NCBI GenBank assembly: GCA_921293015.1
Contig: OV121088.1
Span: 8,121,882-8,185,881, forward strand
Direction: 5' to 3'
DNA: 64,000 nucleotides
DNA from: Phorcus lineatus
Taxonomy: Eukaryota > Mollusca > Gastropoda > Trochida > Trochidae
In this document: positions 1 to 64,000 of the stretch, in pieces
Layout: every line of letters begins with the position of its first letter
Numbering within the stretch: position 1 is the stretch's first letter
The notes under the pieces: generated by a model
The model's database searches: none
Seen by the model: the letters and a program-made list of their open reading frames with translations, nothing else
What the model was told of the DNA's origin: nothing
Translations under genes and position numbers: made by a program

Positions 1-415
1 GGAGAATGTGTGACTCATACTGAAAGAAATCTTAAGGCTTAACAATCGGTGAAGAATATTCAAAATAGCAGTAATGCAGTCAGTGTCTCTAGAGGAAATA
101 ATGTGCCTTGTTACCATACGGTGGATTACAGGTTTACTGTGTAAGATACTACTGAAGCTGCAAATCCGACATCAAAATTGTCCCAAACTGCCAGAGGACA
201 ATTTCAGCGTATTGTGTTATTAGAGATTTGTGAGACTTAGATACGATACGACCTCACGGTAGCATGAACATCGCGTTTACGGGCCAGACATACTTTATTG
301 ACATGTCGGGAGTTAATCACTGACTATGAGACCGCAAGAACATGGAGAGGATATTACCGGAGAGGGAGCTCCACTCGGCCCATCGTCCACTGCTATATCA
401 TAAATCTTTGTTCTG
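1..415 (+). other. 5' flank / probable 5' UTR of the octopamine receptor gene
   Basis: No coding signal is visible here. A small open frame at 298-495 overlaps the receptor start in another frame and looks like chance. An in-frame TAA at 401-403 lies 12 nt before the receptor ATG, which fixes the receptor start. I did not find a convincing promoter motif. Confidence 0.5.
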
Positions 416-2122
416 ATGGGGGATTACACGTACCGTCAAATTGGAGAGGGAGAGGAGGACAATATAGCACCTGCCCCGGAGGCCAACAAGAGTGATGTAT
501 GCATTAACGAGACCAGTTCTATTACCCTGCCACCCTTTGAAGCTACGCTACTTTTCTCAAGTTTACTACTTGCTGTCATAATATTTATGGTGATCTTTGG
601 TAACTGCCTAGTGGTTGTAGCCGTTTTAACGACACGCAAACTAAGAACAGTTACTAACATTTTTATCGTAAACCTTGCATGTGCGGATCTTCTCTTGGGA
701 ATTTTTGTGTTACCATTTTCTGCTACATTGGAAGTGTTACAAGTTTGGGTGTTCGGTGTTGTTTGGTGCCACATATGGCTGGCTATCGATGTGTGGCTGT
801 GTACCGCCTCAATACTCAACCTTTGTTGTATCAGCTTTGATCGTTACCTGGCCATTACTCGGCCCATGAGGTACCCAGGTTTAATGTCTTCTAAAAGAGG
901 GAAACTTCTTGTTGCATTCATATGGGCAGTGTCGTTTGTCATATGTTTTCCACCTCTTATAGGCTGGAACGAAGGAGGTGGGATACCATTTGAACCTCCA
1001 ATTGATTTTGACAGTAATATTTCATACATAGATTTAGAAGAAGCTTCCAATGGATCGTTCTTTATCGGCACCGAGTTCACTATATGGAATATAACCCCAA
1101 CTGTGGCAACTGAGTCTTCATGTGTTGTTGAACCCTATGCGTGTGAGCTTACTAACGCTCAGGGATATCGAATATATGCGTCAATGGGTTCTTTCTACCT
1201 TCCCATGTTAGTGATGGTGTTTTTCTACATACGAATATACCGTGCAGCCGTGAAGACGATAACGGCCTATGAGAAGGGAGTTTTAACGACAAAGACGTCC
1301 ACAGACAGTTGTTTCAGTAGGGAGAACGCTGTCACTCTTAGAGTGCACAGAGGCGGAAGTTGTGCCGCGAGCAAATCATCAATTTCAAAATCAGCCAGCT
1401 CGGAAATATCACCAACAAGGAAAAACGAATATTCTTCGTTAAAGCGTGAGCGGTCTTTTCAAGGAGAGTCGTACACGCAGAGATCTCCACACCCAAAACC
1501 GAAATACCACCGACGCTTCAAGAAATACCAGGACTATAATGAGAGCGGTGAAGTGAGAGGTGAACAACGTGCTTCTGACAGAAATACGCTGTCTGTTCAG
1601 ACCAATGGTGTTGACGGAATCCACAGTGGAAAAAGTGATAAAGAGCGCCGTAAGGAAATGAACGGAACACGAATCCGTTTCACTGTTAACGGCCAATCAA
1701 CAAGCGCTGCTGCAAGGCGAACAGTTGCCATACAACAAAAACATGGCAGAAATTTGAAGAATCATATGCGAAAATTCAATCGTGAAAAAAAAGCTGCAAA
1801 AACGCTTGCTATAATTGTTGGGGCATTTATTCTGTGCTGGCTTCCGTTTTTTACCATTTATCTGGTTGGCGCTTTCTGTGATGAGTGTATCCCGCCGCTG
1901 CTGTTTTCAATCTTCTTCTGGTTGGGATACTGCAACTCTGCCATCAATCCATGTGTTTATGCGTTATTCTCGCGAGATTTCCGATTTGCCTTCCGGAAAC
2001 TACTAACGATCCGACGTAGTAAGAAACTGTTGAACAAGTCCAACTCGGAACCTATATCAATGCAGGTGCATCAACTCCAATCAGCTCCATTCAACTGCAG
2101 CGAGTCGCTGTCGGAGAGCTGA
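416..2122 (+). CDS. Oamb: Alpha-adrenergic-like octopamine receptor (OAMB-type GPCR)
   Basis: Rhodopsin-class amine receptor of 568 residues in one uninterrupted reading frame, expected in the plasma membrane and coupled to Gq/Ca2+ or cAMP signalling in response to octopamine. Seven membrane segments are visible; the first covers about residues 44-71. Key residues are Asp91 (2.50), Cys118 and Cys243 (the extracellular disulphide pair), Asp125 (3.32, amine binding), the DRY motif at 142-144, Ser256 and Ser259 in TM5, CWLP at 474-477 and NPxxY at 511-515. Candidate N-glycosylation sites are Asn24, Asn31, Asn201, Asn212 and Asn225. The second extracellular loop and the third intracellular loop (about 280-455, basic and Ser-rich) are long, as in insect OAMB. 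The TM3 stretch WLAIDVWLCTASILNLC, the CELTN segment before TM5 and the KAAKTLAIIVG start of TM6 fit the OAMB/alpha-1-like octopamine group better than D1-like dopamine or tyramine receptors. An in-frame stop at 401-403 supports this start. The ligand is inferred from family resemblance. Confidence 0.9.
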   Translation: MGDYTYRQIGEGEEDNIAPAPEANKSDVCINETSSITLPPFEATLLFSSLLLAVIIFMVIFGNCLVVVAVLTTRKLRTVTNIFIVNLACADLLLGIFVLPFSATLEVLQVWVFGVVWCHIWLAIDVWLCTASILNLCCISFDRYLAITRPMRYPGLMSSKRGKLLVAFIWAVSFVICFPPLIGWNEGGGIPFEPPIDFDSNISYIDLEEASNGSFFIGTEFTIWNITPTVATESSCVVEPYACELTNAQGYRIYASMGSFYLPMLVMVFFYIRIYRAAVKTITAYEKGVLTTKTSTDSCFSRENAVTLRVHRGGSCAASKSSISKSASSEISPTRKNEYSSLKRERSFQGESYTQRSPHPKPKYHRRFKKYQDYNESGEVRGEQRASDRNTLSVQTNGVDGIHSGKSDKERRKEMNGTRIRFTVNGQSTSAAARRTVAIQQKHGRNLKNHMRKFNREKKAAKTLAIIVGAFILCWLPFFTIYLVGAFCDECIPPLLFSIFFWLGYCNSAINPCVYALFSRDFRFAFRKLLTIRRSKKLLNKSNSEPISMQVHQLQSAPFNCSESLSES

Positions 2123-2934
2123 CAACCAGCCAAACCAATTTGCCGTCGACAAATGTTTAGTTCTAGCCCGACAAGGTACTACGATTGACAATGTCGAGGA
2201 ATTCCGATTGCCTATGTCAGGCGGAAATCGGGAGAGAAAGCAGGGAATTAACTAGTGCTATGCCGCATTACGGCTGTCTGTTACATCTGGTAATTGTGTC
2301 AGATAAATGGCCCGCGGTAAAAACGAACTGCTAATCATCATATAAAGTTTTAACTTAAACGTTTATTTTATGAAGAAACGTGTCTGTTGTTTCTTGCAAA
2401 CCGGGCGACCTTTAATAACAGAAAGTCATGAAGTTTTCAGACGAAATGAAATCGATATATTGCGTCAAGAAAATTCTAATCTTATTGAATTCTATCTCCT
2501 CTAGGATTGACTTTTCCTTCAATGTGAAACATTAAAGGGCATTGGAAGAACCCTGGTCTTTGAGGAACGACATTTTAATTTTCCGAATTTAGAACTTTAA
2601 ATTACAAATACCTGAACTCTACCCTTCCGCTTGAAACAAACTTTTTCTTCAATATTTAGTACGTTTTATAAAAGACGTTTGCTTAATTTTCACGCAGAAT
2701 GAAATTTCTAAAGTCATTGTGTGTAATAATTTCAATTTCACATACAGTGAACACACATGTATTTCTTAATATAAAATACAGTTACTTTTTCTCATTGTCG
2801 TCCAAAACAGTAAAAATATTAACGGATATATAAACTATAGAGACAACAAGATATGCTTAAACTCTTGACGATTACAATTACATGTGTTAGTTACACAATA
2901 TTTTAAATGGATCCTAATAGGACGAAACTCAATT
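2123..2934. other. 3' flank of receptor gene, no further feature seen
   Basis: AT-rich sequence after the receptor stop. An ATTAAA at 2531-2536 could serve as a variant polyadenylation signal, but nothing else supports it. I see no other gene. Confidence 0.45.
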
Positions 2935-3206
2935 TGGGGTGGGGGGAGGAGATTTAACGCCGCTTTATTCCACTATTATCATGGCTACTACTAGAGAATG
3001 CAGAGAGAGCCCGCACCATTATTGTGGTTATACAAATTGGTGATACCTGCAAGCACCGGCTGGAACTAGAGGATAATGGGTGGTACTTCGCTGAAATTCA
3101 GTTTAGCATTGCACCCAAACCTTTCTTACCGCATGTAAAACAGTTCTCTACTGCATTCAAAGTTGCCAAGCCGCTAGCAGGATTCGAACTGCGCTATCCA
3201 CATATA
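2935..3206 (-). mobile_element. tRNA-derived SINE, diverged copy
   Basis: Read on the minus strand, this begins with a tRNA-like B box (GTTCGAATCC) followed by a CTAGCGGCTTGGC segment. It continues with the same body as the copy at 35775-36065, including the GAACTGTT, GTACCACCCAT and GGTATCACC blocks, and ends in a GCGGCGTTAAATC tail. The A-box side is poorly preserved. No target duplication is obvious. Confidence 0.7.
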
Positions 3207-4432
3207 TGAATTTGAAACTACTTTCATGTACCATATTAAAGTCGGATATAACTGATTAACTTGATATTAAGATCCAAAATAAAGTTACCTTTATACTTTT
3301 GTTATTTCAATGACATGAAATACCCAAGTTCCATTTTAATCAGAAAGTTTCAAGCATGTTCCTATCGTCCTGAAACGTCACTTACTAAACTTTGAACTGA
3401 GTAACGTTATCATATAAAGAATCTCAATATATACCCTTGGATCACTACGTTATTCTTTACTTTACTCAAAAATAGACATTTGTACGTAACAACTTACCAT
3501 TGTCAAAATCATACTATTCAAATCCATAATCACTTACTGGCAAACGCCAAATTCATCCTAAAAAAATGAATTGGTTCCTAATCTGACACTATTTTTAAAT
3601 CAATGGTTCTACATGAAAAGATCAGAGGAAGATCCAAATTTAATTATACAACAATGATGAGTAGTTTCGATGAAATGAATATCACATATATTATAATTCG
3701 GAAATTTTCTTTCCCGCCACTGTTGATTCCCACAAGTAGGGCATTATTGCATTGTATGAACTCATTTAACTTGACCAAATTTCAAACTGTTCAACTGCCT
3801 GTAATCAATATACAGCTTACAATATATCTTATGTAAAAAAGGTAAATATAAAGACAAGTCCCAATTTAATGCCCGTAATACACGTGTATATGTGTAAATA
3901 AAAATGTGAATACCATTTTCATTGTCCTTTAAAACAATAAAGAAAAACGTTAAATCGTTTCTCGCCATTGTCGTAGATCGAAGCTCATGTTCGGTATATA
4001 CGTCAGGTAATGAATGTAATGTATTATCTACCTGACCCTTTGCCCTGCATAAAGACAAGTACATAGAGCTATATGTCTTAATAGTGGAGTGTCAGAAGGT
4101 TGAGCACAAGTTACAGGCGGGCTGGAGGAAGGGTTAAGTGGAAAACCATCACAATCCATCCACTATCTTGAAGTTGCTGCTATTGTTAATCCCCTGTAGA
4201 TTGACTTCTCACTGACAGCCTGGCCAGTTAACGAGCGCAGTTAGACAAGTCAGACGATTGTTGAGAAGTAGGAGTTGCACATTCTTTCATCATGATGGAC
4301 AATTAGTCTGGATGTTTTTTATTCGCAGAAACAGATCAAACTTTCTGAAATTGCTCATTTTTAACAGATCACTCAATAAGCGTATGAGAACTTTTGCTAG
4401 AAAACTGAATAGCGCTTATCATTTTATTGTTT
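3207..4432. other. Intergenic, nothing recognised
   Basis: AT-rich sequence with short open frames (for example 3603-3836 and 3762-4064 minus) that show no domain, signal peptide or repeat identity. I regard them as chance frames. Confidence 0.5.
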
Positions 4433-4540
4433 GGGACGCATTTTGAAGATATTCAAATATGTCATGCTTAACACACACAAAAAAACATGGGACGCATTTT
4501 GAAGATATTCAAATATGTCATTTTAACACATACAAAAAAA
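4433..4540. repeat. Tandem duplication, 56-bp period, two copies
   Basis: The block starting GGGACGCATTTTGAAG occurs at 4433 and again at 4489, with one small indel and a run of A at the end of each copy. It looks like a simple local duplication. Confidence 0.85.
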
Positions 4541-6958
4541 CCAATATTTTTGGATGATTGACGATAGGACAATGGCGAGTGATCCTACATTATTTTAACA
4601 CAGAGGTTCAACAATAATAGGCGCGGATTTGCTGATGGATGGTGACCTGCTTGTAGATCTGAGAGTTTAAAGGACACTGAGGGATATGTTTAGAGACTCA
4701 TGAGGTCGTCCTAGGTAAGTGGCTTAGTTACAATAGTTCTTTTGTCAATAAAGTACGTGGTATTACCCAATATAAGTCTGAATTTGAACCTTGAGCGCTT
4801 GACAGGAAACCGGTTGGTTACCTTGTGTAACTGACCAGTTAATTTTCCTGCATGAGATGGGCATGCCGTGTGCATAGATGATTGCGTTAAATGAATGGAC
4901 TCTCTTTTGATAAATTATTAGGTGAAATGTGAAATTTATCTACTATTTTTTTTAAACCGAGCAAATACTTTATATTCTGAAGTCGAAACTTTCCGTCCAT
5001 TGTATGATATGATATATTAAATCTCACACTCGCGTCTTCTCATGTCAAATAGATCAACTTTCAATTTTAAGTGAATTATCCTGGGCAACCTTGGATATGT
5101 GTTCGCTTGATCAACTCGTGTTTATACATTTGATATCAGAAGATACTTAGATGAGATCATATATACAGTATATTGGAAATGAAGAAATGGGCATTCGTTG
5201 ATATGCTGTTTCATTTGATAAATGGATTTAAATTCTATTATATTCGTATCTTTCCACGTTATCATAGCATGATTTATGGCAATCTGATACCAACTAGAAC
5301 TATTGTTCTACATATGTAGATGATATGAATCGATGTTTACAAGATATGATTACAGGTCGTTATTGCTTATTTATGTAAATACACAACTATCATTATGGTA
5401 CCTTCTACTCACTCTCATAGAAAATTGTGTATATCGTTATTGACGAATTTATATGATAAACATGTATAAATAGGAAATACCCAAATGACGGGTAAATATG
5501 TCCTTATTGATGATAGCAAAATGTAAGCAAAGATTATTAAATCGGTATTATCTCCACTTGACATTTAGAATTGAAACTGGATGTATACATGTAATTATCT
5601 ATATAAAATCAATTAGTTTCAGATAGTAGTATCTATATACAAATACCTATAGTTAACATTCTAAAATCTCGACGCTGTCAATCAGCCCTCTTTATCGGTA
5701 GTGGTTATAACCAGAACTTGTTAATTATAAACGCAAATAGTGTTTATGTATATTTCTACATATATTAAATGATAATATTGTTGATATAGATATCTGAAAC
5801 ATTTCCACGTTAGAGAGGACAGCTGTTTTGTTTATCTCAAAAAGAAAATTTTAATTGATTTTGATTATTAGTCTGGAAACAAATTATAACTCCAAAGTAT
5901 ATGCAGATGTTACTTAGTTAAGCGCCCCGCCCTAAGGTTATTAACGGTTTTTAATTCGACACTGTGAAATTCATAAAACCGCTCATTTCAAATTAGTTTG
6001 CATTATTAGTTGTAATAACATAACACGCCAATTCTCCCATTAATTTAATCTATTATTGGCTGACCATATGAACCGTGAAAAATATCTGATACAAGAACAA
6101 ATAAGGCTTTGTAACTGGCAAACCCATCATGTAACATATTTCCTTTCTCTTTCCTGTCCAATCTCTTAAAGGGGGATTTGTCAGTTTTTTTAGAAGAATG
6201 AAATTAACTCGCCAAAACAGAGTAAATTTTTCCAATGGCAATTATTTTTAATCAAAAGAAGCAGTTTATAAAACCAAAGTAACATGATCGGATACGCTAT
6301 ATGACTCAATTCCCTAACCTCGAATGATTAAAAGGTATTCACACAAATATGGGCGCCAATGGGTTTGGCATGGTACTTGATTATTTCCTCAACACTAGGA
6401 TGATCGGGTCGAGTAATGAGATGTTTTGACCCTCTGAAGATAGTACATTTGGCATAAACTAATGTTTATTTGGGAATTTTTGAAGAAATATTTTTTCAAA
6501 ACCATACTACTGCCCTTTTCATAGTTTGCAACATCATCCTTTCAATCGTTCTCATATGATTTTTTCAACCTGTTTCTCGTGCAGCGTTTATAAATGTATT
6601 AGTATGGTTTGTAATCTTTGCAAATGATTAGTTGCTGTTTGAATTAATTTTTCACGACTATCTAATATACCTATTGTGGATGACAATCGACGAATAACTT
6701 ATTATAGACAAAATAATACCTTAAGGCTGTGCGATGGCTAGTGAATTTACATGGTTTATACTTGTCCGACTTTCAGATTTTAAGATTTTTTCTTTACGAA
6801 AGAAAAGTAAATATATAATTTTACTTTTCATTTAGTTAATAACCCTTATAAATATCAGGGCAAACGAATTATCATTGTAACGGAACCCTGTACAAGAGAG
6901 AGAAATATGTATGTGTTTATGTATTGTATCTTTTTAAAAGGTACATGACACTTTAGTA
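4541..6958. other. Intergenic, nothing recognised
   Basis: Uniformly AT-rich. No open frame longer than about 60 codons and no inverted or tandem repeat stood out. Confidence 0.5.
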
Positions 6959-7288
<330 letters not shown>

Positions 7289-7444
7289 GTCGGACGTTGT
7301 AACGATTTTGAAGCAGTTGTCAATTCACATTTTTTAATACTTCTTCAATCCAGTTCGGCTTCTTTCCATCTTCAAAAAGATTGACAATTGACTGATCCAA
7401 TTAATCGCCCATCATGAACAAGATAGTTATTTGGCATTTGTGAC
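7289..7444. other. Short spacer, nothing seen
   Basis: No feature recognised between the microsatellite and the diverged dispersed-repeat copy. Confidence 0.4.
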
Positions 7445-7562
7445 TATCAAATTTCCCTCGGTGATCAGTGTTAACTTCCTTTCCAGAGGCGTTCGTGACA
7501 AAAGGTCAGACATTCTGTCAGAGGTCATGTCATCACATATATTGATTAATATCAGTTAACTT
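7445..7562 (+). repeat. Diverged copy of the AGGCGTTAAGTGAC dispersed repeat
   Basis: Contains AGAGGCGTTCGTGAC followed by CATTCTGTCAGAGGTCA and ATATTGATTAATATCAG. These match, in the same order, the blocks seen at 18.2, 28.5, 35.2, 38.9 and 40.1 kb. This is the least conserved member. Confidence 0.5.
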
Positions 7563-7836
7563 GACACGTGCTTACTAAATCCGGGGAGTTATCCCAGATA
7601 TTACATTTGTTCCTAATCTAAATTGAATGTAGTTCTTCTATTAAACTTATAATTGTGAGTACCTTATTATATATTAGTCCATAATCAACCTTTAATGTAG
7701 CATTTGTCTATTCTCTTTTTCTATTTATTCTTGTCTAACCTTATATTGCTCTTTTCTGTTGCCTTTCCTTGCCAAAAACGTATTTGTTTTTGTCAAATCT
7801 ATGAATACAGATGCGTGTATTTTCATGTTCAAACTA

Positions 7837-7938
7837 GTTCAAACTAGTTTATGAAAGGCATTTAAAGCGTTCAAAGTTTTTCAAAGTTCAAACTAGTTTA
7901 TGAAAGGCATTTAAAGCGTTCAAAGTTTTTCAAAGTTC
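7837..7938. repeat. Tandem duplication, 49-bp period, two copies
   Basis: GTTCAAACTAGTTTATGAAA starts at 7837 and again at 7886, with the following 49 bases essentially identical. A further partial GTTCAAACTAG lies just upstream and a GTTCAAAG remnant just downstream. Confidence 0.9.
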
Positions 7939-10900
7939 AAAGAAATAACACATCTCACGCAAGACAAGATAAATAATAGGTTCTTTCAGCTGTATCGGTT
8001 AAGGATGTTCGCTCCTCAGTCACAGTGACAAAACTCTAATAACCTTAAATCATAATGTTCCTATATAATAAACCAAAATGAAGCGGCAATTTCTCAATTT
8101 TGATGATTTCTGGTTAAATAAGCATTAAAATTAACAAACGTAGTATTTTTCATTTTGAAATAATTCACAATTTTGCTGACTTAGCAATTTTAGTTGTAAC
8201 TATCATTTGAGCAAGTTCTATAATCCATTCTTAGAAAGTAGATGTTGTTGAAAGAATATGACTTGTATGTATGCGTTCAGGTACATTTTTAGATAATAAT
8301 TGTGAAAAAGCATGTTTTAGTACAAAAATAGCTTAAATGTTGATAATTAAATTGAAATGTTTGAATACATATTGTGCCATAGCGGCTGAAAACTCATAGT
8401 ACCATATATATTTTATATTTTTTTCTGGAAGACAATTATGTTAACTCAAACATGTTTATCTATTAAAAAAGTTTAATACAGGAACTAATTTAAATTTAAG
8501 ATTTCTCAAAAAAGGTCGTCATTTCCTCATTGACTCCCATGTTAAATCCCTGACTGACATAGGGATCTTTGTCTTAATATATCTCGAAAAAACCAACACC
8601 AACCCCCATTTTCTTGGTTGATATTTCAAGCAAATAAGCTAAACTTTTTTTAAAAACAAGTTAGAAAAAAGTTTAATACTTTGAATTTGAGGAACGGACA
8701 TCCTTAAGTATATCCCCTTAACCTTTATTTCTATGTAAATAAAATAGGTTAATCCCTGATCTCTCACAAATGTATAGCACGTAGGGATTGGGGAATAAAA
8801 AGGCTTTGTTTTCAAATATTCAAGAGCCAACAACCTCTACAAAATTTCAATGGTTTGGAGTTGGTTTTAGACGTTGATACCTTTTAGTTTTAAAATTTTC
8901 AATAACCCTTAGTCCTTTTTCAATCTTTCACTGTAGGACATACATCTCTAACCAAATTACCAAAGACTAGTACACATACTAAATCTCCATGTATATTAAT
9001 GTGATCGGAAGAAATCCAATGATCAAGAAAGATGAAATACATGTTACAGGGTCAGTGGTTTCAATAAGGGTAATTGTTAATCCATTTCTTCCTCATATCT
9101 ATATGGAGGTTTCCCCAATTGTTAATGCACTGCAGCTGGTTTCTTGAGTGACGGTTTGAGCAGTTAGTACCATTAACAAGTACAGCGAGGTAAGTAAAGC
9201 GCCTGTGAAGAGGTACCAAATGTAATGAGAACGTCACTCAAGAACCAGTGCCTGGTCCGGGACCAACCACATAAACACACTAATGATACATTCCTTAACT
9301 GAATAATCTGGACCGATATAACTTAATCAATGATCAACTTGCCACTTTAAAGAATGTCATGCGCTCATGAAACTTTTGTTAATGTTGTTTATGCCTATAC
9401 AACTAACATCCTCATTTTACAGCAATATCATCGAGGGAAATGAAATTGTAGGAACAAACAAGTCATTTACTTTAACGTGTGAAACTGGAAAAACTGCAAA
9501 TGTAAATCTTTATTATGGTTTTTATTTCCCTATTTTCAACGTCAGTAGGCTTAACTTTACATGATTACGATAATTACATTATTGTTGTCAATGGATATTC
9601 TGTTTGCATGTTAGAAAATACGTGGTTTGAAGACACAAATGAAGAATTTAGGTCCATTCCCAGAATCCCTATACTTACCACCAATTACAACTATCGTACA
9701 GGTAAACGATACAGAAGCAAGTTTTTTTCCTTCATCTTGATAAGTTCATTTTATTTTTACTGACAGTATCCAGTTTTTGCCTTTGAAACTGCAGTCTGTC
9801 AAAAACTTATATGATATATATCTAATGTATAATCTCTTATATGTACATTTATTCATGTCATAATATAGAGATTGTTACCAGCAAATGTGAGAATAAACCG
9901 TTCTTGTTCATTAAAATTATAATGTTAGCAAGCAATCGTACATGCCGTATCTATCATGCATGATTTAATAACTAGTCTGACAAATAATAGCTACCTGATT
10001 CCCACTTCTCTCATATCTAAAACGTGACATGAAAATAATCAATTCATAATGTATTCACGAACACTGCAGTCTTAAGTTCAGGATGGCGAGAAGGACAATT
10101 CGTTGATATTTCAATTGTTGCAACACTGTTAGTGCTCAACGGTGTGATGTACTATGTTTCAATACATAGCCTCATGGATATGGCCACTGCATATATATAT
10201 ATATATATCATTTGGGATCGCTGATGAAGAACGTATGGAGACTTTCCCTCCCACTAAATAACATCAAGACAAATGTTAGGTGGTAAAGTGAACTTTTAAC
10301 AAATTCAACAATTGTAATAGCCATAACCGGGTTTGTCGTCAATCTGATATAGTTTGAGTAGATCAATACTCTGTTGAACGTTTCTTGGTGCTATTAGATT
10401 GTGCTAGATATTATATCTATATTGATTCTGTCAATCATGCATTTGTCAATGTCGAGTGGAAAATCAATGCAGTATACGAGGCAAATGTTAAACCCAGTGT
10501 TCACGTCCCTCTGTATGTTGACAAGCTACTTAACTAATGGAATTTTCCTTGATCAGAACGTTACTACAACCGACTCATGGTACCCCATTCGGGTAATTTT
10601 GGCAGTTTTTATACCGAATACATACTCATATTTCGAATTTATCTTGAAACACATTTGAAAATACTAATCACCTACAGTATGGCATTCTGACATTCAGATA
10701 ACATGCACTGACCCTATAATAGCATCGCCAAGTTAGCAATAAATGTTTTTTAAAATGGTTTTTAGATATAACAATGTACTTTTAGATATATGTAGATAGT
10801 ATTGTATGGGAGATTTCATATCATAGTCGGTATCATCCGAACAGCTTTAACTTGAGGGCTGATATTGATCGATGGCTAATACAGGATGTGACATAAAAAT

Positions 10901-13789
10901 ACCCATAGCATGCTATTTATATTATACATACTTATCATACAAAAGACAAAAATAAGTGAAACAATAAAACATATCTTAAGTCCATGACAGCAACATCACT
11001 AATAATATTACATTGTCTACCGTCTGTAGACAATCTAAAACGTTTTCATCACCTGTTGTTGGTCTTACGGTGTTAGAGTTCGAGAATTGATTTCTCTCCG
11101 TATCGATTTTATTTATCATTCGATTTTCTGTTGTAAGTACCAATTTCATGATGGTGTCAAGCAACAGGAAATTGAAAATAATCAATATTTGATAATATAT
11201 AAAGTACAGATAAAGAATGCCCCCCTTCTGTACATAAATAGGCTTAAGGACATGCAAGCGCGATTTTGTAGGGGCGACTCTTCGCTACATTCGTGGATTA
11301 AATCTCAAATCCTACAAAATGACATTTACAATTCCTTTCCCCCCGATTCTTTACTAGGTTTGTACTTACCGTATATCGTAAATATTCTTGTTAATGTGCT
11401 CACTTTTAATAAGATTCTCGACGAAACATCGATTCAACCTGAACGCTTGTTGATTCTTCTCGGCAGACAGCCACCCTGGATGTGACGTCAGCAAAATTTG
11501 AAACTTTTATCAGTGTTCTATTTATAAAGGTCGAAAAAACAAACAAACAACCTGTTTATCCGAAAACTATTGATGCCTACAATCATTTATCATTTCGGTT
11601 TTCATCTGTTATAGATAAATCATTTCTGATATTATTACTGAAATGTGTTGAACTCCCTGGTTCAAATCTGAGGGCAGCCGGCTTGCGAGAATTTTTAAAA
11701 TATGGCGCTTTTCTGTCCTCTTACCTTTTTACTATAGAGGAGGGTATACATTAGCTATATCTGAGATAAATTAGATAGATTATTTTCAATATCCATTGCT
11801 CCAGTATTCATTACCTAGGGTTTCGAGTCCATGTCTAATGACGACGGACTGATACAGTGCCTTGCCCTTGGAGGATAGATGTAACTTACCATGCGGGCTT
11901 TTACATGATGTTCGGCAAAGGATATATCGAATATGTATCTATATATACATGTATCTATGTATGTATCAGCAGTATATCGTAAATGCCGCTCTACCATTCT
12001 CACTTCTCTCCTTCCCACAATTGATATAATAATGAGGCCTTTATGATGTTGCCAAAATCCGATGACATAGAATAAGGGGCGCATAATTCATTACAACCAA
12101 TGCGTACCAATAGATATATATATATATATATAATGCATCTTTTAGACATGTTTACACAGGAACTCGATATGGCAAGTAAAACGTAGGTAAAAAGAAGTTT
12201 AAAAACCTACAACCTCTATACAGTAGAGTGAAGGAGTAAGGGCAGACATAGTGCCGATCTCGCCTGAGGAGTACACTTTTCACAATGAAGTTTTCCGGGG
12301 CTTATCGTTCCACAGAAAAGTGAATAGTCAGGTAGAGGCACGCAGGTTCAATCGATGTAGCAGTTCCACTGGAGGGTTATGTCAGTCAGATTTTCCAGAT
12401 AAAGTGAAGATCAACGGAATTCGGCCCGGGGAGACTTAAGTTATATCTCCCAAATAGGGGTATCCCTAGTCATACTTTCCTACGCTAACCTCTTTTAGAA
12501 CTCGAGCTCTTCTCGTAACGGACAACATTTCTGACGCAATCTATCTGCAAAATTCAAGCCAGTGAAACTTACCACTTCTTGTTGTCACTGAGGCTCATGG
12601 CAGGATTCAGTCGTTATATATTGTAAACGGTTTCTTTCAAGACTAGTTTGCACAGTCGACTATTATCTGAAGCATAAATTATGTTAATGACTGAGGGTTT
12701 TCGAATGATTTTTAAAACGATTGCTGATTGCACAACAAACTTTGTTTGCGTGAAATAAGAATCTCTATTTCTTTTTGGGGATGGAAATACGGGTTTAACG
12801 TAAATGAAAACAATATTATCAATAGGAAGACAATCTTTTGAAATTAACAAAATTAGTTACTTAACGAAAAAACTAACCTCGGTTGAGCTTCACGAATTCT
12901 TTCCATTCACAGGAATGGTTTAAAGGTGTTCATTTTAGAGGTGTTCATTCTAAAATGAATGCTTGATACGTAAGACGATTAGTGAAAAGTTTTACTCTCT
13001 GAAGAAAGTATATTTTTCATAAAACTAATATGAACATGGTAAAAAAAGAAATTAGATTTTAGAAACGTGCTTAGACAACCTTAAAGTATAACATTTCCGT
13101 CTGCCAAAATTCAAAATTGAAAATTCTAAGGCTGCAGAAACAAGGCATTATACAAGACATACTACTGTATCAATCATCCATGGTTGGAACATGACTATTT
13201 GTAAAACTATCTAAAATACCAGTGTAAGCCATCGGCTAAGATTTTATAAAAGATAACGCAAGCCACAGCTACATATGTTTGATCCGGTGTTTAAAGTCAG
13301 TTGTTGTACAAATTAAACTGAGATTGCCAAATATGTGATACCGTCAAATTCATGGATAAGGAACTAATCTAAATCAATACATGCTTGTATTATTCACTTA
13401 GTAAATAAAATTTAATATACCGTAATCAATATATTTAGCGGCCTGGGCGCATGGGAAATTGAAAACAGAGGGTGCTGACTAAAATGGTTTACCAGTAAAT
13501 TCAAGACATGAGTAAAATTTCTAGAAATTATAGGTGCAAAAAAGAACAAATTCTGAAAACCAAACATGGTTTAATTTAAATGCATTAATACTTGTTCTTA
13601 TCCTCATGTAAGAATGCCGATCTCTGATTGGCCCACGTGACCCTCAACACATATCCATTTACACCGTCACCGAGGGATGATAAATCCCTTATACCCCGCT
13701 ACATGATTAAAGCGTGCTCCAACGTCAATCAATCAAAGTCACGTGATCAGGTCAAAGGTGTTGTTCATTTCTGTTTGTCCTTTTATTAA
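7939..13789. other. Intergenic, with short TA tracts and unrecognised open frames
   Basis: Mostly AT-rich spacer. Short TA dinucleotide tracts lie near 10188-10208 and 12115-12131. Open frames at 11087-11485 and 11482-11754 (+), and a GC-richer one at 12251-12439 (+), match nothing I know. At 9423-9701 there is an exon-like segment between a TTTTACAG acceptor and a GTAAAC donor, but its open frame is broken once (see findings). No intact gene is supported. Confidence 0.4.
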
Positions 13790-14801
13790 TAAACTCTTCA
13801 AAAAAAGAAACTTGACATTCATACGAAATTGATTTTTTTCGAAACGGGTCAATTTTTTTCATAATACATACCTGTAATTTAAAGAAAGGCTTGCTCAAAA
13901 GTGTAAATTTACCAAAAACAATGGCCCAAAAGGTTTACGTTGTGTTCAGGGACGAAAGCGAGCGATTCGTCCAAATGCATTTTCTGCCAAAGCACGTGCA
14001 GCATGGGATCATGAAGGTTTACATGAAGACATTCTGCTTTAGGGGTATAAAAAGCCATATCAGCCGCTGTTCATTTGGACTTCACAACATCGGTACAGCG
14101 ACCTGAAGAATGTCAAGACTGAACAGAGCGCAACGCAACAACGCTATTGGCAGACTGTAAGCAGGAGCGAGATGTTGCAACACACTTTGGCGTGTCCAGA
14201 CAGACCATCTCTTCATTGTGGACCCGTTTCAACATGATAGGCCAAGGTCAGGCAGACCAAGGGTGACTACTCGGGCCCAAGAGGTGTGAGTGTCATGGTG
14301 TGGGCCGGGATTCGTCACGGTGTTAGGACACCCCTTGTGCATGTTGTGGGTAACCTCACAGGAGTACGGTATAGGGACTTGATCCTACAGCCTTACGTTA
14401 TTCCTCACATCAACGTCCATGGTGGTCTCTTTCAGCAGGACAATGCTCGACCACATTTTGCACGTGTTTGTCAAGACTTTTTACAGCGTAACAATGTCCA
14501 GACATTGCCATGGCCAGCCAGGTCACCAGATTTGTCACCAATTGAGCATCTCTGGGACGAACTGGATCGACGCGTGCGCAGTAGGAATCCACCACCCCAA
14601 ACACTTCCTAGGACTTCTTGCAGCACTTCAGCACGAATGGCAGAACATTCCACATGCTTTGATTGACAACTTGATTGCATCCGTGGGTCGTCGGTGCCAA
14701 GCAATAATCAATGCCAATGGTGGCCATACCCGATACTGACATTTGTGCACCCCTGTGATGTTGAAACACTTGTGCACCTGTTTCTTTTTTTGAAGAGTTT
14801 A
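13790..14801 (+). mobile_element. Tc1-family DNA transposon, internally deleted
   Basis: Bounded by inverted ends AAACTCTTCAAAAAAAGAAA (left, from 13791) and the reverse complement ending GAAGAGTTT (right, to 14800), each next to a TA as expected for Tc1/mariner target duplication. The 1.0-kb body carries a broken transposase. It is shorter than a full Tc1 element (about 1.6 kb) because part of the coding region is missing. Confidence 0.9.
14110..14739 (+). pseudogene. Tc1 transposase remnant (DD34E)
   Basis: The N-terminal part begins with MSRLNRAQRNNAIGRL at 14110, the usual start of the Tc1 helix-turn-helix region, and soon hits a stop. A large deletion then joins the DNA-binding region to the middle of the catalytic domain near 14285, removing the segment expected to hold the first catalytic Asp. 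The second Asp is in QQDNARPH and the Glu in SPIEHLWDEL, with 34 residues between them, which is the Tc1 signature. A frameshift near 14610 moves the C-terminal part (about 14610-14739) into another frame. It cannot be active. Confidence 0.9.
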
Positions 14802-15644
14802 CATTAAGAAATTCTGTAAGAAAAATTCGTTATAACATTCCGTCAAGGGTGACATAGGGAAATTTGTACAAAAGTGATTCAGATTTTCCAATGTGTTTTA
14901 TACTCATATATAAATATAATCCTTTATATAACCTTTGAGTTATGATATAGTTGTTTAAAGAGAATAGAAGGGAATATAGGCTGCAATTTTTTTTATATTT
15001 TCACTACTCTTTAGACACGAGATTGTTATATAGACAAATCAAACTTACGCTTTTAGGGAAAACGTGCTTGTGCCGTAAATGTTAACATTAACATACCATG
15101 CTGATAACTTAATCATAACATTTTCAGTATTTGTTTGCATTATTTAAAAGAGTACATGTACATCATTACAGAAATGGAGAATGTTGATGTCAATATGTCA
15201 TGTATTTCTCAGTATGTGACCAATAAGTTTGATTTTAAATCTTAGATCTATTTCATTCTAATCACATTATAAGCCGATAAAACATCAAATATCAACAATC
15301 TCAATGACTAGTATATCCTTATTCTGCTCTACGTATATTACTGTATACTGCTATTTGTCTTACTGAAGACTTAACTGACCGGGGGTATTTACAGGTACAT
15401 TCTTTACATCCACACTCGGCTTCTCTGGAGTACCTATTATCGTCGAGTGGACCTTTATGTTAGGCGTGGGACACATGTCATATTTTTTTAATTAAACATG
15501 CATATATCACTGGTTGTTTCAAGTACTTCAATTTTAACAATTCAGAACTACCAAGAGTTTCGTTTTATTCATATGGTTAGATAGTAAAATGTGCATTGAA
15601 ACGTGAAATTTTACATATGTGAAAATTGTTTGGAAGCAAAATAT
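14802..15644. other. Intergenic, nothing recognised
   Basis: AT-rich. A slightly GC-richer patch at about 15370-15470 could be an old transposon remnant but has no diagnostic ends. Confidence 0.45.
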
Positions 15645-15883
15645 TACCATATTTCCTCTGACCGTGCGGTTATTTTTTAGCACTCCTTGACCCCAGGCGT
15701 TGTTTGGAGACCCGCTACTAACTTTTAGTAAAAGAGAATTGAGTGATATTTATATTGTTTACAAAGGGAGCATTGACTTAAGGGTTAAGATTCGATGCTT
15801 ATTACAGACCCGGCTTATATTAGGGATCTGGCGCTTCACCTTAACCCCGGGCGCCAGACTCGCCACTTAGAGGAAATACGGTA
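15645..15883. mobile_element. Small MITE-like element with TACC(A/G)TATTTCCTCT ends
   Basis: The left end reads TACCATATTTCCTCTGACC and the right end is the approximate reverse complement (TTAGAGGAAATACGGTA). Inside, an ACCCCAGGCG / GCGCCCGGGG pair extends the inverted similarity. At 239 bp with no coding capacity it fits a non-autonomous DNA transposon. I could not define a target duplication. Confidence 0.55.
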
Positions 15884-16656
15884 ACCTAGGTCGACTTCAT
15901 ATGTCGTATGGTTTAGAATCTGTACGTGGATGTAGGCGGATTTTCTAATTTTAAGATTAACTGAAAAGCTATTGTAGATAGGATACTTTGAAAGAACTCT
16001 GGTAAATCAAACAATATGAGAATGTATCTCAGGTGAAATAATCCTTTTTTTCGTGCAACTATCTTTTCTTTTGGATTTGGATTGGGTCTCTTGTGGTCAA
16101 TGCGCAGCCGGTAGTTCCCGTGCCTTGCTCTTTCTGACATTTGTTGCTTCCGTTGCAAATATGACTCTTGCTGCGTTGTCATTGGCTCATCATGTTGCTC
16201 TTTTGGATTCAGCAGTTATTGTCGCTCATGAAATTCATACTCTTGCGTGTCTGTTTCTTATGTGGATTCAGCGGCTCTTGCAGTTCTCGTCACATATACA
16301 TTTGTATTATACATCAATATACAAATAAATATTAGTTAATGCCAAATGTATTGTCTTCAGAGGGTTAAAACATCTAATAACTAAACCAGATTATCTGTAC
16401 CCGTAGAGGAGATGATAGAGTATCAAGCAAAGACCGCTAGCGACCAATTTTGTGTGAAGACCTTTTCATCATATCAGGTAGGGAAATGGATTCGCAGAGC
16501 TTAACCGATTATCTTATTTTCGTCTAAAAACTGTTTTATAAAGTTAAAAGAAATGTCACTCTATAAGGTATTAAAAACGTGCTATTGCCCCTTTATTGAT
16601 ACAATTTCCTTGTCTTGTAATGTGTTTATGCCATTTATATTTACCCCAATAAAACA

Positions 16657-16708
<52 letters not shown>

Positions 16709-16926
16709 AAAGTTACATGTTCATGGTTTATGTATCAAATATTCTTTAAAAATAACAAACTGAAGATTGGTCTTCATATAAGTTCATTACCAACTGATCA
16801 TCAGGGTAACTTATACATTGTGTTGCTAATGGTATAGCGTTAACAATGGCAAGGGACGGAATTCATGACGTCATATGCATACCACTAAAATATATATAGT
16901 AAATGCGACGTCAACATGATTTAATA
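15884..16926. other. Intergenic with TA microsatellite at 16663-16704
   Basis: The only clear feature is the TA repeat near 16663-16704. Overlapping open frames at 15913-16182 (-) and 16053-16328 (+) have Arg/Gln-rich or low-complexity translations and no recognised domain. Confidence 0.45.
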
Positions 16927-17553
16927 TTAGTTACAGTTCAATTTAGGGATATATCCCTCAATAAAGAAGCCTTCTTTTATTTTCCTCAGCTCTTCATTAT
17001 CTGTGCGCATTTTGTAAATAGGACAGATTGTGAACTGGGGATTGCAGTTCTTTGCGCATTCATCTATATGTGCGCCCAGGGGTATACATCTATAGTTTGG
17101 TATTTTTATCTGTTGTTTATGCACTCGGACTTTCGCCCTTAATGTATCCCCCGTTTGACCAATATACTCTTCGCAACAACCAGCGCATGTTATTACATAT
17201 ATTAGATTTCTGGAGGCGCAAGACATATTTTCCATTATTTTGAATTTTGAATTATTCCTAAAGGTGAATGAATTTAACTCTAAAATTTTTGGTACAAGTG
17301 CCGCAATTCGGCCTATTACATTTTGTGATCCTTCCACCTAATTCAGGTTTTTGATCTTTAAAGCACGCTTTAGATAACAGTTGTTTCAGGGTTTTGCTCT
17401 GCCGTTTACTGTTTATCATTTGAGTATCTTTTAGAGCGTGTTTTAGTTTTGGACATGCGTCTAGCGCCTGTACATAGTTTTTCACATTTGGATAGATATT
17501 TGGATTGCAGGGGTTAAATGTAGTAACAATAGGTAGGGCTGCCGAATTGTTTT
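16927..17553 (-). pseudogene. Penelope-like retroelement 3' fragment with GIY-YIG endonuclease
   Basis: On the minus strand the sequence enters within a TTFNPCNPNIYPNVKNYV stretch, then RQSKTLKQLL and a CNRPNCGTC zinc-knuckle-like motif. A one-base shift near 17280 moves it to a second frame with NLIYVITCAGC and EEYIGQTGDTLR, the GIY-YIG nuclease signature. It ends with FFIEGYIPKLNCN before a stop at 16927. This order (linker, CC motif, GIY-YIG, short tail) is the C-terminal end of Penelope-like elements. The reverse transcriptase is absent, so the copy is 5'-truncated, as is usual, and also frameshifted. There is no sign of a functional product. Confidence 0.85.
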
Positions 17554-18136
17554 CCTACGTATTATATATACGTAGTTTATTCTATGACACGGATTACGTT
17601 TTATGGAAACATACGGTTATCTTTATTTATGAGATCATTTATCGTTGAAACAGAATATATTGTTTTAGATTGCCGCGAACAATTAGTCGTTATAATGATA
17701 AAATGCTTAAATGGATGTGAAGGCAATCAAATCAATAAAATGCAAATGTTTTGTTAACGTGTAATTCATTACATAGATATGTATTTATCCCTGACGTTAA
17801 CACTTTGATTACATTTTTAAGGTTCCAATTTTTCGGAACCCCATGAAAGACTCACTGATTTGTGTGAAGTTCGTGTAAACAAGCCTTCAAGTATGAGGTT
17901 ACTTAATTTGGGACCGGCCAAACACTTACAACATTATTTACATCAATTTCATGAGAATTCGTGGAGAATGAAGATATCAAAAGAATTATTTGTAAGAATT
18001 TTGTTTTTGTCAAGATGGTCACGTTTACGTTTCTCGTTGTTGCATTCATTTTTAATATCTTTGGTGTACTATTTGGTATGCATTGCTAAAATTGTTAAGA
18101 ACTTGTATTATCACTGTCGCAAAAACTGAATTCTGG
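17554..18136. other. Intergenic, nothing recognised
   Basis: AT-rich. The 17860-18129 open frame has no recognisable feature. Confidence 0.45.
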
Positions 18137-18358
18137 ATTACTCTTCTGTCTGGGGTAATTAACTGCTAAATCATGAACCAAACATTTATCTAACCTTCAA
18201 GGGACTGTTAAATTAGCTCCGGTGGTCTATTCTCTTCCTAACCATAGGTATTAAGTGACCTTGAGCGAAACTTATGATGATAATCCCTGGTCTGACTGGT
18301 GATAAATATTCTGTCAAAGTTCAGACAATCAAGTATTGATTTCACCTTTGAAAAATAT
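18137..18358 (+). repeat. Dispersed repeat family, copy (GGTATTAAGTGACC type)
   Basis: About 220 bp matching the copy at 35170-35413 closely along its length: GAACCAAA-ATTTATCT, CTCCGGTGGT, TAACCATAGGT, TTAAGTGACC, GAGCGAAACTT, TCTGTCAAAGTTCAGACAATC. No coding potential, terminal repeats or tRNA boxes were seen. Confidence 0.8.
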
Positions 18359-18522
18359 TTACAGACTTAGACTCATTTATTCAGCACAAGAGCAAAAAAT
18401 GATATAAACGTTTAAATACAAATTAATCAAGACAGCAGAGACGGACAAATTTTCACATTGACACAATAATATAAACAACATCTATAGAAATAAAAATAAA
18501 AATAACTGAATATATATGAAAA

Positions 18523-19001
18523 AATGAAATACTTCAGACGACACTTGCTGTAGATATCATTTTAATGATGACTGGATGCGTCGCATTTCGACTTTTTTAT
18601 ATTTTGTTCGACTTTGTTATATATATATGTACGTATATTTTGTTATTAATACGGTTGTAGTGCGATGTAAACGATCATATCGTTTCATCCCTGATGAGTC
18701 AATACTATTGACGAAATACTAGTATCGAATTAAAATGATTCTGCAACCGACTATGTGAAGTATGTTATATTTAATCTATATTGACTCAAATCTTAGTCCC
18801 TCATAAATAGTGCATTGTGCACTACTCAAGCTAACCACATGTCACTTGCTATTCAATCTAAGTCTGTTACAGCGTTTAGCTATGTACCTATCTATTTGCC
18901 ATGTAAAAGCTCCACACTGTTGAAAAGACAAGTCGAAATGCGACTCATCCAGTCATCATTAAAATGATATCTACAGCAAGTGTCGTCTGAAGTATTTCAT
19001 T
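18523..19001. mobile_element. MITE-like element with about 70-bp terminal inverted repeats
   Basis: The left end starts AATGAAATACTTCAGACGAC and the right end is its reverse complement, ending at 19001. The arms stay similar for about 70 bp, up to the GCATTTCGACTT block. No coding capacity. The interior (about 18640-18780) is shared, inverted, with the element at 50231-50632, so the two belong to related families or one carries part of the other. Confidence 0.85.
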
Positions 19002-19763
19002 CAATCAATCTTGTTACTGTGTGTGTCATTTTAAATTCATGAAGACGTTTTATCCAAAAATATTGTCAATGACATTAGATATAAATCAAATCTGGCTATA
19101 CTTGACTTGCTTTATTTGAAAATATATTTAAGCATTATGGCATTGACAACTTAAATTATTCACAGAAAGCTGAATAACATTTCGCTAAGCGTGTTTAATA
19201 GCATCAATGACATTTCATCTTATGTATAGTGCAAGAAACATATTATCAATAGCACATTTTGTTTATAAATGAGGGTGTCAGTCAAATCAATAACTATTAC
19301 GAAATAATGACCGGATTTCTTTGTTGAAATAAAGCATGTAAAACAAGTGAATTAAAAAGTAGCCTTATGAGTGTTTTGCCTATGAAAATCAATTCCTTCC
19401 TACATTATTGTTGTCAACTGTGTTGTCAATACATTGTATGAATTTTTCATCGTTGTACGGGAGTATATTCTCATAAGAACAGGGCGACGTTTAAAATTCA
19501 GTTCAGTCATTAATAAAACTTGTAGGCGATAATTTCGTCAATATTGGCCTAATTAGTGTTATCGATTATTGGTTTGATATAATGCCAAGAATCTATATAA
19601 TGAAATTGTCATTGGTGTATGACTACCGTAAATGACTTTCTCACTTTTCACCTGAGTTTGTGGTTACTTACTGGCTATCAGGAAAAAAATCAGCTAAGAT
19701 TATTGCTCTGAGGTTATAACATTATCCATGACAACAGCTGGCCGAACAGGCTTTGAATCTGAA
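19002..19763. other. Intergenic, nothing recognised
   Basis: AT-rich with no open frame or repeat noted. Confidence 0.45.
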
Positions 19764-19991
19764 TTAAAATACAGCAGTGACGTCATTGTATTGTTTCAAT
19801 CATACATTATCCTACAAGAATCTACTGCTTCTATGTGGACAATTGAGCAATAATAATTTTGAGATGGTCCCCGGAAGTTAAAATACAGCAGTGACGTCAT
19901 TGTATTGTTTCAATCATACATTATCCTACAAGAATCTACTGCTTCTTTGTGGACAATTGAGCAATAATAATTTTGAGATGGTCCCCGGAAG
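19764..19991. repeat. Tandem duplication, 114-bp period, two copies
   Basis: TTAAAATACAGCAGTGACGT begins at 19764 and again at 19878; the two copies differ at very few positions. Each ends in TTTTGAGATGGTCCCCGG. That block reappears inverted at about 20348 and 20956, inside the adjoining 608-bp repeat. Confidence 0.93.
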
Positions 19992-20169
19992 GGAATTGGT
20001 TTCATTATTTGATAACACAACATCATCCTCTGAAGAAATGTCTTCGAAGTGTGGATACTCGGCCATGTCTTCCCACTCAACAACAAAATTGCCATACATA
20101 ATGTCTAAGTTGAATTAAGACCACCTTCCTTTTATACCAAATCCCAAGCTGATTGCGGTTTCAAACGTC

Positions 20170-20337
20170 TTGCACGTGAATTAAGCTGGTAACGTTGCAC
20201 GTGCATTAAGAATGTACTAGCTAGATGGATACATTGCACGTGCATTAAGAATGTACTGGCGAAATGGTAACGTTGCACGTGCATTAAGAATGTACCGGCA
20301 AGATGGTTACGTTGCACGTGCATTAAGAATGACCGGT
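20170..20337. repeat. Minisatellite inside the 608-bp repeat (copy 1)
   Basis: Four to five units of about 37 bp, each with the palindromic core TTGCACGTGCA followed by TTAAGAATG. The first unit is shorter and diverged. The same array recurs at about 20778-20945 in copy 2. Confidence 0.85.
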
Positions 20338-20493
20338 GAACGAGTTGGGACCATCTCAAATTTTGTTAAAGGATTTTGTTTTATTGAAAAACGTTTTTTG
20401 TGTTATAATTATGCAATGAAATACGAATGTTATTATCATAAACCAAAGCAGGTCATACAAAAAACACTTTAAACTAGGCTGTATTTTAAGTCA

Positions 20494-20593
20494 GATAACA
20501 TACTCGTAACCGTACATTCGTGAAAACAATGTCCTCGCCGCTTCGCGGCTCGTACATTCTTTTTCACGAATGTACGGTTACTTGTATGTTATC
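20494..20593. repeat. Hairpin-forming inverted repeat (copy 1)
   Basis: Begins GATAACATACTCGTAACCG and ends with the approximate reverse complement (CGGTTACTTGTATGTTATC). The loop carries the short perfect palindrome GCCGCTTCGCGGC. Confidence 0.9.
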
Positions 20594-21101
20594 CTTAACG
20601 GAACTGGTTTCATTATTTGATAACACAACATCATCCTCTGAAGAAATGTCTTCGAAGTGTGGATACTCGGCCATGTCTTCCCACTCAACAACAAAATTGC
20701 CATACATAATGTCTAAGTTGAATTAAGACCACCTTCCTTTTATACCAAATCCCAAGCTGATTGCGGTTTCAAACGTCTTGCACGTGAATTAAGCTGGTAA
20801 CGTTGCACGTGCATTAAGAATGTACTAGCTAGATGGTTACATTGCACGTGCATTGAGAATGTACTGGCGAAATGGTAACGTTGCACGTGCATTAAGAATG
20901 TACCGGCAAGATGGTTACGTTGCACGTGCATTAAGAATGACCGGTGAACCAGTTGGGACCATCTCAAATTTTGTTAAAGGATTTTGTTTTATTGAAAAAC
21001 GTTTTTTGTGTTATAATTATGCAATGAAATACGAATGTTATTATCATAAACCAAAGCAGGTCATACAAAAAACACTTTAAACTAGGCTGTATTTTAAGTC
21101 A

Positions 21102-21201
21102 GATAACATACTCGTAACCGTACATTCGTGAAAACAATGTCCTCGCCGCTTCGCGGCTCGTACATTCTTTTTCACGAATGTACGGTTACTTGTATGTTAT
21201 C
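21102..21201. repeat. Hairpin-forming inverted repeat (copy 2)
   Basis: Second copy of the hairpin at 20494-20593, apparently identical. It marks the end of the second 608-bp unit. Confidence 0.9.
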
Positions 21202-21597
21202 CTTAACAGATTTGTAAATGAAAATATGCTTTATGTTATCTTATTAATATCTATCCTGACGTTACAATGTTTGCGTCGCTGTCATTATGGTCATGTGCTA
21301 GTTTACAACTTTTTTCTTTGAGTTTAACGATATTTTTCTTAGAACTTTATAATTGTTGATTTCGGTCTCAAATTTAACAATTATGTTGTAAGATGTTGCT
21401 GTTTCGAATGCCACTATTTGGTATCATCGATACGATGTTTGTAATGGAAATTATGCCGGAAATTCACTTTAGGTAAGACCTTAATACAGCTCATACAGAA
21501 ATAAAACAGTCGCAAAGTCCCTTCCACACAAACATAGTTACGCAAAAACAGAGTTCGCTCTAAAAATTCTAATAACTAACGGTAATGTTACATAATT

Positions 21598-21692
21598 GAT
21601 AAATAGATGCGTTTGTAAAAATTTCCGGGACTCACTGTTAGTCATCGCCCGCAAATTTAATCCCGGAAATTTTACAAACGCAACTATTTATC
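21598..21692. repeat. Foldback inverted repeat with about 32-bp arms
   Basis: The left arm begins GATAAATAGATGCGTTTG and the right arm ends in the matching GCAACTATTTATC. Both inner edges read CCGGGA/TCCCGG. A short loop separates them. It looks like a small foldback element with no coding capacity. Confidence 0.8.
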
Positions 21693-21778
21693 TTCTAAAT
21701 AAATTCAAACTGAGTGCTGTTTATAAACACTGAATCCTATATATGCCTGTCTTAAATCAGATGTAAGCGAGGTTGAGT

Positions 21779-21930
21779 CAATGATTTATCGACCTTGGAC
21801 ATGTAATTTTCAGCGAGGCGAAGCCGAGGTTGATGCAATGATTCATCGACCTTGGACATGTGATATTCACCGAGGCGAACCGAGGCGAAGCCGAGGTGAC
21901 TATCACATGTCCAAGGTCAATAAATCATTG
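21779..21930. repeat. Foldback repeat with CGACCTTGGACATGT arms
   Basis: Arms carry AATGATTTATCGACCTTGG on the left and the matching reverse complement ending in AATAAATCATTG on the right. An additional direct copy of the left arm lies inside, followed by GC-rich CCGAGGCGAAGCCGAGG units. The open frame crossing it is a by-product. Confidence 0.8.
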
Positions 21931-23534
21931 GACCAACCGAGTCTGAAATCTATAATTGATTTATTTTTATAATTTTATAATTGATGAAAAAGGTCTTAAA
22001 TTACCATTCTGAAAATATGAGGTTTGAGGTGAAAGTTTTCATCACGATACATCAATAAAAACAAGCTGAGCTTATCATTCAAACTGTTTAATGTTACATC
22101 AGTTTTTGAACACTGAAAAATATTTCAACAATTCCAATAGATCACAGGGATGTAACTATAATACCGCACAGTCACAAAGACAAAGCGATGCCTGTCGCTT
22201 GATTTAAGGTATTACATGCAATGTACGGAGTTCAAGACCGGAAGTTGCGACAGCTATTTTTATTCACCGGAGGTGTTTGGATCGTTATATCAACTTCTCG
22301 CGATTCTTCGTGATCAATGCTGTCATGTGACCAAGTAGGCCAATCTGAAAGACGGAAGTAATCCATTCATACAACAATACCTATTTACAGAAACTTCTCA
22401 TAAAAATTCAAAAGAAAATAATAATTAATTGACGGTTTTATGAAAAAAAACTCAACAAAGAATAAAATTTTATAATTTCTTTTGAAATTCAGTAAGCAAA
22501 TAATTGGTAGTGTATAGACGCCATTAATTTTTCTTTTGAGTGGTTCGATTGATATGGCTACACGGCTGAAATCATCAAGTTGGTAGTAGATGATAGCAAA
22601 AGTGGTAAAGGACCACATAACAAAATGAAAAGTAAAACTTGACGAGCAATTTTATGGATGAAAATCCAGCTGACGAATAGCAGTTTGTTAAGTTCATCTT
22701 CATCATATAATTTATTTAGTATGTAGGTCATCGGGCCCATATACATGTATAAACACATTTAGTCATTTTACAGAACTATAAACACGCCCATCTGCATTAA
22801 AGAATTTAAACATCATACGAATAGAAAATTGATATATATTGATAACTAACAAAGAGAAAAAATATTTAATTTGTAAATCTTAATATTACTTTCATTCTTG
22901 TAATAGTTACGTAACAAGATATTTACGTAATTTGTAATCTCAAAAAAGATATTTTTTAAGGTTTAATAATCTCTCCACGTTACACCACACCATTTGACGA
23001 TTTATATCCACATTTGCCGCATTTTGTTTGATAAACGCTTTTATACATGCTCATATACTTAATGCCGCATTATGATAATAAATGACTTTGCTTTTCATCG
23101 ATAAGAACTGATTACATGTTCACGAGTGTCATTTATCATAACCTATATTTTAAGCCCTTGACTATTAAAATAGAGATATCTTTTGTCAGTTTTGATGTTT
23201 TTAAAAAAAAGATATTGCTATGAATCAGATGTCATTTCCAAATTTATGTAGATGATTTACTTTTCCAAACTAAGAATTAATTACTATCATATCTATTTAA
23301 GTATTATATTTCTTACGAAATAGGAGTTGACAAAATGTTAAACTGTATTGTAAATATTATCACAGTCTGACTCTGAATTCATTTAGCTATTTTTTACAGT
23401 ACATTATTATCAAACTGTTTGAAGACATTGTTTGATTGCATATCTAGCAATATTATCAATAAAGGTATTTGTTGTTTATTCGTTTCAGATTATAAATCCA
23501 GGTTTGTCGGCTCCATCACTGCCATAAATAGAGG
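21931..23534. other. Intergenic, nothing recognised
   Basis: AT-rich, with short open frames on the minus strand (22385-22758) that lack any motif. Confidence 0.45.
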
Positions 23535-23674
23535 ATACTAAACGACCTTCCATTTAATACTATTTTTATTAAACGAGTTAATGATTAAGTATAAAACGAG
23601 CGAAAGCGAGTCTGATATCAAATCAGTAACGAGTTTAATAAAAATAGTATTAAATTGAAGGAAGTTTAGTATTC
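23535..23674. repeat. Foldback repeat of the ATACTAAAC type
   Basis: The left arm runs from ATACTAAACGACCTTCC to TTTTTATTAAACGAG and the right arm is its reverse complement ending GTTTAGTAT. The centre contains GAGCGAAAGCGAG. The layout matches the hairpin at about 50833-50944, so these are members of one family. Confidence 0.8.
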
Positions 23675-24571
23675 TGTTTATTACTTGACCTTAGTAATCA
23701 AGCATGATTGCCGAAAGTGTACCGAACGAAAATTTCCCGCGACTTGGCCGCCATTGTGACGGCGGTGCTAACATTCACAACCACACAATATCACGTCATA
23801 CGTGTAGTGGTATTACACTAGTTTAATATCGCCCTATGAATATTACACTGCATATCGATCGATATTCTCATCATTATAAAAGAAAGTCGAAAAAACATAT
23901 CTGAATTGAATTGATTTGTCTGATACCAATTAACGAACTTCCTGAACTTTCTTGTATCTTTTCATTTCTTTTACCCGTCGCACCAAAGAAAGTTTTGCAG
24001 AAATCGGGTCATTGTTACATTCTTAATAACAAATCAGTTACAACTTTATGGCTTCTTTATTCCCAATTTCCGGCAACCCTTATACATCTTCTCTTTGATC
24101 ATAAAGCCATGGAAATGACTATTTGAGTACAATGGACATTGGTGTAATTGTATTTGACATAAAATATTTACAGCCAGTCATAATATAATTTTGGGATAAT
24201 GACATGAATATTGCCTCCATAATTGTTATCATCTTATATTTGATAATAAAATAACAAAATAGCTTTAGTAATATTGATCATGAACCCGTAAACTGGCGAA
24301 ATATTTACATCTATATCATCGATAATCATTAATCAACATCAGGACAGTATATAGCACATTGATCGGTTGTTGTTTAAAGATTTTACTGGTGCCTACGAAA
24401 TCACTGGAACTTACGGAGTGGTTTGTTGATACTCATTTGTTAGTAATCCTTAATTTTTATCGATTTAAACAGTCTATCCTTTTCTTACTTGAGAGCGTTC
24501 ACGCGCTGCATTGTTGCATTGGTTTTCGTTTCCATTTCCAATCATTATATCATTGAATAGAATCTGAAAAG
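23675..24571. other. Intergenic, nothing recognised
   Basis: Follows the hairpin. A GC-richer patch (about 23720-23780) may be part of the same element. The 23911-24126 and 24359-24556 open frames show nothing recognisable. Confidence 0.4.
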
Positions 24572-25815
24572 AAATTTTGGCCTAAGAGTAATTGAGGGGT
24601 CCGAATGACGGGGTATCTAAAACGTCTATAAAATGCTACCCAGTCCTTGAAAATCGTTCAGATGAAGATATTCTGAAAGCTGAAATAATTTACTGTAACT
24701 TACTGTATAATTAGGAATCCTGGAATTTGGTTGCAAAGTGAAAAATCATCATGAAATCGAGTAATTTTCGAGTTTGGTTGCAGTCCCTTATAGGCAACTG
24801 CAACCAAATTATTTTTTGTCAAATATTCATCATTTTTCATGTCTTGGCTAATAATAATTTGGTTGCAGGTAATACAATTATTTTTTGAAAAGGTTATCAG
24901 ATCAATTTGGTTGCAGGAGACTTCAAATTTACCTAAATTGACGAGAAAACGACCAAATCAACAGTTTCAGTCTGACATGTTCCCTCTGACACAACGTGTG
25001 ACGTAATACCATGCGCTAAGTAACACGTCTTTCAATTGGCTAATTCAGTATCCAAAATTTTCAATAAAATTTTGATGTTTGTTTTTACTTATTCATGAAT
25101 GATTTTGATCGGTTTTTAGATAGAAACTAGTCATTAAACTTACTTGATTGTGTTTATTTTCTATCAAAATTAGTTTGCTATCAGAGGCATCTGTTACAGC
25201 CAATGAGAATAGTGTTGAGATTTGACAACAATTCGAATTCGTCTCGGGGCCACGTTGTAAAAACAAATGGCAGTTTAAGAATAATTTGGTCAAGGAATGT
25301 CATAAATACTTGCCAAGATATGATAAACTATAGAGAATGTTAGATTTAACAAGGTTAGTAGAAATATTCCATCCACTTTGTCAGAAACGACAGCGAAGCG
25401 GGACACGACATGATCGAAAACCGGACTCGGTAGCTTTGAGCAAGTTGCCGATGTTTCATTGAAATGTAAATAAACAGCCAGGTAAAGTTCCAACATTTGC
25501 GATATCATCGTTTAGTTTCTCTCTGCAACCAAATTATGTTTAGTCAAGACTCTTCTGTTCTATGAAAACGTGTATTTTGATGGTTTCAAGAATTTGGTTG
25601 CAGTTGCCTATAGGGGACTGCAACCAAACTTGAAAATTAGACGTTTTCAAGGTGATATATCGGTCTGCAACCATACTCAAAAGGTTTCATGTTATATATC
25701 ATTGTATAGAAAATTATCTCAGCTATAAGAAAAATCTAAGGACTAGGTTGTATTTTACAGTTGTTTTAGAGACCCCGTCATCCGGACCCCTTAATTACTC
25801 TTAGGCCGAAATTTT
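24572..25815. mobile_element. Terminal-inverted-repeat DNA element with TTTGGTTGCA subterminal motifs
   Basis: The ends are inverted copies of a TTGGCCTAAGAGTAATTGAG / GGGGTCCG(A/G)ATGACGGGGT block, and the similarity continues inward for about 90 bp. TTTGGTTGCA or its complement recurs about nine times in the two subterminal regions (24726 to about 24910, and about 25525 to 25675), and a nested inverted pair joins TTTGGTTGCAG with GACTGCAACCAAA. Length 1244 bp. Two minus-strand open frames (25093-25293 and 25290-25508) lie in the middle without a recognised domain. Probably a non-autonomous DNA transposon; superfamily not determined. Confidence 0.85.
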
Positions 25816-28317
25816 AGTAATTAAAAGTTATATACGCGGAAAGAAATATGTGAATTTAAAGTAGACTACATCAGTTTATGCTTATTGTAGTAAAAGGAGA
25901 CTTCCTTTCGATTTCATTCTTAAATATATAGCTGTATGCCTTAAGTTCTTTGATTGGTTTCCAGAGTCATTTCTGTCCACAAAAAAACTAATGTTTTTCT
26001 AATTCATATTCAAGCAGAAGAGTTACAGTATTCTTAAATGTGACATCAAAGGTAAGTTTTACCATTTCACTACTAGTCCATCACATGTTTTTCATGACAG
26101 CTTGATATTGAAATAATATAGAAACATGACAGTTAATTTCTAAGACAGAAGCACTTCGGAAGGCAAATTCGCGCGTTACATTATATATTATCATATTGAT
26201 AATTACTTGAATATAAATAAGTTTCTTCAAGAAAACCCTCAACAGGAAGGGTGGAAAATACAATTGAATCAATGTCATCAAGTAAATCATGTTGAAATAA
26301 ATGTGAATAAGAAGTTTCCATATTATATTCTATATTTTGAATGTTACTAGGTTTTCTTGTCTTCACTATCCATTCCATCAATTGCAATAACAGTTGGTAA
26401 TGCCGAGAGGATTTCCAAATTCATGTCTTTTATTAACAATGTTGTATACATGTTGTATATAGTGCATGTTTTGAGTAGAGTATCTTATCTAAACTATTGT
26501 TGACTGATAAGAAGGGTGGAAACCGTTCAAGTTTGCATGGGAAATGGTTTATTTGTGAAGTAATTAACCTTTATAAGTAACTAAATGAAAATGTTCTTAT
26601 TGTTGGAAGGCTTTTAAGAAACTTTTAATTCATTTAGTGTCATCTCGAAGTTGACAAACGTTTACAATGTTCAGATACCAACTAGATTTGCAGTTTATAT
26701 TTGAAACAATCATATTTGATGAAGATTTTTATGTAAGAATGATGATTGTCATGAGAGTTATCAACAAGGATTTGATTAACTTTAAGTTATCTATTGCAAG
26801 TGTATATTGTAACTTGACACTATTGTTTGAAGTTTGATTTAAACTTGTTTTTAGCAGCCAGAGTTCTTAAATTAGATTATGCAATGAATTTCATTGTCTG
26901 TTTCCATTAAAACAAACTTTTAGAACTTGCAATATCATAATATATTACACAAAATTGGTAAGGGATATTCTATAATTTTGTATAGCTAAATAATGATATA
27001 TTATGTCATTGACACACTAATGAATTAATGAATATTAACATTAATATTAACAACAGCGTTGACATTTTAAATTTAATATCTAAATAACCAATTTTGTCAA
27101 GTATAAACTTGTATTTCAGACGCAAATTTCTCGAAAGGAAACATGTAATGTAAAAGCAAATAGTGATATCGTTTATCGGTGATGTGCTGAATATGGATAC
27201 TTAACTATTTAAGTACGAAAAGCACTGTTCCTAAAGTCGTCTTTCACGTATCTGTGCCTTATTGTTATATATCTGTGTTCCATGCAAGTATTAAGAAATT
27301 GCTCTTCCATCAATTAGTGCTTGAATTTTATCTCGGTTTCACTCCAAATAAGAACCAGCATTATTGACTCAAGTTACATAGCATAGACTGGATGACATCA
27401 AACCTTTCTCGTGTTATAATGATGTAATTTGCCGGTCGTTAAGAACAGTCAAATCAATATTGTTTCCCGCGGTCTACAAAAAAACAAGCATTGACCTCAT
27501 CACGAAACTAAGTTAAAAAGTACTGTGCCAATGTGTTCTATTGTCTTTATTTCTTCAAGATAAGTTAATCTAATTATATAAGTGTCTTTTTAAGATATCG
27601 AAAATAAAGAGTGAACCGGTTCTGTGAAATCAAGTATTCAAATTCAGTGGTATTTCAAACTCAAAACAATGACATGATAAAATCAGATGTTATGCTGATG
27701 CTTTCATGTATCGGTGCTTGTGTTTTACATGCTGATGTTCAGTAATGATTCAAAGTAATTCAAATAACTGTTATTGAATGTCGTGTCATCTGAACTAACT
27801 AACAGCCTCCCGTGAACCACATATTTGATAATTGAATATAAATTCAGACTTTGTGATGTAAACGATATGCTGCATTCTGATTGGATCAGACATGGTCATG
27901 TGATCGGTATACATTTCAATGAACCCAAAGTTGAGGGTTATACAAAATAACCTTCAGTAAATGCAGGTTATACGATATCGTGCCGGAACTAGCCAAAACA
28001 CGCTGTACTGTCACCTAGATTCTGGACAGTATAAATACGCGAGTGTTATTTGTTAACTTTGATCTATTTAAATTAAACTTTACATTTTCCACTTTTTTCC
28101 AAAAATATAATCATTGTTAGTTTTTTGATACACAAAATGTATTATTTGTAGAATAAAAAGTGTCATTTTTACCGAGTCTTTGGAACTATTTTGTTTATGC
28201 GTCTGAATACGGGTAGAGATCCGTCTTGGTGTAACCGGTACGTAGGTCAGTGCGACAAGCAGCTATAGAATTGCATTTCGAATGCATTTTCGCTTTAAAT
28301 ACAACGTTTGAATTTAT
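25816..28317. other. Intergenic, nothing recognised
   Basis: AT-rich, no supported gene. The segment from about 27860 may be the body of an element that ends in the large palindrome at 28318-28488, since it shares the GGTTATAC-type words with it. Confidence 0.4.
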
Positions 28318-28488
28318 AAGAAATGAATTTCATCATATGGTTGTCCACACGGTTATAACCTGTTTGAAACTTGTAAGATAAACTTTTGTATAACCGGCGT
28401 CGCAAGCTTGCCGGTTATACAAGTTTATCTTACAAGTTTCAAACAGGTTATAACCGTGTGGACAACCATATGATGAAATTCATTTCTT
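28318..28488. repeat. Near-perfect 171-bp palindrome
   Basis: The left arm (28318-28397) starts AAGAAATGAATTTCATCATA and the right arm (28410-28488) is its reverse complement, with only a two-base indel near the centre. The loop is about 12 nt (CGTCGCAAGCTT). Each arm is about 79 bp, far longer than chance. It can extrude as a cruciform, and a transcript across it would form a long hairpin. Confidence 0.95.
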
Positions 28489-28497
28489 AAATAAACC

Positions 28498-28612
28498 AAC
28501 CTCAGGTGGTCTTCTCTCCACAGTTATCACAGGCGTTAAGTGACTTAGAGCGAGCCATCACAGACATTCCATCAGAGGTCAGTTCATCGAAAGTAATATC
28601 CTTCAGTGTCAG
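28498..28612 (+). repeat. Dispersed repeat family, copy (AGGCGTTAAGTGAC)
   Basis: Carries the CTCAGGTGGTCTTCTCTCC, AGGCGTTAAGTGAC, AGAGCGAG and ATTCCATCAGAGGTCAG blocks in the family order, directly after the palindrome. The central AATAACCCC segment is missing. Confidence 0.7.
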
Positions 28613-31600
28613 ACAAACATTTTAAAAGGGTACACAGCGGCGAAGCAATATGGACAGGTTATCCGAGACTTAGTCACATCCTAATTTTAGTTTTGATACT
28701 GTTAATATGACATGAAAAGTCAAATTACGTTAATAACGTAGTTTGTAAATGATAAACAGACATGTATATTCTAATATATCAGTTGATATTGAGTTCTGAA
28801 AACTATTTTTTCTAAGACCTTAGCATATATAAATTCAAATAATAAATATTTGCAAGCCAAGTGCTGAGGTTTATCATCCTTGACTAACACTGCTATCGAC
28901 TTTGAAAGTAATACAATACGTGTTTAGAATATTTGTCTGCACTGAAGTTTTAACAGAAATTAAAACAAATACATTTGAATCACAACTTGTATAATTTCTT
29001 CGATTTCAGAGATTTCAAAACAGTTACTTCTATATGATAGTTTGAATCAATCATTTTTCAATTAATTGATAATTTACTTGTAAATGTCAAAGAGATCCAT
29101 TACCCTACACAAACTAGTTGTGAGAAAAATGAGCTATAAAGATGACATGCCCCTTTTCGACAACAAATGATTTCAAGTTTTCATTATCCCTAAGTGCAAC
29201 AATTAGAATAAGTTTAACAGTGATCTAAAGCTCGCTGCCATGAAAGCTAAATAAATACAACATTGTCACTCTTTTTTTCGATTTATTTTCATCCACACGT
29301 ACCGTTCAGATTGCACCGCAACCTTCCTTTAAGTGAAAAGAGAATTTTATGAGATGTTTGTCTGAGAAATGGAATATTTCACAATGAATCATGAATTTAC
29401 CATGTGCAATATGGTCTGTTGCTATTTGATTCGACAACATGATAATTTGCGTTTGTTATTAATACGAGCACCATGTCATTGATATCAAACTTGATAATAA
29501 ACTATTTACTTTTCTAGAATGTATAATCCTATTTATGCTTTTACTTGCTATTCATAGAAACTGTTTGTAAAAGTGCAGCTAACCGAGGAATTGTGAAGAT
29601 AGTCTACAATAAGGATGCCTTATTGTTCAGATTATCAGTACTTCAATGATGATTTATAGGTATATTGTATTATGGAGTGAATGGTATATGTTGATCGTAT
29701 CTGGTAATGTTTGATTTATAGTCTATTTTGGAAGTGCTGTCACAGCAAAACAAAGACGCCCCTGTTCAAAGGTTCAACATTACCATATTGACCCGGTCAT
29801 CATTGAATAGATATTGTTGAATCAATGGGTAAAGCAACGTTATAGTATTTTCAATAAAAAGCTTCACCTTTTCGCATATGTACATGTACAACAATATCAC
29901 TCAGAAATACTAGTTTTTATAATATTATTAAAGAATATCAATTTTGAAAATAATATGTAATGATAATGCGAATATATCTACAGTATTTGTAAAGATTACA
30001 TGAATATAGCTATTGAAAACAACCTAATAAAACTTTCATTTAATACAAAATATATTCGTTTAACTTAGAACTAATCGTTAGCTCAAAGTCGGCATGAGAT
30101 ACGGATTCTTTATCTTCCATGGAAAGATGTGCTCTATAATCCAGGGGGACACAACTCGCGGTAGAGTAGCTTCAGTCCAACCACATACGAGTACGGTTAA
30201 AGTAAATTGAGCGCTTTTCCCTTACAAATCATTGTTCATGTGTTGACAAAAGTTAATAATAAACTGTGTGAATAATAATAAGAAGAAGAAAATCAACAAC
30301 AACAACATCAAAAATAACAATAATAATCATTAGTTGGCTATAAATCAATTTTATTCCACAGCGTTTAAGAAATTGGTCTGAAGATTCTCAACAATTTTTT
30401 TTTCAACCAATTTGAGGATTATTTTGTTATAAATGAAAAAAATCCTTAATCGGAAAACCATTTTTTTTCAAAACAGATCAACTATATTGTAAACTTTTAG
30501 TCTTTGAATTACAACTTTAAGTTGTCACCTTTTTTAGCAAACTAATAGGGTTAAAGTCAAACTTTCAAAGTTTAGAATTCAAAGGTTTAGAGAAAAATAT
30601 CTCCGCCTAACGTTTCCATTGTTTCTTTTTTACAGCTGCTAACATACTTTGAACGTCTGCAACCTCCTATTTGATATCTAAAAAAACAAATGTTTTTGCA
30701 TTGGCATCTTTATTGTTCTTTTCCCCAATTCATCTTGAAGTTGTTGTTTTTCTTGGGTCGTTTTGCACAAAAACCATTGAGACACATGAACACATAAAAC
30801 AGAATGAGAAAAGGATTCATTTTTTCCTGTATGAGCAGCATACTCTTGAGCTTCGGTTTAACTCATCCGGCCTGATAGGCCCGGCCCAATGGTCTTATAG
30901 CATGACCAAGCGTCCAATATACATCTGGCCGTAAGATTTTCACTATTTCAACTTCTTCTCCAGAACACATGACACATGAAATGTTTGGTACAGACTTCTT
31001 AAAGTACGATATTTTTATCATTTTGTTTTATTTGGTGATCCTCTGACCTCCGATAAATGCCATTTAAAGCTTCGTCTTCTGAAGCATAAGGCCTAGAAAG
31101 TCTTGCATTAATGATAGCCTGATAAGCTACTGACACATTGGCTGTATTTTTATATACAACATTTACAAAAGATTGCTAGCTGTTCAAGTTTATAATCAGA
31201 AAAGATTCTTAACAGTGAATACATTTACAAAAAAAGATTTTGTATCAGTAATAAAGAATAACAATGTAGAAATTATCATAAATTCATAAATTTCATCCTC
31301 TAACAGATGCCAGGCATTATATGATTTAAGACCTACAAAATAAGGTATGTTTATTACATTTTAAAACTTGTGAAGATTATCGGACTAATATTTATTTATC
31401 TATAAGTCCTTCGTCATACTTATCAATCAGCTTAGCTTGTGTGCCTTATCATTTTTACATAAGAACACTATTTTGTAAATGCACTAAGAACAACATGAAT
31501 GAACACTCTTTGGATCAATCCCATTTAAATATGATCGAAACTTATCCCTCGTACTTAGCTGTGTTTCGATCTCATTTAAATGCAGGTGTAATTGGAAAAT

Positions 31601-32546
31601 CATATATTAACATTGTAAACGTCATTCCTACTCACACTGCAGGTCAATTTGAGTTCAGTTGCTCGCTACTTCTATTGAAGAGTGTGTCTGTATCTCGAAA
31701 CGATTATTGATTCTCCATAAAATGTATTCGTAACTGCTTTGTTAATTCGTTTTCAATCGTTGCTGATTAAACTCTTCAATCGATAATTGTGCATTTGGTT
31801 TATTGATTGTTACCTTGAATTATGAATAATGCCATTTTTTCACTTTGAACATGTTTTTGCCATGCTTATCTATGGAAGAGCAATAACAGTTTGATGCAGC
31901 GTACCATTGTGTGTTTATCCCTGAGGCTTGCTATACATATTTGAGTAAATGTTAAGTGTAATAAGATTATGAATATGTATGTCGTTTTGTTGTTGCAACA
32001 AACGTTATTACCATATTATCTACACTCACGGTGTCAACTCTCTTAACGTATTTGCATGTCTCTCTACCATGTATATTGTAAAGCTTATCGATATGTTACA
32101 CTGCATCTGTAAGGGTAAAGCAGCAGTACCAGTAGGAATTCACAGTAATATATTTGATTTGTTTTGAAAACGTTTAAATACATCAATTATCATCAAATTA
32201 ACCACAGAACAATAGGTGACAAAGAAAAAAGTGCTAGGTCGTCATTCAAACATTTTTTAAAGTTTTAAGGTAACCTTTTTTTCTAAACAAAGCTAATCGT
32301 TAAGATAAATAATTCAAATCTACGTTATTCAGAAAATGTTGCAATTTTAATGAAAATACCAAATTCATAAGGCAATATGGATTGCTGTATTATTCCAAAT
32401 TGCTCATCTCTCATGAGTAATGAATGAATGACATAAGATTTATTATCAGGTTTGTTCTACATACCAATAAAATTAACACTTCCAAAGAACCAATGTGTTT
32501 CGTGTCTTTACCATTAACATGTCAAGCTGGTAACATTTTTAGAATA
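28613..32546. other. Intergenic, nothing recognised
   Basis: Nearly 4 kb of AT-rich sequence. Short AAC/AAT-rich simple sequence lies at about 30280-30330. The open frames at 30671-30934, 31441-31710 and 31979-32167 have no features that support a gene. Confidence 0.5.
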
Positions 32547-33240
32547 TACGAGGGGAAGTCAATAAGTTCATAGAAGTGGATGTAAAACAGAGACCGATGG
32601 TTTTGATATTGATTTCATTTTTATATAATCTCCCTGGACCTCGATGATTGTTCTTTTGTATTTGAGACTATATATATGCCCTTGCGGTAGAAGTTTTCTG
32701 ACTTGTCTCTCAGCCACCCATCGGAAGCTGCCTTGAGTTCATCATCATCGCCAAATCTTTTAACACGGAAGTGTGATTTCAAATTGCGAAACAAATAGAA
32801 ATCGCTTTGGGCCATATCTGGACTTTAGGGGGATGGATAAGTTCTTTGAAGCCACCTTCTTGAAGTGCAGTCTGTGCAATATCACTTTTGTGAACTTGAG
32901 CTTTGTCTTAAAGAAGCATAACTCCAGCAGTCAACATGCCACGCTTCTTCTTCTTGATCGCCGCTCTCAAATGCTTCACCAAGTCAGTACAGTAGGTTCC
33001 TGTTATTGTAGTTTTAGGTGGTTTATAGTCTCACGCCTATGGAACAACGCGATGCTCAGTTTCCATAATTACAGGAGGGTAGCTGTGTTCAACAGGTTGT
33101 AAAGCTCAAGTAAATGATCGAGATGTTTTTTATCTCTTTAAAGTGTCGTCAGATGGCCTATCACAATAATGATATCAATGATGATGTCTTCAGCGGTGAA
33201 TCAATACTCACCTTTATGAACTTTTTTACTTCCCTTCGTA
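32547..33240 (-). mobile_element. Mariner-family transposon remnant
   Basis: Ends read TACGAGGGGAAGTCAATAAG (left) and, inverted, TACGAAGGGAAGTAAAAAAG (right), each flanked by TA. On the minus strand the transposase remnant is readable in pieces: an IAQTALQEGGFKELIHPP block, then AQSDFYLFRNLKSHFRVKRF and DGWLRDKSENFYRKGI, the C-terminal half of a mariner transposase. Stops interrupt it, one of them immediately before the position of the second catalytic Asp. At about 0.7 kb it is also shortened. Inactive. Confidence 0.88.
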
Positions 33241-35169
33241 TATTCCGCAAATTTCAGACATATGTGTATTGAATGTGTATATTTACGGATATGGAGATTG
33301 TGACATGATTTAAGGTGAGTTGTAATAAGATTCTAAGAAACTCTGATGTCATGTATCTCATCTATTATAAACAGTATGTGAAAAATTAGTTTTAACATGA
33401 ATTTAGATCTGATCAAACCTGTTGGTAAAGAATAAAAAAATTCAATTGACATTGATGTTAGTACAGCTGCATACCGAAAGTATTTGTAAATGTAATTTGG
33501 GTTTCGTTTCAACGTCAATAGAATAACTTCAGCAAGACTGACAATGGATCATTCAATGCCAATGTGTGTAATAGTCATTCTTGAACTCATGTTGGCATTG
33601 TCTGGTCACTCGTGCAGCAATTCGAATTTTGGCATATTGATATAGACAGAAGGGGTCACATTTTCGAAATTTCGATTTCGTAAAATGTCGAATGAAATGT
33701 TCCATATCGATTCTCTGAGATTAAAACCAACATAATCACATTGACTTTGTGCTAAGGAACAAACGTGACTAATTTTTAAAGAAGTTGATAAGGTATTAAG
33801 GTTTTTATGGAAAACAATAAAAATTAGTGTTTTCGAAATTTTGACCCCTGGTCACCTCAATGACGTGCCAAAACGTTAACAGGTAATTGTGGCGTACGAT
33901 AAACATTTACCTTAAAGAAGAATGAATCTGCATATGTGTATTGAAAATTCAATATTATACGTTTCTTTTTCGCAACGCTACGATACCTCAAAGGCATCTC
34001 AAATTACATGATATTTGCACTAGTATATTTAGTTATGTGAACAAACTTTTGGCATGCAGCTGTATATTTCAATGTAACTGTTGTGTTACAATAGTCAGTA
34101 CTACTAATTCTTATAATAAAATAATAACTAAAAAAAATGATAAGTTTAAGTTGCATCTTATTTTACTTGAAAGAAACTATATTTGTGGTATGTTTCCTCA
34201 GCAGCTTCAGTCAGTCTGTAAGAAATCCAAACAGTTACTGCCCAATCTTGTAATTATTTACATAACCGAATCAATTATTCTGTATTGCATAATGAAATTA
34301 ACACTTTTTAATCGTACAATTGCTAATTCAAAAGACTCTATTTGAAACCAAACCTTTGGTACAAATCTCCATAGCAAATACTATTAAAATAACTCAGGTG
34401 TAGAACTATTACTATTTCTTACATTCGGAATAAAAAGTTCAATTTACAAGCAGCCATTTTTACTCTCAGTAATGCATGGAGTTTTTCAGATTTTAAATAC
34501 AATATTGTACTCAGAAAGAGTCAATTAAAATTGCCATTTCTACTGCATGCATGTTAATTATTGTAGTGGAATCTGATAAAGGAAGATTAAAATATTTGAA
34601 ACTGTGTTTATCTTCTCGAGCATACGAGTGTATCATTACTTACCAGCTATCATAAGAATAAATCTTTGTCAGCGTGTGGTATCTGATACGTATTCTGTCT
34701 TTTAGAAAGATCTTTTTATTGGAATTGAAGTAGAAGTCGTAAAATGTTGTATTCGGTTTGATTCTAAACATGGTCATAAATAGTCAAGAATTTCAGTAAT
34801 TGAGGGTAGCATCGAGTATACTCTCTAAATTTCTTTCAAATGTTTCCAGTAGCTTCTTACGACGCCGTTATGATGTCAGTGCATAGTGTTGTGGCATTGC
34901 ACTGTAATTGTTACATTTATTCTATTTCGATATTTGATAATGATCAATTACTTCTTTACTCAATTTTATTGCATTAGTTTTGCTATTTGGAATCATTTAA
35001 TATTTGGAACCATCATCATCACCTTAACCATTTGTGTCGAATCAGGTTTTAAAGTCATAGGTATAGTATCTTTTATTTAACCATTGAGGAAATAAGAAGT
35101 GTTATCATTGCTTAGATCTTGCATTATATTATTGCAGTCACGGTACTGAAGTTTCATTTCATCCGAAAT
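33241..35169. other. Intergenic, nothing recognised
   Basis: AT-rich. The 33941-34345 open frame (134 codons) is AT-driven, with no motif, signal or membrane pattern that I trust. Confidence 0.45.
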
Positions 35170-35413
35170 TTATCGATTACTCTCTTTGCTGAGCCAATTA
35201 ACTGCCAAACCGTGAACCAAATATTTATCTGACATTTAAGTGACTGTTAAATTACCTCCGGTGGTTTGTTCTCTTCCTAACCATAGGTGTTAAGTGACCA
35301 TGGGCGAAACTTTGGATAATAACCCCTGACTGGTCACAAACATTCTGTCAAAGTTCAGACAATCAGACGGACATTCATCAGTCCCAAGTATTGATTTTAC
35401 CCTTGACAAATAT
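35170..35413 (+). repeat. Dispersed repeat family, best-preserved copy
   Basis: About 240 bp with the full series of blocks: GTGAACCAAATATTTATCTG, CTCCGGTGGTTTGTTCTCTTC, AACCATAGGTGTTAAGTGACC, GGGCGAAACTT, AATAACCCCTG, ATTCTGTCAAAGTTCAGAC, CAGACGGACATTCATCAGT. No open frame, tRNA box or inverted ends were found. Confidence 0.82.
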
Positions 35414-35774
35414 TTACTAAATCAAGCCTTCTATTGAATATGTCATATTAAATGCATCACGATATTTCATGTCTAAATATTTGTATCCATTTCTATTACT
35501 TCTTAAATATAGTTTCTGGATCTATCTCTGTCTACATATAACTAATTTATGCTTTAACATACATATTTAAAATGACAAGGACACCTGACGTATTTCGATT
35601 GAAGTTGAACCATATTTGATATCATATATATTGTCATTCATATTCTTCTCCATTTTATCACATATGTCGTACACATGATAATTTTACCTTTTTATATGTG
35701 TCTAATTTCTCAGTGAGCGGTTCTTTCAAGGTATTCAAATTTATATCATATACTCTGAATTTCTTTGATGAACA

Positions 35775-36065
35775 GGGGCGGGATAGCACAGTGGTTAGAC
35801 GTCCGTGGTTCGAATCCCGCCAGGGGCTCGGAAACTTTGTTTGCAATAGAGAACAGTTCTACACGCAGTCAGGTCTAGGTGCAATGCTGCACTAAGTTCA
35901 GCTCAGTACCACCCATGGTTCGCTAGTGCCAACCGATGTTCGCAGGTTTCACCGCAATGAATAGCCACAATGGTGTTGCGGGCTTTCTCCTTGCAATAAT
36001 AAGCTGGAGCTGCGATATAAGTGAAATAATCTTGATATCGGCGTTACACCCCAACTCTCACTCAA
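35775..36065 (+). mobile_element. tRNA-derived SINE with 13-bp target-site duplication
   Basis: Starts GGGGCGGGATAGCACAGTGG, a tRNA-like 5' end with an A box, and has the B box GGTTCGAATCC about 40 bp in. The body (CGCAGGTTTCACCGCAATG, GTTGCGGGCTTTCTCC) and the tail GGCGTTACACCCCAACTCTC follow. TCTTTGATGAACA occurs directly before (35762-35774) and directly after (36066-36078), which is the target-site duplication. This pins both ends. Families with this layout are known from bivalve and gastropod genomes. Confidence 0.93.
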
Positions 36066-36078
36066 TCTTTGATGAACA

Positions 36079-38104
36079 AGACATGACGATTAGGTTATTT
36101 TTAACATTCTTGTATTGAATCGCTTAATGGGTGTGTTTTCTTATATTTTTACTTCATGTGTTCATTTAAACGATTTCAGATATAGATAGTTAAATGCATT
36201 TTACTCGTAATCTCGCTAAAAACATAAATGCCGTCATATATAGTTCTACAACATTTAGTTTGGATAAATGTTCATTAAGTCGGAAAATCAGTTCTGTGTT
36301 GATGTAACTGTGACCGATATTATGGAGGATTTTCATAAGAAAATAGAACGTATAAAGTGGTAATATAAACTTGTAAAAATAAAAAGATTTGCAAGGCAAG
36401 GTTTGTGCCTTCACAACAGTTAACTTTATTGGCCCCAATCGTGAGAACCTTTCAGAATTTCTTTTGTATTCTTTTGTTAATAGTTAAGACCATATTACAA
36501 CGTCCTGTCGATTATGTTGCAAGTCAATAATGAAGTGTATTGGTGTAAGGATTTCTAATAGAATTACAGCCAGCAATAAGATCTGTAGGCGATAATGTCA
36601 TCGATATTGGCTTCATTGTTACTGTTACTGTTGAGACACAGAATTGTGGTTTGATATGATCCAAGTATCCATATAGTATCCATAAGATCATAACTGCTTA
36701 CATTAGTACCAAGGATGGATTTATCATCTAAGTGTTATGACCGTGCTAATCATCGGAAGAAATATCTACACTATCTTCCTTGGTATTGGACTTATAAAAT
36801 CATCATAGGATATTGCGTTAACAAGTTTATAAGCTTTATATCTTGACGATATGTAAATGTCAAGGTTCCTTCTTATTTGTCATATAATAAGAATCCATTC
36901 GTTTTGAATGTGAGATCTACATATTCACTTAGCATTAAACTGGGTTGGGTACTATTTGAAACTAATTAAACTTAAAATATTTGTATAACACGTCCACAGT
37001 TTTAGTGACTACCGAAATTTGTAAATGCGACATGATTTCTGTCTATTTTCTGTATAACATACATTAACATGTTAGTAATAAATATAAATTCAATAATTTT
37101 GTGGCGTTACAATGGAGACATGCATATATTGTCGGTACTGCAAAAATAAGCATACACATATGTTAATATATTTTTCCATAATTAACATTAAAAAAGAGTT
37201 CTATATGACAACTACTAAATTAATTTCATACACAATACGAGATGGCAACCATCTTTTTATTAACGTTATCAAATTATCACTCCGAAACCACTTAGCTATA
37301 TATTGTTGATATTAGTTGATAGTAAATATTTACTTAAAAAACGTTCCTTTGTGTATAACCTGCACATTCAATTACAAGATGAATGTAATATAAACATTTC
37401 AACTGTTCCACTAACTGAAGATATGACAGGAAAATTGTATGATATATGTCATGAGCGCATGATTTCCAGTGGTTATCAGAAACTGCCAAGTTGATCACAA
37501 TGATATTTATCAGGATGAAGAAGTACTTCCCTGACTGATTGCTTCTTAAATTCTCAATATTAGTATGAATGTGATAAGCCCTTTAATATAACTTTGAATT
37601 ATAACGCTATTAGTTGATCACTCTACATAACGATTGAGATTTTAATTTTACACGCATGCATAGTTTCTTCACTATCAAGAAAGATTAAGAGCAAATTTAC
37701 TTAATCGTGTGCATTTCATTGGCTAAAACTGAGTAATACATTTCTTAAATGGGCACAGAGCATGTTGCTGGAGACGAATGCGATGATTAAAGCGATAACT
37801 CATAAATATATTAAGTGAGTCATTGTTCAATCTTTTGATAAATACTTTTAAATATGCATTGTTCAGCTTTATTTTTGGCCTTATCAAAATGACAAGACTA
37901 GATCAATTATTGTTTAAAGAGATCTTATAAGTTTGAATCACCTGAGATCACATTTTCTGTCCGATGAAAGGAATAAGAAAAGGTGTGTACGTAAGCCACA
38001 ATGACGCAATGGCCGTGGGATGTGCAGAAGATTCGACACCAAACAGTCACCAGTCAACAGTTGCGCATGTAACAACTATGTGGATGTTATTAAAGTGTTC
38101 AGGG
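36079..38104. other. Intergenic, nothing recognised
   Basis: AT-rich spacer. Open frames at 36190-36438 (-), 37112-37309 and 37303-37494 show no recognisable feature. Confidence 0.45.
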
Positions 38105-38113
38105 GTATTCCTT

Positions 38114-38374
38114 CAACCTGCTAAAACAACGTATATGAATCCGCTCTCGCTCCTTCTTAATACTGTGATCTCTTTCAAGCCCAAACCCTCGTATCGCCAG
38201 CTCTCTAACCAGCCAATGAGACGACTCGCAATCAGTAACAGCGGCACCAAAAATAACAAGTGAGCATAGCCACGAATATCAAGCCGCCAGGCGATACGAG
38301 GAGTTTGGCTTGAAAGAGATCAGGGTATTAGGAAGGAACTAGAGCGGATTCATATACGCTGATTTAGCAGGATG
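38114..38374. mobile_element. Small Mutator-like MITE, 9-bp target duplication
   Basis: Left end CAACCTGCTAAAACAACG, right end inverted CATCCTGCTAAATCAGCG, and both continue into TATATGAATCCGCTC. GTATTCCTT flanks both sides (38105-38113 and 38375-38383), a 9-bp duplication as in Mutator-like elements. Inner inverted words (CCTCGTATCGCC / GGCGATACGAGG, TCTCTTTCAAGCC / GGCTTGAAAGAGA) make it a foldback. The copy at 47529-47859 is related, and the terminal CATCCTG also ends the element at 55472-56275. Confidence 0.85.
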
Positions 38375-38894
38375 GTATTCCTTTGATATTCTACTTTTGA
38401 TTACACAGATAAGAAATGAAGTGTAACATCCTGATACCAAATTACACGTGTATTGTATATTATACTTTCACAATTGTTTGTTTTAAAGTCTTAGAAGAGG
38501 AATATCAATTCTAGTAGTATTCAAATGTGATTAATTGACGTAAAACGTTTCTTTGATCAAGACTAGAAATTATCGTTTGAATTATTTTCTACCATCACAA
38601 AATGTTTATGTCTAGACTAGTTCTGTGAACGAGATCATTTAAAATAAAAATTTCCTTAGTAAAAGGAATTATATTACCATATAATTCTATATCTAAATTT
38701 CATTATGAGATGAGCAAAGCTAAATCCTTTTTCTGAACAAAAATTACTATTGTTTTCAAAATTAACCTCATTCCTACACATTGTTGTTCGGTGTCAATTC
38801 AAGTAAGTTAAGTAATTGTTTAGACTACTTCACGTCCCTCTCATGATTATTTTAAAACGAAGTCTCAGCTGAAAAAATATGTAATCAACCGCCT

Positions 38895-39081
38895 ATGTTA
38901 AACCAAATATTTGCTTATTGGAGATGAAGTAGACTCAGATGGCTTGCTTGTCAATGTTAACGCTCATACCGTAGGCGTTAAGTGACCGAGGGTGAGACAT
39001 TGATAATAACCCCTAGTTCCTGCCAAAGACATCCTGTAAGGGGTCGGCTCACCAGACGCACATCAATCAGTATCAGGTAAT
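38895..39081 (+). repeat. Dispersed repeat family, copy
   Basis: Contains CCGTAGGCGTTAAGTGACCG, GGGTGAGAC, TGATAATAACCCCTAG, ATCCTGTAAGGGGTCGGC and CAGACGCACATCAATCAGT in family order. It runs straight into the tandem duplication at 39020-39311. Confidence 0.75.
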
Positions 39082-39311
39082 ACAAATAGAGTACATAGTG
39101 TCCAAGCAATGTATATGTCTACCATAGATAGTCGTAATGATAAAAGTAAATCGTGTAATTATTTAGTAATAATAATAGCCTGCCAAAGAAATCCTGTAAG
39201 GGGCCAGCTCATCAGACGCACATTATTCAGTATCAGGTAATACAAAAACGTTGAATCAATGTAAATGTCTATCATAGATAGTCGTAATGATAAAAGTAAA
39301 TCGTGTAATTA
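39020..39311. repeat. Tandem duplication of about 160 bp
   Basis: CTGCCAAAGACATCCTGTAA (39020) and CTGCCAAAGAAATCCTGTAA (39180) start two copies. Both run through TCAGTATCAGGTAATACAAA to GATAGTCGTAATGATAAAAG and TAAATCGTGTAATTA. The second copy has a short deletion in the middle. It includes the 3' end of the dispersed repeat family. Confidence 0.85.
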
Positions 39312-39340
39312 AATAATTACATGATTTGAATATGGAAACA

Positions 39341-39990
39341 ACATATGTTTGAATGATAAGGATACAGATGATGGGCTGAGAACGGAAACAGCTTTGTGCC
39401 CTTGGAATCATCTCCCTTGTAATTATGCTTGATTGATACAAATTCTGATGATGTGATGCAAACGAATTGGGATTTTTAAAATAAAAAATGCTGTTTTTTT
39501 AACAATCTCCCTGTTATCTATAATTGATTGATACAGATAATTTGCTGAAAACGGAAATAGCATATCTCTTTACAAGTAATAATTTTCTTCGAATCATGTC
39601 CTGGTATATATTCTTAATTGATACAAACTATGAGGATGGGCTGAAAACGGAAACAGCGTTGTTCTTCAACAGTAAAAATTTTCTTCGAATCATGTCCTGG
39701 TATATATTCTTAATTGATACAAACTATGGTGATGGGTTGATAACGGAAACAGCATTTCTTTTTGCAAGTAATAATTTTCTTCGAATCATGTCACTGGTAT
39801 CCCTGCTTGATTGATACAAACTATGATGATGGGATGATAACGGACTCAGGATTGTTTACACAAGATATTCGAACCATCTCCCTGTTGTCTATATGTATGA
39901 TTGATAAAAATACACATGATATGCTGAGTGCGGATAGAGGATTGTTCTTTACACATGACATTATATTTCGAGTTATCTTCCCTGGTTTCT
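39341..39990. repeat. Minisatellite of about 96-bp units
   Basis: About seven diverged units, each with a TTGATACAAA(C)TATGATGATG part, a GCTGAAAACGGAAACAGC part, a variable T-rich part and a GAATCATGTCCTGGTAT part. The three central units (39524-39814) keep a shared open frame, giving a repeated 32-residue pattern with NFLRIMSW. No start context or splice site suggests a real gene. Confidence 0.85.
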
Positions 39991-40104
39991 ATCTCGAAGT
40001 ATGTTTTCAGTGCTCAATGAAAGTTTAACCAAGATTTGTTTTAAAAGTTGTTTGGCTCCTGAATTTCCTTCAATGACTATTATTGATTATTTAACTTGTT
40101 AACT

Positions 40105-40293
40105 GTAAATAACAACAAATATTTGATAATTGAAATAAAAGTATCCTCGGGTGTCCTGCTCTTGGCTGTTAATGTTTTACCATAGGCGTTGAGTGAACAT
40201 GTGTGAGACTTTGATTATCACTCTGACTCTTGCTACTGACACCCAGTCAGGGGTTAGGTTAGCAGACGCATATTGATCGGTATCAGCTGATAA
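40105..40293 (+). repeat. Dispersed repeat family, copy
   Basis: Shows ACAAATATTTGATAATTGAA, CATAGGCGTTGAGTGAAC, TGTGTGAGAC, CACCCAGTCAGGGGTTAGG and AGCAGACGCATATTGATCGG, the usual order of family blocks. Confidence 0.72.
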
Positions 40294-43200
40294 CTTATTT
40301 AAACACAAGGTTATTGCAATGGGTCGTTTGTTTGAAGCTTAGTCAAACCCAACATTTTAAGTTCTATCGATGCTTTTAGGCAAATCATAGGATAATGTAC
40401 TTGTAAAGCTACTAACTATAGTTTATGATCTAATGCGCTTCGATTGAAGGAGTCATGTAAAAATGAACTTGATGAATATATTTGTCAAAAAGATCAACAG
40501 TTATTTTGCCATGTTTTCAATCTGACCTTTATGTTTTGTTTACTCCTGACCCCCCAAAAACTAAGAACAACAAATGGATTAAAATGTATATCTTGTTCAA
40601 ATTGGAACACTGAAAACAGCTTCTATCAGAGACCTTATCGTCAAATTTTCATTGAAAGGGCTTTTTATTATTCTAAATCAATTGATGCCATTCCAAAATA
40701 ATGCAAGTTTGTCTCACTCATCTGTCTCTAGCCAAGGGTACGAATAATCTTCACCACAGGTGGCTGACTCATTGCGGATGTTGACAAAAAGAGGATTCAT
40801 GTTGACATCAGTTCTCAGGTCAATGAATATAATTGATAGAACCCTTCATCTTGATAACATTTAGCTCATGAACATTCACTTCATTTAATAACATGGTGCA
40901 TTAACTACTGGTCCAAGCGAAAACATGAGAAGGATTTTACAAACGGCTGCTCTTTGAAGTGTGTTACACAAAAACAGAGTACCGATGAAATTTCACCAAT
41001 TTCTTATTAATTAGAGCCTGTGGTGCATGTTATTGTAATTTAATAATTAAGTATTCAGAGATCGTGTATTTTGTTATTTTGCCAGAGATTAAACATTATG
41101 CCTAACTCGATACCTTGAAATGTCATTGGTAAAAAACGGATGTTGGCTTTTTATCTATCACCCCTTTAATTGTTTAAAGCCTAAAATTACTATTTACGCT
41201 CGTACTGAAACATATTTGACAAAACATGTATTGAACAATTGTGATGATGGCACGTTTACAATAATTCGCCATCAGCTAAACGAATTGCGGAAATGATAAA
41301 TTGGAATAGGGTCAGATGGAATTTTGAAATTTTATGATATGATGAGAGTGTAGACACAGCAACCAAAGACACGTGTAAGATAGTTCAACATAACCAAAGG
41401 GTTATTGTTAGTGTTAGTACATTTGCAGATAAAGCAGATATGTCGTTTGATTACTATCACATAGATGATATCATAATGAAAATTAAATATTTTGGTAATT
41501 GTAAAAAAAAGTTCCTGATTGGAGCCTTTCTGTGTTTTTGTTTAGATTCTTACCGCATTTTATTCATATTTCAAAAGAGTAACTTATCTTTTCATGTGTA
41601 TGAATAAACTCAATTGATACAATAACGTCAATATAACAGGTTTTACTTTTTCGACTTTTCAAAAGGCAGTTTCATTTTGATAAGAAAGTTGTGAAATATA
41701 ATTTTAATATACCCGAAAGAAAATGGTCTATATATGTTCTTCTATTGTAATCAATTAGATGACATGATAAACAAGTTAAACATTTTTGGGGACAAAAGAA
41801 ACTATAGAAAATACGTCCTGTCGAAATAATGCTCCAGATGGGTTTTAATTTGGGTGCAATACCACATTATAAAACTGCAAAGTACCACCATTTGTTATAT
41901 AGCTCAAGCATACTCATAGAAATGTAGGTTTCACCACATTGCGTAGAAACAATCTCGCATTGGCCTTTCCTTGGGCAAAGATTATGACCCGCCATGGTGA
42001 AAGTGAATAGCTCGCAAAAGCATAGTTCTCAGATATCTCTGGTATATAAAACTCATATTAATTGAATATCATCAATAATAATGAATGCCGTTTGGTCTAC
42101 GTTATACATTGTATGTTCCTATTTCATTCTCTCGGTTCTTCGAAAACATTTCTTTAATTTTCTTGAATTTTTTCAGCATCTAAAACCTTTTCTTAGACAA
42201 GGGATTTAAGATACAAATGTTATTTTTTATCCGGCCTTTGAAGAAACTGCTTAGCTACAGTAGATAAAGCCCTGAAGCAAATAACACACGTTAATATATA
42301 AACCCATTTTCTGTTAGGAAAAAAATTGATAAGGATAAAGTTTTCGAAACTTGGAAAACTGTGATATCTTTCTAACAGAATTTGTTTTGCTGTATGTCCG
42401 CTGCATTTGTGTTAATTGCATAATATGATTTCAAGGTATATTCAAAAGTGAAGACAAATTGAATTTGGATTTCAAATAAAGTTATACAATTAGTGTTCAG
42501 ATTTTTTTGAAACACAGTGAACCTTTACCAGCGTGCCTATGACAAAAACAATGCTGTTTAAAAATGACGTTTTATACTATGAATTCCAATTTAGTAAATC
42601 GTTTTGGTAAACATGTACATTGAAATTTTATGAAAACATTTAGGATAAGTGATGATTATTCAACAAAAAATTCTACTTTTAAGGAATAACACAGAATGTG
42701 CATTGATTGGCAAAGATTCCTTTTAAAATTGAATGCATGACGCTTTTCTCTAGATTTTACGACGCATCACTTATTACAAAACGCAATGGTGACATTCAAT
42801 GTCGTAGCTTCTGCATATTTATAAACTCATCTTACTTATTAATGAAGTGAAAACAGAAGAAAATATATCTTAAACAATATGTCATTGCTACCAATGAATG
42901 GTATTCATAAATTGATCTATTTCATTAGAAATCTCCTGCTTTATTTTAAAGGAAGAAATTCAGTCACGTTAACCCCTTACACATCAATCTCTGAATTGTT
43001 GTTATGACTCTCAAGAAATATTATTATTCATTTTATGTGTTCAGGTCATAAACTTTTCAAGATGAAATCCTTATAATCAAACGTCTTTCATCTTGGATCC
43101 ATCTCTGGTTTTCCTTAGCATGAAGTTCATACGTCATTTTCATCAATGTCAGTATGGAATGTTTAAACCTTCCAATTTTTCTAGTTTTATATAAATGCGA

Positions 43201-45290
43201 GTGCATGATAATAATTTTGGTTTGACAATAACGTGGGGACTATATGGTGTTATTTTCATAACAACAAACCTTCTTAAGTGACTACTAAAGAATTTTACTT
43301 TCAAAGAAATTTCCTGGCGACCATGCAGCAGGAGCGAATATTCTTTTTTGCAGGTACTCATTTATAAAATTCCAATTCCCCAACTACCTTGTATACCCCA
43401 TCAGGCACAATTAGTGTGTCAGCGAGTCTTTTTCAAACCCGTATTATTGATTTTATTAATCTCAAATATTTAACAATGGACATGTCATATGTCAACATTT
43501 GATAGCATAATTACGTTGTACATGTTTACACGAATGGTGATTGGATATCCAATTTATTCTAACGATTTTAACGATAGTAAATAACTTTACTCATAATAAT
43601 ACTATATTTAAAGTAATACATATAAATGCAAAAATCAAATGAAATTAAGAAATCGTTTTGATACAAATAATGTTACAATTGATTAAAAACAGTTCCGAAT
43701 TCATATTCAAATATTTGATTTACCGTATTACTTTTAAGTTTTTTTGGTTCTATTAGTTTTTATTTGCTAATTTTAAAACAAAGATAATCTATAGTTCAAA
43801 TTATCACATTCAAAAGCTGAACTCTTATAAAATTTCAAAATGGACATTTAAGCCATACGATACTCAAACACAAGGTTAAGTGGAACAGTAGAAGATTTAG
43901 ATAAGCATATGCCTTTCGAGAGAAAAACTTAAATCGAATCCTTAGCTAGCGATTACCTATCATTTGCTCCGACGAAACTCTTTTTATGAAAAAATATTAT
44001 TCCAATGAAAGCATCTCAAATACAAATGTCACCCATGGGTAAATCTTCTTTAACTTTCTGTTTTGAAAAGCATTCGTTATCAAATGAATTCGATCATCTG
44101 TGTTTTGAGATTTCTATGAATCCGTATAATCAAATTTAATTTCGTTTATTACATTGTTCAAACTCGCCACAAGACAGTTTAAGAACAGTTTCAAAACTTT
44201 AAGAAAAAGCTGGATAGGTAAAACCCTTAAGGAATGACTAATTTACAACGCCGTCAATAGTTTCGCCACAGATTTGCTATGGATAAGTAAAAAACTGTCT
44301 AAGTAATGATTTGTTTACGTGATCCCGTGGAATTTCACTTCGCGACATATTTCAAAACTATATCCACCCTCATAAATAATATCACAAGCAACAGTTTACC
44401 AAATCTCAAATAATTATGTTCGTCACAATTTGTACTCATTAGCTAAACAGGCCAACCGTGATTCCACTGACGAAATAATAGACCAGAGTTTAATTGGTTA
44501 TGCTGTATGAGTTGATCACGCCTAAGGGTAGTTTTGTGTGATAGAGATTTTATAAACCAACATGCCTATATTTTGTATTCAAGAATCAAAATATAAATGA
44601 AAGGAGATCAACATAAAATTATCTTTTCAAACTTACAAATATTTGAAATCATGTTGGCATATCATAATAATATTTATAGAGCGCACTTATCCATATACTC
44701 AGTGGTTGCTCAAGGCTCCATAGGAATCTTAGAACCATTGACTATCAAAAGTTGACGTTTTCGTCTCAAGAAGGTCACTACAAACAAATTGTCCATGTGG
44801 CACTATTTCTTGAAAGTGTTTGAAGGGGGTGTATATTCAAACATAAAAAATCGAAGCACGTGGATAACAAACACAAAACAGTTGTTTCTGTAAGTGTAAT
44901 AACTACATCACTTTAACTTTCTGGATTGTATTTCAATGTCTTGCTTTGCCAAGCAATTCATGAATTATAGGAGGAAAGGTTATAGAAATGCTTGACATTG
45001 TCCAAAAAGAAAATCAATTCCTTAGATCGCTGTCTCTGCATTGATAACGCTTCGTACTTAATTGCTTACCAATTATCCTTATAATTAAGTTGCAACAGCT
45101 CGATGGATATTATTCATCATTCAACCAATAAGACGACCAACTTTCTTTAAAGAGGGATTGAACCAACGTACGGTTCACAAATTCATAAGATCATTAAACA
45201 AACAAATCAACCGTGTCTACAGTCTCTGATTTTAAATAACGCCGATAACTTTCAATAAACAGTTGTAGAGAGAAACAGCGAGGAGTCAAG
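40294..45290. other. Long intergenic stretch upstream of the PAN-domain gene
   Basis: Five kb of AT-rich sequence with no supported gene. Around 44670-44720 a TTTATAGAGCGCACTTATCC word looks like a fragment of a dispersed repeat. I found no clear TATA box or initiator within 100 bp of the start codon at 45291. Confidence 0.45.
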
Positions 45291-45569
45291 ATGGAAGCGT
45301 CCTCAGTAACTCGACTGTTTTTCTTGCTATGCACATCTTGGGCTTGTGCTGCAGTGGAGTATCTACCAAATACGGTGTTGTCTGGGTACGATGTCTCCGT
45401 ATGGAAAACCCTCAACCAGTTCCAGTGTGCGTCGCTGTGTGTGAAGGCAGATATCTGTCTCTCTGTGAACTTTCATCCCGCGAGCGCAGAGTGTGAGCTC
45501 AACAACCACGTGATAGACGAAGACCACCCTGGCACTCCTACAAGAGGGTACATCTATATCGCACCAAAT
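45291..45569 (+). CDS. Exon 1 of a secreted PAN/apple-like protein
   Basis: Encodes the first 93 residues. Residues 1-20 form a signal peptide (hydrophobic core LFFLLCTSWACA, probable cleavage near Ala20/Ala21). Residues 22-93 hold Cys46, Cys50, Cys56 and Cys68 in the spacing of a PAN/apple domain, with a typical CASLC segment and a VNFHPASAEC segment before the C-terminal strand. The exon ends at AAT followed by the donor GTAGGT, in phase 0. Reading on past that donor gives a poor hydrophobic tail and a stop at 45650, so splicing is much the better interpretation. PAN domains bind protein or carbohydrate in secreted and matrix proteins. The partner here is unknown. Confidence 0.75.
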
Positions 45570-46928
45570 GTAGGTATACTCATGTTCTGGTCCTCTTTCT
45601 TTTCCAAAGAATCATTTACTGTTGTTTTTTTTCAACCATTTACTGAATAATGAGAGTCCACAAATGACCTCATGATTTGCATTGATTCTGAGAAACCTAT
45701 TTAACCATCCTGAATATCTATGCCATATCGATTCCTGAATTGAAGTTTCCGCCACACGTTTTGATGTTGATGAGGAAGTTCAGTTTTAATGAGTTGCTCA
45801 AATTTGTTTCAGTTATTTTTCGTTAAAGTATGTCTCATGCCGTGTTTTTTTAAAAGGAAGTATAGGCGATATGATTTCAGAAATAAATTCCGGTTCATGT
45901 GAAAATGAATAAACGAAAAAGACTTTGTTACAGAAAAAATCGAGATGAGAGGGATCCATTAGTGTTTAATTGTTTTTTATACTCGCATCCAAATAAAACA
46001 GTTTACATGTAATATTCTTTTCACACTGTTTCAAAACTAAAGTGATCTTAGAAGAGAACGTTTCTTACAAAAATCTTTAAAATAACTAGTTCATTGAGAT
46101 GAAGAGTGTCAGTCAATATTTTTTGCTAAATGAAATGACTTATTGGTCATATCAAAACGTTTATCATACGTTTGTCAATTGTAAACATATAAATCCCGAC
46201 TTGTTAAAGACGGAAGTTTCCTAGTATTGTTATTAAGATTGAATAATAAAACAGTAAGTATACATCAACTACATCTCACATAACTCTTTTCTAAAATGAG
46301 ATAAACAGTTTCGATCATCGCCACCGATTCGTATTTTCATTATTACTATTTAATAGTCATGTTTGTAATCTGAAATGTAAGTAAACAAACCGAGCATGAT
46401 GCTCTCAACTCTCGTTATTTTATTGAAACATCTCCGATACATCTTACTGAAAGAGAGTACCCTAAGTTAAAGTTTATGAACACTGTCATAGATTAAATTC
46501 ACTTGACATTAGTGCATTTCTTCGTAAACTGTCTGGACGCAGATCCTGTGTCATGCAGACAGCCCGCCATGTTGCATGTTGATGTCCGAGGAAGCGATCT
46601 CGGAAGGGTAGGTAAAAAAAAAAATACGGCGCGCCGATTGGTCTAAATTCTGAAGGGGCGCGGCTTAATGGATCGGTCTATTGATACATTTTGTAAGAAA
46701 CGAGTAAAACATCATTATTCATTAATGGCTAAAACATACTAAAACTGATAATTAACAAACACCAATGTCGATAAAAACGATAATTTGCACTGAGCTTGTC
46801 TGTTGCTTTATGGTTGATGGGCTGATCGTTGAAGTTAACAAAGCCAAAGCTTACTCAGAATCAACTTCGCATGTCTAACAATATTCAATTAGCATAGGAG
46901 GATGGATTTGTAGAAGAAGATGTGTTAT

Positions 46929-47219
46929 TTTCGCTAGGTGTAGCGCGTCCGGCCTCGGATCAAGAGGTCCGCGGTTTGAAACCCGCTAGGGGCTCGGCCA
47001 CGTTGTGTGAACTAGAGAACTGGTATACACGCAGCAATTTGTGGGTTCAATGCTGCTTTCAACAGCTTTCAACGCAGTACAAATCCAGTTGTTGGTCCAG
47101 CCGATTCTCGCAGGTTTCACCGCAATGCAATGCCATATCCAATATTGCAAGCAGCCTAAATATAAATGAAATATTCTTGAAAGCGGCATTTAACGCCAAA
47201 TCACCTAATCTCACCTAGC
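46929..47219 (+). mobile_element. tRNA-derived SINE, second + strand copy
   Basis: Same family as 35775-36065: a tRNA-like head with a diverged A box (TAGCGCGTCCGGCCTCGG), a B box GGTTTGAAACCC, then CTAGGGGCTCGG, CGCAGGTTTCACCGCAATGC and the tail GCGGCATTTAACGCCAAATC. No convincing target duplication. Confidence 0.85.
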
Positions 47220-47528
47220 TAGCAAGCATTTAGATGAACGTGCATCGACGTTTTACCAGACGTTTATATCCAGATAACTTAAATTTCACTCATTTTTATT
47301 TAGAGACTATTTGTTCTTCCCTTGTTGTTAACCCTCTAATCGAGATATATATGTATCATGCGTCTATATAACCGTTTCGTACTTTATTTTCATAGAAAGA
47401 ATAGATTGGTTTGACTTCAGCAAACGTTAAATCATTCAAGGAGATTGATCGATATGTCTAAAAATGATTATATGGTCCGTTTAGGTACACCAAGGGCGTT
47501 CCAAGATTGTTGAATAGGTGCTCTAGGG

Positions 47529-47859
47529 CATCCTGCTACATCAGCGTATTTGAATCCGCTGATCCAGCTCCTTCCATATACCCTGATCTCTTTCGAGCCA
47601 AATCCCTCGTATGGCTGGCGCGGCTTGATGTTCGTGGCTGTGCTCACCTGTTATTGTGTCAGCCAATGAAATGTTGTTATCCAAGGAGCTTGAAGTTACT
47701 CTTTTGAATTTTCATCCGGGTTGTGCCGCTGTAGCTGGATACGAGTCCTCGTATTGGCTGGTTGGAAAGCTAGCGATACGAGGCTTTTGGCCTAAAGGAT
47801 ATCAGGGTATATAGAAGGAGCTCGATCAGCGGATTCAATTACACTGATGCAGCAGGATG
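47529..47859. mobile_element. Small Mutator-like MITE, second copy
   Basis: Left end CATCCTGCTACATCAGCG, right end inverted CATCCTGCTGCATCAGTG, both leading into TGAATCCGCTGATC or its near match. Flanking 9-mers GCTCTAGGG and GCTCTATGA agree at seven positions, consistent with an old 9-bp target duplication. The inner foldback words match the copy at 38114-38374. Length 331 bp, no coding capacity. Confidence 0.82.
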
Positions 47860-48357
47860 GCTCTATGATTGTTTGACAGATGTTTAAAACGTAAGTAGCG
47901 TAGACTTGAGAGTTGATAATGGAGATCCTATACTTTCTATTACATATATTAGATGTTTTAAAAATCGTTCTACAAACCTATATATTCATATTTATATTAT
48001 TCATGTTTTATATGTTTTATATGTACATATTTATATGTACGATGGAGAGCAATATTTACATGTAAACAGATGTAATATATTCACACTTATGACGTCAATT
48101 TAGTTTGCAGTCGTAAGATCATACTGTTCGAAGTGCCGTTTCATATTAGAAGCCCGTTGGTTTTGACATTTGATAAGTGCAAACGAGTACTAAAACGAAT
48201 ACTAAACGTTCTTCCACATAACACAACTTTATCAAACTCTTGAATGATTTTGTATCATCCAGCTTTGGCTCGTTTTTAACAAAACCAGTTACTCGTTTAA
48301 TAAAACACAGTTTTACATGTTAGGTCATATAGTAACCTATATCAATTTCTTCCTCAG

Positions 48358-48457
48358 AAGTCGGAAGAGGCGCTGTCATGTGGGGGACTGTGCTTTATGG
48401 ATGAACTATGTACTCACCTAGATTCAGAGACAACCGCTTGTCTTCCTATGGATGAAG
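48358..48457 (+). CDS. Exon 2 of the PAN-domain gene, cysteine-rich
   Basis: 100 nt, acceptor TTCCTCAG and donor GTAGGT. It adds 33 codons in phase 0 plus one G of the next codon (phase 1). The peptide has Cys101, Cys105, Cys111 and Cys121 within a LSCGGLCFMDELCTH...TACLPMDE stretch, an even number that could form two disulphides or complete the PAN fold. The phase-1 end fits exactly onto the phase-1 micro-exons downstream. The joining of exons is inferred and needs transcript support. Confidence 0.65.
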
Positions 48458-48499
48458 GTAGGTGTTTGCAGACAAATACACATTTAAATGTCTGAACAT

Positions 48500-48790
48500 C
48501 ATCCTGCTCTATCAGCGTATTTGAATCAACAGTGTTCCTTCCAATAGTCGAACTCCTTGAGGCCAAAGCCTCCTATAACTAGATGTATAACAAATCAATG
48601 AAACGGCCATATCGGCAAAACAAGGAAGAGAACCCTCTTGAGTTTGAATATTAGCTTCATGCTCCTTGCACAACCATATTTCATTGGCTAAAAAAGTACA
48701 CGCTTACTATAGGCATAAAGGACAAGCTGTAACCAAAACGAGGACTCTGGGTCGAAGGAAATCATGGCATATATACCCGATTTATTCAAG
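48500..48790. mobile_element. Truncated Mutator-like MITE copy
   Basis: Starts CATCCTGCTCTATCAGCGTA and TTTGAATC like the copies at 38.1 and 47.5 kb, followed by TTGAGGCCAAAGCCTCC and an inner ATCATGGCATATATACCCG. The right end with CAGGATG is missing, so the copy is truncated or badly decayed. Confidence 0.6.
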
Positions 48791-50138
48791 TAATCTTGTG
48801 TAACGTATCAATAACCCAAATCGAAACGGTTACCTGAAAATCTTAACTCTAACTGCTCTTTTAAAACTTTAATTACACCGTGAATATGCCACTCGGTAGA
48901 AAGTGTTATTTTGGTAGAATCGACTTCCTGACTGAAGGATTTCATCAATATCATGGCCAATAGGCCTATGCCTTTGAGATTTTCAGTCCTGGTACTAATA
49001 GTTCCAAAATGGTCGGCTTGTTAACTAGTTTTATGAACATCATCATACAAATTTGATAACTAATGAAACTATCCTATTTTCAGTGCTTATCAGCCTTAAT
49101 TACAAAATATATTAAAACATACATCCATTTTGATTGAGGTAATTATTGACTGACTCATTTTAAGACATATCAAACGGTAAATCCATGCTATCACTCATCT
49201 CTCAGTGCTTGGGACAGTCAATCACAATTTAAAAATATTCACAATTATGTAACTGTTGTATGATACATGTATATTAGCCCATCTTGGAGTTTATTCATGA
49301 ATTGACATCTATTATGACCGTTCATGCTGTTCATATTACGATGCATAAAACACTTAACATTTTACTTATAAGAGAGCCATATTACGTAAAAGTACGTTTA
49401 TTACAAATTAACATAAACGACATTAACTTTGACAACTTACATCAAACTATAGATTATAACGATATCAATTTCAGATAAATAACAAACTATAGAATAAAGA
49501 TAGAGATTTCGGATAAATAAAAAACTATGGAACAAAGCGATCCTGTTGAACGATTATTTTAATAATTTAAAATTTACGTGATGCTTGGTCCGAGATGTCA
49601 ATAATACAATTTAAACTTGCTAGGTTTCAGTTTTTCTTTATCTGTTCGCCCAACACCCAAGGACTAATAAGCCCTATTCACTCGAAATTGCCATGGCACC
49701 ACGGACTGCTTCTTGTCAAAAGTATTGATTATTGTTGTAGATAACCATTGTGTGGTTTGTGAAAAGAATTATCGAACATTTGTCAGGTTTGAAGTTTACG
49801 TTTTATTTCTACAAGACTTACATCATATGATCAATGAGAGCAATTTAATGTTCATTAATGCCTTCTAAGTAATAATTTTTAACTTTCTATCCTTAAAGTG
49901 TGAAAAAAGGTATACCCTAAGAGGGTTATGCTCTCAATTTTCTGTATAGACCAGTTATGTTTTGGATAAGAATAATTCATTATTTCCTTTGAACAACAAT
50001 TAAATACTGATATTTTAATTTGTGCATAGTAACATGAAAAGAATTATTTTTCATATACATTATTAATATGGAAAAGTTGATATCGGATTTCAAATTGGGG
50101 TTGCTATCGAACATTTTACCCTTGCAACACCACATATA
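48791..50138. other. Intron 2 sequence, nothing recognised
   Basis: AT-rich intronic sequence between exon 2 and the micro-exon array. No further micro-exon was found by looking for the GGGGACGG core. Confidence 0.45.
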
Positions 50139-50163
50139 TATATATAATTAAAAAAACGTATAA

Positions 50164-50232
<69 letters not shown>
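50139..50232. repeat. TA/TG microsatellite
   Basis: Long TA dinucleotide tracts interrupted by ATTAAAAAAACG and a short TGTGTGTG stretch. They abut the left end of the MITE at 50231. Confidence 0.9.
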
Positions 50233-50234
<2 letters not shown>

Positions 50235-50632
50235 ACATACTTCACATAGTCGTTTGAAGAATCATTTTAATCCGATACTAGTATTTCGTCAATAGTATTG
50301 ACTCATCAGGGATGAAACGATATGATCGTTAACATCGCATTACAAGCGTTTTTATAACAAAATATACGTACAATGTACAAGGATATATTGTAAATTATGC
50401 TAATCAGGTGACATCATGGTTCTTCCTTGTTGGTCTTCTGATTGACACAATCACTCTCTTATGAGTTTACCCCTTGAGCAATATGTTAATGTGACATAAT
50501 CCCTTTTGTTTTTAAATAGCTCAATTGTAGTTAGAGATATATGTCAGTGATTTAAGGGTAATCATCTCATTGTTTATTTAGTGAGGGTCTATAGGTGTCC
50601 TTCATTGACACGACTATGTGAAGTATGTTATA
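50231..50632. mobile_element. MITE-like element, shares a module with 18523-19001
   Basis: Inverted 22-bp ends contain TAACATACTTCACATAGTCG on the left (50231-50252) and the reverse complement at 50611-50632. The left 115 bp (TACTAGTATTTCGTCAATAG, TGACTCATCAGGGATGAAAC) is the reverse complement of 18640-18780. No coding capacity. Confidence 0.8.
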
Positions 50633-50832
50633 TTTAATCTATATGTGACCTTGCGTTTGAACCAATTCAACTTTTCATATATATATATATATATATATAT
50701 ACATTGTGTATACGGGACTATCAATGGGTAACTAATGCTTATGCTAGAAAATATTTTATTTTGTATATAATGTACCAATATTTAAAATATCCATGCCAGT
50801 CCCTGTCACATACGGTTATTGAATTAATAGAG

Positions 50833-50944
50833 AATACTAAACAACGTTCAGTTTAATAACATATTTATGAAACGAGTGGATGGTATACCAATACTATCCA
50901 CGAGTTTCATAAATATGTTATTAAACTAGACGAAGTTTAATATT
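50833..50944. repeat. Foldback repeat of the ATACTAAAC type
   Basis: The left arm ATACTAAACAACGTTCAG to AACATATTTATGAAACGAGT is mirrored by CGAGTTTCATAAATATGTTA to CGAAGTTTAATAT. It forms the left part of a segment of about 1.15 kb that interrupts the array's intron homology (about 50830 to 51990). The 12-mer TTATTACACTCT at 50949-50960 is inverted at 51988-51999, so that segment may itself be a transposon. The minus-strand open frame 51361-51753 inside it is unrecognised. Confidence 0.7.
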
Positions 50945-52130
50945 TTATTTATTACACTCTTTAAATTAATAATATAAAATGAAAATCATGTTTACTCTCA
51001 ATTCTCGTAGTTGTGCGTAGGAATACAATTCTTACAATCGACGCATAACGTCATGAGACTGCATTGGAGAAATAGGTCAAGAGTAAGTCCGTTTACAGCT
51101 TTAATTTTAAACAATACAAATGGAACGCACTCATTTGTGTTTTGGTCACTATGAACACAAATTGCCGAGTTAACAAAACATAACATCAGTCACTGAATTA
51201 CTTGAATGAATGTTACTGAATTATGTGAATGAATGTCACGTGATCGTGACGTCAGTGGAATGTGAGTTTTGAAGCGCGATTCATTTAGTTTGAGTTAGTA
51301 TCGGTGGGAGGAACACTGTCCTTGTTGTTGCCGATGAAGTTAACATTGATGACACAGTTGCTAACGGAACCACCGAAGATCGAGTTGATTGATCGAAATT
51401 CGGAATCTAGAATCTACCGAAATCGGCAGGGATGACCTTGCCCGATCTACTGGCGAAAGCCCGCTTGACCTGGATTCGGAGATCATGTTTACATTTGAAG
51501 AAGATGGACGTTGGTTAATAATTGTGCTGATATCTCTGAGCTGTTTCTTGGACAACTGAGAGTAATTATTTATGCTTTGCACTAATTTGCATGATTTGAT
51601 TGGGAGGAATGTTACTCTCCGACAAAGTTTGGACCTAACAATTTCGGCCTGAGTGGTTTGTGAGACGCTCATACAATCAAGCTTGGTTAACGGGTATTTT
51701 CTAGCTAAATAAAATACAAAGAAAGATGAAATATGATGGTTTTGTTTGATCAAACTTATTTATAAACAGCTAAACATGTTTTAAGAAAGAATTGTACTTT
51801 TATCTCGTATTTTATCAAACTTTAGAGAACAATATTTTTGACAGTCGCCATTTTCATTTACATCATCACTGATAACTTGTCATGTGACTACAGGAAAATA
51901 GTTCCGGATGCAATCGCTTTCACGTGCAATGTTTCACAACAGTGTTGAATAACATGTCATTGTTTCACGACTGTAGTATCTCCAACGAGAGTGTAATAAC
52001 TAAGTATATTACCTTTAAAAGAGTGTTGTGATGTACAATTTCAAATGCATTTTATTTTCAAATATAGATACAAATGGCAATAGTTTAAAACAACTTACTT
52101 TTTTATACAGTTTAATACAATGGCGTTTTA

Positions 52131-53585
52131 TGCCCCAGTCACACTTACGTTTATGAACGTAGTGATGCAGAACGTACTTTAACGCAGTTAACTGTACTTA
52201 AGCCCAGTTATCCGTAGTTATACTTAGTTATCCGTGCTCAAAACGTAGACATAGACGTGAGACAAACGTAGTTTGTGATTTAACTTTTGGACATGTTTAA
52301 AGTTTAGCATTTCCGAACTACGTTTCCAGAAACGTAGTTCAATGTAGTTGGACGTAGTTAATTGAAAATGTGAACTTAGTTCATCGTAGTTGAACCTAGT
52401 TAAGAACGTTCTTTAACGTAGCACAACTTTTCCACGATTTACTACACTTTACTAGGTATCCGAGTACGTTTAAGTACATTCTAGAACGTTGTACTACGTC
52501 TGACTACGTTAAACTACAATAAACTACACTACTTTCATCTGAGTTGAAGAACGTTTTAGTACACAAAACTAGGTATTAGTACGGTTAACTACGATATCAA
52601 ATACGTGTAAACTACGTTTTGGTACGTTTCGTATTTAGACTTTGACGTTTAAGTACGTTTCCCTACATCTAACTACACTTAAGTAAGTATAACTACGTTG
52701 AACTACGATAAACTACGCCTAACTAGGTAGATTTATTTATTAGTACCTTGTGTCACAAGTGAGTGAAACACCTGGTATGCATTTTAACACTGTTCATTTC
52801 ACAACTGAGAGAGGATGAGTGGAAGGAAGGTGAAAATGATACAGCATTTAGCTGCTATCAACAGAGAAATGATATGTCATAGAGCTCAGGATGGGCCTCA
52901 ACAAATTCAAATGCCTTAACTTCCTGATCTTCAGTCAGTTTTAAAGCCGATCGTCTGCTCTGTGTGACCTTTTAGTTGGGTCATCCATCGTAGTAGGCGC
53001 TTGGGGAATATTGTCCTCTGTCACATCTGATGTTCCTTCGTCAGGATTGACAGAAATGACCGTCGTTTCAGGAATATCTCTTGCGGCTTGATTTGAATCA
53101 GAAGGTGGGGGGCGATTTTTTCTGCCTCTCGTTTTACCCATAGTTGAAAAAATTAACTAACACTCTGTTAGCTTGACAATTAAGAGAAAGAATGAAATAC
53201 ATAAACGTGTGTCTTTATATACCCTACCACTGAAGTGCCGTGATTTACCCTACTTTAACGTACTTTGACGTACCTAAACGTGTTTCAACGTAGTTCAACC
53301 TACTTAGTTGTACTAACAAACGTTCTTAAATGTAGATCAACGTGGTTAGACGTAGCCGAACGAAGCTAGTAAGTTGTTCAATGAACGTAGTTATCCGTTG
53401 TTAAACCTAGTAAAACGTACTTATATGTACTTAATCGTACTTACACGTAGTGAATGAACTTATAATGAAACGTTGTTTTACGTAGTTACTAAAAATGCAC
53501 TCATTTTCGGCACGTTAGCGGTTTTGTGGCTACGTTCAATGAACTACGTTTAACTAAGTAAATGAACGTAAGTGTGACTCCCCCA
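52131..53585. mobile_element. PIF/Harbinger-like DNA transposon with 10-bp subterminal array
   Basis: The ends read TGCCCCAGTCACACTTACGT and, inverted, TGGGGGAGTCACACTTACGT, each flanked by TTA (52128-52130 and 53586-53588), the 3-bp duplication typical of PIF/Harbinger. Removing it joins intron-unit sequence on both sides, so it inserted into an array intron. Both subterminal regions (about 52145-52735 and 53225-53560) consist of degenerate 10-bp repeats of the ACGTAGTT type. A decayed MADF-like gene lies between them. No transposase is left, so it is non-autonomous. Confidence 0.85.
52858..53141 (-). pseudogene. MADF/Myb-like protein fragment of the Harbinger-like element
   Basis: The minus-strand frame from 53141 starts with a basic MGKTRGRKNRPPP stretch and an acidic low-complexity region. 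A shift near 52955 then continues into another frame with LKLTEDQEVKAFEFVEAHP and ELYD, the look of the first helix of a MADF or Myb-like DNA-binding domain, before a stop at 52858. PIF/Harbinger elements usually encode such a protein beside the transposase. The domain call rests on a short stretch and is tentative. Confidence 0.5.
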
Positions 53586-53808
53586 TTAGAAGCTTATTTT
53601 CAAAACATGAACAACACAATGTCGAAATATTTTATATGTTAAAGTCATGGATCTTTATCACAGTCATCATGCTCAATTTTGACTTGAAGGTACCTGTCTT
53701 GTCTTAAGATTCACCACACCGATACAAGTAGTTGTTGAAGAAGGTCAAACAGCCCAAAAATCAATTTAATATGTATCACTTTTCTTAGATATTTTATATT
53801 TTCCTTCG

Positions 53809-53831
53809 GTGCACCAGCACATTTGCAACAG
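53809..53831 (+). pseudogene. Decayed micro-exon (copy 1)
   Basis: The sequence GTGCACCAGCACATTTGCAA-CAG before a normal GTATGTTT donor corresponds to the 3' part of the micro-exon. Seven bases of the GGGGACG core and the AG acceptor (here TTCCTTCG) are gone. The next usable AG would give 14 nt and break the frame, so I expect it to be skipped. Confidence 0.7.
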
Positions 53832-54501
53832 GTATGTTTAAAAAGTAAAACATCCTCATCTACCAAAAAAAACTTTTGGATAAGGGGGTATATATTGGTA
53901 CCTAGTGCTAGAAACTATTGCATTTTGTTTATAGTGCATCACTGTTTCAAATAATCATGACAGTCACGTTCACACACAGTTCTTCAATTACTAATTGTAT
54001 TAACTTTAAAACTTGGGTGTAATGTACAATGTATATTACAAGTGCATGTATTTTTCAAATATAAATTCAAATGACAATCGCTTAATACAACTTACAATTT
54101 TTAACTCTCCATTATGAAAGTAAGCTGTCGTTTTACAAGCTAATGATCAGATCACATACATGTATAAGTCCCGACAACACACAGTGTCAGTTACAACTAT
54201 ATTATATGTTAATGTCATGAATCTTTATCACAGTCATCATAATCGAATTTTTTATTTGAGATAACCTGTCCTTCAAAATAAATTACTGGCAATCATTGTA
54301 AGTTAATCAAAAGCATTTGTCGTCTCAGCTCAACATCTAATTGTTTACATTGTATTTAAATATTATAAAAATTTGTAAATAAATATTTATTGTCTTAAGA
54401 TTCACCACGCTGATATCAGTACATTTTTAAAGAAGTTAAATGATTTAAAAAATCCTTTTCAATGTTTATCATTTAACTTTCATATTTCCTATTTTCTTCA
54501 G

Positions 54502-54531
54502 GTGGGGACGGCACCAGCACTGTTACAACAG
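54502..54531 (+). CDS. Micro-exon 2, decapeptide GGDGTSTVTT
   Basis: Acceptor TTTTCTTCAG, 30 nt, donor GTATGTTTAG. Phase 1 in and out: the last G of the preceding exon plus GT gives the first Gly. First intact copy of the array. Confidence 0.75.
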
Positions 54532-55192
54532 GTATGTTTAGAAAGTAAACTATCTTCCTCTAAAAATACGTTTCGCATAAGTTTGTATATCTGGGTACCT
54601 AGTGCTAGAAACTATAGCATTTTGTTTATAGTGCATCACTGTTTTACATACCCATGACAGTGCTTGTCACAAACAGTTTTTCAATAAATACCTTTATTAA
54701 TCTAAAGCAGTTGTGTAATGTACATTGTATTATACAAGTGCATGTTATTTTCAAATATGAATTCAAATTACAATAGTTTAAAACAACTTACAATTTTTAA
54801 CTCTCCATTATGAAAGTAAGCTGTCGTTTTACAAGCTAATGATCAGATCACATACATGTATAAGTCCCGACAACACACAGTGTCAGTTACAACTATATTA
54901 TATGTTAATGTCATGAATCTTTATCACAGTCATCATAATCGAATTTTTTATTTGAGATAACCTGTCCTTCAAAATCAATTACTGACAAACATTATAAATT
55001 TATCAAAAGCATTTGTCGTCTCAGCTCAACATCTAATTGTTGACATCACATGCAAATATTGAAAAAAAATATATATATTCATTGTCTTAATATTCACCAC
55101 GCTGATATTAGTACATAGTTGAAGAAGTTAAATGAGTTAAAAATCATTATCAATGTTTATCATTTAACTTAGATACTTCCTATTTTCTTCAG

Positions 55193-55222
55193 GTGGGGAC
55201 GGCACCAGCACTGTTACCACAA
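55193..55222 (+). CDS. Micro-exon 3, GGDGTSTVTT with altered 3' base
   Basis: Acceptor TTTTCTTCAG, donor GTATGTTTAG. The exon ends in ACAA instead of ACAG, which weakens the donor and changes the first residue of the following repeat from Gly to Ser. Confidence 0.72.
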
Positions 55223-55471
55223 GTATGTTTAGAAAGTAAACTATCTTCCTCTAAAAAAAACGTTATACATAAGGATGTATGTCTGGGTACATAGTGCTAG
55301 AAACTATAGCATTTAGTTTATAATGTATCACTGTTTTACATACCCATGACAGTGCTTGTCACAAACAGTTCTTCAATAATTACCTTTATTAATCTAAAGC
55401 AATCGTGTAATGTACATTGTATTATACAAGTGCATGTTATTTTCAAATATAAATTCAAATTACAATAGTTT

Positions 55472-56275
55472 CATCCTGTCTCAGGGCAAGACGTATAGCT
55501 GACGCTCCACTCTTCTTGCCCTGGGTGAAAACCCCAGCAATAACTTCGCGCCGTAACCCATGATTCAGCCAATCATATACTTTTATCGCGATGGCGTGCG
55601 ATTAAATTTCAGCCAACCAAAGAGAGCCTCTCGAACAGGAGTTGGCTTTCGCTCTTACGCTAAATGGCAACGTCCATATTTAAACAAAGAAAGTATTTTA
55701 ACCGATCGATCATGGTGATATTGTCGAGTCCAAATTTGCAATTCTGGTTAGTTTAATACAACAAATCATACATCCAGTTTTAAGAGATCGGTTTGATTTT
55801 CCACCACTAATCTCAATACCTTATCGTGGTGGTTTGAGTGGTCCAGAGACCCCTAGAGTTATGCCAGCCGGAGGTTACATGCTCCTGGCAGGGGCACCCA
55901 AGCTCGTCGGTTAGAAGTCAGACCAAATTTGAGTGGTTCTAAAACCTCTTGTCTATCTCTCACAATGCCTTTCATTCCGTCTTTTCCCTTATTCTTTCGA
56001 TCCTCTTTTGGGTGCTTGTCATCCACGTGTTTTGTAACTGAATTTTGTTCAAAACACGTTAATCCCAAACTCAATCACTCACTCACTCGGTTTGAAGTTA
56101 AAGGAATGGGCGCTGCCATATTAAATTGCCGACTCGCCTTCCAAGCGCAGTGATTGGCTGATTATTTTTAGAAAGTTTGTAGGGAATAGGACACGGCGCG
56201 AAGTTTTTGCTGGGGTTTACACCCAGGGTATGAAGAGTGGAGCGTCAGCTATACGTCTTGCCCTGAGACAGGATG
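55472..56275. mobile_element. Non-autonomous Mutator-like element, 9-bp target duplication
   Basis: Perfect 44-bp terminal inverted repeats beginning CATCCTGTCTCAGGGCAAGA, extended imperfectly to about 92 bp through CCCTGGGTG and AACCCCAGCAA to ACTTCGCGCCGT. CAATAGTTT flanks both sides (55463-55471 and 56276-56284). The 9-bp duplication and long inverted ends fit the Mutator superfamily. At 804 bp it has no convincing coding region; the open frames at 55859-56153 are not transposase-like. Identical arms point to a recent insertion, in the intron between micro-exons 3 and 4. Confidence 0.93.
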
Positions 56276-56646
56276 CAATAGTTTAAAACAACTTCCTTTT
56301 TTAACTCTCCACTATGAAAGTAAGCTGTCGTTTTACAAGCTAATGATCAGATCACATACATGTATAAGTCCCAACACAACACAGTGTCAGCTACAACTAT
56401 ATTATATGTACCTGTCCTTCAATATAAATTTCTGGCAATCATTGTAAGTTAATCAAAAGCATTTGTCGTCTCAGCTCAACATCTAATTGTTTACATTGTA
56501 TTTAAATATTATAAAAATTTGTAAATAAATATTTATTGTCTTAAGATTCACCACGCTGATATCAGTACATTTTTAAAGAATTTAAATGTTTTAAAAATCA
56601 TGTTCAATGTGTATCATTTAACTTAGATACTTCCTATTTTGTTCAG

Positions 56647-56676
56647 GTGGGGACGGCACCAGCACTGTTACAACAG
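56647..56676 (+). CDS. Micro-exon 4, decapeptide (G/S)GDGTSTVTT
   Basis: Acceptor TTTTGTTCAG, donor GTATGTTTAG, 30 nt. The first residue is Ser if joined to micro-exon 3 and Gly if micro-exon 3 is skipped. Confidence 0.75.
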
Positions 56677-57341
56677 GTATGTTTAGAAAGTAAACTATCT
56701 TCCTCTAAAAAAAACGTTATACATAAGGATGTATGTCTGGGTACATAGTGCTAGAAACTATTGCATTTAGTTTATAATGTATCACTGTTTTACATACCCG
56801 GGATAGTGCTTGTGACATACAGTTCTTCAATAATTACCTTTATTAATCTAAAGCAGTTGTGTAAAGTACATTGTATATTACAAGTGCATTTTATTTTCAA
56901 ATATGAATTCAAATTACAATAGTTTAAAACAACTTACTTTTTCTAACTCTCCAATTTGAATGTAAGCTGTCGTTTTAGAAGCTAATTACCAGATCACATA
57001 CATATATAAGTACCAACACAACACAATGTCGGCTACAACCATTTAATATGTTTAAGTCAAAGATCTTTATCTTAGTCATCATGATCCACTCTTGACTTGA
57101 GATTTCAAATAAATTAATGTTAAACATTGTAAGTTGACCAAGACCATTTGTGGTCTCAGTTCAACATCTAATTGTTTACATCACATACAAACATTGACAC
57201 ATTTTGTAAATAAACATTCATTGTCTTAAGATTCACCACACCGATATTAGTACATTGCTGAAGAATTTGATAAAAGAAATGACAAAAATAATCATTTTCA
57301 ATGTGAAGCCTTTAATCTTAGTAGTTTCATATTTTATTTAG

Positions 57342-57371
57342 GTAGGGACGGCACGAGCACTTTTGCAAGAG
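57342..57371 (+). CDS. Micro-exon 5, variant decapeptide GRDGTSTFAR
   Basis: Acceptor TTTTATTTAG, donor GTATGTTGAA, 30 nt. It carries two Gly/Thr to Arg changes compared with the consensus and marks the switch from long to short units. Confidence 0.72.
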
Positions 57372-57612
57372 GTATGTTGAAAAAGTAAAACATCTTCATC
57401 TACAAGATGCATTTTGTTCATAGTGCATGCATCACTCTTTCAACATTAAAATGTTTACGTAATATCTAATCATTGACACATTTTTTAAATATTTATTCAT
57501 TGTCTTAAGATTCACAACACCTATACAAGTTGCTTATTGGAGAATTTCAAATGCCAAGAGTAAGCATTTTTAATGTGTATCCCTTTATCGTCGCTATTTT
57601 ATATTTTGTTAG

Positions 57613-57642
57613 GTGGGGACGGAACCAGCACTTTTGCAACAG
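57613..57642 (+). CDS. Micro-exon 6, decapeptide GGDGTSTFAT
   Basis: Acceptor TTTTGTTAG, donor GTATGTCTAA, 30 nt. First member of the three-unit block A. Confidence 0.75.
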
Positions 57643-57898
57643 GTATGTCTAAAAAGTAAAACATCTTCATTTACAAGAAAAACGTTGGGCATAAGAGGGT
57701 ATATCTGGGTACCTAATGACAGAAACTATTGCATTTTGTTTATTGTGCGTCCAATCAGTGAAACATTTTGTATATAAATCTTTATTGTCTTAAGATACAC
57801 CACACCGATATAAGAACCATAATGGAGAAGTTCAAATGCCAAGAATAAAAACGTTTTAGTGTGTAACCTTTAGCTTAGTTATTTCATATTGTGTTAAG

Positions 57899-57928
57899 GT
57901 GGGGACGGAACAAGCACTTTTGCAACAG
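57899..57928 (+). CDS. Micro-exon 7, decapeptide GGDGTSTFAT
   Basis: Acceptor TTGTGTTAAG, weaker than its neighbours, donor GTATGTCTAA. ACA AGC codons replace ACC AGC without changing the peptide. Second member of block A. Confidence 0.72.
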
Positions 57929-58215
57929 GTATGTCTAAAAAGTAAAACATCATCGTCTTAAAGAAATAAAATGCTGCATAAGGGCGTATATCTGGATACC
58001 TAGTGTAACAAACTATTGCATTATTCATAGTGCATCACTGTTTCGTCATTTAATTGTTTACATTGTATCAAATCATTGACACATCTTGTAAATAAATATT
58101 CATTGTCTTAAGAGTCACAACACCTAAAAAAGTTGCAAGTTGAAGAAGTTCATTTGCCAAGAATAAGCATTTTTAATGTGTATCCCTTTATCTCAAGTCT
58201 TTTATATTTTTTTAG

Positions 58216-58245
58216 GTGGGGACGGAACCAGCAGGTTTACAACAG
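58216..58245 (+). CDS. Micro-exon 8, decapeptide GGDGTSRFTT
   Basis: Acceptor TTTTTTTAG, donor GTATGTTTAA. Arg replaces Thr at position 7. Third member of block A. Confidence 0.75.
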
Positions 58246-58534
58246 GTATGTTTAAAAATTAAATCATCTTCGTCTAAAAGAAATAAAATGCTGCATAAGG
58301 GCGTATATCTGGGTACCTAGTGTTAGAAACTATTGCATTTTGTTGATAGTGCATCACTCTTTCAACATTAAAATGTTTACGTAATATCTAATCATTGACA
58401 CATTTTTTAAATATTTATTCATTGTCTTAAGATTCACAACACCTATACAAGTTGCTTATTGGAGAATTTCAAATGCCAAGAGTAAACATTTTTAATGTGT
58501 ATCCCTTTATCGTCGCTATTTTATATTTTGTTAG

Positions 58535-58564
58535 GTGGGGACGGAACCAGCACTTTTGCAACAG
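58535..58564 (+). CDS. Micro-exon 9, decapeptide GGDGTSTFAT
   Basis: Acceptor TTTTGTTAG, donor GTATGTTTAA. Exon identical to micro-exon 6 and 922 bp downstream of it; first member of block B. Confidence 0.75.
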
Positions 58565-58819
58565 GTATGTTTAAAAAGTAAAACATCTTCATTTACAAGA
58601 AAAACGTTGGGCATAAGAGGGTATATCTGGGTACCTAATGACAGAAACTATTGCATTTTGTTTATTGTGCGTCCAATCAGTGAAACATTTTGTATATAAA
58701 TCTTTATTGTCTTAAGATACACCACACCGATATAAGAAACATAATGGAGAAGTTCAAATGCCAAGAATAATAATTTTTAGTGTGTAACCTTTAGCTTAGT
58801 TATTTCATATTGTCTTTAG

Positions 58820-58849
58820 GTGGGGACGGAACAAGCACTTTTGCAACAG
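58820..58849 (+). CDS. Micro-exon 10, decapeptide GGDGTSTFAT
   Basis: Counterpart of micro-exon 7, 921 bp downstream, with the same ACA AGC codons but a better acceptor (TGTCTTTAG). Second member of block B. Confidence 0.75.
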
Positions 58850-59136
58850 GTATGTCTAAAAAATAAAACATCATCGTCTTAAAGAAATAAAATGCTGCAT
58901 AAGGGCGTATATCTGGATACCTAGTGTAACAAACTATTGCATTATTCATAGTGCATCACTGTTTCGTCATTTAATTGTTTACATTGTATCAAATCATTGA
59001 CACATCTTGTAAATAAATATTCATTGTCTTAAGAGTCACAACACCTAAAAAAGTTGCAAGTTGAAGAAGTTCATTTGCCAAGAATAAGCATTTTTAATGT
59101 GTATCCCTTTATCTCAAGTCTTTTATATTTTTTTAG

Positions 59137-59166
59137 GTGGGGACGGAACCAGCAGGTTTACAACAG
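59137..59166 (+). CDS. Micro-exon 11, decapeptide GGDGTSRFTT
   Basis: Counterpart of micro-exon 8, 921 bp downstream, same Thr to Arg change. Acceptor TTTTTTTAG, donor GTATGTTTAA. Confidence 0.75.
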
Positions 59167-59453
59167 GTATGTTTAAAAATTAAATCATCTCCGTCTAAAA
59201 GAAATAAAATGCTGCATAAGGGCGTATATCTGGGTACCTAGTGTTAGAAACTATTGCATTTTGTTCAAAGTGCATCACTGTTTCAACATTTAATTGTTTA
59301 CATTGTATCAAGTCATTGACACATTTTGTAAATAAATATTCACTGCCTTATGATTCACTACACCTAAACAAGTTGCACATTGGAGAATTTCAAATGCCAA
59401 GAATAAGCATTTTTAATGTGTATCCCTTTATCTCAAGTCTTTTATATTTTTAG

Positions 59454-59483
59454 GTGGGGACGGAACCAGCACGTTTAAAACAG
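59454..59483 (+). CDS. Micro-exon 12, decapeptide GGDGTSTFKT
   Basis: Acceptor ATTTTTAG, donor GTATGTTTAA. Lys replaces Ala at position 9. The following intron holds the 4.2-kb DIRS-like element a few bases after the donor. Confidence 0.72.
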
Positions 59484-59825
59484 GTATGTTTAAAGTGTGG
59501 AATTAATTTGTTAATTACTGTTTAAATTTACAGTTCAAGTCGCTATCTGGCATTAATGTTTTATTGCCTTATTGTTGGTCACCTCTCTTTGACCGTAAAG
59601 TTATCAGCCGGCCTAGGTCAAGCAGCACCTTCCCAGGGTTCAGGGGAATGGAATCTACCCCCAGGTTGGGGGGGGGCAAGAAGTGATGGCGGGAAAAGAC
59701 TGACCAATAGCAGGCTCCCTTTTGGTACCAGAGTTTCTCGGTACGCACTACAGTCAGTCGTGCTTGAGACCCCATGCCGGCAGCAATCATTTTTAGTTGT
59801 TCCCAATCTTTTAAAAAACTTAACT

Positions 59826-60830
59826 ATGTCTAACCAAGAAGAAACCGTCCAGTTGGATTTCTCAACATGGGCAAAAGGCATGGGCTTATCGGAGACGACG
59901 ATTTCCAAGTTACTTGATAACGAACTGGACTTTGTGTCGCTTCAATATCTCGAAGAAAGTCATATCGAGACTTTCGACATCAGCCTTGGCCAGAGTTTGG
60001 CACTGAAAGGCGCCGTGGCGTTCCTACAAGGAAAGGTGGAAAATAAGGTGCAGCAGGCGATCCAGGACCAAACAGCCAACCTGACGCAGGCTATTGCAAA
60101 CATGGAGGCATTGTCGTCAGGAGCCCCGTGTGACGCCTTGGTCAACACACCCCAGGCCCCATCACTGACGTCAGGAACTCTGCCAAGGATTGACCAGGAC
60201 CCAACAGTGTTTCTCAAGGTCCAAAGAGGTGAGAAACCTTTCGAAATCATGGACTTTATTAAGCCAAGTTTAACGGCAAATTCGGAGCAAGTGGTTTCGT
60301 CCGACAATGGATCGCGTTTGGTTCTCCAAGTAGGCCCCAAACGCCCAAGCCTTCATAATGTCAGTATGGATCAGTGGGGGGCATCGAACTTTCGCATCAT
60401 GCATGAACTAATGAGGCGGAACAAGCTGTCAGAGACTGGTGCGTCCCAATATATGGCATATTCTGTTAAGGTGTTCGAGCTGGCAGCGCAATACGACTGG
60501 GTCAGTGTGCTCCTGTATGACCAGGAGTATCGACACCTGCAGGCCAATTACCAGTTCCCCTGGGGAGCGGACTCCCAGCACCTATCAACGGTGATGCTAA
60601 AACCTAAACATCCAAGTAATGGGCTGCTAAATCGACCGCATCATAGCCAAGGAATTCACCACCCTGGCAGACGACCACAGCGACCAAGGGAGGTGTGCCT
60701 GCTCTTCAACATAAATCAGCAGGGGTGCAAGTTTGGCCAGGCCTGTAGATTCCAGCATGTATGTCTACAGTGCGGGGAGTCCCACTCTCAGCTTCACCAC
60801 TCACGGGAGCAGCAGCCAAGAAACCAGTAG
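59826..60830 (+). CDS. DIRS-like gag protein (open reading frame 1)
   Basis: 335 residues from an ATG at 59826 (MSNQEETVQLDFSTWAKGMG). The frame is open back to 59556, but the upstream part looks like leader. The N-terminal 60-70 residues resemble a SAM-like helical bundle (LSETTISKLLDNELDF). A Gln-rich helix follows. The C-terminus (about 60692-60770) has a C-X9-C-X5-C-X3-H zinc finger followed by CLQCGESH. The role is expected to be RNA packaging. The frame appears intact and overlaps the pol frame by 70 nt in a different register. Confidence 0.75.
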   Translation: MSNQEETVQLDFSTWAKGMGLSETTISKLLDNELDFVSLQYLEESHIETFDISLGQSLALKGAVAFLQGKVENKVQQAIQDQTANLTQAIANMEALSSGAPCDALVNTPQAPSLTSGTLPRIDQDPTVFLKVQRGEKPFEIMDFIKPSLTANSEQVVSSDNGSRLVLQVGPKRPSLHNVSMDQWGASNFRIMHELMRRNKLSETGASQYMAYSVKVFELAAQYDWVSVLLYDQEYRHLQANYQFPWGADSQHLSTVMLKPKHPSNGLLNRPHHSQGIHHPGRRPQRPREVCLLFNINQQGCKFGQACRFQHVCLQCGESHSQLHHSREQQPRNQ

Positions 60831-62493
60831 ACCCCACGGACCACAAGTTCCCCAGTAACCCTTTAACAGCAGCGTTCAAGGAGTGGTCGGTGGAATTAGA
60901 GAACGATACTGATAAGGACTTTATCCTCGAGGGCATATTAGACGGTTTTCGCATTGTGAACACAAATTCGGAATTTGAGGATGTTGAAATTCAAAATTAT
61001 GATTCTGCTACGTGCAGGGACCACCGCGGTAAGGTAGAGGATCAGATCTTAGTTGAGATTGACGAGGGTAATTATGTAGTGTCGGATGTCAAACCCCGTA
61101 TTGTAAGTGCGCTAGGGGCGATCCCCAAACAGGATTCCAGTGACATCAGACTAATACATGATTGTTCCCGTCCAGCAGGTAAGGCAGTTAATGATCATAT
61201 AGAGATTGATAAACAGAAGTTCCAATCAATTCACGACGCAACTAAACTAGTAAAAGCAGGTTTTTACATGGCTAAGGTGGACTTAAAGGCAGCATATAGA
61301 TCCGTTCCTTTACATCCAGACTGTTATCCAGCTACAGGGCTGAAATGGAAATTTAAAGGTGCAAAAAATGCTACTTATCTTTTTGACACTAAATTATGTT
61401 TTGGCAGTAAGGCGGCACCTGGTATCTTTCATAGAATAACTCAAGCAGTCCGTCGCATGATGGCTCGCAGAGGTTTGATACATTAGTGGTTTACTTGGAT
61501 GATTTTCTGGTGATAGGTGAATCGCGTGAGCAGTGTCAATCGGCGCTGAACTGTCTTCTTCGACTGTTACGAAAACTAGGCTTCTCTATTAATTGGAAGA
61601 AAGTCATTGCTCCAACTCAGATTATTACATTCCTTGGTATCGTTCTCAATTCCACAGACCTAACTGTGGAACTTCCAGCAGGCAAAATAGCAGAACTTCA
61701 GCATCTCTTGGAGCAGTTTTCAAGGAAAAAGCGCGCTACAAAACGACAACTCCAGTCGTTGGCAGGAAAATTAAATTTTGCAAGTACTGTGGTCCGTGGT
61801 GGTAGATGTTACCTCCGTAGAATAATAGATACTATGGCAAATCTGAAGCAAGCAGAGCATAAAGCAGTGCTCGGGGATGAATTTCGTCGTGACCTGGTGT
61901 GGTGGCAACGATTCCTCGAGGGTTTTAATGGCAAATCGTTCTTTCTGGACGACAAGCGGGCAATAACCCTTCATACAGATGCATGCAATGAGGGGTGTGC
62001 GGGCCTGATAAAAACGGATTGGTTTTATGTCAACTTCTCTCAGGACTTTCCGCAGGCAGCTGGGTTTCACATAAACAACAAAGAAATCCTTGCAGTATTA
62101 TACTCGGCTCGGAGATGGGCCTCACTCTGGCGCAATGAACGGGTGTTTGTTTATACGGACAATATGACGGCAAAAGCAGCTCTTAATAAAGGAACTTCGA
62201 CAAACCCGAATACCATGAGAGCATTAAGAGAGCTGTTCTGGTTGTCATCCAGATATAACTTTTATATCATAGCGGTGCATTTACCAGGATGTCTCAACAC
62301 AATGGCAGACCTGCTATCTCGAATGCACCGGGTTACCAATCTATTTAGAGTAAGCTCGATGATGGTAGGTTTGCCGGGTCTCCACGCTTTACTTCCTACC
62401 ACGCTGGGTAATCATCTTTCTCAAAAAACACTTTTGTTTCTCATTCGACAGGTACGAATGTGGACCTCGAAACAGAATTGGACGCAGAACTAG
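60761..62493 (+). pseudogene. DIRS-like pol: reverse transcriptase and RNase H, frameshifted
   Basis: The first part (60761-61486) has DIRLIHDCSRPAG, the motif A region MAKVDLKAAYRSVPLHP and the LCFGSKAAPGIF motif B. A single-base shift near 61470 breaks the frame just before the catalytic YLDD (61492-61503), which lies in the second part (to 62493). That part carries RNase H residues in HTDACNEGCAGL, NNKEILAVL and VYTDNMTAKAAL, and the NTMADLLSR tail usual in DIRS. All catalytic motifs are readable, so the copy is young apart from the break. Confidence 0.88.
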
Positions 62494-63365
62494 CTGAGTT
62501 TCGGGCCTCGACCTTCGCAGACGGCACCAAAAAAGACATGTGCAACTCATATTATTATTTATATTACTATTACTATTATAAAATCTGCATTTCTCTAAGC
62601 TACCAACCAGTACCTGCATCGCCTATCATCGTCGCAAGGTATGCTACCTTTCTTGCGAGAACACTAAAATATTCATCTGTGAGGCAATATCTGAACATAG
62701 TCCAACTATTGCATAAAGAGTGTGGTGTATATAGTCCGATGGAGGGCAATTATCTTTTGCAATCGACCCTGACAGGGATTAAACGAGTGAAAGGGGACAC
62801 ACAGAACAGGAAACTGCCTATTATGCCGACCATCCTTCTCCAAATATTCCAGCATTTGAGGATGGACAGTGACGAAGATATTGTGTTCTGGGCCATTTGT
62901 CTCACGGCTTTCTACTCCTTGCTGAGAAAGTCAAACCTGCTCCCAATGTGTTCCTTGGACTACCATCCGCTCCGACATCCGCAACGCTCCGACTTCACAT
63001 TTTACAACTGGGGGGCTATCATGTTGGTGAGACATACAAAGACAATCCAATTTCAGGAGCGTGTCCTTCAGCTTCCTCTCCCATACCTCCCGGGGCACCC
63101 CCTGTGTGCCGTATCAGCCCTTTTTAACGCATTTAATCTGTGTCGGGGTACCCCGGTAGGTTCACCAGCTTTCCTTCAACGGGGAGCGGGTAATACATGG
63201 GCACCAATGTTGTATCCTGTGTTTTTGACAAGACTCAAGTCGGTCCTTTCTTCCCTAGGGTATTCTAGTGACCTCTTCTCAGGTCATTCTTTCCGCCGCG
63301 GGGGTGCTTCATGGGCACTCCAAGCAGGTATCCCGGGGGAGTGGATAAAGCTTTGGTTTACCTAG
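62460..63365 (+). pseudogene. DIRS-like tyrosine recombinase, C-terminus disrupted
   Basis: A separate frame overlapping the end of pol. Box-A Arg is visible in FYSLLRKSNL, a Lys in VRHTKTIQF and the H-x-x-R motif in HSFRRGGAS (about 63283). Right after EWIKL the frame runs into WFT and a stop. The expected catalytic-tyrosine region is missing or out of frame, and the following conserved tail (to about 63437) lies in another frame, so a small deletion is likely near 63350. A TAT/TAC microsatellite near residues 27-37 gives a run of Tyr inside the N-terminal domain. Confidence 0.8.
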
Positions 63366-63680
63366 AAGTGCCGTTACAATCCCGCGTCGCAGCCATGACG
63401 CAATTAGTAAAATCACTCCCCCTTGTGCAACTATGATTTTCCCCAATTACTTCAATAAATCCTACCTCTACTTTATAACTTCGTACTGGGGTATTTGGGA
63501 GCTTTGTTACATTATATTACAAAACTACATTTCATTATTATTGCATAATTGGTAATTGATATTTATCTAATAATATCTCATTATTATTAATTACTCGCCT
63601 AATTTGGCATTGCTTCATGTTATGTAATAAAAGCTCTCATTTGTCCCAAAACCTATTGCTTCTGTCTTTTCTTGTAAAGG

Positions 63681-63968
63681 TATAATTTAAAATTAAATCA
63701 TCTTCGTCTAAAAGAAATAAAATGCTGCATAAGGGCGTATATCTGGGTACCTAGTGTTAGAAACTATTGCATTTTGTTCAAAGTGCATCACTGTTTCAAC
63801 ATTTAATTGTTTACATTACATCAAGTCATTGACACATTTTGTAAATAAATATTCACTGCCTTATGATTCACTACACCTAAACAAGTTGCACATTGGAGAA
63901 TTTCAAATGCCAAGAATAAGCATTTTTAATGTGTATCCCTTTATCTTCGCAATTTCATATTTTGTTAG
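63681..63968 (+). other. Remainder of intron 12 after the DIRS-like insertion
   Basis: Matches the intron after micro-exon 11 almost base for base (CATAAGGGCGTATATCTGGG, TATTCACTGCCTTATGATTC), which confirms that the DIRS-like element split one array intron. Confidence 0.85.
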
Positions 63969-63998
63969 GTGGGGACGGAACCAGCACTTTTGCAACAG
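63969..63998 (+). CDS. Micro-exon 13, decapeptide GGDGTSTFAT
   Basis: Acceptor TTTTGTTAG, 30 nt, with GT of the donor as the last two bases of the window. The array clearly continues to the right. Confidence 0.72.
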   Translation, partial: MGTEPALLQQ

Positions 63999-64000
63999 GT

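Follow-up and report, generated by a model that had tools for sequence, protein, structure and literature searches.

A tandem array of 30-nt phase 1-1 exons in a predicted PAN and C-type lectin gene of the topshell Phorcus lineatus

We found 13 intact copies of a 30-nt exon lying in tandem between a PAN domain and a C-type lectin domain in the topshell Phorcus lineatus. The domains, the exon frame, the array, the exon-specific conservation, a recent block duplication and the decay of some copies can be read in the genomic sequence. They are probably explained by a secreted PAN and C-type-lectin gene in which a linker exon has been multiplied to 13 intact copies and the number of included copies varies. 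The window, that is, the whole stretch of DNA analysed, is 64,000 nt long; extended coordinates continue its numbering beyond position 64,000 into the same genome.

Gene model and micro-exon array

In the model predicted from the genome sequence, the joined exons gave one open frame of 407 codons with a PAN domain, a cysteine-rich exon, 13 decapeptides and a lectin domain. The exons and the decayed copy m0 are as follows.

45291..45569, + strand: exon 1, with the start codon, a PAN_1 domain and, by eye, a signal peptide; ends in phase 0, donor GTAGGT
48358..48457, + strand: exon 2, 33 codons and 1 nt, four Cys; phase 0 to 1, CAG acceptor, donor GTAGGT after AAG, frame continuing from exon 1
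53808..53831 (limits approximate), + strand: m0, decayed micro-exon with a 7-nt deletion and the acceptor AG lost, placed by alignment and context
54502..54531, + strand: m1, GGDGTSTVTT
55193..55222, + strand: m2, GGDGTSTVTT, last base A, weakest donor
56647..56676, + strand: m3, GGDGTSTVTT
57342..57371, + strand: m4, GRDGTSTFAR
57613..57642, + strand: m5, GGDGTSTFAT
57899..57928, + strand: m6, GGDGTSTFAT
58216..58245, + strand: m7, GGDGTSRFTT
58535..58564, + strand: m8, GGDGTSTFAT, DNA identical to m5
58820..58849, + strand: m9, GGDGTSTFAT, DNA identical to m6
59137..59166, + strand: m10, GGDGTSRFTT, DNA identical to m7
59454..59483, + strand: m11, GGDGTSTFKT
63969..63998, + strand: m12, GGDGTSTFAT; donor GTATGT starts at 63999 and runs past the window
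64213-64242 (extended), + strand: m13, GEDGTSTFAK
65068-65103 (extended), + strand: s1, 36-nt phase 1-1 exon, proposed from splice sites and frame only
68529-68564 (extended), + strand: s2, 36-nt phase 1-1 exon, proposed from splice sites and frame only
70348-70510 (extended), + strand: C1, lectin exon
71177-71394 (extended), + strand: C2, lectin exon

Pfam PAN_1 matched residues 19-77 (E = 1.7e-9, 37.8 bits vs. a curated cut-off of 21.4) and Lectin_C matched residues 296-405 (E = 2.4e-10, 41.5 bits vs. 22.6). A preliminary description had claimed a PAN-like exon and a signal peptide; the profile score bears out the former, and a signal-peptide-like start, read by eye, agrees with the latter. 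It had also proposed extending the contig in search of a 3' domain, and in the extension two exons were found to code for a C-type lectin domain (CTLD), which makes the array an internal linker. The Ca2+ and sugar-site motifs of sugar-binding C-type lectins are EPN or QPD, plus WND. By eye, we found the non-canonical DPD and WFP at the places taken as corresponding; thus the product is a CTLD protein whose sugar binding is uncertain.

The PAN part of the gene is single-copy. The structure prediction for exon 1 was too poor for use (pLDDT 43), and a solved-structure search with the PAN exons returned only the coagulation factor XI heavy chain (E = 0.24 and 0.27). A query with 3 of the 13 repeats found no homologue among 745 candidates at E 1e-3 in a protein collection that may hold few animals, and this search therefore lends no cross-species support. 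Rfam and tRNA scans of the window gave no matches.

All twelve segments previously reported between acceptors and GTATGT donors were confirmed as AG + 30 nt + GT structures (54502-63998, + strand). The donor is GTATGT in the 11 window copies whose donor lies wholly inside, and also in the twelfth once the fetched downstream sequence was added. The reported phases hold as well, since all 12 are phase 1-1 and the Cys-rich exon 2 before them ends in phase 1. A thirteenth intact copy, m13, lies past the window edge at extended coordinate 64213. The decapeptide DNA pattern, with at most 2 mismatches allowed, matched 12 times in the window against 0.07 expected, and none of 100 shuffled windows reached this number. 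Genome-wide (957.8 Mb), the exact 21-nt core pattern had 9 matches, and all 9 were inside this array. A micro-exon matrix scan found no copies in flank segments L013-L015. A 12-nt phase 1-1 candidate exon at extended 66595-66606 stands outside the gene model.

One decapeptide pattern, GGDGTST(V/F)(T/A)T, had been ascribed to every copy; the core is indeed recurrent, but positions 2, 7, 9 and 10 deviate in some copies. Among the 13 copies we counted G 11, R 1 and E 1 at position 2; T 11 and R 2 at position 7; F 10 and V 3 at position 8; A 7, T 5 and K 1 at position 9; and T 11, R 1 and K 1 at position 10. Because the last base of m2 is A, the codon common to m2 and the next exon begins with A.

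Conservation and turnover

Our comparison of the 13 intact copies showed a mean pairwise difference of 0.118 in the exon vs. 0.299 in intron windows. None of 139 intron windows was as conserved as the exon, which had no gapped columns. The copies were chosen by exon similarity, and the counts do not include m0, which carries a deletion; the lack of indels is therefore partly a selection effect. For the 7 copies with flanks alignable throughout, the best intron window (0.108) and the exon (0.105) were nearly equal. The pN/pS ratio was 0.15 for the core GGDGTS (10 copies) and 1.60 for the last four codons. By hand count, the core needs at least 3 synonymous and 2 nonsynonymous events (P = 0.11, not significant alone).

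Other kinds of repeat were also considered. A minisatellite without a coding role was rejected as the main reading, because the 30-nt segment and the donor are the most conserved parts. The RTX calcium repeat is a GGxGxD nonapeptide; an RTX-like repeat was rejected by eye, the length being wrong and position 6 lacking Asp.

The array is still changing, with a recent block duplication and decay of copies. Some local copies, m0 among them, have decayed. Two larger features lie in the array.

57428..58349, + strand: three-exon block m5-m7, with its tandem duplicate, m8-m10, at 58350-59270
59495..63680 (ends approximate), + strand: retroelement with reverse transcriptase and RNase H (Pfam RVT_1, RT_RNaseH; flanks compared with the neighbouring unit)

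The duplicates are identical at 910 of 921 aligned positions (98.8%), with one gap. The retroelement begins shortly past the m11 donor.

Proposed inclusion of the micro-exons

The preliminary description held that any subset could be included without changing the frame and that the linker is Thr/Ser/Gly-rich. We checked every subset and found no junction stop, and skipping the whole array also keeps the frame; 54 of the 130 linker residues are S or T. We propose that the 30-nt phase 1-1 linker exon was copied along with its introns in the interval that separates the PAN and lectin domains. A good part of the micro-exons, if not more, would be spliced into mRNA. The number included would vary, so that the spacer could measure anything from 0 to 130 residues, in increments of ten. 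Unequal exchange among the near-identical units should also vary the genomic copy number between individuals.

The splicing signals bear on another reading, in which every micro-exon, or almost every one, is constitutive and a fixed linker of ~130 residues varies in length by genomic copy number only. For 12 of 13 micro-exon donors the U1 pairing energy is −6.3 kcal/mol or better (−6.0 is reached by 5.4% of 968 GT sites in the region). This supports our proposal and would equally fit a fixed linker, as would the acceptor tracts (8 to 11 pyrimidines of 12) and the 214-289 nt length of 8 of the 12 introns between copies. However, thirty-nt exons are often skipped in general. Uneven inclusion is favoured by the weak U1 pairing of the m2 donor and by the 4.5-kb intron, containing the retroelement, that splits the array between m11 and m12. 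We regard a constitutive array as possible but rather doubtful. It is quite unlikely that the array is mostly silent, with exon 2 joined to s1, s2 or C1 and the repeats a non-coding tandem repeat spread with splice-like ends. In-frame skipping of the array, the decay of m0 and the core event count, not significant alone, would suit a silent array, but the 30-nt segment is conserved above every intron window among the 13 intact copies, AG and GT are retained in 13/13 of them, and synonymous differences in the core outnumber amino acid differences.

The introns among m13, s1, s2 and C1 measure 825 to 3425 nt, and s1 and s2 come from splice sites and frame. Both points would allow two neighbouring genes, one with the PAN domain and the array, ending in an unseen 3' exon, and one with the lectin. 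Against this, all exons link in one frame with consistent phases, and the + strand Pfam matches above cut-off in the ~22 kb that follow C2 are transposon families only. Beyond Lectin_C in flank segment L010, Pfam searches of three + strand frames (X at stops) found no further 3' domain in L010-L012. Segment L011 gave RVT_1 and HTH_Tnp_Tc3_2 above the cut-off and HTH_29, Atrophin-1 and DUF3915 below it; L012 gave no match in the three + strand frames. No direct repeats of at least 60 nt were detected in L011. We consider two separate genes unlikely.

If, as we prefer, a single gene includes a varying number of micro-exons, the spacer would most likely serve as a flexible arm, possibly O-glycosylated, setting the reach, multivalency or aggregation of the secreted lectin. 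The lectin may act in defence, at the surface or in mucus, or belong to the shell matrix as abalone perlucin does. An abalone shell proteome study uses neither of the words PAN and apple in its main text (PMC6003135), a slight point against a shell role. Tentatively, it might be a snail immune or barrier lectin whose arm is both splice-tunable and copy-number-variable. If this is true, 13 interchangeable exons would let one gene produce 8192 exon combinations and linkers of 14 lengths. Because the core GGDGTS is held and variation falls on the last four positions, in part as changes to Arg or Lys, individual snails would differ in isoform mix and in the number and chemistry of their genomic repeats.

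The predicted gene has a clear one-exon-per-repeat structure for a lectin with potentially variable linker length, and it offers a testable model in which repeat number is set by splicing and unequal exchange. Phorcus lineatus RNA-seq data are deposited as ERR10377999 (PMC10444997).

Comparison with known systems

By sequence, the best solved match of the lectin domain was Lymphocyte antigen 75 (7jpt; whole-chain E = 5.3e-13, best single stretch E = 4.8e-4), a chain with ten listed CTLD-like stretches, whereas the Phorcus lineatus protein has one CTLD. In titles and abstract openings, no PAN and C-type lectin gene with a micro-exon array appeared among the matches listed. The hinge exons of human IgG3 are few and longer. 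Passages on IgG3 report that alleles carry different numbers of hinge exons, which determine how long an O-glycosylated spacer is (PMC10328927, PMC10800522). Exon number would likewise set spacer length in the Phorcus lineatus protein, a putative secreted recognition protein like IgG3; the hinge variation described in those passages is allelic, and the genes are not homologous.

In schistosome micro-exon genes (MEGs), symmetric exons of 6-36 bp account for ~80% of the coding sequence (PMC5825161); passages of another study describe MEGs as apparently restricted to schistosomes (PMC8293314). The Phorcus lineatus gene shares with the MEGs of these passages many short symmetric exons that can be skipped in frame; MEG products are mostly secreted. 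The schistosome-like architecture suggested earlier is a mechanical likeness only. Symmetric small exons make up 462 of 1222 nt, 38% of the coding sequence, vs. the ~80% given there, and MEG membership was rejected. Unlike the MEGs described, the Phorcus lineatus gene has units that repeat in tandem with near identity, and PAN and lectin domains lie on either side of them. The gene would show an independent origin of schistosome-like in-frame micro-exon cassettes via tandem exon duplication.

The earlier remark that no described mollusc counterpart was known is not supported, in view of perlucin of the abalone Haliotis laevigata, of the same snail subclass. Passages of the perlucin paper report, from cDNA and protein, a C-type lectin with splice variants of 0, 5 or 8 ten-residue repeats, the repeat being detected by mass spectrometry in nacre protein (PMC4019660). 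Both are vetigastropod C-type lectins with ten-residue repeats; perlucin is secreted, and the Phorcus lineatus protein probably is too. Repeat-number variation is reported for perlucin and attributed to alternative splicing, which supports the variation that we infer for Phorcus lineatus. The perlucin repeat, DSLHANLQQR, is C-terminal to the CTLD, whereas GGDGTST(V/F)(T/A)T is N-terminal to the lectin domain; perlucin membership was rejected on repeat sequence and position. A PAN domain is not mentioned in the perlucin passages, and the Phorcus lineatus gene has PAN_1. The words exon, intron and genomic are absent from the main text (PMC4019660), so one exon per perlucin repeat is not stated there; the Phorcus lineatus gene has one exon per repeat, which raises the question whether the abalone repeats are micro-exons too. 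Repeat-number variation in a vetigastropod lectin was already known from these passages; the repeat sequence, its position and the partner domain differ from those of perlucin.

Gene model and splicing

The preliminary description reported twelve intact 30-nt segments with consensus acceptors and GTATGT donors, and these were found as stated: each copy in the window has AG directly before it and GTATGT directly after it. A degenerate pattern for the start of the encoded decapeptide gave 12 matches in the window versus 0.07 in shuffles. In its exact 21-nt form, which misses the remaining array copies because each has at least 1 different base, the pattern matched 9 times across the 957.8 Mb assembly, and 9/9 matches were within the array.

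Exons of the gene in the window
45291-45569, + strand: exon 1 (PAN exon), phase 0 end, donor GTAGGT
48358-48457, + strand: exon 2 (Cys-rich exon), phase 0 to phase 1
54502, 55193, 56647, 57342, 57613, 57899, + strand: starts of micro-exons m1-m6, 30 nt each, flanked by AG and GTATGT
58216, 58535, 58820, 59137, 59454, 63969, + strand: starts of micro-exons m7-m12, 30 nt each, flanked by AG and GTATGT

The downstream stretch (L010), numbered on past 64000 in extended coordinates, holds a 13th micro-exon (m13), two 36-nt phase 1-1 exons (s1 and s2), and exons C1 and C2, which encode a C-type lectin domain. The joined exons stay open through 407 codons, with phase 1 at all junctions after exon 2 up to C1 and phase 2 at the C1-C2 junction. 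The PAN-like exon proposed upstream of the array was confirmed by Pfam (PAN_1, 1.7e-9, residues 19-77, above cut-off), and the 3' domain expected beyond the window edge proved to be the lectin domain (Lectin_C, 2.4e-10, residues 296-405, above cut-off). C2 may be the last exon, because reading through its possible donor gives ELGR and then a stop codon. A 12-nt phase 1-1 segment flanked by AG and GT between s1 and s2 (extended 66595-66606, L010:3095-3106) is a possible extra micro-exon and was excluded from the gene model.

U1 pairing was -6.3 kcal/mol or better at 12/13 micro-exon donors, the exception being m2 (-1.6); 5.4% of GT sites in the region reach -6.0 (n=968, true donors counted in). 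No micro-exon subset creates a junction stop. Judged from the sequence, the 13 cassettes would allow 14 possible linker lengths if s1 and s2 are constant.

The rest of the window contains a rhodopsin-family GPCR in one long open frame (404-2122, +; 7tm_1, 6.5e-71), a DDE_3 transposase fragment (14241-14666, +; 6.7e-9), a GIY-YIG match below its cut-off (16930-17337, -) and a long (GA/TC)n repeat (6855-7384) that is a source of spurious long frames.

Constraint and turnover in the array

Within the array, conservation is specific to the micro-exon. The alignment comprised the 13 intact copies and m0 (a decayed copy excluded from the counts), each taken with 120 nt of flanking sequence. The exon had a mean pairwise difference of 0.118 and 0 gapped columns; the 139 intron windows averaged 0.299, with 0/139 as low as the exon and 2/139 free of gapped columns. 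When the recently duplicated m8-m10 were removed, the values were 0.129 for the exon and 0.332 for the intron windows. In a seven-copy set that also left out m4, m11 and m13 for their rearranged flanks, the exon was still lowest at 0.105, with the best intron window near at 0.108, and 27/139 windows had no gapped column. Among the 40/78 pairs with distal downstream identity <0.75, identity averaged 0.867 in the exon, 0.740-0.759 in the upstream intron and 0.630 in the intron 11-60 nt downstream. Picking copies by exon similarity biases these values somewhat towards the exon; repeat finding that is free of this bias recovers the same units. The pN/pS ratio (10 copies) was 0.15 for the GGDGTS core and 1.60 for the last four codons. 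The core requires a minimum of 3 synonymous and 2 nonsynonymous events (P 0.11), and thus the amino-acid part of the constraint argument is suggestive, not decisive.

Exons have been gained and lost at this locus. The m5-m7 block is repeated as m8-m10 (910/921 positions identical), m0 no longer has an acceptor and is missing 7 nt, and local copies exist of s1 (76% over 96 positions, acceptor AG missing) and C2 (74% over 134 positions). Therefore, micro-exon copy number probably differs between individuals.

The m11-m12 intron carries a retroelement (59495-63680, +) in which Pfam recognises reverse transcriptase and RNase H. Its extra ORF (62412-63365) has no Pfam match and is tyrosine recombinase-like by eye, which would make the element DIRS-like. 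An element of ~800 bp with inverted ends has two copies, one inside the array (55472-56275) and one between s2 and C1 (extended 69313-70113, L010:5813-6613), and its termini recur as a further start and end separated by 2.0 kb (extended 95688-97690). At ~52100-53560, ACGTAGTT-like short repeats are abundant by eye on either side of a small core; this stretch may be a foldback element.

Lectin domain and relatives

The best solved match of the lectin domain by sequence is lymphocyte antigen 75. The canonical sugar-site motifs, looked for by eye, are replaced by other residues, so sugar binding is uncertain. The domain (C1-C2, extended 70348-71394) also shows by eye two N-glycosylation sequons (NQT and NLT) and an extra Cys at a position that is Gly in many C-type lectin domains; this Cys might form an intermolecular disulphide. 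A genome search with the PAN and Cys exons at E 1e-3 returned only the present locus (2 matches, 55 candidates scored), and no relatives were found in a protein collection that is possibly poor in animal proteins.

Proposed product and known systems

Most likely, the gene encodes a secreted protein of two domains with an arm between them, the length of which would be set by the number of ten-residue cassettes spliced in. The gene would be transcribed with variable inclusion of micro-exons, and the product, presumably secreted and O-glycosylated, could act in surface defence or in the shell matrix. Alternatively, the linker could be long and fixed, the array mostly silent, or the PAN-array and lectin parts two neighbouring genes. 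These readings are not mutually exclusive, since an arrangement of two genes is compatible with either a fixed linker or a silent array, and their odds need not add up to one.

The hinge exons of IgG3 (PMC10328927, PMC10800522) offer a mechanical parallel to the proposed variable arm. In schistosome micro-exon genes, symmetric exons of 6-36 bp make up ~80% of coding sequence (PMC5825161), whereas the share in the Phorcus lineatus gene is 38%. The absence of any mollusc counterpart in the preliminary description is undercut by perlucin of abalone, which like Phorcus lineatus is a vetigastropod. This C-type lectin has a C-terminal ten-residue repeat present in 0, 5 or 8 copies per cDNA and detected in nacre protein by mass spectrometry, and CaCO3 precipitation and aggregation by recombinant perlucin change with repeat number (PMC4019660). 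In the abalone shell proteome perlucin was confirmed as abundant, and a transcriptome with >60 perlucin-like matches was mentioned; PAN or apple is absent from the main text of that paper (PMC6003135). We rejected membership in perlucin, because repeat sequence, repeat position and partner domain all differ. Perlucin is the best functional guide to the PAN-array-lectin gene.
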